Positions 1 through 64,000 of a stretch of 64,000 nt of DNA are shown piece after piece (position 1 is the stretch's first letter; each line of letters begins with the position of its first letter). Under the pieces are notes generated by a model. It was not told the DNA's origin. It saw only the letters and a list, made by a program, of their open reading frames with translations, and made no database searches. The stretch lies in contig LGRX02027647.1 of NCBI GenBank assembly GCA_001247695.2, positions 1-64,000 on the forward strand. Direction: 5' to 3'. Source of the stretch: Cymbomonas tetramitiformis. Taxonomy: Eukaryota > Chlorophyta > Pyramimonadophyceae > Pyramimonadales > Pyramimonadaceae. Both the position numbers and the translations under genes were made by a program.

Positions 1-362
1 GCTGTTTGCGGTGAGCGTCTTTGAGCCGCGGCTATGGGGATTCGACCTGGACCGGGCCTAGTCGACGCAATGTCCATTTACGGTATCACGCTTGCCCTGA
101 TCCCGCTTGCTACCGATTTTTGGGCTGGTGGCTCGAGCACCTTCGACCTCGACGACGTCTTCGCATGGCTCTTCCGCTCTTTCCGTAACTGTGGTGTCGC
201 GTCTTCCCCACGACATTACCCGAACGCGCCCCGGCGTACCACCTCCCATCAGGCTTTCAGAGTTATGGGTGTTACCACGAGAGCGAAGAAGTCCCTCACG
301 AGGGACAGCGACATTGATGCCTCGTTGAGGCTTATCGACGGGGTTCGAAAAACAGCCCGACG

Positions 363-761
363 GTGCGGACACCGACTGTTCCGACCCCCAAACCTGCTTC
401 GAACGAGGACGTCGACGTGGCCATCAGGCGTTACTTGCAGGAGCAGGCGAAGCTGACCGACGAGATCTACAAGGCACGCCTACATCGTGCCTGGGCCAAG
501 AGCGTCCGCGAGGACGTTCCTGATGACAAGAGACACCATTTCCGCGGTACGGACGACGCTGGCCTTCTGTCCGACCTGGTGGTGCAGCTGCGTACGGAGT
601 TCGAGTCAGCTGGGCTGGAGCTGAAGTCCTTTGATCTCGACGACCCCCTTACCCCGGTTGTGAGCCGGGTGAATGGCCTTCCGGTACGACGTGCTGGCTC
701 TCGTGGTGGAGAAGCACAACAACGCGTATGTCTGGCTTACCGGTACGGATGCCTCGTCTGA
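363..761 (+). CDS. Gag N-terminal ORF fragment, frame-shifted relative to the main Gag ORF
   Basis: A stop-free frame of 132 codons whose first start-like codon is GTG, not ATG. It encodes a mostly helical, charged segment (residues about 15-95) of the kind found at the N-terminus of retrotransposon Gag proteins, then overlaps the longer ORF that begins at 673 in another frame. At 670-675 the longer frame reads TGA-ATG. So either the two are separate cistrons with a stop/start junction, or one base was lost or gained and a single Gag was split. The part beyond about 680 looks like out-of-frame translation. The 362 bases before it hold no ORF I can support. No database match could be checked; the Gag assignment rests on the neighbouring ORF. 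Confidence 0.35.
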   Translation: MRTPTVPTPKPASNEDVDVAIRRYLQEQAKLTDEIYKARLHRAWAKSVREDVPDDKRHHFRGTDDAGLLSDLVVQLRTEFESAGLELKSFDLDDPLTPVVSRVNGLPVRRAGSRGGEAQQRVCLAYRYGCLV

Positions 762-2742
762 CCGAGATGGCCGGCGAGCTTTGGTCGACATCATCAAGGG
801 CTGCGTACCGGTGGCGCTACGGGAGTCGCAGCAGGAGGAGCATGCGGCCTTGCGTTACCCCGCAAACGTAGACCCGCAGCCGATCTTGGCGCGGGAGCAA
901 CGTTTGGTGCGGGACAACAGGGCCTCCGACTGGACACCTACAGAGGCTACACGTAAGCTAAGCCTGTACACCAGGCTTGACCCGGCGTTCTACGTTGCGG
1001 TTAAGGTGCGCTACCCCATGGCTGCTGACTTGGCTCATGTCCCGTTGGCCTCGCTCCGCTCCATGGTGGTAGAAATCTACCAAGCTTGGGCTCAGACTGA
1101 CACGGGGAAGGCGGCTTCTGGCGCGGACGGCATCTCCGCGCACCTCTCCAGCGGCGAGTACGACGCCCTCCTCGTGAAGATCACGGAGCTGAAGGAGTTA
1201 GTACAGCGGCAGCACGGGGAGGGCGCTCCGGTGGTGCGGCAACAGCGGGTGCAGCAACGGCAGCAGCAGCAGCAGCGTGCGCAGCAGCCGAAGGGCTACC
1301 GTATGGGGCAGCACAAGGTGCCGCCCGTGGGATTCGACCGGGACGACCAGCGAGCTAAGCCGTTCTGTGGCAGGTGCAAAAAGGCGGGCAAAGGTGAGAG
1401 CTACCATTTCTACCGCGACTGCCCGTTGGGCGGGCGCCAACACCCGCCCACCTCTGCTGCGGCATTCTGCATTCCTATCGACGAGGAGGACGCGGAGAGG
1501 GTGCGGGCGCTTGCCATGTGTGCACTTTTCCAGCAGGCAGCGGACGATGGCGCGGAGTCCTTTGCTCGTGCGGCCGCCGCGTACGGGCCGCCCGCGGTGC
1601 TTTGTGCGGGAGTGGTGGGCGGCATCGACGTGTCCGCCTACGGCTTCGCGGTGGAGCAGCAGACGGCTTCCGACGAGCCCGTAGGAGACGACATTCTCCG
1701 ACGGCTCGACGATCTTGCCGCGGAGGTTCACTCCGCGGCCAATCACCAGGTGCACTTCACACACGCATCTTTCCCGCCTCCTGACGGCATCGAGCAGCAG
1801 GCTTCGGCTCTGGTGTGCGGGCCCGCCGCAGCGGGGGCCACGCCAGAGGAGCAGGTTCCGGCAGGTGGTGCGGCGGCATCGGCATCCGCCGTGCCGGCCC
1901 CTGCTATGCATCTCTCGCAGGGAGAGGATGTGAAACCCGCGCCACTGCAGTCGGCGCGGGTAACCACCACAGCGGACGCGGACGGTGAGTTCGCTGGGTT
2001 CGTTCAGACCGTGAACCACGCCGCCATCGGGCAGGTTGATCTCACGGGTTACGACACGGACGATTACGAGGACCTCGCCGACGGCAGCTTCATCGTGAAG
2101 CCGCGGACTCCGGCCGTTTCGGCAAATCATGCGTCGGAGCCCGCGACCCACGTGCCTGTGTCTGGTGGTGCTTCCCGCACCTACGGATGTGGCAAGCCGC
2201 CATGGGGCTTCCCCGCACACGCGGGCCCGTGGGGGTTTCATTACTTTGTCTCTCTCTTTCTTTTGATCTCGATCATGGGAGTGGGAGCTGCCGCCTACAC
2301 GGCGGCCAATGACATCGACTCTGTGCAGGTATCGGGTCGGGCTGCACCGCAGCCTGTGCTGTGCAGGGGGATTTGTGCATCTACCCCGGTATATCCGAGC
2401 TGGACCCCGTCACTCTGGATGCGGTACTGCACTCCCTGGGTGCTGCGACGGTGGTTCACCGGCCGCCTAACCCACTGGAGAGCAGTGCTGCAAGCTACTA
2501 CCGTGGGCATTGTAGTGACGGTGCTCCTCTGGACTTTGACCCCGAGTAGCTCTCCTTCTGGCTCTGGCAGTGCACCACTCTGGTGGTGTACTGAGATGTG
2601 CTTTGACCTCAACATGGTCTTCAATTTGGTTTTATGCTTTGCTTTGACATCTACAATCTTCAATATGGTTTGCTTACACAATGCCTTTCAGCTGTTTAGC
2701 GGGAACTACTTGCCCGTAGGTTTCTGCACGTGTGCTAGCTAG
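673..2742 (+). CDS. Gag-like retrotransposon protein with atypical zinc knuckle and C-terminal membrane segments
   Basis: A 689-residue ORF with an ATG start. Residues 1-165 resemble a Gag capsid-type helical region. A Gln-rich tract (about 195-212) precedes a zinc knuckle spaced C-x2-C-x9-H-x4-C at about residue 232, longer than the canonical C-x2-C-x4-H-x4-C. Residues 280-480 are Ala/Glu-rich and acidic. The last 160 residues contain three hydrophobic stretches (near 520-540, 605-625 and 650-670) that could cross a membrane. No protease, reverse transcriptase or integrase follows, so this is a Gag-only remnant, a non-autonomous element, or an element whose pol was lost. The C-terminal membrane part is unlike ordinary Gag and may come from read-through into other sequence. 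The retroelement origin is inferred mainly from the knuckle and layout. Confidence 0.5.
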   Translation: MAFRYDVLALVVEKHNNAYVWLTGTDASSDRDGRRALVDIIKGCVPVALRESQQEEHAALRYPANVDPQPILAREQRLVRDNRASDWTPTEATRKLSLYTRLDPAFYVAVKVRYPMAADLAHVPLASLRSMVVEIYQAWAQTDTGKAASGADGISAHLSSGEYDALLVKITELKELVQRQHGEGAPVVRQQRVQQRQQQQQRAQQPKGYRMGQHKVPPVGFDRDDQRAKPFCGRCKKAGKGESYHFYRDCPLGGRQHPPTSAAAFCIPIDEEDAERVRALAMCALFQQAADDGAESFARAAAAYGPPAVLCAGVVGGIDVSAYGFAVEQQTASDEPVGDDILRRLDDLAAEVHSAANHQVHFTHASFPPPDGIEQQASALVCGPAAAGATPEEQVPAGGAAASASAVPAPAMHLSQGEDVKPAPLQSARVTTTADADGEFAGFVQTVNHAAIGQVDLTGYDTDDYEDLADGSFIVKPRTPAVSANHASEPATHVPVSGGASRTYGCGKPPWGFPAHAGPWGFHYFVSLFLLISIMGVGAAAYTAANDIDSVQVSGRAAPQPVLCRGICASTPVYPSWTPSLWMRYCTPWVLRRWFTGRLTHWRAVLQATTVGIVVTVLLWTLTPSSSPSGSGSAPLWWCTEMCFDLNMVFNLVLCFALTSTIFNMVCLHNAFQLFSGNYLPVGFCTCAS

Positions 2743-3280
2743 AGGGTTCCAATTTGTGTATCAGAATAGCACAGTTGGATTAGCAGTTAGGTATGTCACC
2801 CTAGCTCCTGCCCTAACATATCTTAACATCTCTGACTTACCTGTCAGTCACCACCCACAGTGTTGGGGTGGTGTGCTGAAATCTGTATAGGCAGCCCTGA
2901 CCGGGAGTCCCGGTGCAGGCCCCTATGACAGATTCCTAGGTAGCCAACACTGGACCTGTGACTGATCCGTAAGCCCGTGCTGTGACACATCAAGGTGTCA
3001 CAGGTAGCTAGGACCGAGACCGTTCCGACTCCGTGACCGTTCCGGGTATATCTAGCTTAGGGTTTATTTCTTATACGAGTTGATCTATATTGGTTTACTG
3101 ACTGTCTGATATCTTGAACCGGGATATTCTAGTAGAGCTTATTATGGACGAAAATAGACATTTAGGGTTTGTAACTTTGTGGGGTCCATAAGTATATGTC
3201 TCCGAGCCTCTTCGATCAACTGTAACGTCGACCCTCGCGCCGCGCCGGCCGCGCTCGGAGAAACTCTGGGAACAAGAGTA
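2743..3280. other. Gene-free stretch after the Gag-like ORF
   Basis: No supported ORF. It holds short inverted and direct motifs, for example the stem arms CCGGGAGTCCCGG near 2900 and AAGGTGTCACAGGTAGCTAGG near 2993. It could be the untranslated or LTR-side end of the upstream element, but no matching second copy exists in the window. Confidence 0.4.
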
Positions 3281-3738
3281 AGTCAATCAGAATCAGCAAC
3301 AGCATCAGCAACAGCAAAGCTCGAATCCCAACGGGCGACGCAGTCGAATTTTCGATCTCACGATCGCCAGACGCTAACGATGACAGTGCCACTACATTCG
3401 CGTATATTTACCGCGACGCCACCCACGCGTTATGGCATGGCATGCTGGGAAGTAAAAAGCGAAACATTGTCGCGCACATGATCCTGCGGTCAGATGATGT
3501 AATGGCGATATCCATGTTAACATCGCATGGCCGACGCGATGTTCGTAAATCGAAATTACCGGATCGTGGAACCTCGGCTGCCACGACTGCACTAAAATGT
3601 AACGCCCGACAAAAAGAAATACGAGCATCGCGGAGCGCCACGTCGGACAGAATGGTAATTAATCGTGCTGTCCAAAAAGATCGACGCCTAGTGGAGATCG
3701 CATATTTGTGATCGACAGCGCCTAGTACCTTAGTCAAT

Positions 3739-3774
<36 letters not shown>

Positions 3775-4891
3775 AGCTCGAATCCCAACGGGCGACGCAA
3801 TCGATTTTTCGATCTCACGATCGCCAGACGCTAACGATGGCAGTGCCACTGCATTCGCGTATATTTACCGCGACGCCACCCACGCGTTATGGCATGGCAT
3901 GCTGGGAAGTAAAAAGCGAAAACTGTCGCGCACATGATCCTGCGGTCAGATGATGTAATGGCGATATCCATGTTGACATCGCATGGCCGACGCGATGCTC
4001 GTAAATCGAAATTACCGGAAGGAACCTCGGCTGCCACGACTGCACTAAAATGTAACGCCCGACAAAAAGAAATACGAGCATCGCCGCGCGCCACGTCGGA
4101 CGGAATGGTAATTAATCGTGCTGTCCAAAAAGATCGACGCCTAGTGGAGATCGCATATTTGTGATCGACAGCGCCTAGTACCTTAGTCAATCAGCAGCAG
4201 CAGCAGCAGCGGCAAAGCTCGAATCCCAACGGGCGACGCAGTCGAATTTTCGATCTCACGATCGCCAGACGCCAACGATGACAGTGCCACTGCAGTCGCG
4301 TACATTTATCGCGACGCCACCCACGCGTTGTGGCATGGCATGCTGGGAAGCAAAAAGCAAAGCATTGTCGCGCACATGATCCTACGGTCAGATAGTGTAA
4401 TGGCGAAAATTATTTAAACATCGCATGGCCGACGCGATGTTCGGAAATCAGATAGATTCGCATGGTAATTAATCGTGTTGTCCAAAAAGATCGACGCCTA
4501 GTGGAGATCGCATATTTGTGATCGACAGCGCCTAGTACCTTACTTACCTTACCTTACTTACCTTAGTCAATCAGCGCAGCAGCATTAGCAGCAGCAGCAA
4601 AGCTCGAATCCCAACGGGCGATACAGTCGAATGTTCCATCTCACGATCGCCAGACGCTAACGATGACAGTGCCACAACAGTCGCGTGTATGTATCACGAC
4701 GCCACCCGCGCGTTATGGCATGGCATGCTGGGAAGCAAAAAGCAAAGCACTGTCGCGCACATGATCCTGCGGTCATATGATGCAATGGCGATATCCATGT
4801 TAACATCGCATGGTAATTAATGGTGCTGTCCAAAAAGATCGACGCCTAGTGGAGATCGCATATTTGTGATCGACAGCGCCTAGACCTCTGA
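3281..4891. repeat. Four tandem copies of a 330-455 bp repeat with variable CAG tracts
   Basis: Copies start at 3281, 3732, 4185 and 4565, each with the motif AGTCAATCAG followed by a CAG-type tract. Each then repeats the same body: AAAGCTCGAATCCCAACGGG, GATCGCCAGACGCTAACGATG and GGCATGGCATGCTGGGAAG. Each unit ends near GTGATCGACAGCGCCTAG. Copies 1 and 2 are about 452 bp. Copies 3 and 4 are shortened by internal deletions to about 380 and 330 bp. Short ORFs inside are repeats of one another and are not credible genes. Confidence 0.9.
3738..3774. repeat. CAG/AGC microsatellite in repeat copy 2
   Basis: An uninterrupted run of about twelve AGC triplets at the start of the second tandem unit. 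The equivalent position in copies 1, 3 and 4 has shorter or interrupted tracts, so length varies between units. Confidence 0.9.
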
Positions 4892-6005
4892 CCTTTATAG
4901 TCTTGGCATCAAGTAAATTACCTTACTTGCTGTCACGGTTCTATGCGAACAGTATGTGTGACGCTGCTGTTATTGAACGGTAACAGCAAAACGCAATATT
5001 CTGGTGGGTTATGAGTGCAGCAATCTGTTGACCAGAAGTGCTTGCTTGAGTCCAATGCTCCTCGTATCTCTAATGCTCTCACGCATCTCATGCGTTACCA
5101 CCATCGGGTTGTGAACCCGAGAGCACTAGGTGAACTTCCCGCATCGGCTGGTCGATATAGCCATTGATGCTCGCATGCTGTTCAGTGCATGCTTGAAGCG
5201 AAGACGCGTCTTATCAGGACACTTCGGTTCTTCAAGAACTTGTCTTGCTTCGCCATCTCGATGCCATGTACTTGGCCTCTCGATGACAGATGTCACTCAC
5301 CTTAGGTGGATGACAGACATTATGACTGGACATGTCATAGTCGACCGTACTGACAATACTTGACGACTGTATGTCATTATGACACATGGCATGACATGGT
5401 ATGACATGTATGACATATATGCCACATATGTCATCGGTCATATCCCTGACAGATCTCCCCTCTTAGAAGTGTTGTGGCCTCACAATATAGGGTGCATACC
5501 TTTTATATATGACTTTGATGTCTTTGTTGATGAACTGGCCAGTCTTCTTACACCGATGAGGCGTCCCTCAAGGTGTCTTAGGATATCGGGGGGAACTGAG
5601 TCCACTTTAAACCCTCGCCTTAGGCATATAGCCCTACAGTTCTTAGGATGTAGCCCCCCTGATTGCTTTGGCGTTTCGTATTTCAGAGTGACGCTCAGGG
5701 TATCTTCCGAGGTTTACGTTACGGAGAGATATAGCGCTTGCCGTCGACGATTTAACGAACGATGCTATCGACGATTTAACGAACGATGCACGGCGATATA
5801 GTGCATCCACCCCTTCCTCCCCTCCTGGAACTGCTATGGAGGATCAACGGTGGAATGGATAAGATTTTAATGCAGGCGGAGAAGGCGCTGCTTACGAGAT
5901 ATCGGAGGGTCTCTATGAGTCCATTTTAAATCCTCACCCGATCTGCCAAACTCCTTTTTCGGTCCGGTACGCGCGCTCTGACGAACATTTCATAGATGGA
6001 TTCGA
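4892..6005. other. Gene-free stretch with short simple repeats
   Basis: No supported gene. It contains an ACATG/CATATG-rich simple-sequence patch at about 5375-5436 and two tandem 24-bp units at 5744-5767 and 5768-5791 (TCGACGATTTAACGAACGATG plus three bases each). The 140-codon ORF across 5379-5801 is made of these simple repeats and has no recognisable motif. Confidence 0.5.
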
Positions 6006-6016
6006 CAACGTACTAA
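6006..6016. repeat. Left target-site duplication of non-LTR element 1
   Basis: CAACGTACTAA, identical to 24002-24012 on the other side of element 1. The element's 3' terminal tract abuts it. Confidence 0.9.
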
Positions 6017-6057
6017 AGAAAAGAAAAAAGAAAAAATGTGACTCTTCCTACTGGAAG
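6017..6057 (-). other. 3' terminus of element 1: small hairpin followed by T/C tract
   Basis: On the sense strand the element ends with a hairpin (5-bp stem CTTCC/GGAAG, 6044-6057), a 7-nt spacer, then T6-C-T6-C-T4-C and the target site. Element 2 ends with the same T-run pattern, so this is a conserved end rather than a random tail. Confidence 0.75.
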
Positions 6058-6110
6058 CGTGATATTTGAAGGTGCACAGCTGTTACGCCTGCCCCTAGTC
6101 ACATGCACAA

Positions 6111-9100
6111 TCAAGGCGGCTTCTTACTGTTTTTTAGAGCCTTCTCCTTCTCCGACCTGCTGTGTGAAATCAACATCTTGGCAGCCCATTCCACCGCGAT
6201 GTTACTGATTTTCTTGAGGAGGGCCTCCGCCTCCTTCTTGTTGAAGCCGAGGTGTTGCGTGAGAGCCCTTGCGTTGTGTTCATATACCGACCCCGTGGTT
6301 CCGAAAACCATCGGGTGAAAGAACACTTTATAGCCTTTGGATCTGAGTAGCTCCATAAGGGGCTCATACTTGTTGAGTTTATCGTGAAGGGACACATACC
6401 AGCGAGTGTCCCACGTGAAGGCCACCTCTATGAGGTGGATTTCTCCCACATCCTCCCTGTGGGTGTTTTCCGGCCTGCCTGGGGGGGCGTCCCTGACGTC
6501 CTCTGCCCCCTTGATCACGACAATATCCACAAAGTGTGGTATGTCGTCTGGGGGGTCCTTCGCCCCCGGGTGGTCTCTTCCGTCCCTACGGCACTGACCC
6601 CTTCTGAGTACGAAGTCCGGTATCGGGCGGGTACATTTGTTAGTCCCGTCGAGCCCAGCGTGGTGCGCTATCCAGATCGGACTGGCGCCCGTTCGTCCCT
6701 TCCTGATCGCTTCGTAAAGGGTCCTTGCCACTTCGTTGTGCCTGGCTGTGGCCATGTTCCTGCTGGTCTCATCTTTGCATCCAGCCAGCCTGTGTGCCGG
6801 AGTGTCCCTCCTCCCGCATAGGGCGCAGTCCGGGACCGGATATTTGTTCGGCCATATGAGGTGCTTTCTGGCAGTCGTCATGAGGACCCCAAACCGGCAC
6901 CTTAGAATCAGGGACCTGAGCGTCGGTGGAGTAACCTTCCAGAAGTGATTGGATATTCCTGGTATCGACTTGTCCTGGAGAATTTCCCGCGGGGGCTCCT
7001 CCAATCTTCTTCCCATGTGTGTCTCGACTGCGGCAGCGTCTGCGTGGCTTGTGGCGGCCCTGTCTCCGTTTCCCCGGTGCATGGCCTCCCGGTCCCTGTT
7101 TCTCTTTCTTTTTCTCTCTGGGGCCGCCTCCTGGTAGGCGTCTATCGCTTGTTGTGGAACGTCCGTCAGGTTCTGGAGTTCCGACTCTCCCAGGTCCATC
7201 TCCATCATCGAGCGGCACAGACCGTCAATTGGGTCCTCACGTTCTGCCTCCTCGATCGCTTGCATCATCTCTCTGTCTGGCGAGTTCATGGCCCCCCTCT
7301 CGTCCATGTCCAGAGGCGGCCCCCGCGTCTCATCGAATTCCCAGAGTAGGTCCCACTCGTCCTGAGTGGTCACTTGATCCCGCGGGTGTACCTGTTCCTG
7401 GTCGCCCGGCTCCCGTCGCTCCGGCGGGTCGCCCTGGCTCCAGGGAGCGTGTTGGAGTTCCTCCAGGAGCATCGGCTCCTGGAGATTCTCCCCTGGTGTC
7501 CCCATTTCCACGTTCTGTCGGCCCCGGTCGGGGCCTTGGGCTGGCCCTGGGGCGCCGGTCGTGGGGTTCTCTGTCATAGAGCCCTCTACTGAGAGAGCTC
7601 CCTCCCGATTTCCCCTGCCGGGTGTTCCCCATTCTTCCCACGGGCTGCTCGGGGGCTGTAGCCATTTTCTCACCGACCTGTGCTGTGTCGCTTTTAGTGC
7701 AATCCTTTCTGCCACATACCTTTCCACCGCCCCCTCCCCTTGCAGGGGCCTCATCGATTCACCATCTCGGGCATTGGCCACGAGCGTGTACATGGTCCTG
7801 TTGTCCCATGGGTCAATTTGGGTGGTGCCCTCCTGGTTTTCTGCTGCCTGTTTGGCCGCCTCATCTGCCTTGTCGTTGCCCTTCACCCCCGTGTGGCTTT
7901 TGACCTTCCTGAGTGAGACCTTCGTTCCCTGGCTGTTATGCTGTTCGACCAGGGAGAGTATATCCTCAAGCAAATCCCTGTGTCTATGGCCCTCCATCGT
8001 GTGGGGTCTGGATAACATGTTGAGTATTTGGTACATACTGCAGAGGCTGTCCGTGCAGATTGCTATCTCGCCCGGTGTTGTGCATTCTCTGGCCCTGAGT
8101 GCCGCGTGGATCGCCAGGAGTTCCGCCCTGTTGATGGTGAGGTGTCCACCCGTCGACCACGTGCCCCTCCAAGTTCTGGGGTTTTCATCCCCTCTGGGGT
8201 CCCAGTAGGCCGCTCCCACTCTATGTAACCCCCCTTCTTCCTCCGGGTCCAGTCGCGATCCATCCGTATAGAGGAACGAGGTTGCATCCCAGGCTTTGTT
8301 GATTTTCTCTAGGGTTCTGGAACGTCCGGTTTTGTGCTTAATGGGACACGTGGGGAACCTCTCCCTTACTTCCGTGTGTCCCCTGTCCCTGTCTTGTCTG
8401 CTGAAGAGCATGGGAGTGCGCTCCATTGCATTTAGCCATCTGGCCCTCGAGTCCTCTTTGATCTTGTCCAAAGGCCATGCCGTGTTCGCCGCATGGTACT
8501 CCGTGATCGTGACCTCGGCGAGTCCCCTGTCGCGCCATGTTTGTCTCATGGCCCTCGCCGCCTCCGGGGTGCGGTCTTCCTTGGGGACCTCACCCCCTTC
8601 GTTCCCCCATCCCTGTCTGCGCGACATGCTCGGTATTTCCCATTTTCTCATCGGGTGAGGGTCGAAGATCATGTCGTGTTGACTAGTGCTCTCCATCGCG
8701 TTTTTGACCGCCGCCATGTCCGACACTGCGTCCGAGGTGTGGACCCTCGGGTTGGCCGGCCTGAGGTTCCGAATCGTGTGGTACTTACGGACCTTGCAGT
8801 ACGTGCTGCGCTGCAGGGCCTTCCCGACTAGTTCCGCTGCCCCTTCTGGGTCCGGGCAGAATTTTTGCCATCCCTCTGCGTTGGCAACAACTAGGATCCT
8901 AACTCCCCAGTTGCTGTAGTCCTTCTTCGTGACGCCTGATACTGTGGTGCCTCCCCAGTGGTCTGGGGGGAGGAACGTAAAGCTTTTTCTTGGGATCACC
9001 CCAAATTCATGTATCCTAGTATCTCCATACCTCCTGCAGTATGCCTTGGCTGGCGTTCTCGTCCAGGCCGGATAAATTCCCACCCCCAGTACCGGGGTTT

Positions 9101-12100
9101 TCGCCATGGTGGACATCAGGGCCTCCTTAAGCGCTTTGTCCAGGTCTGCCGCTGTGTACTCCGGATTGAACTCGAAGGCGCCTAGCTCTCCCCATTGGGT
9201 GTCCCATGCAGACCCTTTGGATCCGAAAATCTTGTCCCTGTCGAACTTGGAGCAGTATGTCGCCGTGTGGCTGTGTACGTTGAGCGGCGACGCGAATATC
9301 TCCGCTTGGATCCCGAAGGCCTCCTGGAGCGCTTGCATAATTTCTGGAGGGAGCGTCCAGTGATTTTGCAGTGCAGTTTTCTTGACTTCCTCCTCCTCCT
9401 CGCAGGAATATCTTTTGAGCAGGAGGACTACTTCTGTGGCGAATCCGTGGACTGTGCCCAGCTGTGGCTCCCGCTCCTCGAAGGACCGCCGTCGCTCTTC
9501 CCCCGCCTTTGTATGGGTCTGATCTGCGCTGTCCGTGCCCGCCGCGGCCACATATCTGTCGTAGAGCCTATCGAGTACCTCTTCTTTGAGGGCGCCTACC
9601 ATCTTGCCTCGCTCGTCGTGCGCGAACACGTGGTGCCTGCCTGTCTCCGTCGTGAGCGTGCATTTGCCCGAGGGTGCTGCGTCCCAGTCTGGGTTAAAGG
9701 GTTCGGTGTCTATGTTGAGCTCGGTGACCCCCGGCCAGTAGCGGGCATGTCTCGTGGGAGCTCCTGACAGCGGTTCTCTTTCTGTGGGTCTCCGAGCCTG
9801 CTGTGCTTCCCGCTCCTTGTTGTGGAACGTGTCGGTCTCTCGTTCGGCCCGGCTCGGGTTCATTCCCGCAATTCCTCCTGTCAGCAGTGTGTCCTCTTCG
9901 ACCCATGCTTCCCCCTGTGGGCGAACTGGCCCAAGCAGGTATTCCCTGCTTCCCCAGTGTGTCCTAACCGCTAGAATTGTGGTGCTCTCGGACGCCTCAA
10001 CGGCCTGGGGTTCCTCCTCCGTTTCTTCGAGCACTTCCGGATTATTGGCAACCTTCGGGCCAGCGCCTACCGAGAGCTCCATGGTGTCGATCCTCCACCA
10101 CATGTTCCTGCTCCGGCAGTCATTAACAGGGGGGTGCGTTGCCCATGCGACCTGTTCACTGCTTACGAGGTGCGTGGTCATCAGCCTAACCGCGTCCCTC
10201 GGGAATCCGATTTTGGCCGCATGCTGGAACAACTCCCCAGTCCTGACATCTCCTTTGGACAATTGAGCGAGGACCCATGTCCTCAGCATCATGATCTGCG
10301 CCGCGGTCCCCTTCCATTTCGTGCCTCTGCCGTCTTCCAGGCTAACCTTTGTGACCCGGTGGGGGCTTGTTTCCCTCTGGGGCGTCTGCGCAGGCGGATT
10401 CGGCCTGGGTCTGATCTCCTCGCTCTCCACCGTGGCCTGGGGGCTTTGTATGATCTGCCTGGTCCTTTTCTCACCGACCTTCGGGAGCTCCCGGGCGTGC
10501 CTGGGGGTTGCTGGCACCGTGTTTGCCTGGGTCTGCCTGGTCGGGCTCCTCTCGACTTGCATTGGCCCCGCGCCAGCCTCTTCCTGGATTTCGTCATCCA
10601 CTTCCTCGAAGGAGATTGGGTCATGAGTCTCTCCCTCCCCGTGGAACACGTGGTGGCGCTCCCGTTGTTCCAATTCTCCTATGCGCGCCATGATTGGGCC
10701 TCTCATGGCTTTCCTGTATCCCTTGGAGGTCGTAGCTTCTCCGCCCACCGGGGGCCCATGCAGCCCGATCCAGGACTCCCACTTCTCTCCTGTGGTGGAC
10801 CTATTCCATTCCTGCCACTTGTCAATCATGTAGCACACCCAGACGCCGCATTGGTATCCGTCCCGTTGGTGTGCGACCCCCATGTTGGAGACCGTTACGT
10901 TGACCGGCGGCCATCCCGGCGGTCCTGCCCACTGTCTCAGCGCCGTCAGTAGGCGCGTGTCTTCCCCCCCCATTGGGTCGTAGAGGTAGATTGAAACACT
11001 GGTGTCCTCATTTTTTCCGAATAGGAGCACATTCCAGTGGCTGCCGTCGCAAGTCAGGACAAAGGAAAATCCCTCGTCCCGGACCGTTTCCATCGTGTTG
11101 CGCATCTGCGCCTCGTATTGTTCCGACTGCTCGAACTCGGTTCCGTTGAGGGCATCCGCGAGTTTCGTTTGGTGCATCGACACTGTGTCCAAGCCTGTCG
11201 TGCAGAGGCTGTGGGTTTCCACTTGTATGGAGCTAAGCCACGCCTCCCTGCCTCTGGTGTCCGAGAAGACCCCTTCCGTCCTGTGCCTGGGGGTGCCCTC
11301 CCCCCGGGGCTCGTTTCCTCTTCTTCCTCCCCCCTTCAGGAGGCTGTCCGCATGGGACCCCTCAGAGCGGTTTCTCCTCATCGCCCTCCTGCTGTCCATC
11401 GCCTCCTTCTCGGTGATTCTTGCTCCAGCTCTGGCTGCGTGTCGCAGGTCTGAGAGGAATTTTTCCGCCTCGGTTTGCCTGGGTCTCACGCCTACGGAGT
11501 CCATTATCATGACTCTACCCCCCGGGTCCTCACGCAGGGTGGGTCTGACTCCAATATCGTGGCATTTAAAGGCGTCTTCGTGGTCTTCTTCGTCCTTGGC
11601 GCAATAACCTGTCGTCATTTGTTTTAAGGCGTTTTTGGCTTGCATGGAGGTCGTGGGGGGTCCTCTTCTTCCTGCGTGCCACAGCGATCGCGGGCCCCAT
11701 TTGGATTGAGTGGGGTGGAAGCCCTCTTCCCAAGTGGTTGGTTCTTCCCCTTCGGTCGCCTGGGGTTCTGCCAACCTTTGGAACCCTAGAGCGTTGTGTG
11801 CCTCTTTGGACGGCATAAACTGGGGTTTGAGGGTGAGGTTCTTCGGGTTGTCCCAGAATCGCGCGTCGTTGGGCTTGTCAGCGAGCGCTTCGCATATATA
11901 TGGGTACAGCATGAGCATGAAGGTTCGCATGCGCCCTTGAAACCTGGCGGGGACTTTTGCTTTTGCTTCTCTGAGGCTGCACGCACGGGTGCCCCCCTTC
12001 GCCACATAAAACCCCTCCTCCACGAAAGGGAGCAGAGGCAGCAGCGTGGTCAGACTAAGCGGAATTTCCTCCTGGTCATTGACTGAGTAGATCTTCACGC

Positions 12101-15100
12101 TCTCCTCACCCGTGTCCTGGTCAACGACCGTTCTGTGTCTGCCTTCGAGCGCACTCGGGAAGGGCTTCCGAACCGCGTTCGCAAGTTTGGAGATAACCCC
12201 GTGCTGGGTGTTAATCAGGTCCGCCAGCAGCGGTCCAGATCCTGTGAGCGAGACTTGGTGCTCACGTAGCACCGCAAGTTGCCGGGCTGTGCAGCACCTG
12301 TCGAGTTCCCCAGTTCTGACCGTACCGTCCACCTGTCCCTGTCTGCGGTTGTAATGATACCTGACCAGCCCCCTCGTGGTGGCACTAAGTTGAGAGGTCT
12401 GCTTGACATGAAAGGCCTCACTTTCCCTGAACACCTCTCTCGGTCTTTCTCGAAGGTCTTCTCTGGTGGCGGTGGCCATCTGCAGGGCGCTCGCCACACT
12501 TTGTGCGTACGTGGCCAGCAGTGGTGTGTGCCCAAGCCCGTAGGAGGTTTTCGGGAGTGCCGTGTAGCAATTAGCGGTGCCTCTTGGCAGTCCATTAAGG
12601 AGCTTGTATGCCCCGCCGATAATCGCGTCTAGGTCCTCGATTTCTTTGGTAGAAAAAATCCCTAGGGGAAGGGCATATCTAAGCTGTCCTATAACTGCCG
12701 AGCGGAGGACCTCCTCTTGCTGTCCGCTCGTCAGAGGGGAGTGGAGGAGCGCCTGTATCCTTTCCCTTGCCTGCAGAAAGGAGGCTTGCTTTTGGACCGT
12801 CCAGTCCCCCGAGAGGGCTACTTGTATCCCAAGGTACTTGTATGGGTCATCTGGGTGGAGGTACGGGAATCCATGCTTGCCTACCCTGGGGGTGCGCATG
12901 GTGACATCCTCGTATGTCTCCTCAGGGATCGGAGACCCTTTTTCGTCCGTTCCCGTAATTCCGCATTTGGTCTTGTTGATTCGAAGTCCACTCCAATTGG
13001 AGTAGAGTTCCAGCTTCCTGACTTGCACTGCCAGTTGCGTTGCCGACTCCGCGATCAGGGCGAGATCGTCCACATATGCCGCCGAGGAAGTGCGAATTGG
13101 TTTGTCCGAATCCGTGAGGCGGTGCATATACCCCTTGTTGCCCGCCTTGAGCCAGCGTAGTAGGGGTTCCAAATAGAGAATAAAGAGCAGGGGGCTTAGC
13201 GAGTCTCCCTGCACTAGTCCCCTTTTGACCATGAGGGGCTCCGAGCTGTAGTGCTCTATCTTTGAGGCCATTCTAAAGGGTGACCTGTGTGCCTCCCCCC
13301 CGTAGAGGTCTGCCACCACTCTGACCGCGTCTTCCGGGATCCCCAGGTACTTCATGGTGTGCTGGAGTCTGTCATGCTCCACCGATCCGTAGGCGTTCTC
13401 GAAGTCCACGTAGAGAACATGCAGTTGGCTGTGGGACAGTTTGCTGTCCTCGATAACATGCTGCAGTCGAAGGAGCTGGTTGATCGTGCTTCTGTGTTTC
13501 CTAGAACCCATCTGCTCTTGGCTGTGGATACTGTTTACCTCGCAGAACGTGGATAGAACATCCGTGACCATTGCCGTATAAAGCTTGAGAATTGTGCGGA
13601 GAAGCCCTATGGGCCTGTAGTTGGAGAACACAGAGGTGTCCCCTTTCTTATGTAGGTAGACAAAGGTGCCCAACTTCCAAGTGCCTGGGGTTATCCCCGC
13701 TTTCCACATCGCCCTCATGAGCGAGAAGAGAAATTCGTGGAATTCCTCCGGCATAGCCTTGAGGATTTCATTTGGTACCGCATCCGGGCCGGCTGCCTTC
13801 CCGTTGGGGAGCCGCTTGACAATTTGTCTGTAGAGTTCAATAGTGAGCCTGCTCCCAAGCTCCGTCTTCCTCGGTCTTTGCCCCGGTTTCATGCTATCCG
13901 GGGCTTCCGCCGCCAGCCATGGCATCTCTTCGTCCAGTTGGTCCGTCCTGGGGTGTTCGAAGCAATATGGGTCCGAGTGGGCCATGTGCCCCGAAAAGGC
14001 CTCCGCGGTGGCCACCGCCCCGACTGCCATTTTGTTGTTTCTGTCCCATATCCCCAAGGTTCTTCCTTTCGGGAGTGCGTCGCGGTCTCTGAAGACGAAC
14101 CTGTGGGCTGACTTTTTCATGCGATAGTAGTTACTACGGAATTTCTGGACGAATGTCTCCCAGGTTTCGGCTTTATGGTCTTTGATAACGGACTTGGCCT
14201 CCTGCCTGAACCTGCTCATCTCAGACTCCGCCCACCAGTGGGGGTCTTCCGGCTCCGCACACGTGTCAGGTCTGCCCTTCGCCGTGTCCCGTGGCTCCGC
14301 CATGGCTTCCTCTAGCAGTGCCGCGCTGGGGGTTTCTCCTGTTGCCCTCTCTATCGCAAGCATCTCCTGTAGGACCGCCGCTGCCTTCAGCGCTTTATCA
14401 CGCTTCCTGAATTTAGATTTTGGTAGTCTGACCCCTGTGTTGGGGTCCCTGGTGACTTTGGGCTTGCACCTGACGGTTTCAAGGGGGATCTCCACTGCCC
14501 GCATGGCTTGCTGAAGAACCCCATCAACTGCCTTCCCGGCCTCATCAATTCTTTCCCTGGCGTCCGGGCTTCCCCTTTCCGCCGCGTCGACCGCGTTTTC
14601 GATCACTGTCTTGAATTCATTTTCCCTGAGACTCGGCTGGAGCGCCGAATCTATTGCCGCCTTCATTGAGCGTTGCAAGGCTTTGGAGATCGGGAATTGA
14701 TATTTCGTGATCGGGTCGGGTTTCGCCTGCTCCTCCACTATCGGTGTGGTCGTGTGAAGCTTCCACAGCGGCACCGCCGCCACTGCCGCTTGGTGGTCGC
14801 TGCAGTGCCTGTGTGCCCTGGTGTCTATCGGGTGCCGTTCGTCAGCGATCCGCTGAAGCTCTTCTGACGCTAACCACCCATCGATTTTGTGGTCCCCAAA
14901 CGTGGGTCCTTGCGGGCAGCTGATCTCTGCAAGGCCCGCCCGGTCAGACATCCCTCTCCATGCACGGTGTTCTATCCCGTCTTGCTCTCTGGGGATCTCC
15001 GCGACGTTGAAGTCTCCCCCCACCACCATGTGCTCCCCCTTCCTGGAAGCCACTGCGGCCTCTTGGGTTATGTAATCACGGATACACGTCCTGACCACCG

Positions 15101-18100
15101 CTTCTTCCGGGTGGGGAGGGTTGTAGACACCGAGCACGTGCACCTTCACGCCGCTTGGCAGTGTAATAACTACATGCTGTAGATACCCTTTCGCGCATCT
15201 GGGGACTTCACGGTTAGCGCGCACGTCCGTCCTGTCGTAGGGGCGTCTGAGGGCTAGGACCACCCCCCCTCTGTACGAAGTACCATCCGCCCCCCTCCTC
15301 TGGGTTCCATGGCACGGCGCTGAGTGCCAGGCGCTGTAACCCAGCCCTTGGAGTTTTTTTGGTCCCATGGGGCCCGCCGCCTTTGTTTCTGTGAGAACCA
15401 GCACGTCCGGCTGGTGTTCCTCGCAACTCCTGGCGAGGTCATAGTACGCGTGGTCGCTTCCTCTGATATTCCAGGTCATCAGGGACAGCCTACCTTCCTC
15501 CCCCACATCTGGTGGGGGTGTTTGATTCTCTTTGTCGCTGTGGTGATTTGGTTCATTTTTAGATTCTCGTGCACTATTGCCCCAGCAGCCAAGTACGGTC
15601 TTTGCGCCTGCCCTATGCTGTCTCTTCTGCTGAGCTGGCGCCTGTCCGCTTCCCGTCACTTGTTGTAGTGGCCTGAGCACTGCCCTTTTGCCGGGTACTC
15701 TACTACTCCCGCTCCGGGTGCCGGCCTGGCATTCCGCTTGTTCCTCCTGCTTGGTGGCGATTTGCATGACGATTCTGTGTTGTTTTGCCACCCTATTGTT
15801 TGTCGTTTTCCCAGTGCCCCCAGCGGCTCTGTGCGCCGCCCTTGGCCAGGTTGACCTCTCTGGGGATTTCGTCCAGTCGCACCATGCTGCCGCCATCACC
15901 GCGACCCAGACCCCACACTGAAAGTCATCGTACTGAGTACGGAGTTTGATGCACGTGATTTCGGTAGGGACCCCCTGCTTTGTCCTTCTCTCTGCCCACT
16001 TTCGGGTGGCGTCCAGCAGCTCCTCATGCCCCCTCGCTCCCTCCCGTGGGTTGGGTCCGTAGGAGTCAAAGAGGTGCACGTGGGTGCCCCCCTCTTCCCC
16101 GGCCTGTTGGTCAAAGAAGAGGGCCCTCCAGTGCTCTCCGTCACACAGCGGCTGGTACGCGAACCTCCCGTTCGCGAGCAGGCCATCGATTCCATCCCTG
16201 GCCAGAAGTTTGGAGAGGAATTTGTGCTGGTTCATCTCCTCCGGCGGAGCCGGGTCAATTGTGTGAAGGTACCGGCTGAGTTGCACATCTGATATACGTC
16301 CCTCCACCGTGTAGAGGCCCCCCTCCTCTTGGGGGTTCGCGCCCCGTGTCTGGTTCCTTGGGGGTGGCCGCTTTTCACCCCCCCCACCGCTAAGGGGGGG
16401 GGTGGAGGGTTGATCTGTAGCTTCCCCTCCTCTGCGAGACTTCCTGTTTTTGTCCCTATCTTCGAGCTCTTTCCTGACTTTCCGCAGCATGCCGACCGGA
16501 ACAAAAACACAGTTGCTGTTCCTCCCCGCAAAATTCCTGCGGAGGGAGGTCCTCCCTGCAGTGCTATTGACATAGAAGAGGCTTCCCCCGTCCATCGCCT
16601 CTCTCCAATACCATTTCCCCCTCTTGTGCATCCAGGGTGTGTTCTTCCTTTGATTCCTCCAAACCCAGACTTCTGGGCCTTGATGTGAGTACACAGTCCC
16701 CCCCGGGGCAGAGTCGTTTATTTGCGTTCGTGTTATTAAGATTCTGATCCCGCGGTGGGTAATAGCCAAGATTCCCATCATTACGAGGCATGCGGAAATA
16801 AGTAGTGTGTGCTGCCGGCCCATCACGAGTTTAAAGTGTCCCGGGAGCACGAGACTCGGTGACAAGAAGTGCAGCATTATGCCAAATTTTTCGAACTCTC
16901 CCTCTCTTGGGTGGTCCCCCTCTGTTATCAGATCGGGGGTGTGATTACAAGAGGCAGTTAATACAAATAAGCAATAGGTTTCATTGTCCTGCAGGTATTT
17001 ATCATATTTCCTATTGCCACTGCCTCTCCCTGGCCAGCGCGTGCCGGGAGGCGTCATCTTGTGCCCCCTCCAGGCTGTGCCTCCACCAGGTGTGCTCGCC
17101 TGCCTGCATTCTGCATCTCCGTCTACCCTCGTCCGGTGCCTGGTCTCGGCCCATCGTCTCGCATCAGATTCTGTGTGCCTGTGGAGGGGTTGCATCATAC
17201 CGGTCAGATCACCATCCTGGCAAGATGGCCAAGCATTCAGAACTGGCAAGGGAGCACTGACCTGAGCCCTGAGCTCGTCGAGGCGCTTTAGTGCCGCCCT
17301 GCCGTCAGGGTTGTCAAACTCCTGTGGAATTGCGGGGCCTGTCTCAGGCCTCCCATACTGCCGAGGGTCCTTGCCCAGGGCCTCCGCCAGGGGCCTCGGC
17401 TGGGCAGTGGGCTGGGCAGTCGGCTGTTGCTGGAGCTGTGTGCCCCACTGTGGGTACAGCCCCTGTGCCAGGTGCGAATATTGGGCCTGTGGCGGCCCCA
17501 ATGGCACCTGGTGCGGCAGCTGCAGCGGGGCTGCCGGAGGGGGCTGCAGCTGCTGGGGCTGTTGCTGTTGGCCCAGGTAGCTCTGCCCCCCTTGAGGCAT
17601 CAGCTGGACCCCGTGCTGCAGCAGCCCCGTGACCTGCCCAGACAGCTGGGTGATCGCTGACATCTGCCTGTCCGAGGCTTGCACCTGCTGGCTTACCACC
17701 TCGGTGAGAGCCTTCACGGAGTCGGCCAGCGACGCTAGTTCGCCGCCCGCCCGAGGAGCCTGCGCTGCTGGCGGCTCCGGTGGTAGCTGCCTGCCGTACC
17801 CCTGGTCCTGCGCAAACAGCTGGGTCGGCTGTACCTGACCGTAGTATGAGCCTTTGGCTCCTTTGCCCTGCCCCTTTCCCGCGTATCTGGGCCTCTGTCT
17901 CGGGGGCTGCTGTGGGCTTCGTTGAGTCATCCACCTGGACCTCGGGCTGCAGGCGATGTGAAACTTTACGTTCCCGATGTGGAAGAACATACGGTTCGTG
18001 GTGCGATGCGAGACTGCCTCGTATGTGGCAGCCTCCACCGTTACCCAGTACCTGCAGGCCTCCCTGCTGTCCCTGTCCGGGAGCGGTTGGGCGAGAGTGA

Positions 18101-21100
18101 TGAGTTCCCCCACCCCCCTCTCTGATGGGGGGGAGGGAACCGGAAACACCTCGATGCCTGTCTGCGACCGCAGCTCCCGCTTCGCTGCAGAGAGGACCTG
18201 TTCCACCCTGTCTGCAGAGTGCCAGTGTCTGCCTTCCGGTGGCCTGGCAACCACCTCCAGTTCCCACTCCTGGAACTTTGTGATATCTGCGGTGGAGGAG
18301 TATCTGTGCACTGTGACTGGGTGCCCATAGAACTCATATGGGAGTCCCAGCCGCAGTGCCCTGTCAGCCTCGTCCACCCGCGAGAACACCACGATGGCGA
18401 CGTCCAGTGCTGTCGCCCTGGCCTCCTCCCAGTGTGGCCTTCCCTTACCGATGTAAACAATGTTTCGGGCTCCCCCCTCGAGCACCACTCCCGCCGAGAT
18501 GCTGTTGGCCACTTCAGCCACACCCTGCCCAACCAGCCCGACGGACTGCAGGATGACCGTGCGGTCGGCTGGGAGCGAGTCCCTGTCCTGCTTCATCGGG
18601 CACCTGTGCACGTCCCTGGCGACACTGGCTTTGGGGGTGCCCACTGCCCCGTGCTTCCAGCGGTCGGCATAGCCCCACGGAGGTGGCTCCAGTGGCACCG
18701 CCGGGGCACACCGTTCATCTACCAGGGCAATGGCTGCGTGGAGCGGGTCAGTGAATGTCGCCCTCAGGGTGCCCTGCCAAGGGGACGTGACGCTGATATC
18801 CCCCTTGGCGGGGCAGCGGCCTGTGTTCCACAGTCTTTCCTGGAGTTCCGCCAGGAGCAGCTGTTGGAACCTGCGAGTGTCCCCGTCTCCCGTGTGCGCC
18901 AGACAGGTGTAGTCAATGGCTGGGGGCACTGTCATGTTCCACACGGAGTCGTACTGCCCCCCTGGAGCGCCTCCTGTGCCGAAGATGGTGTGCAGTGGTT
19001 CCCCTGCCGGGTGTTCAAAGAGGTCTTGTGCGGTCAGGGCCCCCGCTGCGGGAGTTTGCCCAGGGTGCACCTGTCCCTGTAGCTTCTCCCCCGCTTCCGC
19101 GAGATGGGCCCAGAGAAGCCCTGCTTTGAGCAGCACAGGTGCCTGTGAAATATATTCCACCACCTCTGTCGTCAATGGGAACAGCCCCGTGGGCACGGGC
19201 GCCGTCTGGGGAAGTTCCTGTGGTGGCGCTGCTTCATGTCCCGCCGCCTGCCTTGGGTCCCGCTCAGCGAGTCCCGGTTCAACTTCCATTTCCTGCGGAT
19301 CGTGGTGGTAGTGTGCTTCCCCCCCCCCGTCCTCAGGTGTCTGGCCCGCGTTTCCTCCCCTTGATGTTCCCTTCCAGGGGAGAGGCTCATATCCCCTAGG
19401 AAAGGTGCGGAACCTCAACAGGGATGTGTCGTTGGTCAGAGTTCTTCTCGTGAGGAGCTCCCTGTCCGGGACTCTCGGGACCACTTCCTTCCCTGTAAAC
19501 AGCTCGTCAATAATGACCTGTCGTCCTGAAATGCACGGCACCCTAGCAGTTGGGATGCTCCGGGTGGGTTGTAGTCCGCTGTCGCGGAAGTTCACCTGAC
19601 TCTCCCCCGTCCTCTGTAGCTTGGGCCCTGGTTCTTCGGTCTCTTGCTCGCTGACTGCCGAAATTTCTCCAGTTGCAGACGCCATTATATTATCGCCGAA
19701 AGTTTGCCGCGCCAGGGAGTGAGGATGTTTTCGAATTTGAAGTGCCCAGTTTGTAGGGCTCGCAGCCCGTGCGTAGTGCGCGGAAGAGTGTCGTCCCTTT
19801 TCGCGTCGGTTCACGTGGCAACCGTCACCTTCGCTGTCACTCTTCTGATCATGAGGAGAGCGTAGTGAGTTCTTGCATCGGATCGAAGGGTCAGATTTTG
19901 TTCCGCCATCTGCGCTGGTAAGATCCACGGTGCCCCTTTGTTCTACATGCGCCGTTCGCCGTTGCGGTTCACTGGGCCCGTGATAGGGGTGTCGGAGAGT
20001 CCGAATCTTTTTCTCCAGACCCCTTGAGTCCTTGGGCCTTTGGGTTAGCATTGGTGCCCTTCCCTCAGGTGTCGCGGGGCGAGGTTCGTGCGCGGCACAG
20101 GCGGGCCCCATTCCCCCGTGCCGGACTCCTATGTGAGCGCTCGGGGTCTTAACCCCTTCAGTTTCCGTCTCCTGGGCGTGGGCGCGCCCTGCGGTACCGT
20201 CGTTTGCGCTGGTCCTTCGGGTTTCTCCCCTCGGCCGTCTCATTAGTGGGGGTATTTTCTCGTAGCACAGTGTCTTCCTCCTGGGCTCACGGAGGAGTTC
20301 CGCGAGTCTCGGAGTTTTTTCCTGTGGCTCCACTAATCCCAGCGGTGTCCTCGTGATCCCCCTGCCCTGGGGGACAACGTAACTTGCCCCTGTTTTTGTG
20401 GGTGTCTGTTGTTCCTGGCCCGCACTCGCGAACGACTTGCCCTCCGGGGCTTCACTGTTCGTCCGGGACCGCTTGTCCCCCGTGGCTTCGCTTGTTAAGT
20501 TTTGCGATCTCCGCGGGGTATCCCCCACTCTTGGTTTGGTGCGCAGGATATTCGTGCGCAGGTCTTGCAAGTCCCTTGGGCACCCCTCTCGGGCAGCATG
20601 CTCTCGCGGACAACATGGCTTCCTCTCGGGTGCCAGTCGAATTCGCCTGCTGCCTGTCCGGTCGGGTGTGTATTCCCTTAAGCTCACGTAGCTCTCCCGG
20701 GGGGATTCATTATCTCCCGGATATTGCACGGGGCATCCTTCCCCGGCTTCATGCGGGTCGAACTGCCCCTTCTCAGCTCCGGGCCATCCCGTGCTCGCGA
20801 CGTGTCGTTTTTGGGCCTGCCCACCTGTCCATGTCCGTACGGTGGGCTTGGAGGTCATCACTTCGGTCGACCCCCCGTTGGAACATTGGGCTGAATACGG
20901 GTTTGTGCTGTCCCTTTTGGCGGTCCAATACGAGAGTTCGTCCCCCATTGGGACTCCTGGTTCCCTGGACCTCTGGCTGTCTGCCTTAGTAGCGTTGTTA
21001 TAATCGCACCCAGTATGCTTGCGCATGCACGATTCTCTGACTCTCGAGGGGGGCGTGTATCTTGGTTGCCGTATCGCCTGCCTTTCGTGAGGATCGGTCG

Positions 21101-23990
21101 TACCGTCGGTGTTGTCCGTTACTCGGAATATTTCTCTCTTCTGGTTGATACATAAGGAAGGCGTGTATCTATTATCTCGATAAGGATCCCCTCCTTGCTG
21201 GTGGGCTTTGTGAGTGTGATTAATAGTGCTGCCCCTCCTCACGGGGGGAGGGGAGTTATCGCGATAATCGGTAGCGTGGCTGGCATTAGCCTTCCCCTCC
21301 TCGGGGGGACAATACCCGTTCAAAGCATTCCTCGCCCATGAAGGGGCTCTGCTGTCGGGGGTTGCGGGATTGCGGGGGTGCGTTCCCCTGTCTACGGTAG
21401 GTATTCTGGATTTGGCGCTGGCAGGCCATGTCCTAACTGCAGGCCTGGGTCCTTTTTTATTGAACCACGGGGGACTGGCCTCCGCTCCCCGTGACCCGGG
21501 GACCCCAACTCTAGCCCACTTCCAACGGGCCCCCCTTGGGGTCGGTCCCCTATCAAGCATGTGGCCCCTCCAGACGGGGGGGGAGTTGTTGTCAACAGCT
21601 TCTGCTGTAGCGAACAGCGGGCCTCTAGTCCCCAAAGTGTCAGCCTTATTGATGTTTTTGTTTGCCCACGGTGGGTCCCCTTCAGGTGCACTTCGGAGTG
21701 CCGGCTCGGTGAAAGACGTGATGTTTGCTGCTGCCTGCAGACCGGGTCCTTTGCCGTTTCTCCGCAGGGAGCTGGCAACTGCTCTCCGTGGGCCGGAGAA
21801 ACAAGTTCCAGCCCCCCTTCCGCGGGCCCTCTCTGGGGTCGGTCTTACTCCCGGTCTGTAGGTGAGTCTGAAGGGTCGCGGTGCCTGGAGGTTCTCTCCC
21901 TCGATGGGCTGCCGGGCAGTGTCAAGCGCCCGCTCGGGGTCTGCTACTATCTTTCCTCCCAACCGGGAGTTCTCGCCTGGTGAGGTGCCGTGACCGCGTG
22001 TCGATGCGGTGGGGCTCGAGTGGGAAGGAGGGACGATGACGGTTGGCACTGCCTGCGGACTGGGTCCTTCGCCGTTTCTCCGCAGGGAGCTGGTGACCGC
22101 TCCCCGTGTCCCGGGGATGCACGTCCCAGCCCCCCTTCCGCGGGCCCTCTTAGGGGTCGGTCTTACTCCCAGTCCGTAGGCGTGCTCCGTCCTATTGTCT
22201 GATGCGGGTTCACGGTACAAGATGCAGGTGTGTGTTTGACTGATGTCACCACGGGACGTACACTCCTGCAAGTCAGTAGACGATGAAAGTTTATTAAAAA
22301 AGTTTACCAGGCGCAAGTCCCAGCGCGGATGAGTCCTGCTGTCTACACAATGCAGGATAGTACCAGCCAGTCCCTCAGGGACGCCGGAAGTTGCGAGTCC
22401 CTGACCACGGCCGCGACGTCCGGGGGCGGAGGGCTGTGCACCCTGGCGGACTCCTTTGCCCTGATGTGCAGGAAGACCAATTTGGTGTCTGCCCTGAAAG
22501 GGCAGTCGAGCTGCCGCTGGAACACCAGTTCCTCCTCTGTCGGCGTGCTGAGTGCACAGGGGCGCTCCACCTGTTGCCCCCCCCCTGTGAACCACCTGCG
22601 CCGCAGCACCTGCTCCCGGAGGACGTGCCCCCGCGGAAGGGACCTCCCCAGACGTACAAGATGGTAGTCCGGGGAGAACTGTATCGCCCAGTCCTGCGTG
22701 AGGATGCTTTTGAGCTGCGGTGAGGCCCGGATGGCTCGTCCCCACGGGGTGCTCGCCGCTCCTGCCAACCCGAGAAGCCTCTTCTGGTAAGACCCCGGGA
22801 GGCCTCTCCGCAGGTCCACATCGGAGTGCCTGGCGACAACCCCCCTTAGGGTCCGGACTTCGTTGCTGAGCCCGTCCAGGTTCCCCTCTCTGCAAAAGTA
22901 CTGGAGGCCCAGCCCTTGTACTATGTCGGCCATAGCGGCCGCCGCCTCCAGTTCCTGCAGCGATGAGTTGGGCAGTGTCGCTAGTGCCTCCCTCCTGCGA
23001 ACAAAACCTCTCCAGCGGACCACCGCCACAAGGGTGGCCGCCGGCCACCTTGCAGCTTTCCTGCGGAGAGTCCCGCGCCTCCGCAGGATGGCAAGGAACG
23101 AGACCACCGCGATGGCCACGGTCCAGGACGCCCACGATGTCCCCGCCTGTCCCGCCGCCCGCGGCTCCGTCCGCTCCAGCGTGAACCTGCGACGCTGCCT
23201 GAAGTGCCTCCTGCGCGGCGGGGGGGCTCCAGACCCCGATGCCCTGCTCAGGTGTCTGGTGTACGCCCCCTGCCGCGTCCCCCAGAACGTTGCCGCAAGC
23301 CTCATACGGCAGGCCCAGATGTGGGAGCCCACCGCCGCCCGGATGGAACCTGCACGGGTGTACAGCGTTCTCCAGTCGTCCGGGCCTGTCCTCTCCCCCC
23401 ATCTTGGTCCCTGGAAAGGAGATGCCGGCCCCCCCAGGCTGGGGACCGTGAGAGTGAAAGGGGCAAACTGCCTCGTTGGGTGTTGCGCCCAATGCAGTGG
23501 CCTCCCCTGTCTGGTGGCCAGCGCCTGGCGGAGCTCGCTTCCCGGGAGCTCCTGCTGCTCCCGCAGCAGGTTCTCGAAGATGCCTGGTCCTTCTTCCTGC
23601 GCCCCCTCCTGACGCAGCTGCAGCCCTGGGATGGTGCTCTCGAGCGCTTTCCGGGTGCCCGCGTTGATGATGGAGACCATCTTCACCTGCGTAGAAGGCT
23701 GAAAGAGGAGAGTACGGGTAAAAGGAGAGTTGTCCTGCGGAAGGGGAAGAGGGTTTGTAGTTAGTGTCCCGTCTGGTTGAACTAAGACAGGAAGGCGACG
23801 GGTGGGAAGGTCGGGTCGCGCGCTGTGTCGGCCTCCACTGGGCTCGTTCGGCTCCTCCGGTATTTTCCCTGCATGATTTTTCAAAAAATATATCTACCCT
23901 CGCACACAATACTACGTAATTTACAAATAAAATTAATATTGTCAGTAAAAAACGATTTTTTTGCCCGTTGGGGTGCATCCTCCGCTTCAC
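6111..23990 (-). CDS. Giant non-LTR polyprotein: Ulp1, APE endonuclease, RT, Ulp1, PCIF1-like domain, RNase H, restriction-like endonuclease
   Basis: A single stop-free frame of 5959 codons; residues below count from 23990. Ulp1/C48 protease 2570-2705 (DGEHW, FDSYG, QCGVW). APE-like endonuclease 2833-3070 (MTWNIRG at the start, GGDFN, SDHQ). Reverse transcriptase 3390-3700 (VDFENAYGS, YVDD). Second Ulp1 domain 4270-4400 (DGSHW, YDP, QCGVWV). PCIF1-like domain 4870-5060 (FASPLN, NPEY). RNase H 5235-5380 (TDGS, NRAELLAI, TDS, SHTG). CCHC knuckle at 5722. PD-(D/E)xK restriction-like endonuclease 5790-5910. A hydrophobic segment (2390-2410) precedes the first Ulp1 domain. The true start is uncertain. 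The first codon is GTG, ATGs lie at 23978 and 19685, and 22343-23884 in this frame looks like a shadow of ORF1. The 880 stop-free codons between 22343 and 19685 suggest coding begins upstream of 19685, perhaps through a frameshift from ORF1. From 19685 the product would be 4524 residues. The role is target-primed reverse transcription of its own RNA. Confidence 0.85.
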   Translation of the reverse strand: MKRRMHPNGQKNRFLLTILILFVNYVVLCARVDIFFEKSCRENTGGAERAQWRPTQRATRPSHPSPSCLSSTRRDTNYKPSSPSAGQLSFYPYSPLSAFYAGEDGLHHQRGHPESAREHHPRAAAASGGGAGRRTRHLREPAAGAAGAPGKRAPPGAGHQTGEATALGATPNEAVCPFHSHGPQPGGAGISFPGTKMGGEDRPGRLENAVHPCRFHPGGGGLPHLGLPYEACGNVLGDAAGGVHQTPEQGIGVWSPPAAQEALQAASQVHAGADGAAGGGTGGDIVGVLDRGHRGGLVPCHPAEARDSPQESCKVAGGHPCGGGPLERFCSQEGGTSDTAQLIAAGTGGGGRYGRHSTRAGPPVLLQRGEPGRAQQRSPDPKGGCRQALRCGPAERPPGVLPEEASRVGRSGEHPVGTSHPGLTAAQKHPHAGLGDTVLPGLPSCTSGEVPSAGARPPGAGAAAQVVHRGGATGGAPLCTQHADRGGTGVPAAARLPFQGRHQIGLPAHQGKGVRQGAQPSAPGRRGRGQGLATSGVPEGLAGTILHCVDSRTHPRWDLRLVNFFNKLSSSTDLQECTSRGDISQTHTCILYREPASDNRTEHAYGLGVRPTPKRARGRGAGTCIPGTRGAVTSSLRRNGEGPSPQAVPTVIVPPSHSSPTASTRGHGTSPGENSRLGGKIVADPERALDTARQPIEGENLQAPRPFRLTYRPGVRPTPERARGRGAGTCFSGPRRAVASSLRRNGKGPGLQAAANITSFTEPALRSAPEGDPPWANKNINKADTLGTRGPLFATAEAVDNNSPPVWRGHMLDRGPTPRGARWKWARVGVPGSRGAEASPPWFNKKGPRPAVRTWPASAKSRIPTVDRGTHPRNPATPDSRAPSWARNALNGYCPPEEGKANASHATDYRDNSPPPVRRGSTINHTHKAHQQGGDPYRDNRYTPSLCINQKREIFRVTDNTDGTTDPHERQAIRQPRYTPPSRVRESCMRKHTGCDYNNATKADSQRSREPGVPMGDELSYWTAKRDSTNPYSAQCSNGGSTEVMTSKPTVRTWTGGQAQKRHVASTGWPGAEKGQFDPHEAGEGCPVQYPGDNESPRESYVSLREYTPDRTGSRRIRLAPERKPCCPREHAAREGCPRDLQDLRTNILRTKPRVGDTPRRSQNLTSEATGDKRSRTNSEAPEGKSFASAGQEQQTPTKTGASYVVPQGRGITRTPLGLVEPQEKTPRLAELLREPRRKTLCYEKIPPLMRRPRGETRRTSANDGTAGRAHAQETETEGVKTPSAHIGVRHGGMGPACAAHEPRPATPEGRAPMLTQRPKDSRGLEKKIRTLRHPYHGPSEPQRRTAHVEQRGTVDLTSADGGTKSDPSIRCKNSLRSPHDQKSDSEGDGCHVNRREKGRHSSAHYARAASPTNWALQIRKHPHSLARQTFGDNIMASATGEISAVSEQETEEPGPKLQRTGESQVNFRDSGLQPTRSIPTARVPCISGRQVIIDELFTGKEVVPRVPDRELLTRRTLTNDTSLLRFRTFPRGYEPLPWKGTSRGGNAGQTPEDGGGEAHYHHDPQEMEVEPGLAERDPRQAAGHEAAPPQELPQTAPVPTGLFPLTTEVVEYISQAPVLLKAGLLWAHLAEAGEKLQGQVHPGQTPAAGALTAQDLFEHPAGEPLHTIFGTGGAPGGQYDSVWNMTVPPAIDYTCLAHTGDGDTRRFQQLLLAELQERLWNTGRCPAKGDISVTSPWQGTLRATFTDPLHAAIALVDERCAPAVPLEPPPWGYADRWKHGAVGTPKASVARDVHRCPMKQDRDSLPADRTVILQSVGLVGQGVAEVANSISAGVVLEGGARNIVYIGKGRPHWEEARATALDVAIVVFSRVDEADRALRLGLPYEFYGHPVTVHRYSSTADITKFQEWELEVVARPPEGRHWHSADRVEQVLSAAKRELRSQTGIEVFPVPSPPSERGVGELITLAQPLPDRDSREACRYWVTVEAATYEAVSHRTTNRMFFHIGNVKFHIACSPRSRWMTQRSPQQPPRQRPRYAGKGQGKGAKGSYYGQVQPTQLFAQDQGYGRQLPPEPPAAQAPRAGGELASLADSVKALTEVVSQQVQASDRQMSAITQLSGQVTGLLQHGVQLMPQGGQSYLGQQQQPQQLQPPPAAPLQLPHQVPLGPPQAQYSHLAQGLYPQWGTQLQQQPTAQPTAQPRPLAEALGKDPRQYGRPETGPAIPQEFDNPDGRAALKRLDELRAQVSAPLPVLNAWPSCQDGDLTGMMQPLHRHTESDARRWAETRHRTRVDGDAECRQASTPGGGTAWRGHKMTPPGTRWPGRGSGNRKYDKYLQDNETYCLFVLTASCNHTPDLITEGDHPREGEFEKFGIMLHFLSPSLVLPGHFKLVMGRQHTLLISACLVMMGILAITHRGIRILITRTQINDSAPGGTVYSHQGPEVWVWRNQRKNTPWMHKRGKWYWREAMDGGSLFYVNSTAGRTSLRRNFAGRNSNCVFVPVGMLRKVRKELEDRDKNRKSRRGGEATDQPSTPPLSGGGGEKRPPPRNQTRGANPQEEGGLYTVEGRISDVQLSRYLHTIDPAPPEEMNQHKFLSKLLARDGIDGLLANGRFAYQPLCDGEHWRALFFDQQAGEEGGTHVHLFDSYGPNPREGARGHEELLDATRKWAERRTKQGVPTEITCIKLRTQYDDFQCGVWVAVMAAAWCDWTKSPERSTWPRAAHRAAGGTGKTTNNRVAKQHRIVMQIATKQEEQAECQAGTRSGSSRVPGKRAVLRPLQQVTGSGQAPAQQKRQHRAGAKTVLGCWGNSARESKNEPNHHSDKENQTPPPDVGEEGRLSLMTWNIRGSDHAYYDLARSCEEHQPDVLVLTETKAAGPMGPKKLQGLGYSAWHSAPCHGTQRRGADGTSYRGGVVLALRRPYDRTDVRANREVPRCAKGYLQHVVITLPSGVKVHVLGVYNPPHPEEAVVRTCIRDYITQEAAVASRKGEHMVVGGDFNVAEIPREQDGIEHRAWRGMSDRAGLAEISCPQGPTFGDHKIDGWLASEELQRIADERHPIDTRAHRHCSDHQAAVAAVPLWKLHTTTPIVEEQAKPDPITKYQFPISKALQRSMKAAIDSALQPSLRENEFKTVIENAVDAAERGSPDARERIDEAGKAVDGVLQQAMRAVEIPLETVRCKPKVTRDPNTGVRLPKSKFRKRDKALKAAAVLQEMLAIERATGETPSAALLEEAMAEPRDTAKGRPDTCAEPEDPHWWAESEMSRFRQEAKSVIKDHKAETWETFVQKFRSNYYRMKKSAHRFVFRDRDALPKGRTLGIWDRNNKMAVGAVATAEAFSGHMAHSDPYCFEHPRTDQLDEEMPWLAAEAPDSMKPGQRPRKTELGSRLTIELYRQIVKRLPNGKAAGPDAVPNEILKAMPEEFHEFLFSLMRAMWKAGITPGTWKLGTFVYLHKKGDTSVFSNYRPIGLLRTILKLYTAMVTDVLSTFCEVNSIHSQEQMGSRKHRSTINQLLRLQHVIEDSKLSHSQLHVLYVDFENAYGSVEHDRLQHTMKYLGIPEDAVRVVADLYGGEAHRSPFRMASKIEHYSSEPLMVKRGLVQGDSLSPLLFILYLEPLLRWLKAGNKGYMHRLTDSDKPIRTSSAAYVDDLALIAESATQLAVQVRKLELYSNWSGLRINKTKCGITGTDEKGSPIPEETYEDVTMRTPRVGKHGFPYLHPDDPYKYLGIQVALSGDWTVQKQASFLQARERIQALLHSPLTSGQQEEVLRSAVIGQLRYALPLGIFSTKEIEDLDAIIGGAYKLLNGLPRGTANCYTALPKTSYGLGHTPLLATYAQSVASALQMATATREDLRERPREVFRESEAFHVKQTSQLSATTRGLVRYHYNRRQGQVDGTVRTGELDRCCTARQLAVLREHQVSLTGSGPLLADLINTQHGVISKLANAVRKPFPSALEGRHRTVVDQDTGEESVKIYSVNDQEEIPLSLTTLLPLLPFVEEGFYVAKGGTRACSLREAKAKVPARFQGRMRTFMLMLYPYICEALADKPNDARFWDNPKNLTLKPQFMPSKEAHNALGFQRLAEPQATEGEEPTTWEEGFHPTQSKWGPRSLWHAGRRGPPTTSMQAKNALKQMTTGYCAKDEEDHEDAFKCHDIGVRPTLREDPGGRVMIMDSVGVRPRQTEAEKFLSDLRHAARAGARITEKEAMDSRRAMRRNRSEGSHADSLLKGGGRRGNEPRGEGTPRHRTEGVFSDTRGREAWLSSIQVETHSLCTTGLDTVSMHQTKLADALNGTEFEQSEQYEAQMRNTMETVRDEGFSFVLTCDGSHWNVLLFGKNEDTSVSIYLYDPMGGEDTRLLTALRQWAGPPGWPPVNVTVSNMGVAHQRDGYQCGVWVCYMIDKWQEWNRSTTGEKWESWIGLHGPPVGGEATTSKGYRKAMRGPIMARIGELEQRERHHVFHGEGETHDPISFEEVDDEIQEEAGAGPMQVERSPTRQTQANTVPATPRHARELPKVGEKRTRQIIQSPQATVESEEIRPRPNPPAQTPQRETSPHRVTKVSLEDGRGTKWKGTAAQIMMLRTWVLAQLSKGDVRTGELFQHAAKIGFPRDAVRLMTTHLVSSEQVAWATHPPVNDCRSRNMWWRIDTMELSVGAGPKVANNPEVLEETEEEPQAVEASESTTILAVRTHWGSREYLLGPVRPQGEAWVEEDTLLTGGIAGMNPSRAERETDTFHNKEREAQQARRPTEREPLSGAPTRHARYWPGVTELNIDTEPFNPDWDAAPSGKCTLTTETGRHHVFAHDERGKMVGALKEEVLDRLYDRYVAAAGTDSADQTHTKAGEERRRSFEEREPQLGTVHGFATEVVLLLKRYSCEEEEEVKKTALQNHWTLPPEIMQALQEAFGIQAEIFASPLNVHSHTATYCSKFDRDKIFGSKGSAWDTQWGELGAFEFNPEYTAADLDKALKEALMSTMAKTPVLGVGIYPAWTRTPAKAYCRRYGDTRIHEFGVIPRKSFTFLPPDHWGGTTVSGVTKKDYSNWGVRILVVANAEGWQKFCPDPEGAAELVGKALQRSTYCKVRKYHTIRNLRPANPRVHTSDAVSDMAAVKNAMESTSQHDMIFDPHPMRKWEIPSMSRRQGWGNEGGEVPKEDRTPEAARAMRQTWRDRGLAEVTITEYHAANTAWPLDKIKEDSRARWLNAMERTPMLFSRQDRDRGHTEVRERFPTCPIKHKTGRSRTLEKINKAWDATSFLYTDGSRLDPEEEGGLHRVGAAYWDPRGDENPRTWRGTWSTGGHLTINRAELLAIHAALRARECTTPGEIAICTDSLCSMYQILNMLSRPHTMEGHRHRDLLEDILSLVEQHNSQGTKVSLRKVKSHTGVKGNDKADEAAKQAAENQEGTTQIDPWDNRTMYTLVANARDGESMRPLQGEGAVERYVAERIALKATQHRSVRKWLQPPSSPWEEWGTPGRGNREGALSVEGSMTENPTTGAPGPAQGPDRGRQNVEMGTPGENLQEPMLLEELQHAPWSQGDPPERREPGDQEQVHPRDQVTTQDEWDLLWEFDETRGPPLDMDERGAMNSPDREMMQAIEEAEREDPIDGLCRSMMEMDLGESELQNLTDVPQQAIDAYQEAAPERKRKRNRDREAMHRGNGDRAATSHADAAAVETHMGRRLEEPPREILQDKSIPGISNHFWKVTPPTLRSLILRCRFGVLMTTARKHLIWPNKYPVPDCALCGRRDTPAHRLAGCKDETSRNMATARHNEVARTLYEAIRKGRTGASPIWIAHHAGLDGTNKCTRPIPDFVLRRGQCRRDGRDHPGAKDPPDDIPHFVDIVVIKGAEDVRDAPPGRPENTHREDVGEIHLIEVAFTWDTRWYVSLHDKLNKYEPLMELLRSKGYKVFFHPMVFGTTGSVYEHNARALTQHLGFNKKEAEALLKKISNIAVEWAAKMLISHSRSEKEKALKNSKKPP
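21437..22180 (-). repeat. Three diverged about 310-bp tandem units in the ORF1-ORF2 interval of element 1
   Basis: Units start near 21437, 21735 and 22049. The last two share GCCGTTTCTCCGCAGGGAGC and CCCCTTCCGCGGGCCCTC, and each ends with GGGGTCGGTC. In the giant frame they encode repeats of the form GVRPTP..RARGRGAGTC. Whether this is translated or is an untranslated spacer is unclear. Confidence 0.7.
22343..23680 (-). CDS. ORF1 of non-LTR element 1
   Basis: A 445-residue ORF from the ATG at 23680; the frame stays open to a TTG at 23884. It overlaps the giant frame, but here this frame gives the balanced amino-acid composition while the giant frame gives Gly/Ala/Pro-rich translation typical of an off-frame reading. 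The protein is Arg/Gln/Leu-rich with one hydrophobic segment (VAIAVVSFLAIL) around residue 160, followed by a strongly basic region. I see no RRM, zinc knuckle or esterase motif. By position it is the ORF1 or Gag-like RNA-binding partner of the reverse transcriptase. Just downstream of its stop the sense strand has TTTTTTAATAAA near 22290, possibly a processing signal. Its stop at 22343 falls inside the open giant frame, so a programmed frameshift to make a fusion is possible. Confidence 0.6.
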   Translation of the reverse strand: MVSIINAGTRKALESTIPGLQLRQEGAQEEGPGIFENLLREQQELPGSELRQALATRQGRPLHWAQHPTRQFAPFTLTVPSLGGPASPFQGPRWGERTGPDDWRTLYTRAGSIRAAVGSHIWACRMRLAATFWGTRQGAYTRHLSRASGSGAPPPRRRHFRQRRRFTLERTEPRAAGQAGTSWASWTVAIAVVSFLAILRRRGTLRRKAARWPAATLVAVVRWRGFVRRREALATLPNSSLQELEAAAAMADIVQGLGLQYFCREGNLDGLSNEVRTLRGVVARHSDVDLRRGLPGSYQKRLLGLAGAASTPWGRAIRASPQLKSILTQDWAIQFSPDYHLVRLGRSLPRGHVLREQVLRRRWFTGGGQQVERPCALSTPTEEELVFQRQLDCPFRADTKLVFLHIRAKESARVHSPPPPDVAAVVRDSQLPASLRDWLVLSCIV

Positions 23991-24001
23991 CGCTTCCAGC
24001 T

Positions 24002-24012
24002 CAACGTACTAA
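24002..24012. repeat. Right target-site duplication of non-LTR element 1
   Basis: CAACGTACTAA, an exact 11-bp match to 6006-6016. It fixes the 5' end of the minus-strand element at 24001. Confidence 0.9.
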
Positions 24013-24365
24013 TGTGAGTTTGTTTAGTTATATGTGTCAAAACACAACTCAGGATCACAACTCCATCTACCTCAGAACATTCCGGCGGTTCAGAATGACT
24101 GGCCAAAGATCCGAATGACAAACCACGGTCTGGCAAAGGCAGTGTAGCAGCTTTTTATTATCCACAGATATGGTACCCGCATGTATGCGTATGTATCTGT
24201 GCAAGGGTATGAATTGGTACAAGGCTCACTACACCTCAGCAAGGAAGGATCAATTTCCTGCTCCTGATACAACATAATGATACAACATTAAGAGCAGGGT
24301 ATATAGATGATCGACGTGTATTAGTATATATTACAAGACGAAAGGGCAATAGGCTTAATATATTG
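24013..24365. other. AT-rich spacer between element 1 and the Ty3/gypsy relic
   Basis: No supported gene. It lies just 3' (minus-strand sense) of the chromodomain of the gypsy relic and may contain its 3' LTR or untranslated end, but no second LTR copy is visible. Confidence 0.4.
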
Positions 24366-25052
24366 TTAGCCTTCGTAGGCAGCTATTATGTCTGCTGCAT
24401 TGGTCAGCTCTGTGGCTCTGACCCAGGTGTCATGTTCAGGGCCGTAGCCTGCATATCGCACTAAATAGTACTTGACACCTCTAGTGATCTTATCTGAGAG
24501 TATATGTGATATCTCAAACAGTGGTTGCCCTTCTTCGGTGATCATCTGTGGCAGAGGCAAAGGTGCTTGGATCGAGTCATTATATAACTCTATTCTGGAT
24601 ACAGGCTGAACCGGATGGATCCGAATGTCGAGATCCCCGAAATCTAGCTCATAAGCACGTCCATGGCTGACCTCTTTGGATATGGTAAACGGCCCAATAT
24701 ATGGCTGCTTAAAGTGTCTGCCTGCCTCTGTCAAACCAGTCCATTGGATAAACTCAGTCCGTAGAAGAATTTTCTGCCCTATTGCAAATTGTCGGGGCAT
24801 ATGAGTCTTATTGAATCTGGCTCGGTTGATTTCTGCTGCTCGGGAAATGTTGTCTACCGCATTGGCATGAACAGCCGAGTACTGATCAAAGTGATCTCGA
24901 ATAGCATTCTGTATTAGAACAGGAGCTTCTGGCGGAATAGTGATTGCCAGATCATGAGGCGAAAGTGGCTGCGCCATGGAGTCGAGATAAAAAGGTGTGT
25001 AACCAGTCGTAGCAGAAACTGTGTTGTTGATTGCAAACTCCACCAGAGGCAA
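24366..25052 (-). pseudogene. Ty3/gypsy integrase C-terminus with chromodomain
   Basis: 228 codons. It starts in the integrase tail (FAINNTVSATTGYTPFYL), passes the GPF/Y region (QPYIGPFTISKEV) and ends with a chromodomain (FEISHILSDK, YLVRYAGY, DTWVRATEL). The chromodomain places it among chromoviruses, whose integrases are guided to modified chromatin. The reading frame differs from the integrase core block, so it is not translatable with it. Confidence 0.85.
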
Positions 25053-25125
25053 CTTGTCCTCCCACGAATTGGCTGAAGTATCATTGCAACAACACCTGAG
25101 AAAAACAATTCTTTCTAATCAGTAA

Positions 25126-25533
25126 TTATAAACCGGAGGTTGGTGAATCGTGCATCAAACAAAATGTAAAATACCTGAGGATGTCCTCAATGAAGGCATG
25201 GCTTCGCTCATTGCTTGCATTCGACTGTGGATGGTGTGAAGACGTCATAGACAATCTCGTACCAGTAGATTTCCACAGTGTTTGCCAGAATGAAGAAGTA
25301 AATCTGGGATCTCGATCTGAAAAAATGTTCCTCGGAAGACCATGGAGCTTGAAGATATGCTGCATGTGTATAGAAGCAGTATGCTGAGCAGTCCAGGTCA
25401 TGTTGAATGGAATGAGATGACAGCGATGAGTAAATTGGCACATTACCACAAATATACTGTCGTGCCCATTAGTGGCGATAGGCAGATCAGTAATCCAGTC
25501 AAGTGATACATCAAGCCATTTTGTCCTAGGCAC
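25126..25533 (-). pseudogene. Ty3/gypsy integrase catalytic core fragment
   Basis: 135 codons with the D,D-35-E pattern: SLDWITDLP (first Asp), FSDRDPRFTS (second Asp) and a downstream Glu in NASNERSHAF. The usual GQTE/GQAE box is altered, in keeping with decay. Confidence 0.8.
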
Positions 25534-25551
25534 ACAATAGCGAATATGTGA

Positions 25552-26364
25552 CTAACCATAAGGTTTGTGTCTCCTCGTTTTCTGGCGTTGGCACACGGGG
25601 CACTCCCGAATGTACTGGATTGCTGCCTTCGTCATTCCTGGCCAGTAATATCGGCTACGCAATAAATGGAGCATGCGATTTTTGCCTACATGACCAGAAA
25701 TAGTTGCTGAGTGACCCTTATGAAGTAGAATGTGGCGAAGCTGTGTGATCTCACCGTCATCTGTAGGAACTTTGGCAGTAGGTGGAATATAAAGCTGTCT
25801 GCCAAAAATGGTCTTGCGATATATCAATCCCTGAATGAGTTCGAAATTGCTGACAGTCTGTGATGATGTCGCTGATGCCAGCTTGGATAATATAGATTGT
25901 GCAAATGGGTCACGATCATACTGTGATGTAATAATGTCGTGAAGCTGATGACCCGATGATGCAGATATAAGAGCAATAAATGTAGGGTCTGTAGATGTTA
26001 TATCAGCTGATGAAGTTGCCAATGAGGCAATGTGATGTTGCAGACTATCGGTGAGTTCGAAAAGGGCAGAAATACGTGTAAGAGCATCTGCAACCTTATT
26101 CTTCTCGCCTGCAATGTGCTCAATCCGAAAGTTGTACTCGGAGAGCTCATCCAACCACCTCGCCTGTTTGGGGCTTAGTGTGGATTTGAACTGGAAATAA
26201 ACCAGTGGCTGATGATCTGTGCGAACGATAGTCTCTGGAGCTCCCAGCAAGATGTGGCGAAAGAACCGGAAGCCCTCCACAATGGCAAATAGCTCAATCT
26301 CAGGAATAGGCCAGCGTCTCTGTGTGTCAGAAAGTGTGACGCTGTGATAGCCACACGGCCTCAT
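25552..26364 (-). pseudogene. Ty3/gypsy RNase H and integrase zinc-finger fragment
   Basis: 270 codons. The first part is the RNase H C-terminal half (IPEIELFAIVEG, RTDHQPLVYF, KNKVADALTR). The C-terminal part is the integrase HHCC finger (HKGHSATISGHVG then CPVCQRQK). A TAG stop separates it from the integrase core, which continues in the same frame. Confidence 0.85.
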
Positions 26365-26387
26365 ACCTTTGCCTTGATCCTGTAGGA

Positions 26388-26663
26388 CTACTTGGCCAAC
26401 GTGTGTGCCTGATCCTGTGATCCATCGACCTCCATAATGGATGGCAGTTTGTGATCTGGAAGTTGTAGTACTGGAGCATTGCAGATGGCACTTTTGAGAT
26501 TGTCGAATGCCTGCAACTGCTCAGATTCCCAGACAAATTCTGCATTATCCTTTAGAAGGCGATTGAGCGGCTCGGCAATCTTGGAGAATTTTGGAATAAA
26601 TCTCCTAAACTGGCCGACCATGCCCAAGAATGACCGAAGTGAAGACTTTTTATCTTTAGCCAT
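26388..26663 (-). pseudogene. Ty3/gypsy RT thumb/connection fragment
   Basis: 91 codons containing the conserved LRSFLGMVGQFRRFIPKFS block that follows the RT palm in Ty3/gypsy pol. It lies in the same frame as the palm fragment, with a frame change into RNase H just downstream. Confidence 0.8.
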
Positions 26664-26675
26664 GCGGCGTAGAGG

Positions 26676-27242
26676 CTATTTACCAACGGTTGGGCCATAG
26701 GATACTGGAGGCTGAATAACCATGACTGCACGGATTCTGTCTTCGATGATGGATAAGCCTGCCTCTGAGATGTGGTGTCCGATAAAGTCGATACTTCTGA
26801 CGAACAACTCAACCTTCGAAGGCCTGATGTAGAACTGATGCTCTCTGCAGCGCTGTAGGAACTGGCGAACTTGCTTCACGTGTGTGTCGAAATCTGGACT
26901 GTACACTATGGTGTCATCCATGAAGATGACTAATAAGAACTGATCAATGAGGTCAAAGAATGCTCGGTTTCCATCACGCAGAGCGGTCGCAGGAGCGTTA
27001 GTTAACCCAAAGGGCATCACTGTCCACTCGTATGAACCATATCTAGTTCGTATTGCTGTCTTATGGATGTCGTCTGGATGAATAGGGATCTGATGGGAAA
27101 ACTGGTTGAAATCGAATCTGCTGAACCAGCGTGCCCCCTTAAGCTGTTCAAGAAGGGTATCATGAGGTGGCAATGGATGCGTGTCCTTTATGGTGATGTT
27201 ATTGATGATGTTGTTGATGACGTTATCATAATCGCAGCACAT
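26676..27242 (-). pseudogene. Ty3/gypsy reverse transcriptase palm fragment
   Basis: 188 codons in the same frame as the upstream block. Visible RT motifs are FSRFDFNQFSHQI (first catalytic Asp), MPFGLTNAP and the catalytic box FMDD, with Met for the usual Val/Leu. It ends at a TAG, after which the frame continues into the thumb/connection block. Confidence 0.85.
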
Positions 27243-27299
27243 CCTCCACTTTCCCCCTGGCTTAGGAGCGAAAATGATTGGGCACCCATATGGTGATGA

Positions 27300-27782
27300 T
27301 TATGGACGAAGGATACCCAACTCGACATATTTGATGATTTGCCATTTGAGCTCCTCCATCATAGGCACTGGAATAGTTCGAACTGGCTGTGATGGTGGCT
27401 TATGCCCAGGTTCAATGTTGATGCGATGATATCCACCTTCAAACCGTTCTGGCCTGTGGCCAGCTGGAAGATCCTCCTGGAAAATATCTGAAAAGTCTTC
27501 TCTTACACGATCACGTTCTGCTGTGACCTCTGGGTCTTCCATGGTAGTGTCTGAGTCAGTTGCTGTCATGACCACTTCACCATCAACCTCTGAGAGAAAA
27601 AAGAGATAAGCTACGGCTTCTTCAGCCGACCCACTGGATTGTATACGTCGCAGGTGCTTTCTCATCGTGGTGGCACTGACCAGTTCCATTTCAGGAAGGC
27701 CATCTGATTTCTGAGTATCTTCAACTCTGGAAAGAACTGTGCGAACACTGGAACCTGAAGAGTGTGTCCTGGTGATCGTCAT
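27300..27782 (-). pseudogene. Ty3/gypsy pol fragment: protease-RT linker and RT N-terminus
   Basis: Of the 160 codons, the last third carries the sequence before RT motif 1, ending GILRP. A TAA stop follows immediately, and the same frame then continues with SSPYGCP and KWRMCCDYD, the expected next RT residues. One substitution therefore separates this block from the next. The protease active site is not present. Confidence 0.75.
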
Positions 27783-29040
27783 GTTCTTGGACTGAAAGTC
27801 AATATGTGGATTTCACCTCTCCAACCAATCCTCAAATGATTCTTACGGCCCCTTTGGCATATGAGATGCTACTTCCGTCACACGACAGGATGGAAATCCG
27901 TTTCTTTTCTGTTATAAATCAGAGCTTATACCCGTTACACATCAGATACCCGTCACGTAACTGTTCCGTCTTGTATCGGGTTACCTGACGGATAGAAGAC
28001 TGGGTACGAGACGGGACGTACGCCAGGTCATTTGGCACGTGGTATTGATAACCAATGAAGAGATGTCGCGTGGTACTCTTTTAAATTCCACCAATAAAGT
28101 AGTCGCGATGTAATCAAAATATAAAAGTTTCCTCAAAGATGTCATCAGTCGACACAATGTGTGCTAGGAGGCAAGCACAAGAGCAAGAAAAACGGCTAAG
28201 TATAAAACGCAAGAGTACTCAGTACGGAGTACAGTAGGACCGATCAGAATGATGTTGATGTGAGGTGCCTAGCTTGTTGTACGGAGTACTCAGTACAGTT
28301 GAGTTATGGAAAGAGTTCCTGAATGTATAAGAACTCCAAGTGTAACCCGTTTCGGAGATGAGAACTGAACTGCGAATTGTAACATAAAAAGTAAGAGCCG
28401 TAACTGCTGTATATTGTGTATAGAAAGCATACACTTGAAAGCAAAAGCATAACTATAAAGATTTACGAAACCGAAGTCTTGTAGTTGACCAACCGTAATC
28501 ATACCTCGTGCGGTCGTTTAATAAGTATAGATATAATAAGTCCGAAACCGTAAGGAAGAACCAAGCAAGAGTGGAGACTCCTACAAAATGGTAATTAGTT
28601 CGTGTTTTCACGTTGCTTCCCTGTTTTTCTTGCGCTAATTCTGATCAGATTCACCTTGCCTTGCGCGACTAGCTAGCGTAGTGCGACACTACGAAATCGA
28701 GAATGTCTGTGCTTTCGTTCTTGTTGCGCGGCGGTGTGTGGGTTTGAGGGTTCCAGGTCGCTTGGAGCCGCGTTGGTGTGGAGGAATCTAGCCCAACGAC
28801 AATCTTTTGAGGTGCGCGCGTTGCCTTGGTCCTAGCACGCATAGCACGCATATCACGCATAGCCGTATTTTGGACTCACAGGTCGCGGGAAATCGGAATC
28901 GTCTCAGTTTTCCGGCAAATCCGACCCTCTGCGGCGGAAGCGCTGCGCAAATTTTCGAATTTTGCGTGGCTTTTGCTAGAATTCGGAGTCGGTTCGGGAT
29001 TTCGCCTACCTTTAATTTGGCCCTCTAGTCCCCCCTATTC
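27783..29040. other. Gene-free stretch between the two gypsy elements
   Basis: No supported gene. It contains the related motifs ACTCAGTACGGAGTACAGT (about 28217) and GTACGGAGTACTCAGTACAG (about 28279), which form a partial inverted repeat. It also has a short CACGCATAGCACGCAT repeat near 28838 that recurs near 29337, on either side of the 170-bp duplication. Confidence 0.45.
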
Positions 29041-29350
29041 GGGAATCTCCGCGCTTCGGCCGGTGTGTCTGCTTGTGCTCGCGCACAAGTAGCGAATTCC
29101 TGAAAGCGGGTACTGGTTGCCACGCCAAACGTTTTCCGATTGGTTAATTCACGAGCGTGCCGCGTGTGATGTTCCCAATGGGACTTTAGTTTTCTAGGAT
29201 CCTCTTTTCCGGAAATCTCCGCGCTTCGGCCGGTGTAGCTACTTGTGCTCGGGCGCAAGTAGTGAATTTCTGGATCGGCGGGTGCTAGTCGCCACGTGTG
29301 TCGTGTAGCACTTTCGGCTTTAGCTAATTAGATCTCACGCATAGCACGCA
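29041..29350. repeat. 170-bp tandem duplication upstream of the large gypsy element
   Basis: Two units, from 29041 and 29211, share CTCCGCGCTTCGGCCGGTGT, a hairpin-like CTTGTGCTCG..GCAAGTAG core and TCGCCACG-type ends. Position suggests a 5' untranslated or LTR-derived leader for the plus-strand element. I could not find a matching 3' LTR near 42 kb. Confidence 0.6.
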
Positions 29351-29560
29351 TACAAATTCAATGTACTCGGATGGAGAAGTCGGTCGGTCGGGCCGTCGTG
29401 GGGGGAGTCGGGCCGGCGCCGCCCCCGGCTCGGCCGTGGGGTCCGGTCAGTCGGGATCTCGCGCTGCGGGTCTGTCGGTCGGCCCGGGCTCTTCGGAGTT
29501 CTGGGTTGCGGCTGGCAGGTCGGACGGCCGGGATTGGCGCTCCCGTGAGAGGGGGGGGGA

Positions 29561-32500
29561 GTGCGGCGTGCGCTTGCACGCCAATACGGCGGTGAAGCCC
29601 TCGAGGCTACACCGGCGCGCACCCCCCTGAAGGCCCCTCCAGGGTTGTCTGGTGAGCCCCCCAGGGCCTCACCACCGAAAACCCCCTCACCAGCGAGAGT
29701 CAGTGGGTCTGAGCCAGTGTCCGAGCTCGCATTGAGCTCGGCGCTACGGCAGCCGGCGCGCCGGAGGCGCGCGTCGCCCGAAGCTCCGGCGCCGGCGGCA
29801 GGCACCAGCTCCGAGTCGGACTCGGACCGCTCTGCTAAGGGGTTGAACCCCTCGGCAGCTCCCTTCTCCCCACTCCCTGCGTCCAGCAGGAGTACGAGCA
29901 GTAAGTTCGTCCGTCAGGAACCGACGTCGGGACCGGCAGCGTCCTCCCTCCCTCCCCTCGAGGGGGGCGAGCAAGGAAATCTCATCAGTGCTCCAGGGCG
30001 CTTTGAGATTTACCGAGCCGGTGACTGGAGCCCACCTGCAGAAGGGGAGTCTGATGATGTCCGGCGCCCAGAGCGGCTGGACGTCGTCCAGTCACGGGGG
30101 CACGAGTCTCGCATCCGGCCCAATCCGGCTTGGCGAGGAGAGCGACGTCAATCCATGCTCGCATTGGCCATTCGTCAATGGAGCACCTGGGCGCTGGACT
30201 CAGCGCAACGACGTGCAAGAGTCTCCCTGCCATCTCGTCAGCGCGCAACTGCGCGGCTTGCTTGGGTCGCATGGAAGGCCAGAACGGACCGGTCAGCGCA
30301 TCAGCGCGAGCTCCAGCGCCTGGCATTCCAAGCGTGGAATGACGTCACCCAGCAGGTCGCCCAACTTCAGGGCCTGTTCGTCAGAGGCAGTCGGCGCCGA
30401 GTCGAGTCCGCTTTCGCGGCATGGCGCCAGCGTGTCATCCAGACACAGGGTCTGTGGCGCAGGGGCAAACGTCAAGCTGGAGCCGTCTTCATGGCATGGC
30501 ACCAGCAGACGACGCTCTCCAAGGAAAGGAGCACCTGGTGGGTTGGAGCCCGAAGACACCGGATGACTCAGATGGTCAAAAGGTGTCTCCGCGAGTGGCA
30601 CCGACTCCCCAGAACGATCCCAGTCAGCTCGGACTCGTCCCAGGGAACGAGTGCCCGCCGTCCAGTAAAGAAAGCGGGAACCTCATCCGGTGTCAGCTCT
30701 TGCTCGGATTCCGACCAGGGGTCTTTGTGGCAAGACATCCGTCGAGGCCTAAAGCGCCTGGGGAAGGACCACCTGCTGTCAGGGATAATGTGGTTCCAGC
30801 TCAAGGACCATGGGCTCTCCGAGGACGGCGCTTATCGCCTGGAGATCCACCAGCAGGCAGTCTCCGAGTCCAAGAGGTTAATGCAGCAAAAGCGCGAGGA
30901 CCCCCACAACTCCCTCGAGAGGTGTAGGTTCTCTGCCTTTGCCATCAACGTCAGCAGACCGGGAGAGATAGTACGCCGGGGAGTGGACCTCTGGGAGGTA
31001 AGGAGGGCAGTCGTCGCGGCCGTCAGAATGAGCGGCCGCACCCGGAAGTCGCACAGGGGTCTTAGGAAGTCAGGCACAGCACCTCCGAGTTCCGCAGCTC
31101 CTGGTGGGAACTGGTCAAACCGGTTTGCTCCTCTCTCGTCCTCATCGGAGGAGGAGCATCCCGCGGAACTTCCAAGGTCCAGGACTCAGGCGCCTAAGCC
31201 GAGCGGCCCCGGTCGCCCGGCGCCTCGCACTCGGAAGCCCAGTCGAGCACCCTCGGCTCCGCGCCCCGGTCCAGCTTCCTCAGGGGATGCGTCGTCGTCC
31301 CCGGAGTCCACCTGGAGCCGGAACAGTCAGGACCTGCAGGAGCTGAAGGAGGCCTGGCAGAAGGAGTCCCGAGCTCGGGAGGCAGCTGCCGAGGCTCGCC
31401 TGGAACAGCTGTCTCGGCAACTCCAAGAGAGCCAAAGAGCGGCCGAGGAGCGCAGGATCTCCGATCAGCGCGCTGCCGAGGAGCGTAGGGCCTCCGAGCA
31501 ACGTGCTGTCGAAGAGCGCTGGGCCGCAGACCGGCTGGCTGCAGAAGCCCGGGAGACTGCCAGGCAGTTGGCTGTCGACGAGAGCGTCGCTCAGCAGGTA
31601 GCTGCCGAAGAGCGGCGAGCGTCGGCTGAGGCTCAGCTAGAGGAGAGGCTGCAGGCGGTCATAGAGTCTCAAGTCCAAAGGCTCGCCCTGGTTCAGGCTT
31701 CGCCCTCGGGACCCGTGGAGTCGGACGCTCGAGGGCCCTCAACGGCAATGTCGAGTCCGGTTCAGGAGACGCCCATCTCCCGAGGGGGGCATGAGCTGGT
31801 AGAGCCTGCTTCCGTCGTCACCTGTGACGTCGAGAACCGGGACGTGCAGAGCCCGCCAGAGGAGTCACACACGGGCGTGGCATCGCTCCCGCCGCACGCA
31901 TGGGACTTTGTTTCCCTTCCTATACAAGTCTGCAATAACGCCCTCCGGAAACACGTGGTCGGGTATGCCAAACCGGGGATCGAAGCCCAGCGCCTGTTTT
32001 ACGACGCCGCTCGTAGGTATCGTTCCCTTGGTCAGGTCGCCGGGTGCTTGCACTCTGCCAGTCAGATCAGGCATTGCCTGAAGGCAAGAGTCTCGGACGA
32101 GGACAGGGTCCTCGGGGCCCAGGTGATTCACAGTCTCACGACGGCCTTAGCGCACGTCGCAGAGAGCTGCGCTCGCTGTGGGTGCGGGCACGAGGAGAGC
32201 CCGGTGCGTATGTGGACGTGTCAAGTAGGCGCTAAGAAAAGTGTGGTAGCGCTCCTGAAGAAGGTGTACCTGCCGGTGTGTGGGTTTTGCGCCGCGGACG
32301 TGTGGCCCGGTGCTTTCGACGACTTTCCGGCTGTGTCACCGCCTCCGCTTGCTGCGACGGTAGACACACCGGAAGACGGGGGGGGATGGTCCCTCGACTG
32401 GAGCACTCGGAGTCAAACGAGCTTCCGGAGGTGCCCGGTGCCAGCAGTCATGGTGGTCCCGGAGGCTCGGGGGGCGGTGACCCTGGAGGGCCAGGAGGCC

Positions 32501-32806
32501 CGGGGAGTCCGGGCGAGGACCCTGGCGGCGATGGGCCGGGTGAGGATGGGGATGGCGACAGCCAGTTCACCTTCTCGTCCTCTCGTTACACGGAGCCCCG
32601 AAGCCATTACAGTCGTAAGGACGAGCAGCACGCTCTCAAGGAGGCCCTCAGAGCCATGGAGAAGGCAGTGGACAAATACCACACAGAGGTGGAGGGGTCG
32701 TCCCACGTCTTTGGTCGGCTCCTCCGATTTGTTCGGCAGGTCAGGGAGGTTCGGGAACTGGAGCCGGTGCGCTACGCCATGGAGATGGCGCGTCTGGGAC
32801 CACTAG
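29561..32806 (+). CDS. ORF upstream of Gag with Sfi1-like Trp repeats and coiled coil
   Basis: 1081 codons. The first codon is GTG and the first ATG is at 30155. Residues 1-200 are Pro/Ser/Ala-rich low complexity. Residues 225-355 hold five repeats built around A-x2-W (AWVAWK, AFQAWND, AFAAWRQR, VFMAWHQQ, CLREWHR) spaced about 25-40 residues, resembling the centrin-binding repeats of Sfi1-type proteins. Residues 590-715 form an Arg/Glu/Ala-rich coiled coil with repeated AAEERRxSxQR units. Residues 865-910 contain Cys pairs (CARCGCGH, CGFC), possibly a zinc site. The frame runs into the start of Gag, and the last 140 codons in this frame are probably non-coding. The switch to the Gag frame coincides with a G8 run at 32377-32384, so this ORF may be fused to Gag by slippage or by a sequencing error. 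Confidence 0.6.
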   Translation: MRRALARQYGGEALEATPARTPLKAPPGLSGEPPRASPPKTPSPARVSGSEPVSELALSSALRQPARRRRASPEAPAPAAGTSSESDSDRSAKGLNPSAAPFSPLPASSRSTSSKFVRQEPTSGPAASSLPPLEGGEQGNLISAPGRFEIYRAGDWSPPAEGESDDVRRPERLDVVQSRGHESRIRPNPAWRGERRQSMLALAIRQWSTWALDSAQRRARVSLPSRQRATARLAWVAWKARTDRSAHQRELQRLAFQAWNDVTQQVAQLQGLFVRGSRRRVESAFAAWRQRVIQTQGLWRRGKRQAGAVFMAWHQQTTLSKERSTWWVGARRHRMTQMVKRCLREWHRLPRTIPVSSDSSQGTSARRPVKKAGTSSGVSSCSDSDQGSLWQDIRRGLKRLGKDHLLSGIMWFQLKDHGLSEDGAYRLEIHQQAVSESKRLMQQKREDPHNSLERCRFSAFAINVSRPGEIVRRGVDLWEVRRAVVAAVRMSGRTRKSHRGLRKSGTAPPSSAAPGGNWSNRFAPLSSSSEEEHPAELPRSRTQAPKPSGPGRPAPRTRKPSRAPSAPRPGPASSGDASSSPESTWSRNSQDLQELKEAWQKESRAREAAAEARLEQLSRQLQESQRAAEERRISDQRAAEERRASEQRAVEERWAADRLAAEARETARQLAVDESVAQQVAAEERRASAEAQLEERLQAVIESQVQRLALVQASPSGPVESDARGPSTAMSSPVQETPISRGGHELVEPASVVTCDVENRDVQSPPEESHTGVASLPPHAWDFVSLPIQVCNNALRKHVVGYAKPGIEAQRLFYDAARRYRSLGQVAGCLHSASQIRHCLKARVSDEDRVLGAQVIHSLTTALAHVAESCARCGCGHEESPVRMWTCQVGAKKSVVALLKKVYLPVCGFCAADVWPGAFDDFPAVSPPPLAATVDTPEDGGGWSLDWSTRSQTSFRRCPVPAVMVVPEARGAVTLEGQEARGVRARTLAAMGRVRMGMATASSPSRPLVTRSPEAITVVRTSSTLSRRPSEPWRRQWTNTTQRWRGRPTSLVGSSDLFGRSGRFGNWSRCATPWRWRVWDH

Positions 32807-33657
32807 AGAGCGGGGGTGAGGAGAAGGTGTTGTCGGACCACTCCCTGCTGTCGGAAGTGGCCAGACACTGCTTCGGCAAACTCAGCTCCGAGTACCGCGA
32901 GCTTTCTTCGGTGTTGACAGAGGCTCGGGAAGGTAAGAACCTCACCCTGGACGTCATAGTGGTCCCCTTGGCGCAGCTGGTGATGCCCGACAAGGGGGAA
33001 ATGGCGTCGATCGGTCCGTTCCTGCGTCGCGTGCGTCAAAGTCAGGACAGACAGACTCGCACGGCCCGCGAGTTCTGGGACGGGGTGCACCTTGCTCACG
33101 ACATCGTGAGCATGCTGGCTGCCCACGAGCTCACCTCTCCGGTGCCGGAAGAGGAGCTGCTGGAGATATTCCTTACGGGATTGATACCGGAGGTAAGGAG
33201 GAAGGTCTTCCTTATAGCCGAGAGGAAAAGCTCTTCGGTCCTGACCCTGAGCCGGACGGCCAGTAAAGGCCGCCACGAACTCCTGACCTGGGCCATAGAG
33301 GCTGAGCGGGAGTTACGGCAGAGCCAGGATAAGACGAGCCGCTCGGTCCAGCTGCTGGCCCACGTAGATGTCACGGAGGAGCTGCTAGCCATGGCGACAT
33401 CCGCTGGCACTCCGACACCCACAGGGCAACGACTCGGCTCCCCAGAGCACGAGGGCTGCCGTCTGTGCAAGAGCATGGACCATTATGCCCGCGACTGTCC
33501 GCAGGCGAAGCAGCGCCCGAAGGAGTGGGCCAAGTGCCTCCTGGAGGACACCCTGGCGTTGATAGGGGACGAGTCGGTGGATGAAGCTTTGGCTGCCATC
33601 GGATTGGATTTTGTCCAGGAGGACGCTCCCCAGCCCGGGGCGTCCTCCCCGCAGTAA
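32386..33657 (+). CDS. Gag polyprotein with CCHC zinc knuckle
   Basis: 423 residues from the ATG at 32386, which directly follows a G8 run. Gly/Pro-rich N-terminus, then helical capsid-like sequence with the retrotransposon Gag signature region (ARTAREFWDG, ELLEIFLTGL, VRRKVFLI), then a canonical C-x2-C-x4-H-x4-C knuckle (CRLCKSMDHYARDC) near the C-terminus. It would package the element RNA into virus-like particles. The stop is TAA, and pol lies in other frames downstream after an additional ORF. Reading frame upstream of the ATG is open but not convincing as coding. Confidence 0.85.
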   Translation: MVPRLEHSESNELPEVPGASSHGGPGGSGGGDPGGPGGPGSPGEDPGGDGPGEDGDGDSQFTFSSSRYTEPRSHYSRKDEQHALKEALRAMEKAVDKYHTEVEGSSHVFGRLLRFVRQVREVRELEPVRYAMEMARLGPLESGGEEKVLSDHSLLSEVARHCFGKLSSEYRELSSVLTEAREGKNLTLDVIVVPLAQLVMPDKGEMASIGPFLRRVRQSQDRQTRTAREFWDGVHLAHDIVSMLAAHELTSPVPEEELLEIFLTGLIPEVRRKVFLIAERKSSSVLTLSRTASKGRHELLTWAIEAERELRQSQDKTSRSVQLLAHVDVTEELLAMATSAGTPTPTGQRLGSPEHEGCRLCKSMDHYARDCPQAKQRPKEWAKCLLEDTLALIGDESVDEALAAIGLDFVQEDAPQPGASSPQ

Positions 33658-33722
33658 AGGGCGCGGGCCCCGTCACTGCGGGGTCAGGGGGACAAAAGGG
33701 CCCCGCGCCGGCGTCCACAGCG

Positions 33723-34898
33723 ATGCAGGTGCTGCGTGATAGGTGGAGAAGGTGTGGGAGACACCTTAGTGGCAGCGCCAGGCGCCACCTCAAGAGCCAG
33801 AGTCGAGTCGAGAGGTATGAGCAGGAAGGTTTAGACATGCTAGCCGCCACCTGCACGGGAAGCCCAGAGCCTCCTGAGCGGGAACAGGTCGAGCAACGAA
33901 TCCAGAGAGAGCAGGCGAACTTCTGGAAGTCCGCCAGAACCCCAGCAACCGCCTCAGTTCCGCGTCCCGAGGAGCCGTGGGAGCTGCTCTGTTGGATCAC
34001 CGGTGCGGACACCCGGGATAAAAACCGGTCGAGCCACACAGTTGAGCCACGGGCAGTCTACCAACAGCACCTGGAGAACCAGGGGTCGGATGTTGCGAGA
34101 GTTCGCGGGCACTGGAAGTTCAGGGCTCAGCGTTTACCCCCCAGAGTTAGGAAAGCCTTTCAGGCCCAGCAGCCAAGTGCTCGCCTGCGTTCCGCCATCA
34201 GGGCGCTAGAAAGGTATCTAAAGCTGGAAGAGTCAGAGGTCCGACCGGTCAAGTCCCTTGCGCTTTGGAGGGCAGGTCAAAGGCGGATGAGCCAGAAGCT
34301 TGGACCCACGACTAGTAAGCCCCAGTTGAATCGAGAAGAGTTAGATAAGCGCTTGAAGCGGCTCGTCAGGGTGCGCGAGTTCAATCGCCGACGCAAAGCC
34401 ATCTTGGATCAGGAGTTCGGACGGTTCGTTCGCGTAGCCAAGCCCAAGCCTGCCGAGGGAGAAGAACTCTCACCACCAGAGAGAACTTCAAAGCCCAGTC
34501 GGCCGTGGTTAACCCGAAGCAGGGCTCGCCAGGCTTTGGGTCCGAAACGCAGACCATGGCTGACTCCTGAAGACAAGGCGCTTCGAACCTCTCGATTGCA
34601 GCGCAAGTACGAGTTGGAGGGTAGGGACCCGGCTTCTACCTCGACAGAACGCCATGCGGACTTCCACGCTTTCGTACAGGAGGAGTTGGAAAGGGAAAAT
34701 AGGGAGCTTCAGCAAGACAATGAGCTGATGCACCGGGACGAGCAAGTCAGAAAGCACATAGCGGCTAAACTGGCTGCAGCGTCAGCCCAAGTCGCGGTGT
34801 CCCCCCCAGACTTCTCGGCCGGAGCGCAGTGCAGTCCAGAAAGCAGTCGCCATCGGCCTGCTAGCGGACGCATGTACTTACTGCCTCCCGGACTGTGA
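33723..34898 (+). CDS. Basic protein of unknown function between Gag and protease
   Basis: 391 residues, ATG start, 65 bp after the Gag stop and in a different frame. Very rich in Arg, Lys, Gln and Glu. Includes a Trp-containing N-terminus (QVLRDRWRRCGRH), helical segments around residues 150-180 (SAIRALERYLKLEE) and 205-245, and a C-terminal Glu-rich helix (QEELERENRELQQDNELMH). No zinc knuckle, protease or known domain is recognised. An ORF here is not part of the normal Ty3/gypsy plan. Its composition suggests an RNA- or DNA-binding accessory protein, but that is inference. It ends at a TGA 28 bp before the first start codon of the protease ORF. Confidence 0.55.
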   Translation: MQVLRDRWRRCGRHLSGSARRHLKSQSRVERYEQEGLDMLAATCTGSPEPPEREQVEQRIQREQANFWKSARTPATASVPRPEEPWELLCWITGADTRDKNRSSHTVEPRAVYQQHLENQGSDVARVRGHWKFRAQRLPPRVRKAFQAQQPSARLRSAIRALERYLKLEESEVRPVKSLALWRAGQRRMSQKLGPTTSKPQLNREELDKRLKRLVRVREFNRRRKAILDQEFGRFVRVAKPKPAEGEELSPPERTSKPSRPWLTRSRARQALGPKRRPWLTPEDKALRTSRLQRKYELEGRDPASTSTERHADFHAFVQEELERENRELQQDNELMHRDEQVRKHIAAKLAAASAQVAVSPPDFSAGAQCSPESSRHRPASGRMYLLPPGL

Positions 34899-34926
34899 CT
34901 CCGACGGAGAAACGTCAGTCACCCGC

Positions 34927-36666
34927 TTGGAATGCATAATGCAGGACGGCGATATCAGTCCGAGCTGGTGTGAGTCCCTGGCAGCGGTGTCCTCGATGGG
35001 AGCGCGCCCGAGGAGTTTCGACAGGCACAGTCGCACACCGACGTTGTTGCTGTTTTGGGCCTGGATTGCGGGCGTCAGAGTCAAGGTGTTGGTGGATTCG
35101 GGAGCGTCCACCAATATTATCGCAAAGAGTACACTGCAGAAGCTCACCGGCGTCAAGCCGGTGCGCCACGAGCAAGCCATGCGGGTTCGGGTGGCTGACG
35201 GCACCACGTATGATGCTAATTCCTGCATCAGGCCCAAGCTCCTTGCTGAGACGTCGAAGGGGTCATACGGCCAGCAAGTTGAGCTTCGGGTAATGCCCCT
35301 CGACCTCAAGGTGGATGTCATCCTGGGAGGTCCTTGGCTGGCGAACCTTTCCCCGGTTACACTGGATTATAAGAACTGGGGTTCGGTCCGGTTCACCAAG
35401 GGCAGGGAAGAGGTCGTCATCACCGGCTGTTCGCCGGGGTCCCCGGACCCCAGTCGGTCCAAGGACACGGCAATGGCACTGGTACAGGGAGTCCTTTTGA
35501 GCCAACGTCGAGCTCGCCGGGACCTGCGGACCCTCCGAAACAGAGAGGAGCAAGCTTTCGTCGTCTACCTCGGCCCCGATGGGACTTTTGGCGCGTTGGC
35601 CTGCAACAAGGGGGGGGGAGACTCCGACGAAGATTCCCCCAACGATGTTGTAGCAGGCCTAGCGTCAGAACCCTCCTCCGGGTCCGAGGATAGTGAAGTC
35701 AGCGTGCGTCCCAGCGCAACGGTGCCGGACGGAGCAGAGGAGTCTGAGGGGCCGGGAGGGTTGGTCTCGGACAGCTCCGAGTCCGGCTATAGTGACGTGG
35801 AAGGAGCGTGTCATTTGCAGAGAGTAGGGGCGGTGGTCGAGGATATTAGGCCACAGGGATTTGCGAGTACGGTCGACGAGGCCGGGGATCATCCTGACCC
35901 TCTCAGCGTTTTCGCTAGCAAGCAGGAGGCGAACGGAGCGTTTGCGTTGCTTCCGCCAGCGGTGCGTAGACAGGCGATAGAGGATCACGCGGCCGGGAAG
36001 CCACCCACCTGGCACGCGCAGGCAGCCGCGGCGCTCCAGCAGGGCCGGGGTCTGGTCGCGGAGCGACGACCCCGAGCACGGCGTAAGCGAGTGCGTTGGC
36101 GTGACCAGGTCGCAGCAGTCGGTCAGCCTGGTGCTGAAAGTGGCCCCTCCGCCGGGCAGCCGCCGGGACCAAAAGTCCCCACCGTCCCGAGCCCTCAGAG
36201 TCAGAAGTCGCGAGCCTCGGCACCAGTCGTGCCGCCAGACACTACCCCGCCGCCAGCTCCGCAGACCACAGACCCGCCGGTACCGGCCGTCCCGCCAGGC
36301 ACTACCCCGCCGCCAGCCCCACAGACTGCTCAGGCCTCCCCGGAACCGCCGGAGGACGAGATAGACGAGACGGTGTCGCCGGAAATCTGGCAGCAGCTTA
36401 GGGACCTGGAAAAGGAGTTCGCAGATGTCATTTGCACAGAGCTGCCAGAATCAGTCCAGTCAAGGGAATTCAAGTCCGGCATCCGGCTCAGGCCAGATTG
36501 GAGTGGGAACGCCTTGCACCGGCGAGGGTACAAGCTGTCGCAGGAGGAGTTGCGGCAACTCCGGCAACAGCTAGATGAACTCTTAGCCAAAGGGTACATA
36601 CGACCCTCGGCCTCTCCGTGGGGCTGCCCCGTGCTGATGGTCCCCAAGCCGAGTAATCCCAAATAG
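34927..36666 (+). CDS. Pol N-terminal part: retropepsin and start of reverse transcriptase
   Basis: 579 residues. Aspartic protease at about residues 35-160 with the active site VLVDSGASTNII and the flap/hydrophobic strand VDVILGGPWL. A long Pro/Ser/Glu-rich linker follows, with a repeated block (VPPxTTPPPAPQT twice near 440-475), then the RT N-terminus (GYIRPSASPWGCPVLMVPK). The ORF ends at a TAG (36664-36666) exactly where RT motif LRLVIDYRQINE begins in the same frame, so protease and RT belong to one polyprotein interrupted by a single amber codon. It could be a simple point mutation, a CAG or GAG to TAG change, or a read-through codon. Confidence 0.85.
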   Translation: MECIMQDGDISPSWCESLAAVSSMGARPRSFDRHSRTPTLLLFWAWIAGVRVKVLVDSGASTNIIAKSTLQKLTGVKPVRHEQAMRVRVADGTTYDANSCIRPKLLAETSKGSYGQQVELRVMPLDLKVDVILGGPWLANLSPVTLDYKNWGSVRFTKGREEVVITGCSPGSPDPSRSKDTAMALVQGVLLSQRRARRDLRTLRNREEQAFVVYLGPDGTFGALACNKGGGDSDEDSPNDVVAGLASEPSSGSEDSEVSVRPSATVPDGAEESEGPGGLVSDSSESGYSDVEGACHLQRVGAVVEDIRPQGFASTVDEAGDHPDPLSVFASKQEANGAFALLPPAVRRQAIEDHAAGKPPTWHAQAAAALQQGRGLVAERRPRARRKRVRWRDQVAAVGQPGAESGPSAGQPPGPKVPTVPSPQSQKSRASAPVVPPDTTPPPAPQTTDPPVPAVPPGTTPPPAPQTAQASPEPPEDEIDETVSPEIWQQLRDLEKEFADVICTELPESVQSREFKSGIRLRPDWSGNALHRRGYKLSQEELRQLRQQLDELLAKGYIRPSASPWGCPVLMVPKPSNPK

Positions 36667-39600
36667 TTGCGTCTAGTCATTGACTACAGACAGATCAATG
36701 AGATCACAGTCAAGGATAAGTACCCCCTCCCAGATGTCCAGAGTCTCTTAGATGACCTACAAGGGGCTACCGTCTTCTCTACGATGGATGCCCTTTGGGG
36801 ATTTTGGCAGGTTCCTATGAAAGCAGAGGACGTGGAGAAAACCGCAATGACTACGCACTTTGGAGCGTACGAGTGGTTGGTCATGCCCATGGGATTGTCA
36901 AACTCCCCAAGTACCTGGCAAAGGATGATGCAACAGTACCTCGGGCACCTACCCTTTTGCAGAGTATTTGTAGATGACATCATGATTTTCTCAGCTGAGG
37001 TTCCGGGTAAGAGCGCCCATGAGGTACACCTCGACCACCCCCGCCAGGTCTTGGAGGCGTGTCGAAAGAATTCCGTCTACCTTAAAAAGTCGAAAGTCAA
37101 ACTGTGCAAACGATCAGTCCGGTTCCTAGGGCATGTGGTGGATCGGGATGTATGCCGCCCACAGCAGGATAAGGTTGCGTCGGTACGCGATTGGCCAGAC
37201 CTAGAAACTGTCACACACGTGCGACAGTTCCTGGGCATGTGTGGCTTCTACCGGAGGTACATCCAGAACTTCGCAGATATCGCGTACCCGTTGACCCGCC
37301 TCACCAAATCCGGCGTGGACTGGGCCTGGGGCGAGAATGAGATCGCAGCATTTAAACAGCTAAAAACTGCTTTGATCTCCTCCCCAGCCTTGGCCCTACC
37401 CGATCAAAAGGGCGCAGCAGACGGTTCCAGACCCTTCTTCGTACAGACAGATGCCAGTGGAGTAGCACTAGGGGGTGTACTCATGCAGGATCAGGGACGA
37501 GGCTTGCAGCCCTTGGCCTTTGAAAGCCGGCAGTTCTCCAGCGCAGAGCAGAACTATCACGCTGGGGAACGGGAGCTTTGTGCCATCCATCATTGTACCA
37601 CGGTCACCTGGAGACATTATCTGATTTTTACATCATTTAAGCTCATGGGAGACCATAAACCCCTTCAGTGGCTCTTCGCCCCAGCTAGGGAGCTCAGCCG
37701 ACGTCAGACTCGCTGGTACGAGGACTTGGTAGAAGTAGGAGTCCATCAGATGGAGCACGTGCCAGGGCGCTGTTTGGTAGTACCAGATGCGCAGTCCCGG
37801 CGACCAGACTATCAGGAAATGTCAGCCAGAGAAGGTTTGAAGGAAAAAGGGATTGTGGATCGCGCCACGGATGGGCCCAGAGACTCCGCACCGATAGGCA
37901 AGGGGTCCGAAGAGGACGAGGATCCTACCTCTGTCCTCGGGGCAGTGGATCGCACCACCGATGGACCCGAGTACTCTGAGCCGAAAGGCAAGAGATGTGA
38001 AGAGGACGAGGATCCCACATCTGTCTTAGGCGCCACCTTCGAGTATAGTGATTCCGAGGACGAGTCCTTCCCTCCCACCAGTCCGGCACCGGTCATTGGT
38101 GAGCTCACCCATCTGAATGGGCTCACGTGGGTAGAGTCGCCGGCCCTCTGGCTGGACGCAGCTGCCACCCTAGCAGTAGGCGAGAAGTCCTTGAGGGATG
38201 CCGAATCGCTAGCAGTCATGACCAGAGCAGACCGAGCTAGGGAACAGGCCGCAGCAGAAGTCCAGAGTCATCCGGAGAAAGGAGCACCGGGGACCGACGA
38301 GTTCCCCCATCCTGAGACCCAGAGTCATCCAAAGGCAGCCGGAAAGGTACCTGAGCCCGTTAAGCCCCCAGAAGGTAGCTCCCACTACGACCAGGTCGTA
38401 GATCGCCAGGACTGGAAGCTGATCAGGGAGCGCTTTGAGGAGATAGCGGCCCAGTACGGGATGTTTGACGTTGACGCGTGTTGCGACTCCATGGGCGTTA
38501 ACCGGCAGGTTGACACCTACTGGACCGACTGCTTGAAGGAAAAGTGGCGCGGGAAACACGTTTGGTGTAACCCCCCTTACACGAAGGATTCGGACTTGAT
38601 AGAAAGAATTCTTCGGCATTTCCTTGCTGAGTGGCGCGCCGATCCAGAAAACACCTCGGCGATGTTCCTTCTGCCAGACTATGACGCTCCCTGGAGGCGG
38701 TTGATTCACCCCAAGTATGGGCTTCATCCGGTCAAGGTCTTTGACATGAAGGACGAAAAAGGTCGTCCCAACCACCTCTTCGAGTCCCCTGATGGAGGTC
38801 GGCCCCCGCTGCGCTGGCCGGTCCTTCTGGTGTGGGCCCCAGCAGCCAGCAGGGCAAAGCCCCGAGCGCCACCTGCGCGAAAGGACAGTGAAGCAGAACC
38901 CGACGAGCCTTTAGTCACTACAGGGGTTGCAGCAAAGGCCAGGGCAGCGTCAGGACCACTGAAGGCTGGTGAGTTCGTCCGCGCCTTGCAAGCGGAATAC
39001 GAACGCAGCCCGTACCTCAGTTCGTTGAAAGAAGAACTGATCGCAGCCCCACATCAGAGGACAGACACATTTCGCATGGTAGACGACATGATATGGCGAG
39101 TGGCAGAAGGGCGGTATCAGCTGGTGCTAGCTCAGGATTCCCCCCTCAGAGAGCTGGTGATGCGCGAAGCACACGAGTCCCCAGCAGCAGGGCACACAGG
39201 GAGGGATAAGACACTGGACAGGGTATCCCGTCGTTTTTGGTGGCCACGCATGAGCAAGGATGTCACCGACTGGTGCAAATCCTGCGTCGTGTGCCAACAG
39301 ACCCGGCCACGCAACGGGTATCCAGACGGTCAGCTTAACCCCCTGCAAGTCCCAGTAAGACTGTGGCAAGTGGTTAGTATCGACTTCGTCACTGGGCTGC
39401 CTCGCACAGAGCGAGGGTACGACGCGTTTGCTACCTTCACGGACAAGCTGTCCAAGATGGTGCACGTAGTCCCTATGCTTTACGCTGACAGCTCGGCTGC
39501 ACAGATCGCGCGCATGTATTTCGACCAAGTGTGGCGTTTGCACGGCGCTCCCATGAAGATCGTCTGTGATCGGGACTCCCGCTTCAGGGATGAGATGCAT

Positions 39601-41319
39601 CTCGAGCTACATCGGTTGATGGGAGTCCAGATTGCCTCTACCACGCCGTACCACCCGCAAGGTGATGGGCAGGCAGAGCACACAAACCACACGGTCGAAC
39701 GCATGTTGCGCGCGTATGTCGACGCCAACCAGCACGATTGGGATTTGTGGTGTACCCCGGTCGAGTACGCCATTAATGACTCTCGTTCCGCCGTCACGGG
39801 CTTCACCCCTTTTGAACTGACGTACGGTCACGCTCCGGCCTCTCAGCTGGACTTTTTCGTGGAAGCAGCACTTGCATCACGGAGAGGCCGAGCTAAGGGG
39901 GGGAGGGGCGCAGCAGTAAAAAGGGGTACAGCCCACGAGACAGCCCGCCAATTTGTTCGCCAGTTGCAGCTCGCTAGGGAAAAGCTGCTCTTAGCTCAGC
40001 AGCAGCAGGTCGCTCAGTACGACGCGCGTCACAGGTCCAGGAGTTACGCGGTAGGCGATGAGGTTTGGGTGGACGCCACGTACCTCACCCAGCCGGGCGA
40101 CTGCGGGTTGCACAAAAAATTGCTTAAGAAGCGCCTCGGGCCCCTTCGGGTGCTGGAAGTCTTTCACAGCGACAGGCAGATGGCCCTTCCCGCGAGCGAT
40201 AGAGGCGCACCGTCGGCCTATAGGTTGCAGACGCCTAAGCAGTGGAAAGTGCACGATGTGTTTACCGTGGACCGGCTTTCGCCGGTAGAGTCGGGCAGCC
40301 GCTTTGTTGAGAGAGCTAAGGAGATTTCCCCTCCTCCGTTGGACGTCAGCGGGCGCAAGGAAACCCACGTCGAGAGGGTGGAGCGTTCGCGTACGCGCCA
40401 GCGTCAGGGTAAGAGGTGGACGGAGTACCTGGTCAAGTGGACCGGAATGCCCCGCAGCGAGAACGAGTGGAAGACCCGAGAGGATCTGGAGTGGGACGGA
40501 GCCGGCAGGCCCGGCGTTCCCAACCGGGCGTTGTTGGAGTTTGAGAGGATCGAGGCTAAGAGAGTGGAGCGAGAGAAGCTTAGGGTCCGCAAGAGGCGCG
40601 ACGAATCCGCAGGAGCGGTATGGACTACGCTCTCGGAGGAGCTCAAGGTAGACGGAGCAATGCCATGGGTGCCAGAGGAGAGGTTTGATGAGGAAGTAGG
40701 AACTTTCGCGAGAGTATCTGCTCAGAGCACCCTGCCGCCAGTCAACGGAGCCGCAGCACTTGAGAAGGAGCCAGTCGGCCAGTCTAAGATTCTCGTATTG
40801 TTTTGTGGGACCGGGTCAGTCGAGAGGCAGTTCACTAAGCAATTTCCCAACAGCGAAGTAGTTGCCGTAGACATTCAGCCCAAGTGGGGCCCCACACATT
40901 GCGAGGATATCATGCGATGGGACTACCGACAGTTCAGACCAGGACACTTCGACGTAGTCTGGGCTAGCCCACCTTGTACAGAGTACAGCCAGGCGAAGAC
41001 GGTAGGCATCCGAGATTTGCGCGCTGCGGACAGGCGAGTTCGTAGGACATTGGAAATCATCCGGTACTTGAGGCCCGAAGCATACTTCATTGAGAACCCG
41101 AAGGGAAGAGAGCCCCACGGTTTGCACACGCGTCGATGCATGAGCAATCTACCAGCTCCGCACCTCGTCACGTACTGTAAATACGGGACCGCATACAGGA
41201 AGCCCACGCACATCTGGACCAACGTTCCGTTGCGCACACCCCTGCGAGTGTGTGATTCCGACACGCCTTGCGAGAGCGCATGCTGGCGGCTGCAGAGCGG
41301 GCGGTGGCGACTGATATGA
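36667..41319 (+). CDS. Pol: RT, RNase H, Dam-type adenine methyltransferase, integrase, chromodomain, C5-cytosine methyltransferase
   Basis: 1550 codons directly after the in-frame TAG; the first codon is TTG, so this is a continuation rather than an independent start. RT 1-210 (FVDD near 100). RNase H 250-380 (QTDAS, GDHKPLQWLF). Acidic linker with two 30-residue repeats ending EEDEDPTSVLGA. Dam-type DNA adenine methyltransferase 577-722 with FDVDACCDSMGVN and catalytic NPPY at 635-638. Integrase finger 835-878 (H..H..CKSCVVC). Integrase core 900-1010 (SIDFVTG, CDRDSRF, GQAEHTNHT). Chromodomain-like segment 1240-1300 (YLVKWTGM, NEWKTREDL). C5-cytosine methyltransferase 1374-1525 with motif I LFCGTGSVE, catalytic SPPC (Cys 1437), ENPKG and the C-terminal RKPTHIWTN. 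All catalytic residues I can identify are intact. The two methyltransferases would modify adenine and cytosine respectively. The stop is TGA. Confidence 0.9.
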   Translation: MRLVIDYRQINEITVKDKYPLPDVQSLLDDLQGATVFSTMDALWGFWQVPMKAEDVEKTAMTTHFGAYEWLVMPMGLSNSPSTWQRMMQQYLGHLPFCRVFVDDIMIFSAEVPGKSAHEVHLDHPRQVLEACRKNSVYLKKSKVKLCKRSVRFLGHVVDRDVCRPQQDKVASVRDWPDLETVTHVRQFLGMCGFYRRYIQNFADIAYPLTRLTKSGVDWAWGENEIAAFKQLKTALISSPALALPDQKGAADGSRPFFVQTDASGVALGGVLMQDQGRGLQPLAFESRQFSSAEQNYHAGERELCAIHHCTTVTWRHYLIFTSFKLMGDHKPLQWLFAPARELSRRQTRWYEDLVEVGVHQMEHVPGRCLVVPDAQSRRPDYQEMSAREGLKEKGIVDRATDGPRDSAPIGKGSEEDEDPTSVLGAVDRTTDGPEYSEPKGKRCEEDEDPTSVLGATFEYSDSEDESFPPTSPAPVIGELTHLNGLTWVESPALWLDAAATLAVGEKSLRDAESLAVMTRADRAREQAAAEVQSHPEKGAPGTDEFPHPETQSHPKAAGKVPEPVKPPEGSSHYDQVVDRQDWKLIRERFEEIAAQYGMFDVDACCDSMGVNRQVDTYWTDCLKEKWRGKHVWCNPPYTKDSDLIERILRHFLAEWRADPENTSAMFLLPDYDAPWRRLIHPKYGLHPVKVFDMKDEKGRPNHLFESPDGGRPPLRWPVLLVWAPAASRAKPRAPPARKDSEAEPDEPLVTTGVAAKARAASGPLKAGEFVRALQAEYERSPYLSSLKEELIAAPHQRTDTFRMVDDMIWRVAEGRYQLVLAQDSPLRELVMREAHESPAAGHTGRDKTLDRVSRRFWWPRMSKDVTDWCKSCVVCQQTRPRNGYPDGQLNPLQVPVRLWQVVSIDFVTGLPRTERGYDAFATFTDKLSKMVHVVPMLYADSSAAQIARMYFDQVWRLHGAPMKIVCDRDSRFRDEMHLELHRLMGVQIASTTPYHPQGDGQAEHTNHTVERMLRAYVDANQHDWDLWCTPVEYAINDSRSAVTGFTPFELTYGHAPASQLDFFVEAALASRRGRAKGGRGAAVKRGTAHETARQFVRQLQLAREKLLLAQQQQVAQYDARHRSRSYAVGDEVWVDATYLTQPGDCGLHKKLLKKRLGPLRVLEVFHSDRQMALPASDRGAPSAYRLQTPKQWKVHDVFTVDRLSPVESGSRFVERAKEISPPPLDVSGRKETHVERVERSRTRQRQGKRWTEYLVKWTGMPRSENEWKTREDLEWDGAGRPGVPNRALLEFERIEAKRVEREKLRVRKRRDESAGAVWTTLSEELKVDGAMPWVPEERFDEEVGTFARVSAQSTLPPVNGAAALEKEPVGQSKILVLFCGTGSVERQFTKQFPNSEVVAVDIQPKWGPTHCEDIMRWDYRQFRPGHFDVVWASPPCTEYSQAKTVGIRDLRAADRRVRRTLEIIRYLRPEAYFIENPKGREPHGLHTRRCMSNLPAPHLVTYCKYGTAYRKPTHIWTNVPLRTPLRVCDSDTPCESACWRLQSGRWRLI

Positions 41320-41612
41320 GAGTGGTCCCCCAACGACTGTATTCGACACCGCCGATGGAACGACTCCCCACATCGATACTTCTCCTGACGAGGGTGTGGT
41401 AAACCACCAGCCGCATCATCGTCGCCGTGCTTCGGGTCCAGAGACTCTTGGGAGAACCTTGCCAACACGCACGGAGCCTCAAGACGTGGTGACAGAGGAC
41501 CTCTCTCAAGCTCACGCGTCTCAACCTGGCTGGGAGCACTACATCCGGCTCCGGCTATGAGTCTGCAGCGGGTACTCAGCATAGTCGCAAACGACGAGAA
41601 CGGCGTCTCAAG

Positions 41613-42158
41613 TTGGAGAAGCATCGGAGGAAGGAGTTGACGGACCAGGAAATGTTGCAGAGGGTAGTACGCGCTGAGACCGCTCGGTTCCTCGCAGAGA
41701 CCGAGGCGGGGAGCTTACGCGATCAAATGGCTCAGCTAGAGGCTACTACAGCGGAGGGCGAGGTGGCCGAGGAACGGCGTCTAGCAAGAAGACGCCGGGC
41801 AAGCATGGACACCCCTGTGGTGTACGGGTCTGGTGAAGGCCAGCCACAGCATGCAGCGGGAGCGGCTGAGCATGCAACCAGCTCGGCAGAGCATGCAACA
41901 CAGCATGCAACACGGCCGGCTGAGCATGCAACATGCCCGGCTGAGCATGCAACCAGCTCAGCTAAGCATGCAACACAGCATGCAACACGGCCGGCTGAGC
42001 ATGCAACACGCCTCGCCCAGCATGCAACCGGTCAGTCTGAGCATACTACATGGGAAGCGTGTAGAGGGGGAGTATCCTTATTAAATACAACTGTATTCCT
42101 TAAGTACCTTCTGTATTTTGCTAGGATTTCCCAGTATTTCGGAACGCTTCCCATGTAG
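41613..42158 (+). CDS. Trailing ORF with Ala-Glu-His-Ala-Thr repeats
   Basis: 181 codons from a TTG; the frame is open further upstream. Residues 1-60 are a charged helical segment (DQEMLQRVVRAETARFLAE). Residues 75-145 are a low-complexity array of AEHAT-type repeats encoded by the 75-bp tandem repeat. The last 30 residues run into the inverted-repeat segment and are doubtful. A preceding piece (about 41340-41560) in another frame also looks coding-like, so a frameshift near 41560 may have split a longer third ORF. No known domain. Confidence 0.35.
   Translation: MEKHRRKELTDQEMLQRVVRAETARFLAETEAGSLRDQMAQLEATTAEGEVAEERRLARRRRASMDTPVVYGSGEGQPQHAAGAAEHATSSAEHATQHATRPAEHATCPAEHATSSAKHATQHATRPAEHATRLAQHATGQSEHTTWEACRGGVSLLNTTVFLKYLLYFARISQYFGTLPM
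41871..42040 (+). repeat. 75-bp tandem repeat built from AGCATGCAAC motifs
   Basis: The block ACCAGCTCxGCxxAGCATGC begins at 41877 and again at 41952 (75-bp period). Inside each, the AGCATGCAAC core recurs every 15-25 bp. SphI-type GCATGC palindromes dominate. Confidence 0.85.
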
Positions 42159-42159
42159 T
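42045..42159. repeat. 115-bp palindromic segment with perfect 16-bp terminal inverted repeats
   Basis: ACTACATGGGAAGCGT at 42045-42060 is the exact reverse complement of 42144-42159. The 83-bp interior is AT-rich and contains the purine tract GTAGAGGGGGAG at 42061-42072. It could be a MITE-like insertion or a hairpin at the 3' end of the gypsy element. No clear target duplication is visible. Confidence 0.75.
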
Positions 42160-42300
42160 GAGTACCTACGGTTATCTATGGCAGGTCTGCATAAGCCGAC
42201 ACCACGATCTTCGTACAATACCGCCTACTTACCGCCCATGCCCGCCTGCATTGCTCGCTCCCCAGCTCGCAAGTTAGTTATCAATTGATTGATGAACGGG

Positions 42301-42515
42301 AATCCTTGCCAAAATTGATTTATATTATATATATTAGTGTTTTGGCAATATTTCCCGTGATCGATCACAGAACGTTAATCCTTGCCAGTATTGATTTATA
42401 TTATATATATTAGTGTTCTGGCAATATTTACCGTAACTTATAAGTCCATACGCTAATCCTTGCCAATATTCATTTATATTATATATATTCTCGTTCTGGC
42501 AATATTTTCCGCTTT
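42301..42515 (+). repeat. Three tandem 76-bp units, each with an AT-rich stem-loop, upstream of the methyltransferase
   Basis: Units begin at 42301, 42377 and 42454 with AATCCTTGCC. Each contains TTGCCA, then an ATTTATATTATATATATT core, then TGGCAATATTT, so TTGCCA and TGGCAA can pair around an AT-rich loop. The third unit ends about 25 bp before the ATG of the methyltransferase gene. This is a candidate promoter or regulatory region. Confidence 0.85.
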
Positions 42516-42540
42516 TCTCACTTTTCTTTTCTATTATCTT

Positions 42541-43275
42541 ATGGGAACCCAAATATTCAATGCAGATTGTTTTGATATCTTGCCGAACATCGATTCCAAT
42601 TCAATCGATTTAGTTATCTTGGACTTACCGTACAATCAAACAGCATGCAAATTTGACAATCAAATCATTGATTTAGATCGGTTATGGAAACAATTGAAAC
42701 GTATCGGTAAACTTCGAACTGCATATGTATTTTTTTGTACACCTCGTTTCGGACATAAATTAATATCCAGCAACGAAAGAATGTTCAAATATGATATTGT
42801 ATGGCAGAAATCAATGAGTTCGGGATTCTGTCATTGTAATCACCAACCACTTCGATCGCACGAAATGTTATACATATTTTATGATAAGTTACCAACATAT
42901 AATCCACAAATGATTGACGGAATTCCTTATACACGCGTACCCGGTCGACGTACTGAATTGTATACTGGTAACAGCCCAAGAATCGATACTATATCTAATG
43001 GGAAACGGTTTCCGAAATCTGTAATAAGTATTGCTAATGGTAATTACAAAAGCAAGCACCCGACGGCGAAGCCTTATGGTATATTAGAGTGGATCGTTAA
43101 AACTTATTCAAATGAAAATGATAATGTACTGGACCCATTCATGGGCATCGGAACAACTGGCAAGGTATGCAAAGATAATAATCGAAACTTTATTGGAATT
43201 GAAACTGATCAAAAATATTATTCATGTTTATCACTGCAATGCATTTCAAGACAGGTAATACATGTAGGCTCTTGA
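42541..43275 (+). CDS. Beta-class DNA methyltransferase (N6-adenine or N4-cytosine), intronless
   Basis: 244 residues from the ATG at 42541; the 27 upstream codons in frame read through the AT-rich repeats and are unlikely to be translated. The catalytic motif DLPY (normally DPPY) is near the N-terminus. The mid-region YDIVWQKSMSSGF, LRSHEMLYIFY and LPTYNPQM is typical of this family. The SAM-binding motif DPFMGIGTTG is near the C-terminus. Catalytic motif before SAM motif is the beta-class order found in bacterial restriction-modification systems, phages and large DNA viruses. It is AT-rich, lacks introns, and differs from both methyltransferases in the gypsy element 1.2 kb upstream. Likely horizontal origin from a phage, bacterium or large DNA virus is inference. 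Its 3' end overlaps the last Cys-rich exon on the other strand by about 58 bp. Confidence 0.88.
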   Translation: MGTQIFNADCFDILPNIDSNSIDLVILDLPYNQTACKFDNQIIDLDRLWKQLKRIGKLRTAYVFFCTPRFGHKLISSNERMFKYDIVWQKSMSSGFCHCNHQPLRSHEMLYIFYDKLPTYNPQMIDGIPYTRVPGRRTELYTGNSPRIDTISNGKRFPKSVISIANGNYKSKHPTAKPYGILEWIVKTYSNENDNVLDPFMGIGTTGKVCKDNNRNFIGIETDQKYYSCLSLQCISRQVIHVGS

Positions 43276-44289
43276 TGACGCGGAAATATATCTATATTTT
43301 CTAAGTAGAATCGATGCATCGGACACACACACTTAGTACAATAAAAACATCTTTCCTTACAAGTAGCAAAACACCGATGACAGCCAAATTCGCCGGTGAA
43401 TTTCCATTTTGAATCCTGCAGACAAAAGAAATTATTTAATGATTGTAATCTAATCGACATAAATCCTTAACACATCTAAGACATGTGGGTTCTGCATGAG
43501 TGGGGTTTGGATTTTGAATTTCCAAATAGTACCGATGCTTCCCACACACATATTGTTCACATTCATAACAAATTCTATTGCACATACGATAACATAAACA
43601 ACACTGCTTGTTTTCTTCTTCCTGTAAATGCAAACCCGAAATTACTCATATCCCTAATATTACTTAATTATTGTTTATTCTACATGAGAACTTATTGTAA
43701 TTACCTGGTACATTCCCTACACATAACGACACCATTATCCCCTTCCTGACAATGCTTGCACAAGAAGACTCCACACTTATTACAAAACATGTCATCGGCA
43801 CATTGTGGGCAGTATGGTTCGTCTTCACAAATAAAGCACCCGTATGCTAACTGGTCAAACATAAATACTTCACAAATCCGACAAGAAAGTGGAGAGTCTT
43901 CATCATGATCCTGTAACAAATGAATAATTCAAAACAAATTTACCATTCACGAAGGGTTTTGGGATCGATTCCACCCCTAAAAACTTTCAAAACATATGCA
44001 TTTATTTCATTTCTAAGATCCTTCAAATGAGTCTTCAAAAGCTCTTTGATAACAGGATTCTCCCGAAAGTCTTGAAAAACGATATCAGGAGTTAATCTGG
44101 TTTTGTTTTGAATTCTTTTTGGCAGGATGTCCGTCCAAATCCTATACCGGGCGGTGTACATCATAATGTCAATCACCTGCTCATCATACTCGTCATTATT
44201 GGTGGGGTTTTGAGATATTACCGAATCAAATAACTTGTCAAAGGCATCGTTGTTATCGGAATCATCGTCGGAATCATCATTATCAGACT
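43218..44289 (-). CDS. Multi-exon gene with acidic segment and three Cys-rich zinc modules
   Basis: Four coding blocks. (1) 44289-43944: acidic Asp/Ser run (SDNDDSDDDSDNND), then a helical region (FRENPVIKELLKTHLKDLRNE). (2) 43910-43705: Cys-rich (CRICEV, CFICEDEPYCPQC, CNKCGVFLCKHC). (3) 43621-about 43450: CCLCYRMCNRICYECEQYVC, then HAEPTCLRC. (4) about 43417-43218: CHRCFATCKERCFYCTKCVC, then HQEPTCITC. Blocks 3 and 4 are clearly tandem copies of one another. Block starts follow TTTGCAG, TTACAG, TTTACAG or CTGCAG, and two blocks end in G|GTAA, so short introns (33 bp at 43911-43943, 83 bp at 43622-43704) are likely. However, the phases at those two junctions do not match in a simple splice, so the model may be wrong or the gene decayed. 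RING/PHD-like zinc binding is a guess; no family is recognised. Confidence 0.5.
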
Positions 44290-44411
44290 CTGCAAAATAC
44301 AGTACAATTACAATAGTAAAGTAAGTATTGTTCACTTGCTAGTGGAACCATTGTTTTCACTCTTAGCTAATAACTCTTCCTTTTGGGCTATCTCAACAAG
44401 GTTAAAATCCA

Positions 44412-44680
44412 ATTTCTTCTCTCCCCGATAAAGTGAAAATGCATTTCAGGTGAACAACAAGAAGTGAAAAAAGGAAGAATGCGTCCTTCTTTCAGAATAT
44501 CGCCACACCCCCCTCCCCGACAAGTGAAATTACACAACGGGCCCCGAAAATTTTAAAAATACACTTTAGTCTCTTTTTCTGAAAAAATGCACCGACACCT
44601 TCCCGAAAAAGTCAAAATGCAAATCAGGTGAAAAATATCAAGTGAAAATAAAAGGAACTTTCCTTTTTTCCAGAATAAGT
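44412..44680. repeat. About 75-bp direct duplication in AT-rich DNA
   Basis: 44422-44497 and 44610-44683 share CCCGA.AAAGT.AAAATGCA and TCAGGTGAA, then AAGTGAAAA, a run of AAGGAA and CAGAATA. It may be a duplicated exon-intron piece of the minus-strand gene; the order and spacing of the motifs match over about 75 bp. Confidence 0.6.
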
Positions 44681-44928
44681 ATGTCTCACAGAAAACATAA
44701 CAATGACAACCCTTGTCACCATTGACAGCTAATAAGAAAGTGAAATTGAACTGATAAGAAGAAGTCCGTGCTGAATATTTTTGAAACATAATATTATTGT
44801 CATCGATGACGATATTTTTAGGTGCTGAAAAAAAATCATTTTATACTTTATTTACAAAGTATAAAATATTTGTCATCGATGACGATATTTTTAGGTTGGA
44901 TGAAAACATCAAGTTACAACAACAAGCT
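44560..44928 (-). CDS. Putative exons with repeated NIVIDD peptide, unknown product
   Basis: Minus-strand reading from about 44928 gives KNVTDDKLVVVT. From 44889 it gives PKNIVIDDKYFIL, and after a possible 31-bp intron (GTAAAT to TTTTTTCAG, 44824-44854) the same motif returns as PKNIVIDDNNIMF. A further 45 residues follow (QKYSARTSSYQFNF, CHCYVFCETYLFW). The phase at that intron works (T|CA). There is no obvious start codon, so these are internal exons or remnants of a gene that also appears upstream. No known family. Confidence 0.35.
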
Positions 44929-44941
44929 TGTCATCGGTGAC
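44799..44941. promoter_or_regulatory. Cluster of three GTCATCGATGAC palindromes
   Basis: Exact 12-bp palindromes at 44799-44810 and 44872-44883 and a one-base variant (GTCACCGATGAC read on the minus strand) at 44930-44941. Four more exact copies lie at 45810, 45858, 47005 and 47071. They may be protein-binding sites, or may be kept because they encode Val-Ile-Asp-Asp on the minus strand. Confidence 0.55.
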
Positions 44942-45103
44942 GTTTTTCTCACTATTTGTAAAATAGGTCTGTCAACAAACAAATACCGCAGATAAACACC
45001 AGGAATAAATATTGCGACTGTCACAAAATAATATAAAGGTGTTGTTATTTACACCGGTTTACGCAGCTCTTGCTGCTTAACTTATTTCCAGACGCGTTCT
45101 AAT

Positions 45104-45532
45104 CTAGTCAATAGTACAAGCGTCCAAATCAAACATTCTAACTAAGCTGCATATTCTAAAGCTGCGAAAACAAAACGGACACCTTCCGTCATCCTCCCGC
45201 AGCAAGTCACTGCTCAGCTCCGTTAACGCTTCGTACGTCAGAATACCGTAGCCGCGAGTGTTATTCCACACTTGCCACTGCCATGGTGGATATTCGTCGT
45301 AGTGCCAGCCGACCTCGTACCAGTACACCAAGTGCCTCACACCTGTTCTTTCGGTTGTTGTGCGGCCGTGGATGTACAGCGGCCACACTTGTAACCAGTT
45401 CCAGGTGTTAAACTGTATTCTCGTTCTGTAAAACTCAACATAGTCCGCTTCCGCTTGTAGACGCGCACGTATCCAAAGCACATTAATTACCTCTGGGTAC
45501 ACCTCAACCTCCTCTGGCTGTTCGTCAGACAT
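45104..45532 (-). CDS. Trp/Tyr-rich protein of unknown function
   Basis: 142 residues from an ATG. Acidic start (SDEQPEEVEVYPEV), then an aromatic-rich centre (FNTWNWLQVWPLYIHG, YWYEVGWHYDEYPPWQWQVW) and a C-terminal Cys pair (CPFCFR). No signal peptide, membrane segment or known domain is recognised. It is intronless and stands alone between two clusters of the GTCATCGATGAC palindrome, the nearer one about 280 bp upstream of its start. The region around its 3' end (44942-45103) holds no gene. Codon use and composition fit the surrounding AT-rich island rather than the retrotransposons. Confidence 0.5.
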   Translation of the reverse strand: MSDEQPEEVEVYPEVINVLWIRARLQAEADYVEFYRTRIQFNTWNWLQVWPLYIHGRTTTERTGVRHLVYWYEVGWHYDEYPPWQWQVWNNTRGYGILTYEALTELSSDLLREDDGRCPFCFRSFRICSLVRMFDLDACTID

Positions 45533-45746
45533 TTCTTAGCGTAATTGCCACAAGGTTATTTCGCAAAGACCCAAACCGAGTTCGCCTTTTCTATTTATGA
45601 ACAAAACCTAACAGTATTCTATTTATGAAAAGAGCTGAAAGTATTCAAACCGCGCGCGCGCGCGGTGTCGAGTCTCTGCGCGCGGACTTGGCGACGAGCA
45701 CTGGCTGCGGGAAAAGTTCCTGGTAGTTGAAATATTTATTGTCACA

Positions 45747-45869
45747 CTAATTATTATTTAAGAAGCAATTTCTTTCTTGCATAAGTAAAATTATACTACG
45801 AACTCTTCCGTCATCGATGACAACAGACCATGCAGGTCCATGCGGCAACAACATGTCGTCATCGATGAC
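45747..45869 (-). CDS. Small possible exon with two VIDD peptides
   Basis: Following a possible acceptor (AAATACAG) the minus strand reads PENIVIDDDMLLPHGPAW, then SVVIDDGRVRSIILLMQERN, to a TAG. Both VIDD peptides are encoded by the palindrome GTCATCGATGAC. It matches the PKNIVIDD exons near 44.8 kb, so it may be part of the same gene family. The exon structure is unproven. Confidence 0.3.
   Translation of the reverse strand, partial: VIDDDMLLPHGPAWSVVIDDGRVRSIILLMQERNCFLNNN
45810..45869. promoter_or_regulatory. Pair of GTCATCGATGAC palindromes
   Basis: Exact copies at 45810-45821 and 45858-45869, 48 bp apart, 278-337 bp upstream of the minus-strand gene that starts at 45532. Confidence 0.5.
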
Positions 45870-45978
45870 GATATTCTCAGGCTGTATTTGAACAGAAAGT
45901 ATATATATTTTTGTAAAATCCTCCCGCGTATTATTCTCCGAAGTCAACATTATTACAGATTTCAGTCCAGGTTTTTTA

Positions 45979-46998
45979 CTAAACAAAGCTCAAACCTCCA
46001 CTCTTCAAGCGAATCTCTTGAGTTACGTCCACGTCCTCTTGTGCTACTATATTTCGATCGCTCGGTGGCCTTTTAACCTTGAACCAAGGAGGTAAAAGGC
46101 AATATACACACTTCTTCACAGGGCAAAACTGTATCTTTTGCGTTACCCATGTGGAAGTGTAGTTAAGTTTCTTTTTGCCCATGACAACAACACGGGGACG
46201 ATGAGGAGGAAGTATCGGCTGAAGGGAGTTTGTGTCTTTCGCTGTCACACAGCCACTCCTTGAGTAGGAAGCCGCACATGTCGCGTTCTGGGAACTCCCG
46301 TTCTGGAGTGCGTACTCTCCTTGTTCGAGCTTTTCCTTACGCTTTGCCACCTTCACAACCTCTAAAGCAGTCAGAATCAGTTCCACCTCGTTGTCCGTAA
46401 AACCGCTTTGGTAGTAGTACGCATGTCCGGGGAGAAAGCCTGCCTTCATTAAAACGTAGCAGATGTGATAACACCAGTGAACACTATTTTCCCGTGTACG
46501 AGTAGTGATTACGTTTTGGAAATACGTACAGCTACAAGAAACTTGCTTCTTCCTTGAGTGACTAAAAGTCACAACACTCTCGGCCATCCTATAGCCCCCA
46601 ACCTTGAAGGTCCGTTCGTGAACTCCGAAGTTTTCGTCGTTCACCCCGAATAATTGAGTGGGCGCGGGGACTCTCAGAACCGACAGCTTGGCGGGCTCCT
46701 GGAATAGCTTGGTGAGTGTGCCGACAAGCTTCTTGTTGCCTTTCGAGATGTATCTCACCGTCTTCAGGGTCAGAACGGAGTTACGCAAGCCGTCTTTGTC
46801 AGGCGAGTGAGTTTGAACAGCCGAAAGAAAGTCGAATAAGAGGTCGGAATCAACTTTTGTGGCGGTTTTCCAATAACAATCCAGCGAGTCGTCACTCGGA
46901 TCAGGATCGACCTTGAAGGTAAAGACTTCCGTCCCTTGCTTAGTTGTACTTTTACACTTCACAATCTTCGGCGTGGGTTCCTGCAAGTAACAAGTCAA
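45979..46998 (-). CDS. SWIM zinc-finger protein exon
   Basis: 339 codons; the frame opens with TTG, and the sequence GTTACTTGCAG just inside it (about 46982) looks like a splice acceptor. The true exon probably begins at GAACCC and an upstream exon is missing. At about residues 150-180 there is a SWIM-type finger: V-S-C-S-C-T-Y-F, then a spacer, then W-C-Y-H (C-x-C...C-x-H). SWIM fingers bind DNA or proteins and occur in MULE-type transposases and in regulators. The C-terminal 90 residues are Lys-rich with a Cys pair (CPVKKCVYC). No DDE catalytic domain is visible. Its relation to the neighbouring minus-strand exons is unknown; all lie on the same strand and share the palindrome. Confidence 0.6.
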   Translation of the reverse strand: MTCYLQEPTPKIVKCKSTTKQGTEVFTFKVDPDPSDDSLDCYWKTATKVDSDLLFDFLSAVQTHSPDKDGLRNSVLTLKTVRYISKGNKKLVGTLTKLFQEPAKLSVLRVPAPTQLFGVNDENFGVHERTFKVGGYRMAESVVTFSHSRKKQVSCSCTYFQNVITTRTRENSVHWCYHICYVLMKAGFLPGHAYYYQSGFTDNEVELILTALEVVKVAKRKEKLEQGEYALQNGSSQNATCAASYSRSGCVTAKDTNSLQPILPPHRPRVVVMGKKKLNYTSTWVTQKIQFCPVKKCVYCLLPPWFKVKRPPSDRNIVAQEDVDVTQEIRLKSGGLSFV

Positions 46999-47004
46999 GC
47001 TTTC

Positions 47005-47082
47005 GTCATCGATGACGATAATGCTGAAGGAAATAGTTTGACATTTTTATCTTTCAAACAACGAAATATTGTCATCGATGAC
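47005..47082. promoter_or_regulatory. Pair of GTCATCGATGAC palindromes upstream of the SWIM ORF
   Basis: Exact copies at 47005-47016 and 47071-47082, 66 bp apart and in the same codon phase. They lie immediately upstream of the SWIM-finger exon on the minus strand. The flanking bases differ between the two while the 12-mer is identical. Confidence 0.55.
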
Positions 47083-47820
47083 AATAAGTTGAACTATTAA
47101 AAGTTTACAAGGTGCAGATGTAATGTCAACATGTATCCGATTAAAATGTCGACAAAAGACGTGTCTAATTAAGATTAGTGTAAGTTGTTCATACCGGTGT
47201 GTTCGTCGTTTGCTGGGCAGCTGGTTGACCTAGCTGCCAAAGTTGTCACCCGGCGTCAACCTTGTTGTCGCGCGAGAAACGTGGGCTCGTCGCGCGAGAA
47301 ACTTTCTCGTAAGCCCGCGCGGGGCAAAATCGCGTGTTGACCCCCATTATCATGCCCGCCCCCCTTCTTTCCCCCTCCACAGTCCACCCCCCTACCCCCC
47401 TTGTGCGCTTTTGCACTCTCCTCGCGCTGTTGCAGTTGGCGGAACGAAAAACTGCTGTTTTTCGCTGGGGGAAAATACTTAGTATCAGAGCGTGACACGA
47501 GTACTCGCGTCTGCTCGCGTCAATTGTTATCTCGCCCTCACTTGTCAGTTGTCACTCGCGTGGTGCCGCGAGTTGACGCGCATCACACTGTGAGCTACAC
47601 TGTGGGTTGTCGCGCGTGTCACTCGCGCCTCAGATGTGCCACAGTTTGGCATGCACTTGTACACTCCGACTGCTGAACTGCACTGTTCTTCAAGAAAGGT
47701 GAACCGACGATAAGCATTCATAATCATGCACACAGCAACCTCGTCTTCGACATGAATTAACGTTGCCGCAGCATATTGCAGACAGGTGTCCAGGGAGAGG
47801 GACGTTGTTGTTGGATAAGA
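47083..47820. other. Gene-free stretch with CGCG-rich short repeats
   Basis: No supported gene. It contains repeated CGCGCGAGAAAC motifs (about 47267 and 47293) and several CTCGCGT motifs near 47510-47570. TTAGTATCAGAGCG at about 47479 resembles a tRNA-Met primer-binding site, but no LTR accompanies it. Confidence 0.4.
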
Positions 47821-48040
47821 ATGCCGTATAATCCTAGGGAACTATTGCAGTGCACCAAATGCCCACTGAAAATTCGCAGGGATGGTATGGCCACGCATTT
47901 GAAGCGACACCAAAAAAAAAGATCAGGAAGCTGGCAGCGTGGAGACTTTGTTTCGCCGGCATCAAGAGGCGCAAGTCACTCAAGCCCAAGACCATGAACA
48001 CGCCACTTCGGAGGCAGAAGTTGGTGACCAAGGTTTTCAG
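47821..48040 (+). CDS. First exon of the split hAT-like gene: C2H2 zinc finger
   Basis: ATG at 47821 begins MPYNPRELLQCTKCPLKI, forming a C-x2-C...H-x3-H finger (CTKC, HLKRH) within the first 32 residues. Just after the finger the frame runs through an A9 homopolymer (47912-47920). The reading shifted by one base gives a better continuation: DQEAGSVETLFRRHQEAQ and an acidic/polar linker ending GDQGFQ. It ends at a strong donor, CAG|GTGCGT (48041), in the phase that matches the next exon at 52099. The finger probably binds DNA, as in BED/C2H2-type hAT-derived proteins. The frame break may be a sequencing error or a real mutation. Confidence 0.6.
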
Positions 48041-51000
48041 GTGCGTGAGCTCACAAACGTAGATCTAGTAACCGACTCAACTTGAAGTCTCGGTCAAGTT
48101 TTCTTTTCGTCTGTTGGGTCGGAGTAAAAGTCGAAGAAAGCCATTGCGTTCTGTAACCGAAGGCAGCTTTGAATACTGCTTAAGTTGTCCCTAAAACCCA
48201 AGGTCGCCTTGGTTGTTTGCGTTCCGAGTTCTGTATGCGACAGTGGCATACACGCATGCCACGCATGCGTGTGCCCGATAAGTAGCGTCTAGAAAGCGTT
48301 TTCCGTGTACCTTTTCAAAATGATTCAGTACCAGAAATTACGTATCGTTTTTCGTTGTAAGCTTTCTCTAAAGGTTGTTTCATTAAGGTCAATAGCGTTT
48401 CTTGCAAACGCTGGAAATTCCGTGGGACTGTCCGCTCATTCGCCTAGCAGCGACCGGTATGCGTTTGATGCAGCATTAGACAAGCTTACTTACAACTTGG
48501 GACGCAATCATGCGCCAAGCTCTTCCACCTTAATGCGCGTTGAAATATCTTTTTGTTATTGTTGCGAACGTGTGCTGGTGCATGCTCCCCAGGACCCGGA
48601 ACTAAGCCTCGGGTTGCGTCGCTGTTTTGTTCAAGTAGCATAGAAAAGGCTCATTGAGATATTGAAGTCGGACATCGTTGCAACTAGTTAAAGACGGTTT
48701 TCGTAGAATAGTGTTACTATATTGTTGCGTGCGCACATATAACAGCTTAGTTTATTGGAATGCTAGATGCAGCCCCTCCCACCCGCCGAACTAAGTCTAC
48801 GGTGCTATGAGGAATGGTTTCAGTGTTTAGCGTTTTGATCTTAAAAGCATTGCTTTTACAACTAACTGTGAACAAGGTGTTAAACTTCGCACTTAGGGGT
48901 GAGCTTGAGACATCTGGATGGCTCGCTCGCTTAGGGTATGAGGGGGAAATGGCGTTCTCCCCGCCACACCCAATCTGCAATCTGCTGTGACACTAGGATT
49001 GGGTTCAGTGCTTGGGATGGCCATACAGCATGCATGTGTGATGCATTCCATTGTAAAGCCCTTGATCTAAGCTTTACAACCATATATGGCACTTAGGGGT
49101 GAGCTTGAGGCATCTGGAAGGCTCGCTCGCTTAGGGTATGAGGGGGAAATGGCGTTCTCCCCGCCACACCCAATCTGCAATCTGCTGTGACATTAGGATT
49201 GGGTTCAGTGCTTGGGATGGCCATACAGCATGCATGTGTGATGCATTCCATTGTGAAGCCCTTGATCTAAGCTTTACAACCATATATGGCACTTAGGGGT
49301 GAGCTTGAGGCATCTGGATGGCTCGCTCGCTTAGGGTATGAGGGGGAAATGGCGTTCTCCCCGCCACACCCAATCTGCAATCTGCTGTGACATTAGGATT
49401 GGGTTCAGTGCTTGGGATGGCCATACAGCATGCATGTGTGATGCATTCCATTGTGAAGCCCTTGATCTAAGCTTTACAACCATATATGGCACTTAGGGGT
49501 GAGCTTGAGGCATCTGGATGGCTCGCTCGCTTAGGGTATGAGGGGGAAATGGCGTTCTCCCCGCCACACCCAATCTGCAATCTGTTGTGACATTAGGATT
49601 GGGTTCAGTGCTTGGGATGGCCATACAGCATGCATGTGTGATGCATTCCATTGTGAAGCCCTTGATCTAAGCTTTACAACCATATATGGCACTTAGGGGT
49701 GAGCTTGAGGCATCTGGATGGCTCGCTCGCTTAGGGTATGAGGGGGAAATGGCGTTCTCCCCGCCACACCCAGTCTGCAATCTGTTGTGACATTAGGATT
49801 GGGTTCAGTGCTTGGGATGGCCATACAGCATGCATGTGTGATGCATTCCATTGTGAAGCCCTTGATCTAAGCTTTACAACCATATATGGCACTTAGGGGT
49901 GAGCTTGAGGCATCTGGATGGCTCGCTCGCTTAGGGTATGAGGGGGAAATGGCGTTCTCCCCGCCACACCCAGTCTGCAATCTGCTGTGACATTAGGATT
50001 GGGTTCAGTGCTTGGGATGGCCATACAGCATGCATGTGTGATGCATTCCATTGTGAAGCCCTTGATCTAAGCTTTACAACCATATATGGCACTTAGGGGT
50101 GAGCTTGAGGCATCTGGATGGCTCGCTCGCTTAGGGTATGAGGGGGAAATGGCGTTCTCCCCGCCACACCCAGTCTGCAATCTGCTGTGACATTAGGATT
50201 GGGTTCAGTGCTTGGGATGGCCATACAGCATGCATGTGTGATGCATTCCATTGTGAAGCCCTTGATCTAAGCTTTACAACCATATATAGCACTTAGGGGT
50301 GAGCTTGAGACATCTGGAAGGCTCGCTCGCTTAGGGTATGAGGGGGGAATGGCGTTCTCCCCGCCACACCCAGTCTGCAATCTGTTGTGACATTAGGATT
50401 GGGTTCAGTGCTTGGGATGGCCATACAGCATGCATGTGTGATGCATTCCATTGTGAAGCCCTTGATCTAAGCTTTACAACCATATATGGCACTTAGGGGT
50501 GAGCTTGAGGCATCTGGATGGCTCGCTCGCTTAGGGTATGAGGGGGAAATGGCGTTCTCCCCGCCACACCCAATCTGCAATCTGCTGTGACATTAGGATT
50601 GGGTTCAGTGCTTGGGATGGCCATACAGCATGCATGTGTGATGCATTCCATTGTGAAGCCCTTGATCTAAGCTTTACAACCATATATGGCACTTAGGGGT
50701 GAGCTTGAGACATCTGGAAGGCTCGCTCGCTTAGGGTATGAGAGGGAAATGGCGTTCTCCCCGCCACACCCAATCTGCAATCTGCTGTGACATTAGGATT
50801 GGGTTCAGTGCTTGGGATGGCCATACAGCATGCATGTGTGATGCATTCCATTGTGAAGCCCTTGATCTAAGCTTTACAACCATATATGGCACTTAGGGGT
50901 GAGCTTGAGGCATCTGGATGGCTCGCTCGCTTAGGGTATGAGGGGGAAATGGCGTTCTCCCCGCCACACCCAGTCTGCAATCTGTTGTGACATTAGGATT

Positions 51001-52098
51001 GGGTTCAGTGCTTGGGATGGCCATACAGCATGCATGTGTGATGCATTCCATTGTGAAGCCCTTGATCTAAGCTTTACAACCATATATGGCACTTAGGGGT
51101 GAGCTTGAGGCATCTGGAAGGCTCGCTCGCTTAGGGTATGAGGGGGAAATGGCGTTCTCCCCGCCACACCCAGTCTGCAATCTGTTGTGACATTAGGATT
51201 GGGTTCAGTGCTTGGGATGGCCATACAGCATGCATGTGTGATGCATTCCATTGTGAAGCCCTTGATCTAAGCTTTACAACCATATATGGCACTTAGGGGT
51301 GAGCTTGAGGCATCTGGATGGCTCGCTCGCTTAGGGTATGAGGGGGAAATGGCGTTCTCCCCGCCACACCCAGTCTGCAATCTGTTGTGACATTAGGATT
51401 GGGTTCAGTGCTTGGGATGGCCATACAGCATGCATGTGTGATGCATTCCATTGTGAAGCCCTTGATCTAAGCTTTACAACCATATATGGCACTTAGGGGT
51501 GAGCTTGAGGCATCTGGATGGCTCGCTCGCTTAGGGTATGAGGGGGAAATGGCGTTCTCCCCGCCACACCCAGTCTGCAATCTGCTGTGACATTAGGATT
51601 GGGTTCAGTGCTTGGGATGGCCATACAGCATGCATGTGTGATGCATTCCATTGTGAAGCCCTTGATCTAAGCTTTACAACCATATATGGCACTTAGGGGT
51701 GAGCTTGAGGCATCTGGATGGCTCGCTCGCTTAGGGTATGAGGGGGAAATGGCGTTCTCCCCGCCACACCCAGTCTGCAATCTGTTGTGACATTAGGATT
51801 GGGTTCAGTGCTTGGGATGGCCATACAGCATGCATGTGTGATGCATTCCATTGTGAAGCCCTTGATCTAAGCTTTACAACCATATATGGCACTTAGGGGT
51901 GAGCTTGAGGCATCTGGAAGGCTCGCTCGCTTAGGGTATGAGGGGGAAATGGCGTTCTCCCCGCCACACCCAGTCTGCAATCTGCTGTGACATTAGGATT
52001 GGGTTCAGTGCTTGGGATGGCCATACAACATGCGTTTGTTTCATCTTCGGTTCGACTTTCTTGGCTGACCAAGCTATACTTTGATTTGTTTGTGACAG
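48041..52098 (+). other. About 4-kb intron containing the 200-bp satellite
   Basis: Donor GTGCGT at 48041 and acceptor TTTGTGACAG ending at 52098 join the C2H2 exon and the hAT-like exon in phase 0 (QGFQ to RDEATTEDD). The intron's first 850 bp hold no supported gene; the rest is the satellite array. Confidence 0.55.
48889..52027. repeat. Satellite array: 15.7 copies of an exact 200-bp unit
   Basis: Units begin at 48889 (GCACTTAGGGGTGAGCTTGA) and recur every 200 bp with no insertions or deletions through 52027. Variation is limited to a few recurrent single-base alternatives (AATCTGC/AGTCTGC, CTGCTG/CTGTTG, GGATGG/GGAAGG) shuffled between units, a sign of recent gene conversion or unequal exchange. 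Each unit contains the near-palindromic CAGCATGCATGTGTGATGCA. The first unit differs at its left edge, and the last breaks off after 138 bp. Confidence 0.97.
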
Positions 52099-53646
52099 CG
52101 TGATGAGGCGACAACTGAAGATGACAGGCGAGGCGAAGCGAACTCTGGTGGGAGCGGTTTGGGTTTTACGATCTTGAACAAAGTGGGAAGTATGTATCGC
52201 TTGATACAGTCCTTAAAGACGGCTATCTTGCTCATTCAAACTCTTTGTCAAGGAACGTTGCCCGACTTGCCCAATGCCGTCGCGCAAAGAGTGGTGGAAC
52301 TTCAAGCACAAGAAGCATTGTCAAACCACCAGCAGCGTGCAGCTCTTCTGGAAATGAACCTGGGGCGTTGTCACACCGTCTCAAGCATAGCGGATGTCGC
52401 TCATTGCATGTATGAGGATTGGGATCCCGATAGTCCTCGGCTCATATGCAGAACATGCTTGCATCAAAAAACTTCCGGTGGCCCTCATGGAAAAGGAGTT
52501 CCTGCTAACCTGGTCAGTGGTGGAAACCGAGACAAACTTGGTGTTTTTGATGCACGTCAATCTGTGAAAGCCATCCGGAATGCGGTGGTAAAGCATAGAC
52601 ATTCCGCTGCTCACGAGTGGTGTGAGACGGAAGAGCAGCGGGAAGATCAACAAGCGTGTAAGCGCCGGAAGACCGGGATCACTCTTGGCCGGATGGCTTA
52701 TGAGTGCATCCGTGAGGGCGATAGCTACTTGAGATATGAAAGGCGATGTGTAGAGCAACATTTGCTCGGAAGCGACATCGGGCAATACCACCATAGCCGC
52801 CATTTTGTCTCCGACATGCTTCCTATCTTTCACGAGATTTTATTGCGACGCTTGTGTGAGTTCTTGAACAAGATAGATCTAGTGACACAACAACGACCGG
52901 TATTCGGGCTTGCGGCGGACAAAATGACAGAGTTGCGCCGCACAGGACAAGCGATCGGCATCGTGTTCATGGTCAACGGTGAATTTGTAGCGGCTTTCCT
53001 GGCAGATCCACCTGTAGTTGATGGGCATGATGGCGAGGGTGTGACCGAGAATATCTGGAAGGTGCTGCAAACGCAGTACTCGTTCGCCACTGATTTTCTG
53101 AAGCAGTCCCTCACGAGTATCGCATTCGATGGAGCTTACTTTGGTTTAAAGGTGCCGGAGGTTCTCGCCACGCGCTTGCAGCACTCTCTTGCATGGTTGA
53201 TGCCAGCTTGGGATGGAGCGCATAAATTGGAGTTGGTGATGAGCGACATCCGGAAGGATGAGCGGTTGGTGTGGTATAAGGAGGCGTCGGATTTCACTGC
53301 AGAGATTCTTTCAAAGTTTTCGCATGGGAAAAACTTTGAGGCGGTTATGAAGATCGCAAGTGACCTAGGTGTACGGCTTCTAGCTCCAAACTCGCATTGT
53401 GACACACGGTTTGCACAAGCCGAGAGAAAGGTGTACAAGAACGCCTGCTAGATTGGAGAGGGGGCAAGTTGAGGAATGGGTGTTTCCCACTCTCAGCCGC
53501 ACGAGAGCTGAGTTAGAGGCGGGAACATTCCACGGGGAGCGTTTGACCATGACGGGAGTTCAAGCTCAATACAAGAGTAATCCGAAGAAGGCATTCAAGT
53601 ATATGTTGAAGCACAAGTTGGGGAAGTGGTGTGACCTGGTCTTCCA
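52099..53646 (+). pseudogene. hAT-like transposase-derived protein, second exon, interrupted by element 2
   Basis: The frame is open from the acceptor at 52098 through the in-frame ATG at 52192 to a TAG at 53449, about 450 codons. It contains a Cys/His block (CRTCLHQK, HRHSAAHEW), a helical region (QYHHSRHFVSDMLPIFHE) and an RNase H-fold-like stretch (LTSIAFDGAYFGLK, then WDGAHKLELV, then DTRFAQ). This is the arrangement seen in ZNF862/hAT-derived proteins. Coding-like sequence continues beyond the TAG in another frame (EEWVFPTLSRTRAEL, KYMLKHKLGKWCDLVFQ), so one or two small indels near 53445-53485 broke it. It stops at 53646, where the 3' tail of non-LTR element 2 begins, so the insertion cuts the gene. 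The rest would lie beyond 64 kb. Assignment to hAT is by motif resemblance only. Confidence 0.6.
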
Positions 53647-53741
53647 GAAAAGAAAAAAAAAAGAAAAAACCACGCCCGTCGGGCGTATGAGTAAATTGAT
53701 TTCCCCGGCCCTACTCTGGGCCGGACCGCCACGAGTGGCGG
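53647..53741 (-). other. 3' terminus of element 2: three hairpins and a T/C tract
   Basis: On the sense strand, stems CCGCCAC/GTGGCGG (53726-53741), CCGGCCC/GGGCCGG (53705-53724) and ACGCCC/GGGCGT (53672-53686) stand in a row, then GG and T6-C-T10-C-T4-C. The region is a good candidate for the structure recognised by the element's reverse transcriptase. Confidence 0.75.
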
Positions 53742-53756
53742 CCATGTTGGGACAAT

Positions 53757-56700
53757 TTATAATGGGTGGTTCTTGTCTTTCTCCTCCTCTTGTTTTTCTT
53801 GTCTGAGTTTTCTGTATAGCTGGTAGGTGCTGTGTGCATAGTTTACTGTCAGGTCGTGTATTCTCTGTAGTGCCTGTGTGGCCTCTTTTCTGTTGAGTCC
53901 AAGTTGCTCGAGTATGTCTTGGTTGTGTTTGTACACCGTGCCTGTTCTGCCCACTGCAAACACATGAAGTTTGGCACGGAATCCGTGCCTGCGTAGCAAT
54001 TGTAGCAGCGGTCCGTATTTCTTGTATTTTTCCAGGAGTTTGGGTCCCCATTTTTCGTCATCGGTGTGGGCCACTTCAATGAGGTGTAGGTTCCTTACCC
54101 TTGCTGGTGCTTCCTGTTGTGTGCATTCCCATCCGTCCTCCAGGTCTTCCAGACCCTCTATCATGACTATGTCTACAAAACTCGGTATTGTGTCGGGCCC
54201 ATCATTTCTGCCTGGGTTGTCCTTTCCGTCGTGTCTGCATTGCCCCCTAGTGAGTATGTAATTTGGGAGTACCCTTGGCTTAATCCCTGGGTCCCTCTTT
54301 TTTCCAGTGTAGGCGAGTACTTTGCATCCCCCTTTTCTATGGTGGTCAAGTATGTGTTTTAGCTCATCTGCGTGGGCATCTGCTCTGTCCGTGAACATCC
54401 CTCTCATTTGTGGGTTGTTGCATCCCCCTAGGGCGTGCCCTACCCTCATGAGGAAGCCCTTTGCGTAGTCCACCCCTTTGTGTCCGCATCCTTCCAGGGT
54501 GCACCTCCCGCTCCCTCCGGTTGAGTTTTTCGCCGTCTCATAGTCTTGTGCTGGCAGTATTCTCAGTCTGCATTTGAGTATTGTTTTTCGTACCGCAAAT
54601 GTGGCTCTTTTCCAGAAGCCGTTCGCTACTTTGTGTAGTGGCGTGTCTCCTTTGAGGTGCTTCATTGTTTCGTTTAGCCAGCTGTCTGTGGTCCTGCCCT
54701 CTTGAACCGAGGGGGCGTTTCTTTTTTCCGTTCTGCTGTGTGCCATATCGTGTTTTCGCTGTTTCCATCTTGTTCTGGGCATCGGGTCCTCCATTACTGC
54801 ATGGACTCTGGACTCCTCTGTGACACGGTCATGGTGAGCTTGTTTTTCTTTTGTCGGCTCCCCTTGTGGCTTTTCCCGCTGCTCAATGAGTTCATTTAGC
54901 ATGCCAAAGATTTCATCGTTATTTTGTACCTCTTGGGTCACCTCTAGTCTCTCTGCGAGCTCGTTGAGCTCCTCAAATATTTCCCCCCCTTCGGAGGGTG
55001 GGGGTGGTGTCCCTGCGGGTTCGGGTTCGTCTCCTCGGGTGGGGTCCCCTTTGCCCTCTGTTTCTTGGTATTCTTGGTGCTCCTGCACCTCCCGCATAAG
55101 GAGCATCTCCTCTTCCTCCGTTTGTTCCATCATGGCTTTTATTTGCCTGTCTTCCTCGTCTCGGGTCTGGTTGGCTTGCTGCTGCTGGTTGGGTACCGGG
55201 TCCCGTATTGTCGTTTGTTCCTCTTCAGTTTGTTGCGCTTGGTCATGGTGCGCCTCCCATCTGAAGTTGCGCTCAGTTTTCGGTTGGTGGGTCCAGGTTG
55301 AGGGTTCTCCCTGGAGGTCGGCCATTTTTGCTGAGAGTCTACTGTTTTCTTGGGCTTGACGTTCACGGAGTAGTGTGGTTACGTACTTTTGTACCGCGAG
55401 TTTTCCTTTTAGCTCTCTGCTGTTCGAGTCATCGTCTGGTATCATGGGTTTGACTTTTATTGTCTCGTTATTATCCCACGCTTCCGTGAGGGTTCCCGTA
55501 GTACAGGCTTGTTTGGCTGCCTCGTCTGCTTTTTCGTTCCCCACAATTCCCGTGTGTGCCTTGACTTTTAGTAGTGAGACAGTGTGTCCTGCTGCTACTA
55601 ATGCCTCAATGTTGACCAGTATGGCATATAGGAGGTCTCTTTGCTGGTGGTGTTCCATGTTGTGGGGTTTCGTTCTCATGCTCTCCAGTTGTCTAATGGA
55701 GTTGGCACTGTCCGTGCAAATGGTGAGTCCGTTGCCACTTGGTGGTGGCGGGAGCGTCACCGCTTTTTGTATGGCGAGAAGTTCCGCTCTGTTCACCTCT
55801 TGGTCTTCGCCTTCCCATCGAATCATGTGGGCCTCCCCTTCCCCGGTCCTGGGGTCCCATACCGCAGCTCCTGAGGCCCATTCTTTGCCTCCTTCTTCTG
55901 TTTCTATTTCTCTTTTGCTCCCGTCCGTGTAAAGGTACGAGGCTGCCTTGTGTGCCCTTAGAGGGGAGGGGTATGTCAATTGGGTTGGTGTGTTCCTCGG
56001 GGCTTGGTTCCTGGGGTCCTCTGTTTGGTCTCTTGTCAGTTCCCATCTCCTTCCTTGGGCTCCCGGTTCGTGTTCGGGCCAGAAGTCAGTGGGGTATCTG
56101 ACAACTTTTGACCTCGCTACTTTGTCCCATATCGTTTGGGCGTCATTCTGTCTTGTAAGCCTGGTGTGTAAAGTGTTGGCTTCTACCACCTGTTGTACAG
56201 TGGGGGGGTGTATGTTCCATTTGCCTCCTCTGCTTCCGGGGAGGAGTTCCCATTTGGCTGGTCCTTCTTCCACATGGAGGTGGCTGTCCTCCCACCAAGT
56301 TTCCACTTCCGCTTGTACGTTGCAGCACTGGGGGCAGAGGTCGTTCCTCAAATGTGGCCCTGTGCTGCACATTCTTCCCATTGCATTCGTCATGTCCTTT
56401 GTCTTAATTTCCGGGAGTTCGTATCGCTGCCATGGTCTTGTGTCGACCACACAGTCTACACTGGGGGTGCGTACTTCTTGGTTTGGTTCATTCGCATCGT
56501 GTAGGTTTGCCTCCCTCATCGGCTGTTTGACAGCTGAGGTGGTGCGGACCTTACTTTGCGGGCAGGTTGTGAGTGCCCTCCTTATACAGTCTGCGGCAGC
56601 GTCTGGGTCCCCGCAGTGTGCTTGCCATCCTTCTTTGTTGGCCACTATCAGCACCCGGAGGTTCCAGTTGCATTGTTTCGCTTGTTGGTGGGTGGCACCC

Positions 56701-58757
56701 ATCCAGTGGTCAGGGGGTAGAAATGTGAACTTGCCTTGTGGTATTTCTAATAGTTCGTGTATTAGGTGCCCTGCATGTGCATTGTAGAGTTTCCTGTACG
56801 GGGTTTTCTCATATGTCGGGTACACCCCGACCCCGAACACCGGTTCTTGTGTGGTGGTGGCCGCTATGGCAAAGTCCAGTGCCTTTTTGAGGTCCTGTGG
56901 TGTGTATTCTGGGTTGAACTGGTAGGCTCCCAGTTTCATCCAATTTGCTGTCCAGGCCGAACCTCTGGCCCCGAACACCTTGTCTCTGTCATACTTGGCG
57001 TAATACGTTGTGGTGTTGTGGTGGACATTGAGGGGTGAGGCGAACAGTTCGGTGGTAATTCCGAATGCCTGTTGTAGTGCCCTTTGCATTTGGGCAGGGA
57101 ATGTCCAATGGTTTTGCAGGTTCTTTTTTCGTTCCTCCTTTTCTTCTTTGCTTGAGTACCTAATGAGGAGGTGCCCTATTTCCTCCTCGAACGTGGAGAC
57201 CTGTATTTTGTGGTCCTCCCACATTTCAGTGCGTAGTGTACGCTGGTGTGGGGTTTGGTGGTGCGTGGTACCCACTGCCTGGGTGTACCTTTCGTGTAGT
57301 CTGAGAAGCTTTTCTTTCGTGAGGGTGCCTATGTATTTCCCATTCCTGTGGTAGCTGTGGGCGAGCTCCCCCTCCAGTCGTATCTGGCAGTGGTGCTCTC
57401 TGTTGTCCACAATGTCTTGTTCTGGGTTGGTTTCTGTCGGGTCCAGTGTTAGGTTCTCCGCATGTAGTGTGGGCCAGGCCTGCCCCAGGTGCGGCCTCCC
57501 GGCCAGTATTTCTCTGAGGCCTGTGGGGTGGGTCACCTGGGAGCCCCTTGCTCGCAGTCTTCTGTTCAGGGTTGGGAAGGTGGTCGCGCTTTGGCCCCTT
57601 CGTTTGGCTAGTTTCAGGTAGTCGGTTATGGTTTCCCTTGTACTCCACGAGTAGGAGTCATCCCCCTCTGAGTGTCTCCACTGGGTTCTGTACTGCGTCA
57701 CTAGGGAGTGTGGGTCTGTTGGGTCAACGAGTAGGGTCCTCTTTGCCACAATCTCTTTCGGCTTGTCAATCGTTCGGCCTTTCTCGAAGCCTGCTTCAAG
57801 TTTTTCGGCCATGGGGTCTATTTCATCTATCCATTTGGTTTGTGAGCGTGTGTGGAGGGGCTGGGGTTCTTCCTCTTCCTCTCCCGGTACCGGGCCGGTA
57901 TTCTCCGTTTCGTTAATCCTTGTAAGCGGGTGCAGGGAGAGTTGCCTGTGAATCTCTTCCCTGGGGACCAGTCTCGCCTCCCATTCCGTCATTTTTGCTC
58001 TCAGCTGCTCTGAGTCGAGGCGTGGGAGGTTAGTTCGTATTGCGTGGGAGTCCAGCGGTCCCTCCCTGGGCATGCTCCTGTATTGTTGCTTCAGTCGTCT
58101 GTTTGTAAGACTGTCGTAGAAGTCCCCCGGTTTCGCTATGTCCCTCGGTTGGGCTTCACATAGGTATGGGTATAGGTGTGCCAGGCCTTTTGCTATGGCA
58201 CTGCGGTCTGTGTTGAGGGTTGCATCTGTGCATTGTTCCCTGACGTTTACCTGGCTAATCGCATGTTGGCCATCTCGGGTAGTGAGGAGCGCTAGGTCCG
58301 GGAAGTGTGCAAAAAGTTTGAGGCATGTTGTGAAATTTATCGCGGTTGGCGTGTCCTTGGGTACTGTGAGCCTGGCAGTTTGGTCTGTGCACATTGCCTG
58401 CCAGTCTGGAGGCGTCGGTATGTCCCCATCAATTATTTTGCCTGCTTTCGTTTTTCTTGTTGTTCCCTCCATTTCTTTGTCGGACTTCCTTCTGGTCGCC
58501 CCTTCTAGCTGTTCCATTATCTTTGGTATTGGGGTTTGGAGTTGTCTGAGCATCCCCTCCGTCCCCTGGGGCGTAATGTTGTATCTGAGTAGGGCATTGA
58601 GTTTCCTCAGTGTGTTGTGTTTTGTTTGGTGCCCCCCCAGAGTTTGTCGAGGTCTGTACAGTTCCTGCGTGTGGTGCTGTGGTATTCTACAAGTCCTCTG
58701 GTGGACCTGCTGACGTGGGACATTCTGAGTCTTGACTTTAGGTTTATTTGCCTCCAC
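53757..58757 (-). CDS. Element 2 polyprotein, C-terminal part: PCIF1-like domain, RNase H, knuckle, restriction-like endonuclease
   Basis: 1666 codons; the first 45 or so overlap the upstream ORF and are probably not translated in this frame. True coding resumes just after the G-run at 58632-58638 (RKLNALLRYNITPQ, matching element 1's RQLAVLREHQ). PCIF1-like domain 545-725 (FASPLNVHHN, NPEY near 613, FLPPDHW). RNase H 935-1080 (TDGSK, NRAELLAI, CTDSANS, AHTGIVGNEKAD). Long acidic Gln/Glu-rich linker 1130-1330. Cys/His cluster 1412-1447 (CTLEGCGH, HALGGC). Restriction-like endonuclease 1497-1600 (PNYIL, VDIVMIEG, HLIEVAH, KYKKYGPLLQLL, GRTGTVYKHN). The stop is TAA. The second Ulp1 domain present in element 1 is missing here. 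Confidence 0.85.
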   Translation of the reverse strand: MEANKPKVKTQNVPRQQVHQRTCRIPQHHTQELYRPRQTLGGHQTKHNTLRKLNALLRYNITPQGTEGMLRQLQTPIPKIMEQLEGATRRKSDKEMEGTTRKTKAGKIIDGDIPTPPDWQAMCTDQTARLTVPKDTPTAINFTTCLKLFAHFPDLALLTTRDGQHAISQVNVREQCTDATLNTDRSAIAKGLAHLYPYLCEAQPRDIAKPGDFYDSLTNRRLKQQYRSMPREGPLDSHAIRTNLPRLDSEQLRAKMTEWEARLVPREEIHRQLSLHPLTRINETENTGPVPGEEEEEPQPLHTRSQTKWIDEIDPMAEKLEAGFEKGRTIDKPKEIVAKRTLLVDPTDPHSLVTQYRTQWRHSEGDDSYSWSTRETITDYLKLAKRRGQSATTFPTLNRRLRARGSQVTHPTGLREILAGRPHLGQAWPTLHAENLTLDPTETNPEQDIVDNREHHCQIRLEGELAHSYHRNGKYIGTLTKEKLLRLHERYTQAVGTTHHQTPHQRTLRTEMWEDHKIQVSTFEEEIGHLLIRYSSKEEKEERKKNLQNHWTFPAQMQRALQQAFGITTELFASPLNVHHNTTTYYAKYDRDKVFGARGSAWTANWMKLGAYQFNPEYTPQDLKKALDFAIAATTTQEPVFGVGVYPTYEKTPYRKLYNAHAGHLIHELLEIPQGKFTFLPPDHWMGATHQQAKQCNWNLRVLIVANKEGWQAHCGDPDAAADCIRRALTTCPQSKVRTTSAVKQPMREANLHDANEPNQEVRTPSVDCVVDTRPWQRYELPEIKTKDMTNAMGRMCSTGPHLRNDLCPQCCNVQAEVETWWEDSHLHVEEGPAKWELLPGSRGGKWNIHPPTVQQVVEANTLHTRLTRQNDAQTIWDKVARSKVVRYPTDFWPEHEPGAQGRRWELTRDQTEDPRNQAPRNTPTQLTYPSPLRAHKAASYLYTDGSKREIETEEGGKEWASGAAVWDPRTGEGEAHMIRWEGEDQEVNRAELLAIQKAVTLPPPPSGNGLTICTDSANSIRQLESMRTKPHNMEHHQQRDLLYAILVNIEALVAAGHTVSLLKVKAHTGIVGNEKADEAAKQACTTGTLTEAWDNNETIKVKPMIPDDDSNSRELKGKLAVQKYVTTLLRERQAQENSRLSAKMADLQGEPSTWTHQPKTERNFRWEAHHDQAQQTEEEQTTIRDPVPNQQQQANQTRDEEDRQIKAMMEQTEEEEMLLMREVQEHQEYQETEGKGDPTRGDEPEPAGTPPPPSEGGEIFEELNELAERLEVTQEVQNNDEIFGMLNELIEQREKPQGEPTKEKQAHHDRVTEESRVHAVMEDPMPRTRWKQRKHDMAHSRTEKRNAPSVQEGRTTDSWLNETMKHLKGDTPLHKVANGFWKRATFAVRKTILKCRLRILPAQDYETAKNSTGGSGRCTLEGCGHKGVDYAKGFLMRVGHALGGCNNPQMRGMFTDRADAHADELKHILDHHRKGGCKVLAYTGKKRDPGIKPRVLPNYILTRGQCRHDGKDNPGRNDGPDTIPSFVDIVMIEGLEDLEDGWECTQQEAPARVRNLHLIEVAHTDDEKWGPKLLEKYKKYGPLLQLLRRHGFRAKLHVFAVGRTGTVYKHNQDILEQLGLNRKEATQALQRIHDLTVNYAHSTYQLYRKLRQEKQEEEKDKNHPL

Positions 58758-61700
58758 GCTGGGCCTCGTACCGTTCCCTTGTCCTCTTCGCTATGCATGG
58801 CCTCCAGTAGTCCGCTCCAAATCGACTGGGCGTAGACTGCTTGGAGTGGCACCATTCCCAGGCCGAACTTTTCCTTTTCCTGTGTGGTGAAAATGTTTGG
58901 CGTTCCGTTGCGGGGCAGACCCTGTATGTTCTTTGTGGCCCCTCCTATTATTTTGTTGAAGTCGTCTATTTCGCCCGCCGTGTATAGCCCCAGGTGCAGT
59001 CCATATCTGAATTTCCCCAGTATTGCGGAGTGAAGGGAGTATTCCTTTTGGTCAGGTGTTAGAGGGGAGCGTAGTAGAGCTTGTATTCTGTGGTTCATCT
59101 CTTCCTTAGCGGCCTCTTTCTCTTTGTCCCACCTGCCTGTGAATGCAAGTAGTACTCCCAGGTATTTGTACGTTTCGTCTGGCTTGAGTACCTTGAAGTG
59201 GCTTAGCTTACCGTCCAGTCCCAGCATTTTGAGGTCTGTATGGAGTTGTTCGGGTATGGAGACCCCATTTTTTATGCCGGTTATGGCTGACTTGGTGAGG
59301 TTAATTTTGAGTTCACTCCACTGTGAGAATGCCTGTAGTTTGTGTAACTGAGCCCTCATGTGGCAAATCGTAGGGCATAGTATGAGCAGGTCGTCAACGA
59401 ACGCCCCTGCTGTCGTCCTGAGGGGGCCTAGCCTTTCTTGTTCTGCTGCATACTTGTGTTGGTACCCATGCTCTCCCACTTCTAGCCATCTTAACAACGG
59501 TTCCTGGTATATTATGAAGAGGAGGGGACTCATGCTGTCTCCCTGGAGGAGTCCTCTTTGCACCTGTACAGTTTTGTGTGAGGTTTCCCCTCCTACTCTG
59601 GTGTTCATGGACATTGTGTCATGGCTTTGTGTACCTAGGACATCCCGCACCACCTGTGTGAGTTCGTCGGGAATTCCAAGGTACTGCATCGTTTGAAGTA
59701 GTTTGTCGTGGTCCACTGAGCCATACGCGTTTTCGAAGTCTACATACAGGCCATGTAGTTCTCGTCCTGAGACGTTTGCATCCTCAATCGCGTTGGTTAC
59801 TCTGGTGAGTTGTCGAAGCGTGTTCCTTTTTTCCCTTGAGCCTTCCTGAGCCTGGGCTAGTATTCCTTGCGTTTCGCAGAACGTGGAGAGCATGTTTGCT
59901 ATCTGTGAGGTGTACAGCTTGAATACCCCTTCGAGCAGGGCTATGGGTCGGTAATTTTGCTGTAAGGTGACATCCCCTTTCTTGTGGTGGAAGCAGAATG
60001 TCCCTTTTTTCCAGGTGAGAGGGACATGCTTGCTGTTCCACATTTCCAGCATGAGTGCGTGTAGTGCATCATGGAAGTCCTCTGGCATGTACTTAAGAAT
60101 TTCATTCGGGGTCCTGGTGGGGCCTGGTGCTTTGTTGTTGTTTAGGGTGTGTACCGCTTTGCTGTAGCCCTGTCGACTTATCGTGAGGTCCAGCCCACTG
60201 GGGTCTGGTCTTGGCAATTTTATGAGGCGCTCCCTGTGCGCTGGGTCTTCCCATGGTGGGGGTTTCGAGTCGGGTGGACTTCGGTGCTCCATCCTGTATG
60301 GTGCCGAGTGAGCCATGTGGTCTGCCAGTGCGTTAGCGATGTTCCCGTGGCCTACAGCCAGGCTGCCTTCTCTGTCCTGTAGGGCCTGTATGTTCGCCGT
60401 GGGGGCATGGCCTGTTTCTTGCGCCTTGGTATATATTCTTTTGTGGTATCTTTTTTGGTTGTTCCAATATTCCTTTACGGTTTTGTCATTGTGTCTTTGC
60501 TTGGCTTGTTTCCAGTGCTGTTTTACTACCTTGTGCGCCGCCGACCTTTCTTTTTTGGCCTCCTCAGTAAGCCACGACACCCATTCCTTTGCATCTGCGT
60601 TGTCCCTGTCCGTTGGGCCTTTCATTTCTCCCTCTTTCAGGCTTCGGAGGGTTGAGTGTTCCGTGTGCGGGTTTCGTAGGTGTCGTTTGGTTTGCTTGTG
60701 CCTTCGCATCTTGAGTATCGCGGCGTCCCTTTCCTTTCTGTCCTTTTTGCTCATTAGCAGGTCTTTTCCCACTCGGTTGGGGGTGCCTCCAACTGTAGCG
60801 GTTGGCAGTTCATCGTCCTGTAGCGCACATTTGTTCGCCTCTGTGAGTATGTTTAGTACTGTTTCCCCTGCTCTGTCAATGGTGGCGTGCGCCACTTGCA
60901 TGTTGTCCTCTTCCCTGCATTGTGTGGCTGTCTCTGTTATGCGTTTCAGTTGAGCGGTTCTGGCATAGTCGTGTGTCCTGAGTAGGACACTTTGGAGTGT
61001 TTCCCTGTGTGTTTTGTTCAGGGGCGTGTCCAGCTTTACGTGCCCTGGTTGGGGGTCGCGGTCCACATATGGTTCGTGGGTGCCTATGCTGTCCAACTGG
61101 AGGGTTGCTAGGCTTACCATCTCGTGGTCACTCGTGTGGTGCTGGGTGAGGTGTGTGGTGTCCCCCACCTCGTATTGCGCCTGCTTGTTCCTTGGCGCAA
61201 GCCATCTGTCAATGTTCCTGTGTTTCGCCCAGTTCAGTGTGGTATCGACTGGCGGGCCTACATTGTGGAGGTCTAGCTCCTCCGCAAGTTTCATCCATTG
61301 CTTGTCGGTTTTTGTCATCCCTTTACCTGTGCTGGTGTTGCTCGCATTGAGGTCTCCTCCTATGACTACGTGCTCGTTCGCCTTTCCCGCAGTTTTCCTG
61401 AGTAGGTTTGTTGTATATTTGAGTATTTTGTCCCTGGTTTTCCACTCCTCTGCTCCTGGCGGGTTGTAAATGCCTAGCACGTGGTACATCACCTTTCCGG
61501 GTAGGTGCAGCACGACATGCAGGAGGTACCCTTCGAGGTGTTTCGCAGGGACGACATGGTGGTTGTGTGCATGGCTGTAGGGGTTGCCGAGGAGTATTGC
61601 CACTCCTCCTTTCATTGCTTGTTCAGCTGTCCCTTCCACTTTTTGCTCCTCGGTTTTGGTGCCTATTGCAGTATATTGCATGTCTCTAAATCTCCTCATC

Positions 61701-63994
61701 ACACTGTCGTGTGCATGTTTCACTTCCGTGAGTACAATTACTTGTAGACTCTGTTGGTGTTGGCTTCTTTTGTTAATGACCTCGGCAAGGTCAAGGCAGG
61801 CATCACTTTGTCCTGCCACATTCCATGTGAGCATGTGTAGACGGTCCTTTCCTATGTCAGTCTTTGTTGGTTCTGTGAGAGGGGTTTGGTATTCTCGGGA
61901 GTCCTGGCACTCTTCTGGTGTATCCAGTCGTGTGTCCACGAATCTTTCCCATCGTGCTGTTGGTTCGTCATGTGTTTGCTCCCATTCTTCGTTTAGGTGG
62001 GTTTCCTGTGTTTGCTGCTCCTCAGGTGTCTGCTCATCATTACCTGGGGGTGTTGTGGGGGCTAATCTATGCAGCCATTCCCATAGGCCTGGTTGCTTCG
62101 TAGTAGTTTTGCGTCCCCCTCCCTGGGTTTGTGGTGCCTGTCTTCCGGCCTCTAGGTTTGTGTTCAGGCCATCCGCAGGCCTCCGGGTCTCTGCCGCTCG
62201 CTGGCTTTCCACCTGCGTCCGGCTTTGCCCCTCGGCGGAGGTTATCATCTCTATTACTGGCAGCTGTATGGACTTTCTATAGGCGGTTATCGCCGTTCTG
62301 TCGGTGGCCCCCCATTTGCTGACTGCCTCGTTGAAGTGGGTGGGCCAATGCCCCCCTGGGCATGTTTTTTGGTAGTGCATCCAGGCTTCCGCGGCCATCA
62401 GTACCCATACCCCGCAGCTGTATTGGTCCTGCGCGCTTTGGTTGCCCACATTCATCAGTTCCACTGTTATTTGTTTGTTGAGTGTCTCGGCCAAGTGTTC
62501 CGTCCAGTTGGTTATTTCCGTTGTTAGTCTTTTGGTGTTGCGTGTCGTTGCATTGGTTCTCCCATTCGAGGAGTCATATATCCAGAACTTCAGTTTGTCA
62601 TTTCCTTTGTCTGGTCCGGCCAGCACTGCCCTCCAGTGTTTGCCATCGCAAACCGGTATGCAGAAGCCCCGGGAGTTCCCGAGTAGCTGCAGTGCCTTCG
62701 TTGTGTGCGGTTCTTTGTTGTTACCCGGTTTCAGTGTTTCTCTCATTGTGGCTATTACCAGGGGGGGCAATGGGTCATCTTCATACAGTGAGTGGGCATG
62801 TTGCATTTGGAACATGTTCAGCCGGCCTTTCTTTTCGAATAGTCCCTTCGTAGTGGTGTTGTACGGGTATATTTCCGTGTGGTTCTGACTCCCCCCACCC
62901 GTCATGTTTGTTTTCCAGCGCCGGGTGTGCCGCCTCATCCTTTGCTCAATCTCCCGCATTAGTGGTCTGCCTCTTGTTGGGGTGCCTTCTTTTATCGCAG
63001 TCACTGCGTGTTCCGGTCTCCTTGTTCTAACTAGGAAGGGTTTACCGTTACGGTAAATTATCTTGAGTAACTTGTAGCCGTGGGGTGGTCGTGTCCACCG
63101 TGCCGCTGCATTCCTTGCTGTGGTCCGTTTTCTTCGCGTTCTGCGGCTGCGCGTTATGTCGTTGCTGTTCGTGTTGTGTGTTCCCCACATGCGACCAGTT
63201 TTCCTACTTGTTGTTAGCATAATCAGTATAGCGAGTATCGGGGTTATGGCTAATGCAGCGTTCCATAGTGGCCTGGTAGCTTCGTGTCGTGCCCCCCTTG
63301 GGTAGTGTGGTTCTGCCCCATGTCGTGTTGCTCTCCGGTTGTGTGGTGCTGCTCGCATTCGTGAGTTTATGGTTACAGCGTTACATTGCCCTAAATCCCT
63401 TTCTGTAACACCCCTAGCACTTTTCCCAGGGTGGGCCCCGTTTTTTGTGTGCATTTTCGTGGTTGTGTGAAAATTTTGGGGCGTTTGGGCGTGTTTTCCA
63501 AAAAAGGTTGTTTTTACGTAGAGCAATTTCGGGAATTCGCTTGTGGTCGAATGTCGGAAGTTCGCTCTCATTTTTTGTGTGTGGCTGCCTCCCACTCTTC
63601 TTAGCATATTCCCAAAGTTTTTCGGCGTTCCTGTCATTCTGCTGGCCTGTGTGGAGTCGGTTGTACCATTATTTGGTAGGGTTTCAGTAGGGTTGGTGCT
63701 TATATTGTGGTGGGGGCCCTTCGGTTTGCAGGGTGGGGGCTCATGTGGCTTGTCCTTGCTTGTTTGGCATAGTTTCTGGTCGGGGTGCTTGTTTCTACCC
63801 CTCCTCACCCGTTTTTGTTGCGTCCACTGTGCTTGTGTTGCCGTCGAGTTAACCGTTACAGCGTTACACTGCCCTGAAGCCCCTGTTGTAACGCCCTTGA
63901 CATCTTTTTCTTGGTGGGCCCCCCCTGGTATATGTCGCCCCTTTGGTGTGCCAAAATTTCGGGGGGTTTCGGAATGTTCTGTAAAATTTATCAT
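58607..63994 (-). CDS. Element 2 polyprotein, N-terminal part: Ulp1, APE-like endonuclease, reverse transcriptase
   Basis: 1795 codons from an ATG at 63994, six bases from the window edge, so the real start may be further upstream. Residues 1-210 carry an internal duplication (two copies of QCNAVTxNS, 483 bp apart). Hydrophobic segment ALAITPILAILIMLTT at about 245-260. Ulp1/C48 protease 400-540 (CDGKHW, IYDSS, CGVWV). APE-like endonuclease 719-965 (MLTWNVAG, GGDLNAS, SDHEMVS). Reverse transcriptase 1285-1600 (KAPGPTRTPNEIL, YVDFENAYGSVDHD, LLQGDSMSPLLF, catalytic FVDD near 1530). The frame ends in TGA shortly after a run of seven G; one more G would join it to the downstream ORF, so both are parts of a single protein of about 3,430 residues. 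Confidence 0.88.
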   Translation of the reverse strand: MINFTEHSETPRNFGTPKGRHIPGGAHQEKDVKGVTTGASGQCNAVTVNSTATQAQWTQQKRVRRGRNKHPDQKLCQTSKDKPHEPPPCKPKGPHHNISTNPTETLPNNGTTDSTQASRMTGTPKNFGNMLRRVGGSHTQKMRANFRHSTTSEFPKLLYVKTTFFGKHAQTPQNFHTTTKMHTKNGAHPGKSARGVTERDLGQCNAVTINSRMRAAPHNRRATRHGAEPHYPRGARHEATRPLWNAALAITPILAILIMLTTSRKTGRMWGTHNTNSNDITRSRRTRRKRTTARNAAARWTRPPHGYKLLKIIYRNGKPFLVRTRRPEHAVTAIKEGTPTRGRPLMREIEQRMRRHTRRWKTNMTGGGSQNHTEIYPYNTTTKGLFEKKGRLNMFQMQHAHSLYEDDPLPPLVIATMRETLKPGNNKEPHTTKALQLLGNSRGFCIPVCDGKHWRAVLAGPDKGNDKLKFWIYDSSNGRTNATTRNTKRLTTEITNWTEHLAETLNKQITVELMNVGNQSAQDQYSCGVWVLMAAEAWMHYQKTCPGGHWPTHFNEAVSKWGATDRTAITAYRKSIQLPVIEMITSAEGQSRTQVESQRAAETRRPADGLNTNLEAGRQAPQTQGGGRKTTTKQPGLWEWLHRLAPTTPPGNDEQTPEEQQTQETHLNEEWEQTHDEPTARWERFVDTRLDTPEECQDSREYQTPLTEPTKTDIGKDRLHMLTWNVAGQSDACLDLAEVINKRSQHQQSLQVIVLTEVKHAHDSVMRRFRDMQYTAIGTKTEEQKVEGTAEQAMKGGVAILLGNPYSHAHNHHVVPAKHLEGYLLHVVLHLPGKVMYHVLGIYNPPGAEEWKTRDKILKYTTNLLRKTAGKANEHVVIGGDLNASNTSTGKGMTKTDKQWMKLAEELDLHNVGPPVDTTLNWAKHRNIDRWLAPRNKQAQYEVGDTTHLTQHHTSDHEMVSLATLQLDSIGTHEPYVDRDPQPGHVKLDTPLNKTHRETLQSVLLRTHDYARTAQLKRITETATQCREEDNMQVAHATIDRAGETVLNILTEANKCALQDDELPTATVGGTPNRVGKDLLMSKKDRKERDAAILKMRRHKQTKRHLRNPHTEHSTLRSLKEGEMKGPTDRDNADAKEWVSWLTEEAKKERSAAHKVVKQHWKQAKQRHNDKTVKEYWNNQKRYHKRIYTKAQETGHAPTANIQALQDREGSLAVGHGNIANALADHMAHSAPYRMEHRSPPDSKPPPWEDPAHRERLIKLPRPDPSGLDLTISRQGYSKAVHTLNNNKAPGPTRTPNEILKYMPEDFHDALHALMLEMWNSKHVPLTWKKGTFCFHHKKGDVTLQQNYRPIALLEGVFKLYTSQIANMLSTFCETQGILAQAQEGSREKRNTLRQLTRVTNAIEDANVSGRELHGLYVDFENAYGSVDHDKLLQTMQYLGIPDELTQVVRDVLGTQSHDTMSMNTRVGGETSHKTVQVQRGLLQGDSMSPLLFIIYQEPLLRWLEVGEHGYQHKYAAEQERLGPLRTTAGAFVDDLLILCPTICHMRAQLHKLQAFSQWSELKINLTKSAITGIKNGVSIPEQLHTDLKMLGLDGKLSHFKVLKPDETYKYLGVLLAFTGRWDKEKEAAKEEMNHRIQALLRSPLTPDQKEYSLHSAILGKFRYGLHLGLYTAGEIDDFNKIIGGATKNIQGLPRNGTPNIFTTQEKEKFGLGMVPLQAVYAQSIWSGLLEAMHSEEDKGTVRGPAWRQINLKSRLRMSHVSRSTRGLVEYHSTTRRNCTDLDKLWGGTKQNTTH
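58632..58638 (-). other. Homopolymer frame break (G7 on the sense strand) between the two element 2 ORFs
   Basis: The sense strand reads CTCTGGGGGGGCACC. Upstream of the run the 1795-codon frame aligns with element 1; downstream the other frame does. One extra G would restore a single ORF. It could be an assembly error, a mutation, or a programmed -1 slip. Confidence 0.8.
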
Positions 63995-64000
63995 TTTTAC
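63371..64000 (-). repeat. 483-bp tandem duplication in the 5' part of element 2
   Basis: 63372-63525 and 63855-64000 share GTTACAGCGTTACA, TTGCCCT or CTGCCCT, TGTAACxCCC, GGTGGGCCCC and a closing ATTTTTAC/GTTTTTAC. Protein-level repeats (TPRNFGTPKGRH versus TPQNFHTTTKMH) show both copies are read in the same frame. The second copy is cut by the window edge. Confidence 0.75.

Follow-up and report, generated by a model that had tools for sequence, protein, structure and literature searches.

The 64,000-nt stretch of Cymbomonas tetramitiformis DNA analysed here (contig LGRX02027647.1, referred to as the window) contains a 3'-truncated copy of a chromodomain-bearing Ty3/Gypsy LTR retrotransposon that is repeated in the genome. 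The Pol layout of its parent group is PR-RT-RNaseH-(Dam-like MTase)-IN-chromodomain-(C5 MTase). A sequence-only reading of the window had claimed that an adenine-type and a cytosine-type methyltransferase are encoded by one LTR-retrotransposon pol. Our analysis bears this out, as most copies and relatives carry the catalytic motifs of the two enzymes, and purifying selection acts on both domains. The further suggestion of that reading, that the element may write its own 6mA and 5mC marks in DNA and so shelter from host silencing, is kept here as a hypothesis.

All features of the element lie on the forward strand. The open frame of pol extends from 36667 to 41319 (1550 codons), and Pfam places RVT_1, RNase H, Dam (PF05869), Integrase_H2C2, rve, Chromo, and DNA_methylase (PF00145) along it in this order. 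Together with the PHROGs matches, this order confirms that a Dam-type domain sits between RNase H and integrase and that a C5 domain follows the chromodomain in the same frame, as the earlier reading had it. The CCHC zinc knuckle of Gag (33454-33504; PF00098, E 3.6e-4, 20.9 bits against a cut-off of 20.8) lies in the ORF 32278-33657, and an aspartic protease (35062-35334; PF13650, E 1.8e-7) is in frame with pol. The reverse transcriptase section past an in-frame stop codon (36667-37140; PF00078, E 1e-27, profile match at residues 2-158) is followed by RNase H (37327-37731; PF17917, E 7e-28; PF17919, E 3e-25), the Dam-like domain (38401-38886), the integrase (39139-40026), the chromodomain (40273-40536; PF00385, E 1e-7), and the C5 domain (40786-41274). 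The integrase consists of an H2C2 zinc finger (PF17921, E 9e-24) and a core, for which the rve match (PF00665, E 4e-4) scores 21.0 bits, below the cut-off of 32.6, and a profile match gives additional evidence. The order RT-RNase H-IN, the DDE integrase, and the chromodomain place the element in Ty3/Gypsy.

The segment 28160-28585 (TGTGCTAGGAG...CTCCTACA) is assigned as the 5' LTR because it matches the 3' LTRs of three other copies with 92.7-96.5% identity over 426-431 columns. In these three copies, the 3' LTR comes after a run of G and ends in DNA that differs among the three. A direct search of the window finds no second LTR copy, and a 5' LTR was looked for in the three other copies and not found. 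The 5' LTR is thus seen in the window and the 3' LTR in three other copies, and none of the copies examined showed both. Near the 5' LTR of the window there is no TGGTATCAGAGC, which we take to be the classical primer site; the two matches elsewhere compare with a chance mean of 4.6.

The window copy is defective at either end of the frame and unable to make the full protein. For comparison, we searched the assembly (851,713,466 bases, or 851.7 Mb, in 25,745 contigs) and scored the best 30 of 24,958 first-look candidates, the window included; the number of candidates is rejected as a copy number, as only 30 were scored. The protease and the start of the reverse transcriptase lie upstream of 36667 in the same frame, which begins there because an in-frame TAG (36664-36666) falls inside the reverse transcriptase. 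This TAG is a nonsense codon of the window copy, since a stop at this position occurs in 1 of the 30 scored copies, the window's own. At the 3' end, the C5 domain leaves its family match after motif VIII at codon 1536 (~41274), where an unrelated repeat (41270-42050) truncates the element. The repeat has 92-98% matches at 39 other places (40 places scored, window included, among 2026 candidates), and the C5 profile has no match at the two of these other places to which it was applied. The protein P0011 (98.6% identity over 871 residues) continues into the C-terminal part of the C5 domain that is absent from the window copy. In particular, the C-terminal features C..PC, G.H, AQ.G, Y.IP, LL..LF, and similar ones are found in P0011 and most relatives printed, and the C5 domain is longer than that of the window in P0011 and in most of 11 other copies with tails printed. 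The pol span given by the earlier reading, 36667 to 41319, stands in holding both domains in frame, but its start is set by the TAG and its last 14 residues belong to the other repeat. A third methyltransferase ORF (42541-43275) was considered as part of the element and rejected, lying outside the truncated copy and having a GC3 of 0.31 versus 0.65 for pol.

The Dam-like domain is identified by two independent profile collections. The PF05869 search that the sequence-only reading had proposed gives a match at residues 579-647 (E 3e-8) with 34.0 bits, above the cut-off of 28.1, and a DNA methyltransferase family of PHROGs (PHROG 111) matches residues 587-670 (E 2.1e-11). In relatives, PF05869 is passed by P0022 (32.8 bits), P0023 (31.2 bits), and P0067 (28.4 bits); P0045 falls below the cut-off with 26.1 bits, and P0080 has no PF05869 match at E 0.01. 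NCBIfam TIGR01712 reaches only 25.2 bits versus 97. Identity with phage records is about 27-32% among the matches listed, and a sequence search of solved structures returns only two chains (E 1.8 and 2.1). The domain carries FDVDAC (38464-38481, residue 600) and NPPY (38569-38580, residue 635), the latter corresponding to [DN]PP[YFW], presumably the catalytic motif of the Dam family. NPPY is present in 29 of the 30 genomic copies, and NPP[YF] is kept in 53 of the 63 Dam rows of relatives that have letters at that place, being absent in P0031, P0032, P0033, P0053, P0057, and others.

The predicted fold of the domain resembles that of an adenine-N6-methyltransferase, and its nearest match is the RNA-cap m6Am enzyme PCIF1, closer than DNA Dam. 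The domain is thus a putative N6-adenine methyltransferase with DNA or RNA as its possible substrate. One alternative, possible though on balance rather unlikely, is that it is an RNA enzyme that would place cap m6Am or internal m6A on the RNA of the element, aiding translation, stability, or immune evasion, with only the C5 enzyme acting on DNA. A fold shared with PCIF1 does not establish an RNA substrate, and at the sequence level the domain falls with phage DNA N6-adenine methyltransferases (PF05869 above cut-off, PHROG 111).

In the C5 domain of the window, motifs I-VIII only are present and the C-terminal part is absent. The sequences FCGTGS (residue 1379), SPPC (40966-40977, residue 1434), ENP (41092-41100, residue 1476), and RKPTHIWTN (residue 1511) are taken by us to be motifs I, IV, VI, and VIII, respectively; motif I, the PPC of motif IV, and the EN of motif VI are accompanied by a C5 fold. 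The PF00145 search, likewise proposed by the sequence-only reading, was borne out in part: a match exists at residues 1406-1480 (E 3.6e-4), but with 20.5 bits it is slightly under the cut-off of 22. In other proteins, PF00145 scores 21.3 bits in P0011, below the cut-off, and 25.8, 24.5, and 31.3 bits in P0022, P0023, and P0046, above it; P0045 has no PF00145 match at E 0.001. A DNA methyltransferase family of PHROGs (PHROG 757) covers residues 1367-1525 (E 9.6e-16). The structural model (pLDDT 84) has a DNMT fold, with DNMT3 leading the fold matches, and each of the 50 PDB rows listed belongs to an entry of a C5 DNA methyltransferase, although inactive partners, e.g. DNMT3L, may be among the matching chains. 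A PDB profile search with the C5 domain yields Dnmt2 (E 6e-8), HemK (E 0.1), and DNMT1 (E at least 0.18), with no DNMT3 among the chains listed. In the collections searched, the closest C5 relatives are phage or prokaryotic, with 28.6-34.1% identity for phage relatives and at most 41% for contigs labelled as prokaryotic, the retroelement contig L061 aside; the C5 tree was built without host Dnmt3.

The two domains recur together in the genome. Each of the 30 scored copies spans pol residues 1-1536 or more with 97-100% identity, and 26 have no internal stop. Dam and C5 sequences are both present in all 29 other scored copies, so the search for relatives with both domains that the earlier reading had called for is positive. 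That reading had also named an outcome that would speak against it, namely that all other copies lack one domain; the 29 copies and a group of 39 pols (below) show the opposite. They also refute the idea that the arrangement arose in a single copy by accidental fusion or misassembly, even though the window copy itself is chimeric at 41274. Besides NPPY, the copies retain SPPC (30/30) and ENP (29/30). A stop precedes the C5 domain in 3 of the 30 copies, and at least two of the 11 other printed tails, those of L159 and L164, have a changed or shortened C5 end.

Across the 435 pairs formed by the 30 copies (Nei-Gojobori method with codon bootstrap), dN/dS is 0.108 [0.051-0.218] for the Dam-like domain and 0.082 [0.047-0.143] for the C5 domain, values that are to be read with the caveat that the copies are near-identical, were chosen as best matches, and form non-independent pairs. 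The corresponding values are 0.066 [0.030-0.129] for RT, 0.033 for RNase H, 0.068 for IN, and 0.095 for the chromodomain. By this codon-based estimate, both methyltransferase domains are under purifying selection, with a constraint about that of RT and integrase. Among the linkers, only RH-Dam (0.295 [0.147-0.593]) provides a contrast, because Dam-IN (0.128) and chromodomain-C5 (0.080) are constrained to a similar degree as the domains.

To place the copies among relatives, three protein searches (by Dam, by C5, and by integrase, the last contributing the best 120 of 124) were combined into 136 proteins, query included. The organism-named matches of the Dam and C5 searches are all from Cymbomonas tetramitiformis, and the weaker matches of the integrase search include land plants and a fish. 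The pol set consists of 86 proteins in which the RT profile and the IN profile are each covered to 90% or more; of the 50 excluded, P0112 was left out for its domain order and the rest for covering less than 90% of RT or IN. Both domains are found in 31 of the 86 pols, Dam only in 9, C5 only in 5, and neither in 41. When the eight pols found by the C5 search only (P0039, P0040, P0042, P0043, P0045, P0046, P0048, and P0049) are set aside, which leaves a sample drawn by integrase alone, the numbers are 26 (including the query, P0001), 9, 2, and 41, respectively.

In RT+IN trees, the more careful of which has 78 rows after removal of eight long-branch rows, the members with an internal Dam fall together with P0076 into a single group of 39 rows (support 100/99; 200/200 bootstrap trees), which is a clade if the root lies outside. 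The group holds all 31 pols with Dam and C5, 7 with Dam only, and 1 without a match. Four of the seven Dam-only members (P0006, P0010, P0031, and P0075) end 0-279 residues past IN, and the C5 domain of the window begins at 310; they are uninformative on C5 loss because they end before a C5 domain would start. P0067, P0068, P0080, and P0076 have a degenerate C5-like stretch at the place of the C5 domain, without PPC and ENP (hhalign probability 67% for P0067/P0068 and 96% for P0076/P0080), and P0076 also carries a degenerate Dam (96%). As a control, ten shuffles of the P0080 tail give at most 1.1%. A second group contains four C5-only pols (support 99/98), the fifth having been removed as a long branch. 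Other arrangements are two pols with an N-terminal Dam and P0039 with C5 at the N-terminus; the N-terminal C5 domains of P0047 and P0050 cluster with viral sequences. In the 27 pols with both domains whole, the RT, IN, Dam, and C5 distances are correlated (r 0.65-0.88), with a Mantel r of 0.83 for IN-Dam and 0.81 for IN-C5; in every comparison, none of 2000 permutations reached the observed value. From the one well-supported group and the correlated distances, we infer that both domains were probably present in the ancestor of the group and passed on jointly, and that they decayed afterwards in part of the lineages.

In some lineages, the catalytic motif is lost and the domain retained. Catalysis is thus not always required, and the degenerate lineages suggest an extra non-catalytic role or a relaxed need. 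It is improbable, in our estimate, that the domains serve Pol chiefly as structural elements or for binding nucleic acid, with incidental catalysis. Such a role would fit the degenerate C5-like tails of P0067/P0068 and P0076/P0080, the degenerate Dam of P0076, and the losses of NPP[YF], but the motifs are kept in most rows (NPP[YF] as above, SPPC in 55/59, and ENP in 54/54).

No viral contig encoding the whole pol was confirmed in our searches. In a contig titled Verrucomicrobiaceae bacterium TMED86 (L061), a single frame of 1255 residues runs from the end of RNase H through Dam and IN to C5. The contig represents, with L154, a distant relative, and the matched range also spans the chromodomain. 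Downstream of the frame are an LTR-like TGTCAG...CTGACA of about 200 bp and TGGTATCAGAACC, which presumably resembles a methionine-tRNA primer site, followed by a long ORF. The pol matches from both contig ends meet within RNase H, consistent with a repeat that is circularly permuted or collapsed, and the contig very likely owes its bacterial label to an error in binning.

We favour a reading, to which we give slightly less than an even chance, in which the two enzymes are made within Pol, enter the particle, and methylate the nucleic acid of the element itself, C5 acting on cDNA and the Dam-like enzyme on cDNA or RNA. Both enzymes would be translated as parts of Pol and both would be packaged in the particle. 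The C5 enzyme would most likely methylate newly made double-stranded cDNA, at the latest during integration, and the mark could protect it for a time from host nucleases and deaminases or from self/non-self recognition. For the Dam-like enzyme, the most likely substrate would be either this cDNA (giving 6mA) or the packaged RNA. More tentatively, the two may form a two-mark self-modification kit, in which a phage-type C5 enzyme marks DNA and a PCIF1-like adenine enzyme marks RNA (or DNA); the kit would have travelled with Pol and decayed to kept non-catalytic folds in some lineages.

A lasting CpG mark on the copies finds little trace in their sequences. Among the 30 copies, C-to-T changes per site-copy are 0.0088 for CG, 0.0075 for CHG, and 0.0061 for CHH, and CpG observed/expected is 0.89 in the body of the element, with values of 0.85-1.00 in the element. 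Elsewhere in the window, the ratio is 0.61 and 0.64 in two other retroelements and 0.73, 1.07, and 1.10 in three further stretches. Because the CpG transition excess is weak and CpG is not depleted, these copies show no hint of CpG methylation that is both heavy and lasting, and the data speak against it; methylation that is confined to a transient cDNA stage or to other sequence contexts, or insertion in the very recent past, may be compatible with them. CpG decay was also considered as proof of 5mC and rejected, the signal being weak.

These data bear on the proposal, unlikely in our view, that the enzymes act in trans on insertion-site chromatin or the host genome, leaving the element in tolerated, chromodomain-guided silent chromatin. 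The position of C5 after the chromodomain would suit this proposal, and the available text of De Mendoza 2018 (PMC5890265) describes a retrotransposon DNMT that methylates CG de novo and considers effects on the insertion site; against it stands the weak CpG decay, with a mixed comparison to the rest of the window. It is very unlikely that the enzymes form an antiviral module serving the host against DNA viruses, a role that the available text of Morozov et al. 2019 (PMC6338049) proposes for retrotransposon methylases in general, among them the DAM and DCM enzymes of Ty3/Gypsy and DIRS elements, also those of green algae. Pfam recognises no partner nuclease in pol, and dN/dS is similar to that of RT and IN, as expected of a function of the element itself.

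Retroelement methylases are known singly. C5 enzymes in LINE, DIRS, and Gypsy elements have been published (PMC5890265, as far as its text is available), and Dam-like N6A methylases in DIRS elements are credited to Goodwin and Poulter in the available text of PMC5890265 and PMC6338049. KnitGypsy-Dnmt3 of Klebsormidium nitens resembles the window element in having a pol of Gypsy type whose polyprotein includes a C5 DNA methyltransferase, and has Ka/Ks <0.2 across distinct copies (de Mendoza et al. 2018, PMC5890265, available text). It differs in its Dnmt3-related C5 enzyme and DIRS-like repeat structure, and the same text reports no adenine-type domain; in contrast, the C5 domain of the window element is small, matches PHROG 757, follows the chromodomain, and stands alongside a Dam-like domain. 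SymbioLINE-Dnmt and SymbioDIRS-Dnmt3 of Symbiodinium (PMC5890265, available text) are likewise retrotransposon-encoded C5 methyltransferases, but in LINE or DIRS architecture rather than in Ty3/Gypsy with a DDE integrase. The DIRS elements share with our element a Dam-type domain encoded by a retroelement; they have a tyrosine recombinase instead of a DDE integrase, and the available accounts mention no adjoining C5 domain. The available text of Morozov et al. 2019 (PMC6338049) names both enzyme classes for Ty3/Gypsy and DIRS, green algae included, and contains no statement that both share one element.

In the openly licensed PMC full-text literature, as far as its text was accessible, we found no description of Dam and C5 in one pol. 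Work by Iyer and Aravind reportedly may touch on both methyltransferases in one pol. Single methylases in retroelements being known, a Dam-like and a C5 domain in one Pol is apparently a new combination, of which no earlier example was found in that literature. The family described here offers a natural experiment on why retroelements retain methylases, with two chemically different methylases per Pol, purifying selection, many near-identical copies, and relatives in which one or both active sites are lost, and could reveal whether retrotransposons mark their own cDNA or RNA.

The element family may have been encountered before. In a 2015 study of Cymbomonas (PMC5741210), three scaffolds with a coverage >10,000x show homology to chromodomain, RNaseH, and cytosine DNA methyltransferase. 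These scaffolds, as described in the available text, probably represent the element family of the window pol; that text does not present them as one element and mentions no Dam-like domain. Transcripts related to the over-represented scaffolds are reported there at about the whole-transcriptome median (1.32 versus 1.42 FPKM).

In the related Ty3 pol P0089, a SET domain (PF00856) is positioned between RNase H and integrase. It is another chromatin-type enzyme, acquired at the site occupied by the Dam-like domain in other pols. The SET domain is also present in the related Ty3 pols P0094 and P0100, and a PHD finger (PF00628) is added in pols P0040, P0062, P0064, P0065, and P0077. In the pol P0044, the C5 domain is followed by NPGP, a 2A-like peptide motif. 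The distant relative L061 (G001:C81) is a eukaryotic-looking retrotransposon contig, although the record it belongs to carries the title of a Verrucomicrobiaceae MAG.

A LINE-like element with two ORFs and domain matches occupies 53757-63994 (-). One ORF (58607-63994, -) contains endonuclease and RT domains, together with a Ulp1-like match that is weak and does not reach the cut-off (E 2e-3). The other (53757-58757, -) contains RNase H and PCIF1_WW (PF12237, E 6e-17), the family to which the m6Am cap methyltransferase belongs. The motif [DN]PP[FYW] is found in neither ORF. On the sense strand of the element, ATC occurs 2 times, versus 86.7 times expected from dinucleotides. The second-lowest trinucleotide reaches 0.67 of its expected count. 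GATC is absent from all 10,238 bp of the element because ATC is nearly absent from its sense strand.

An ORF at 42541-43275 (+) encodes an N6_N4_Mtase domain (PF01555, E 2e-27). The stretch that holds it is AT-rich, with a GC3 of 0.31, and a 65-nt repeat is present in three copies upstream of the ORF, at 42294-42512. Relatives are encoded on four viral contigs, with identities of 28-41%.

Elsewhere in the window, a second Gypsy element (24366-27700, -) carries a chromodomain, and neither a Dam nor a C5 domain is recognised in it. An open frame of 5959 codons extends over 6111-23990 (-). A tandem array at 48889-52188 comprises 16 registers of a 200-bp unit, which are 97-98% alike except for the last (61%).
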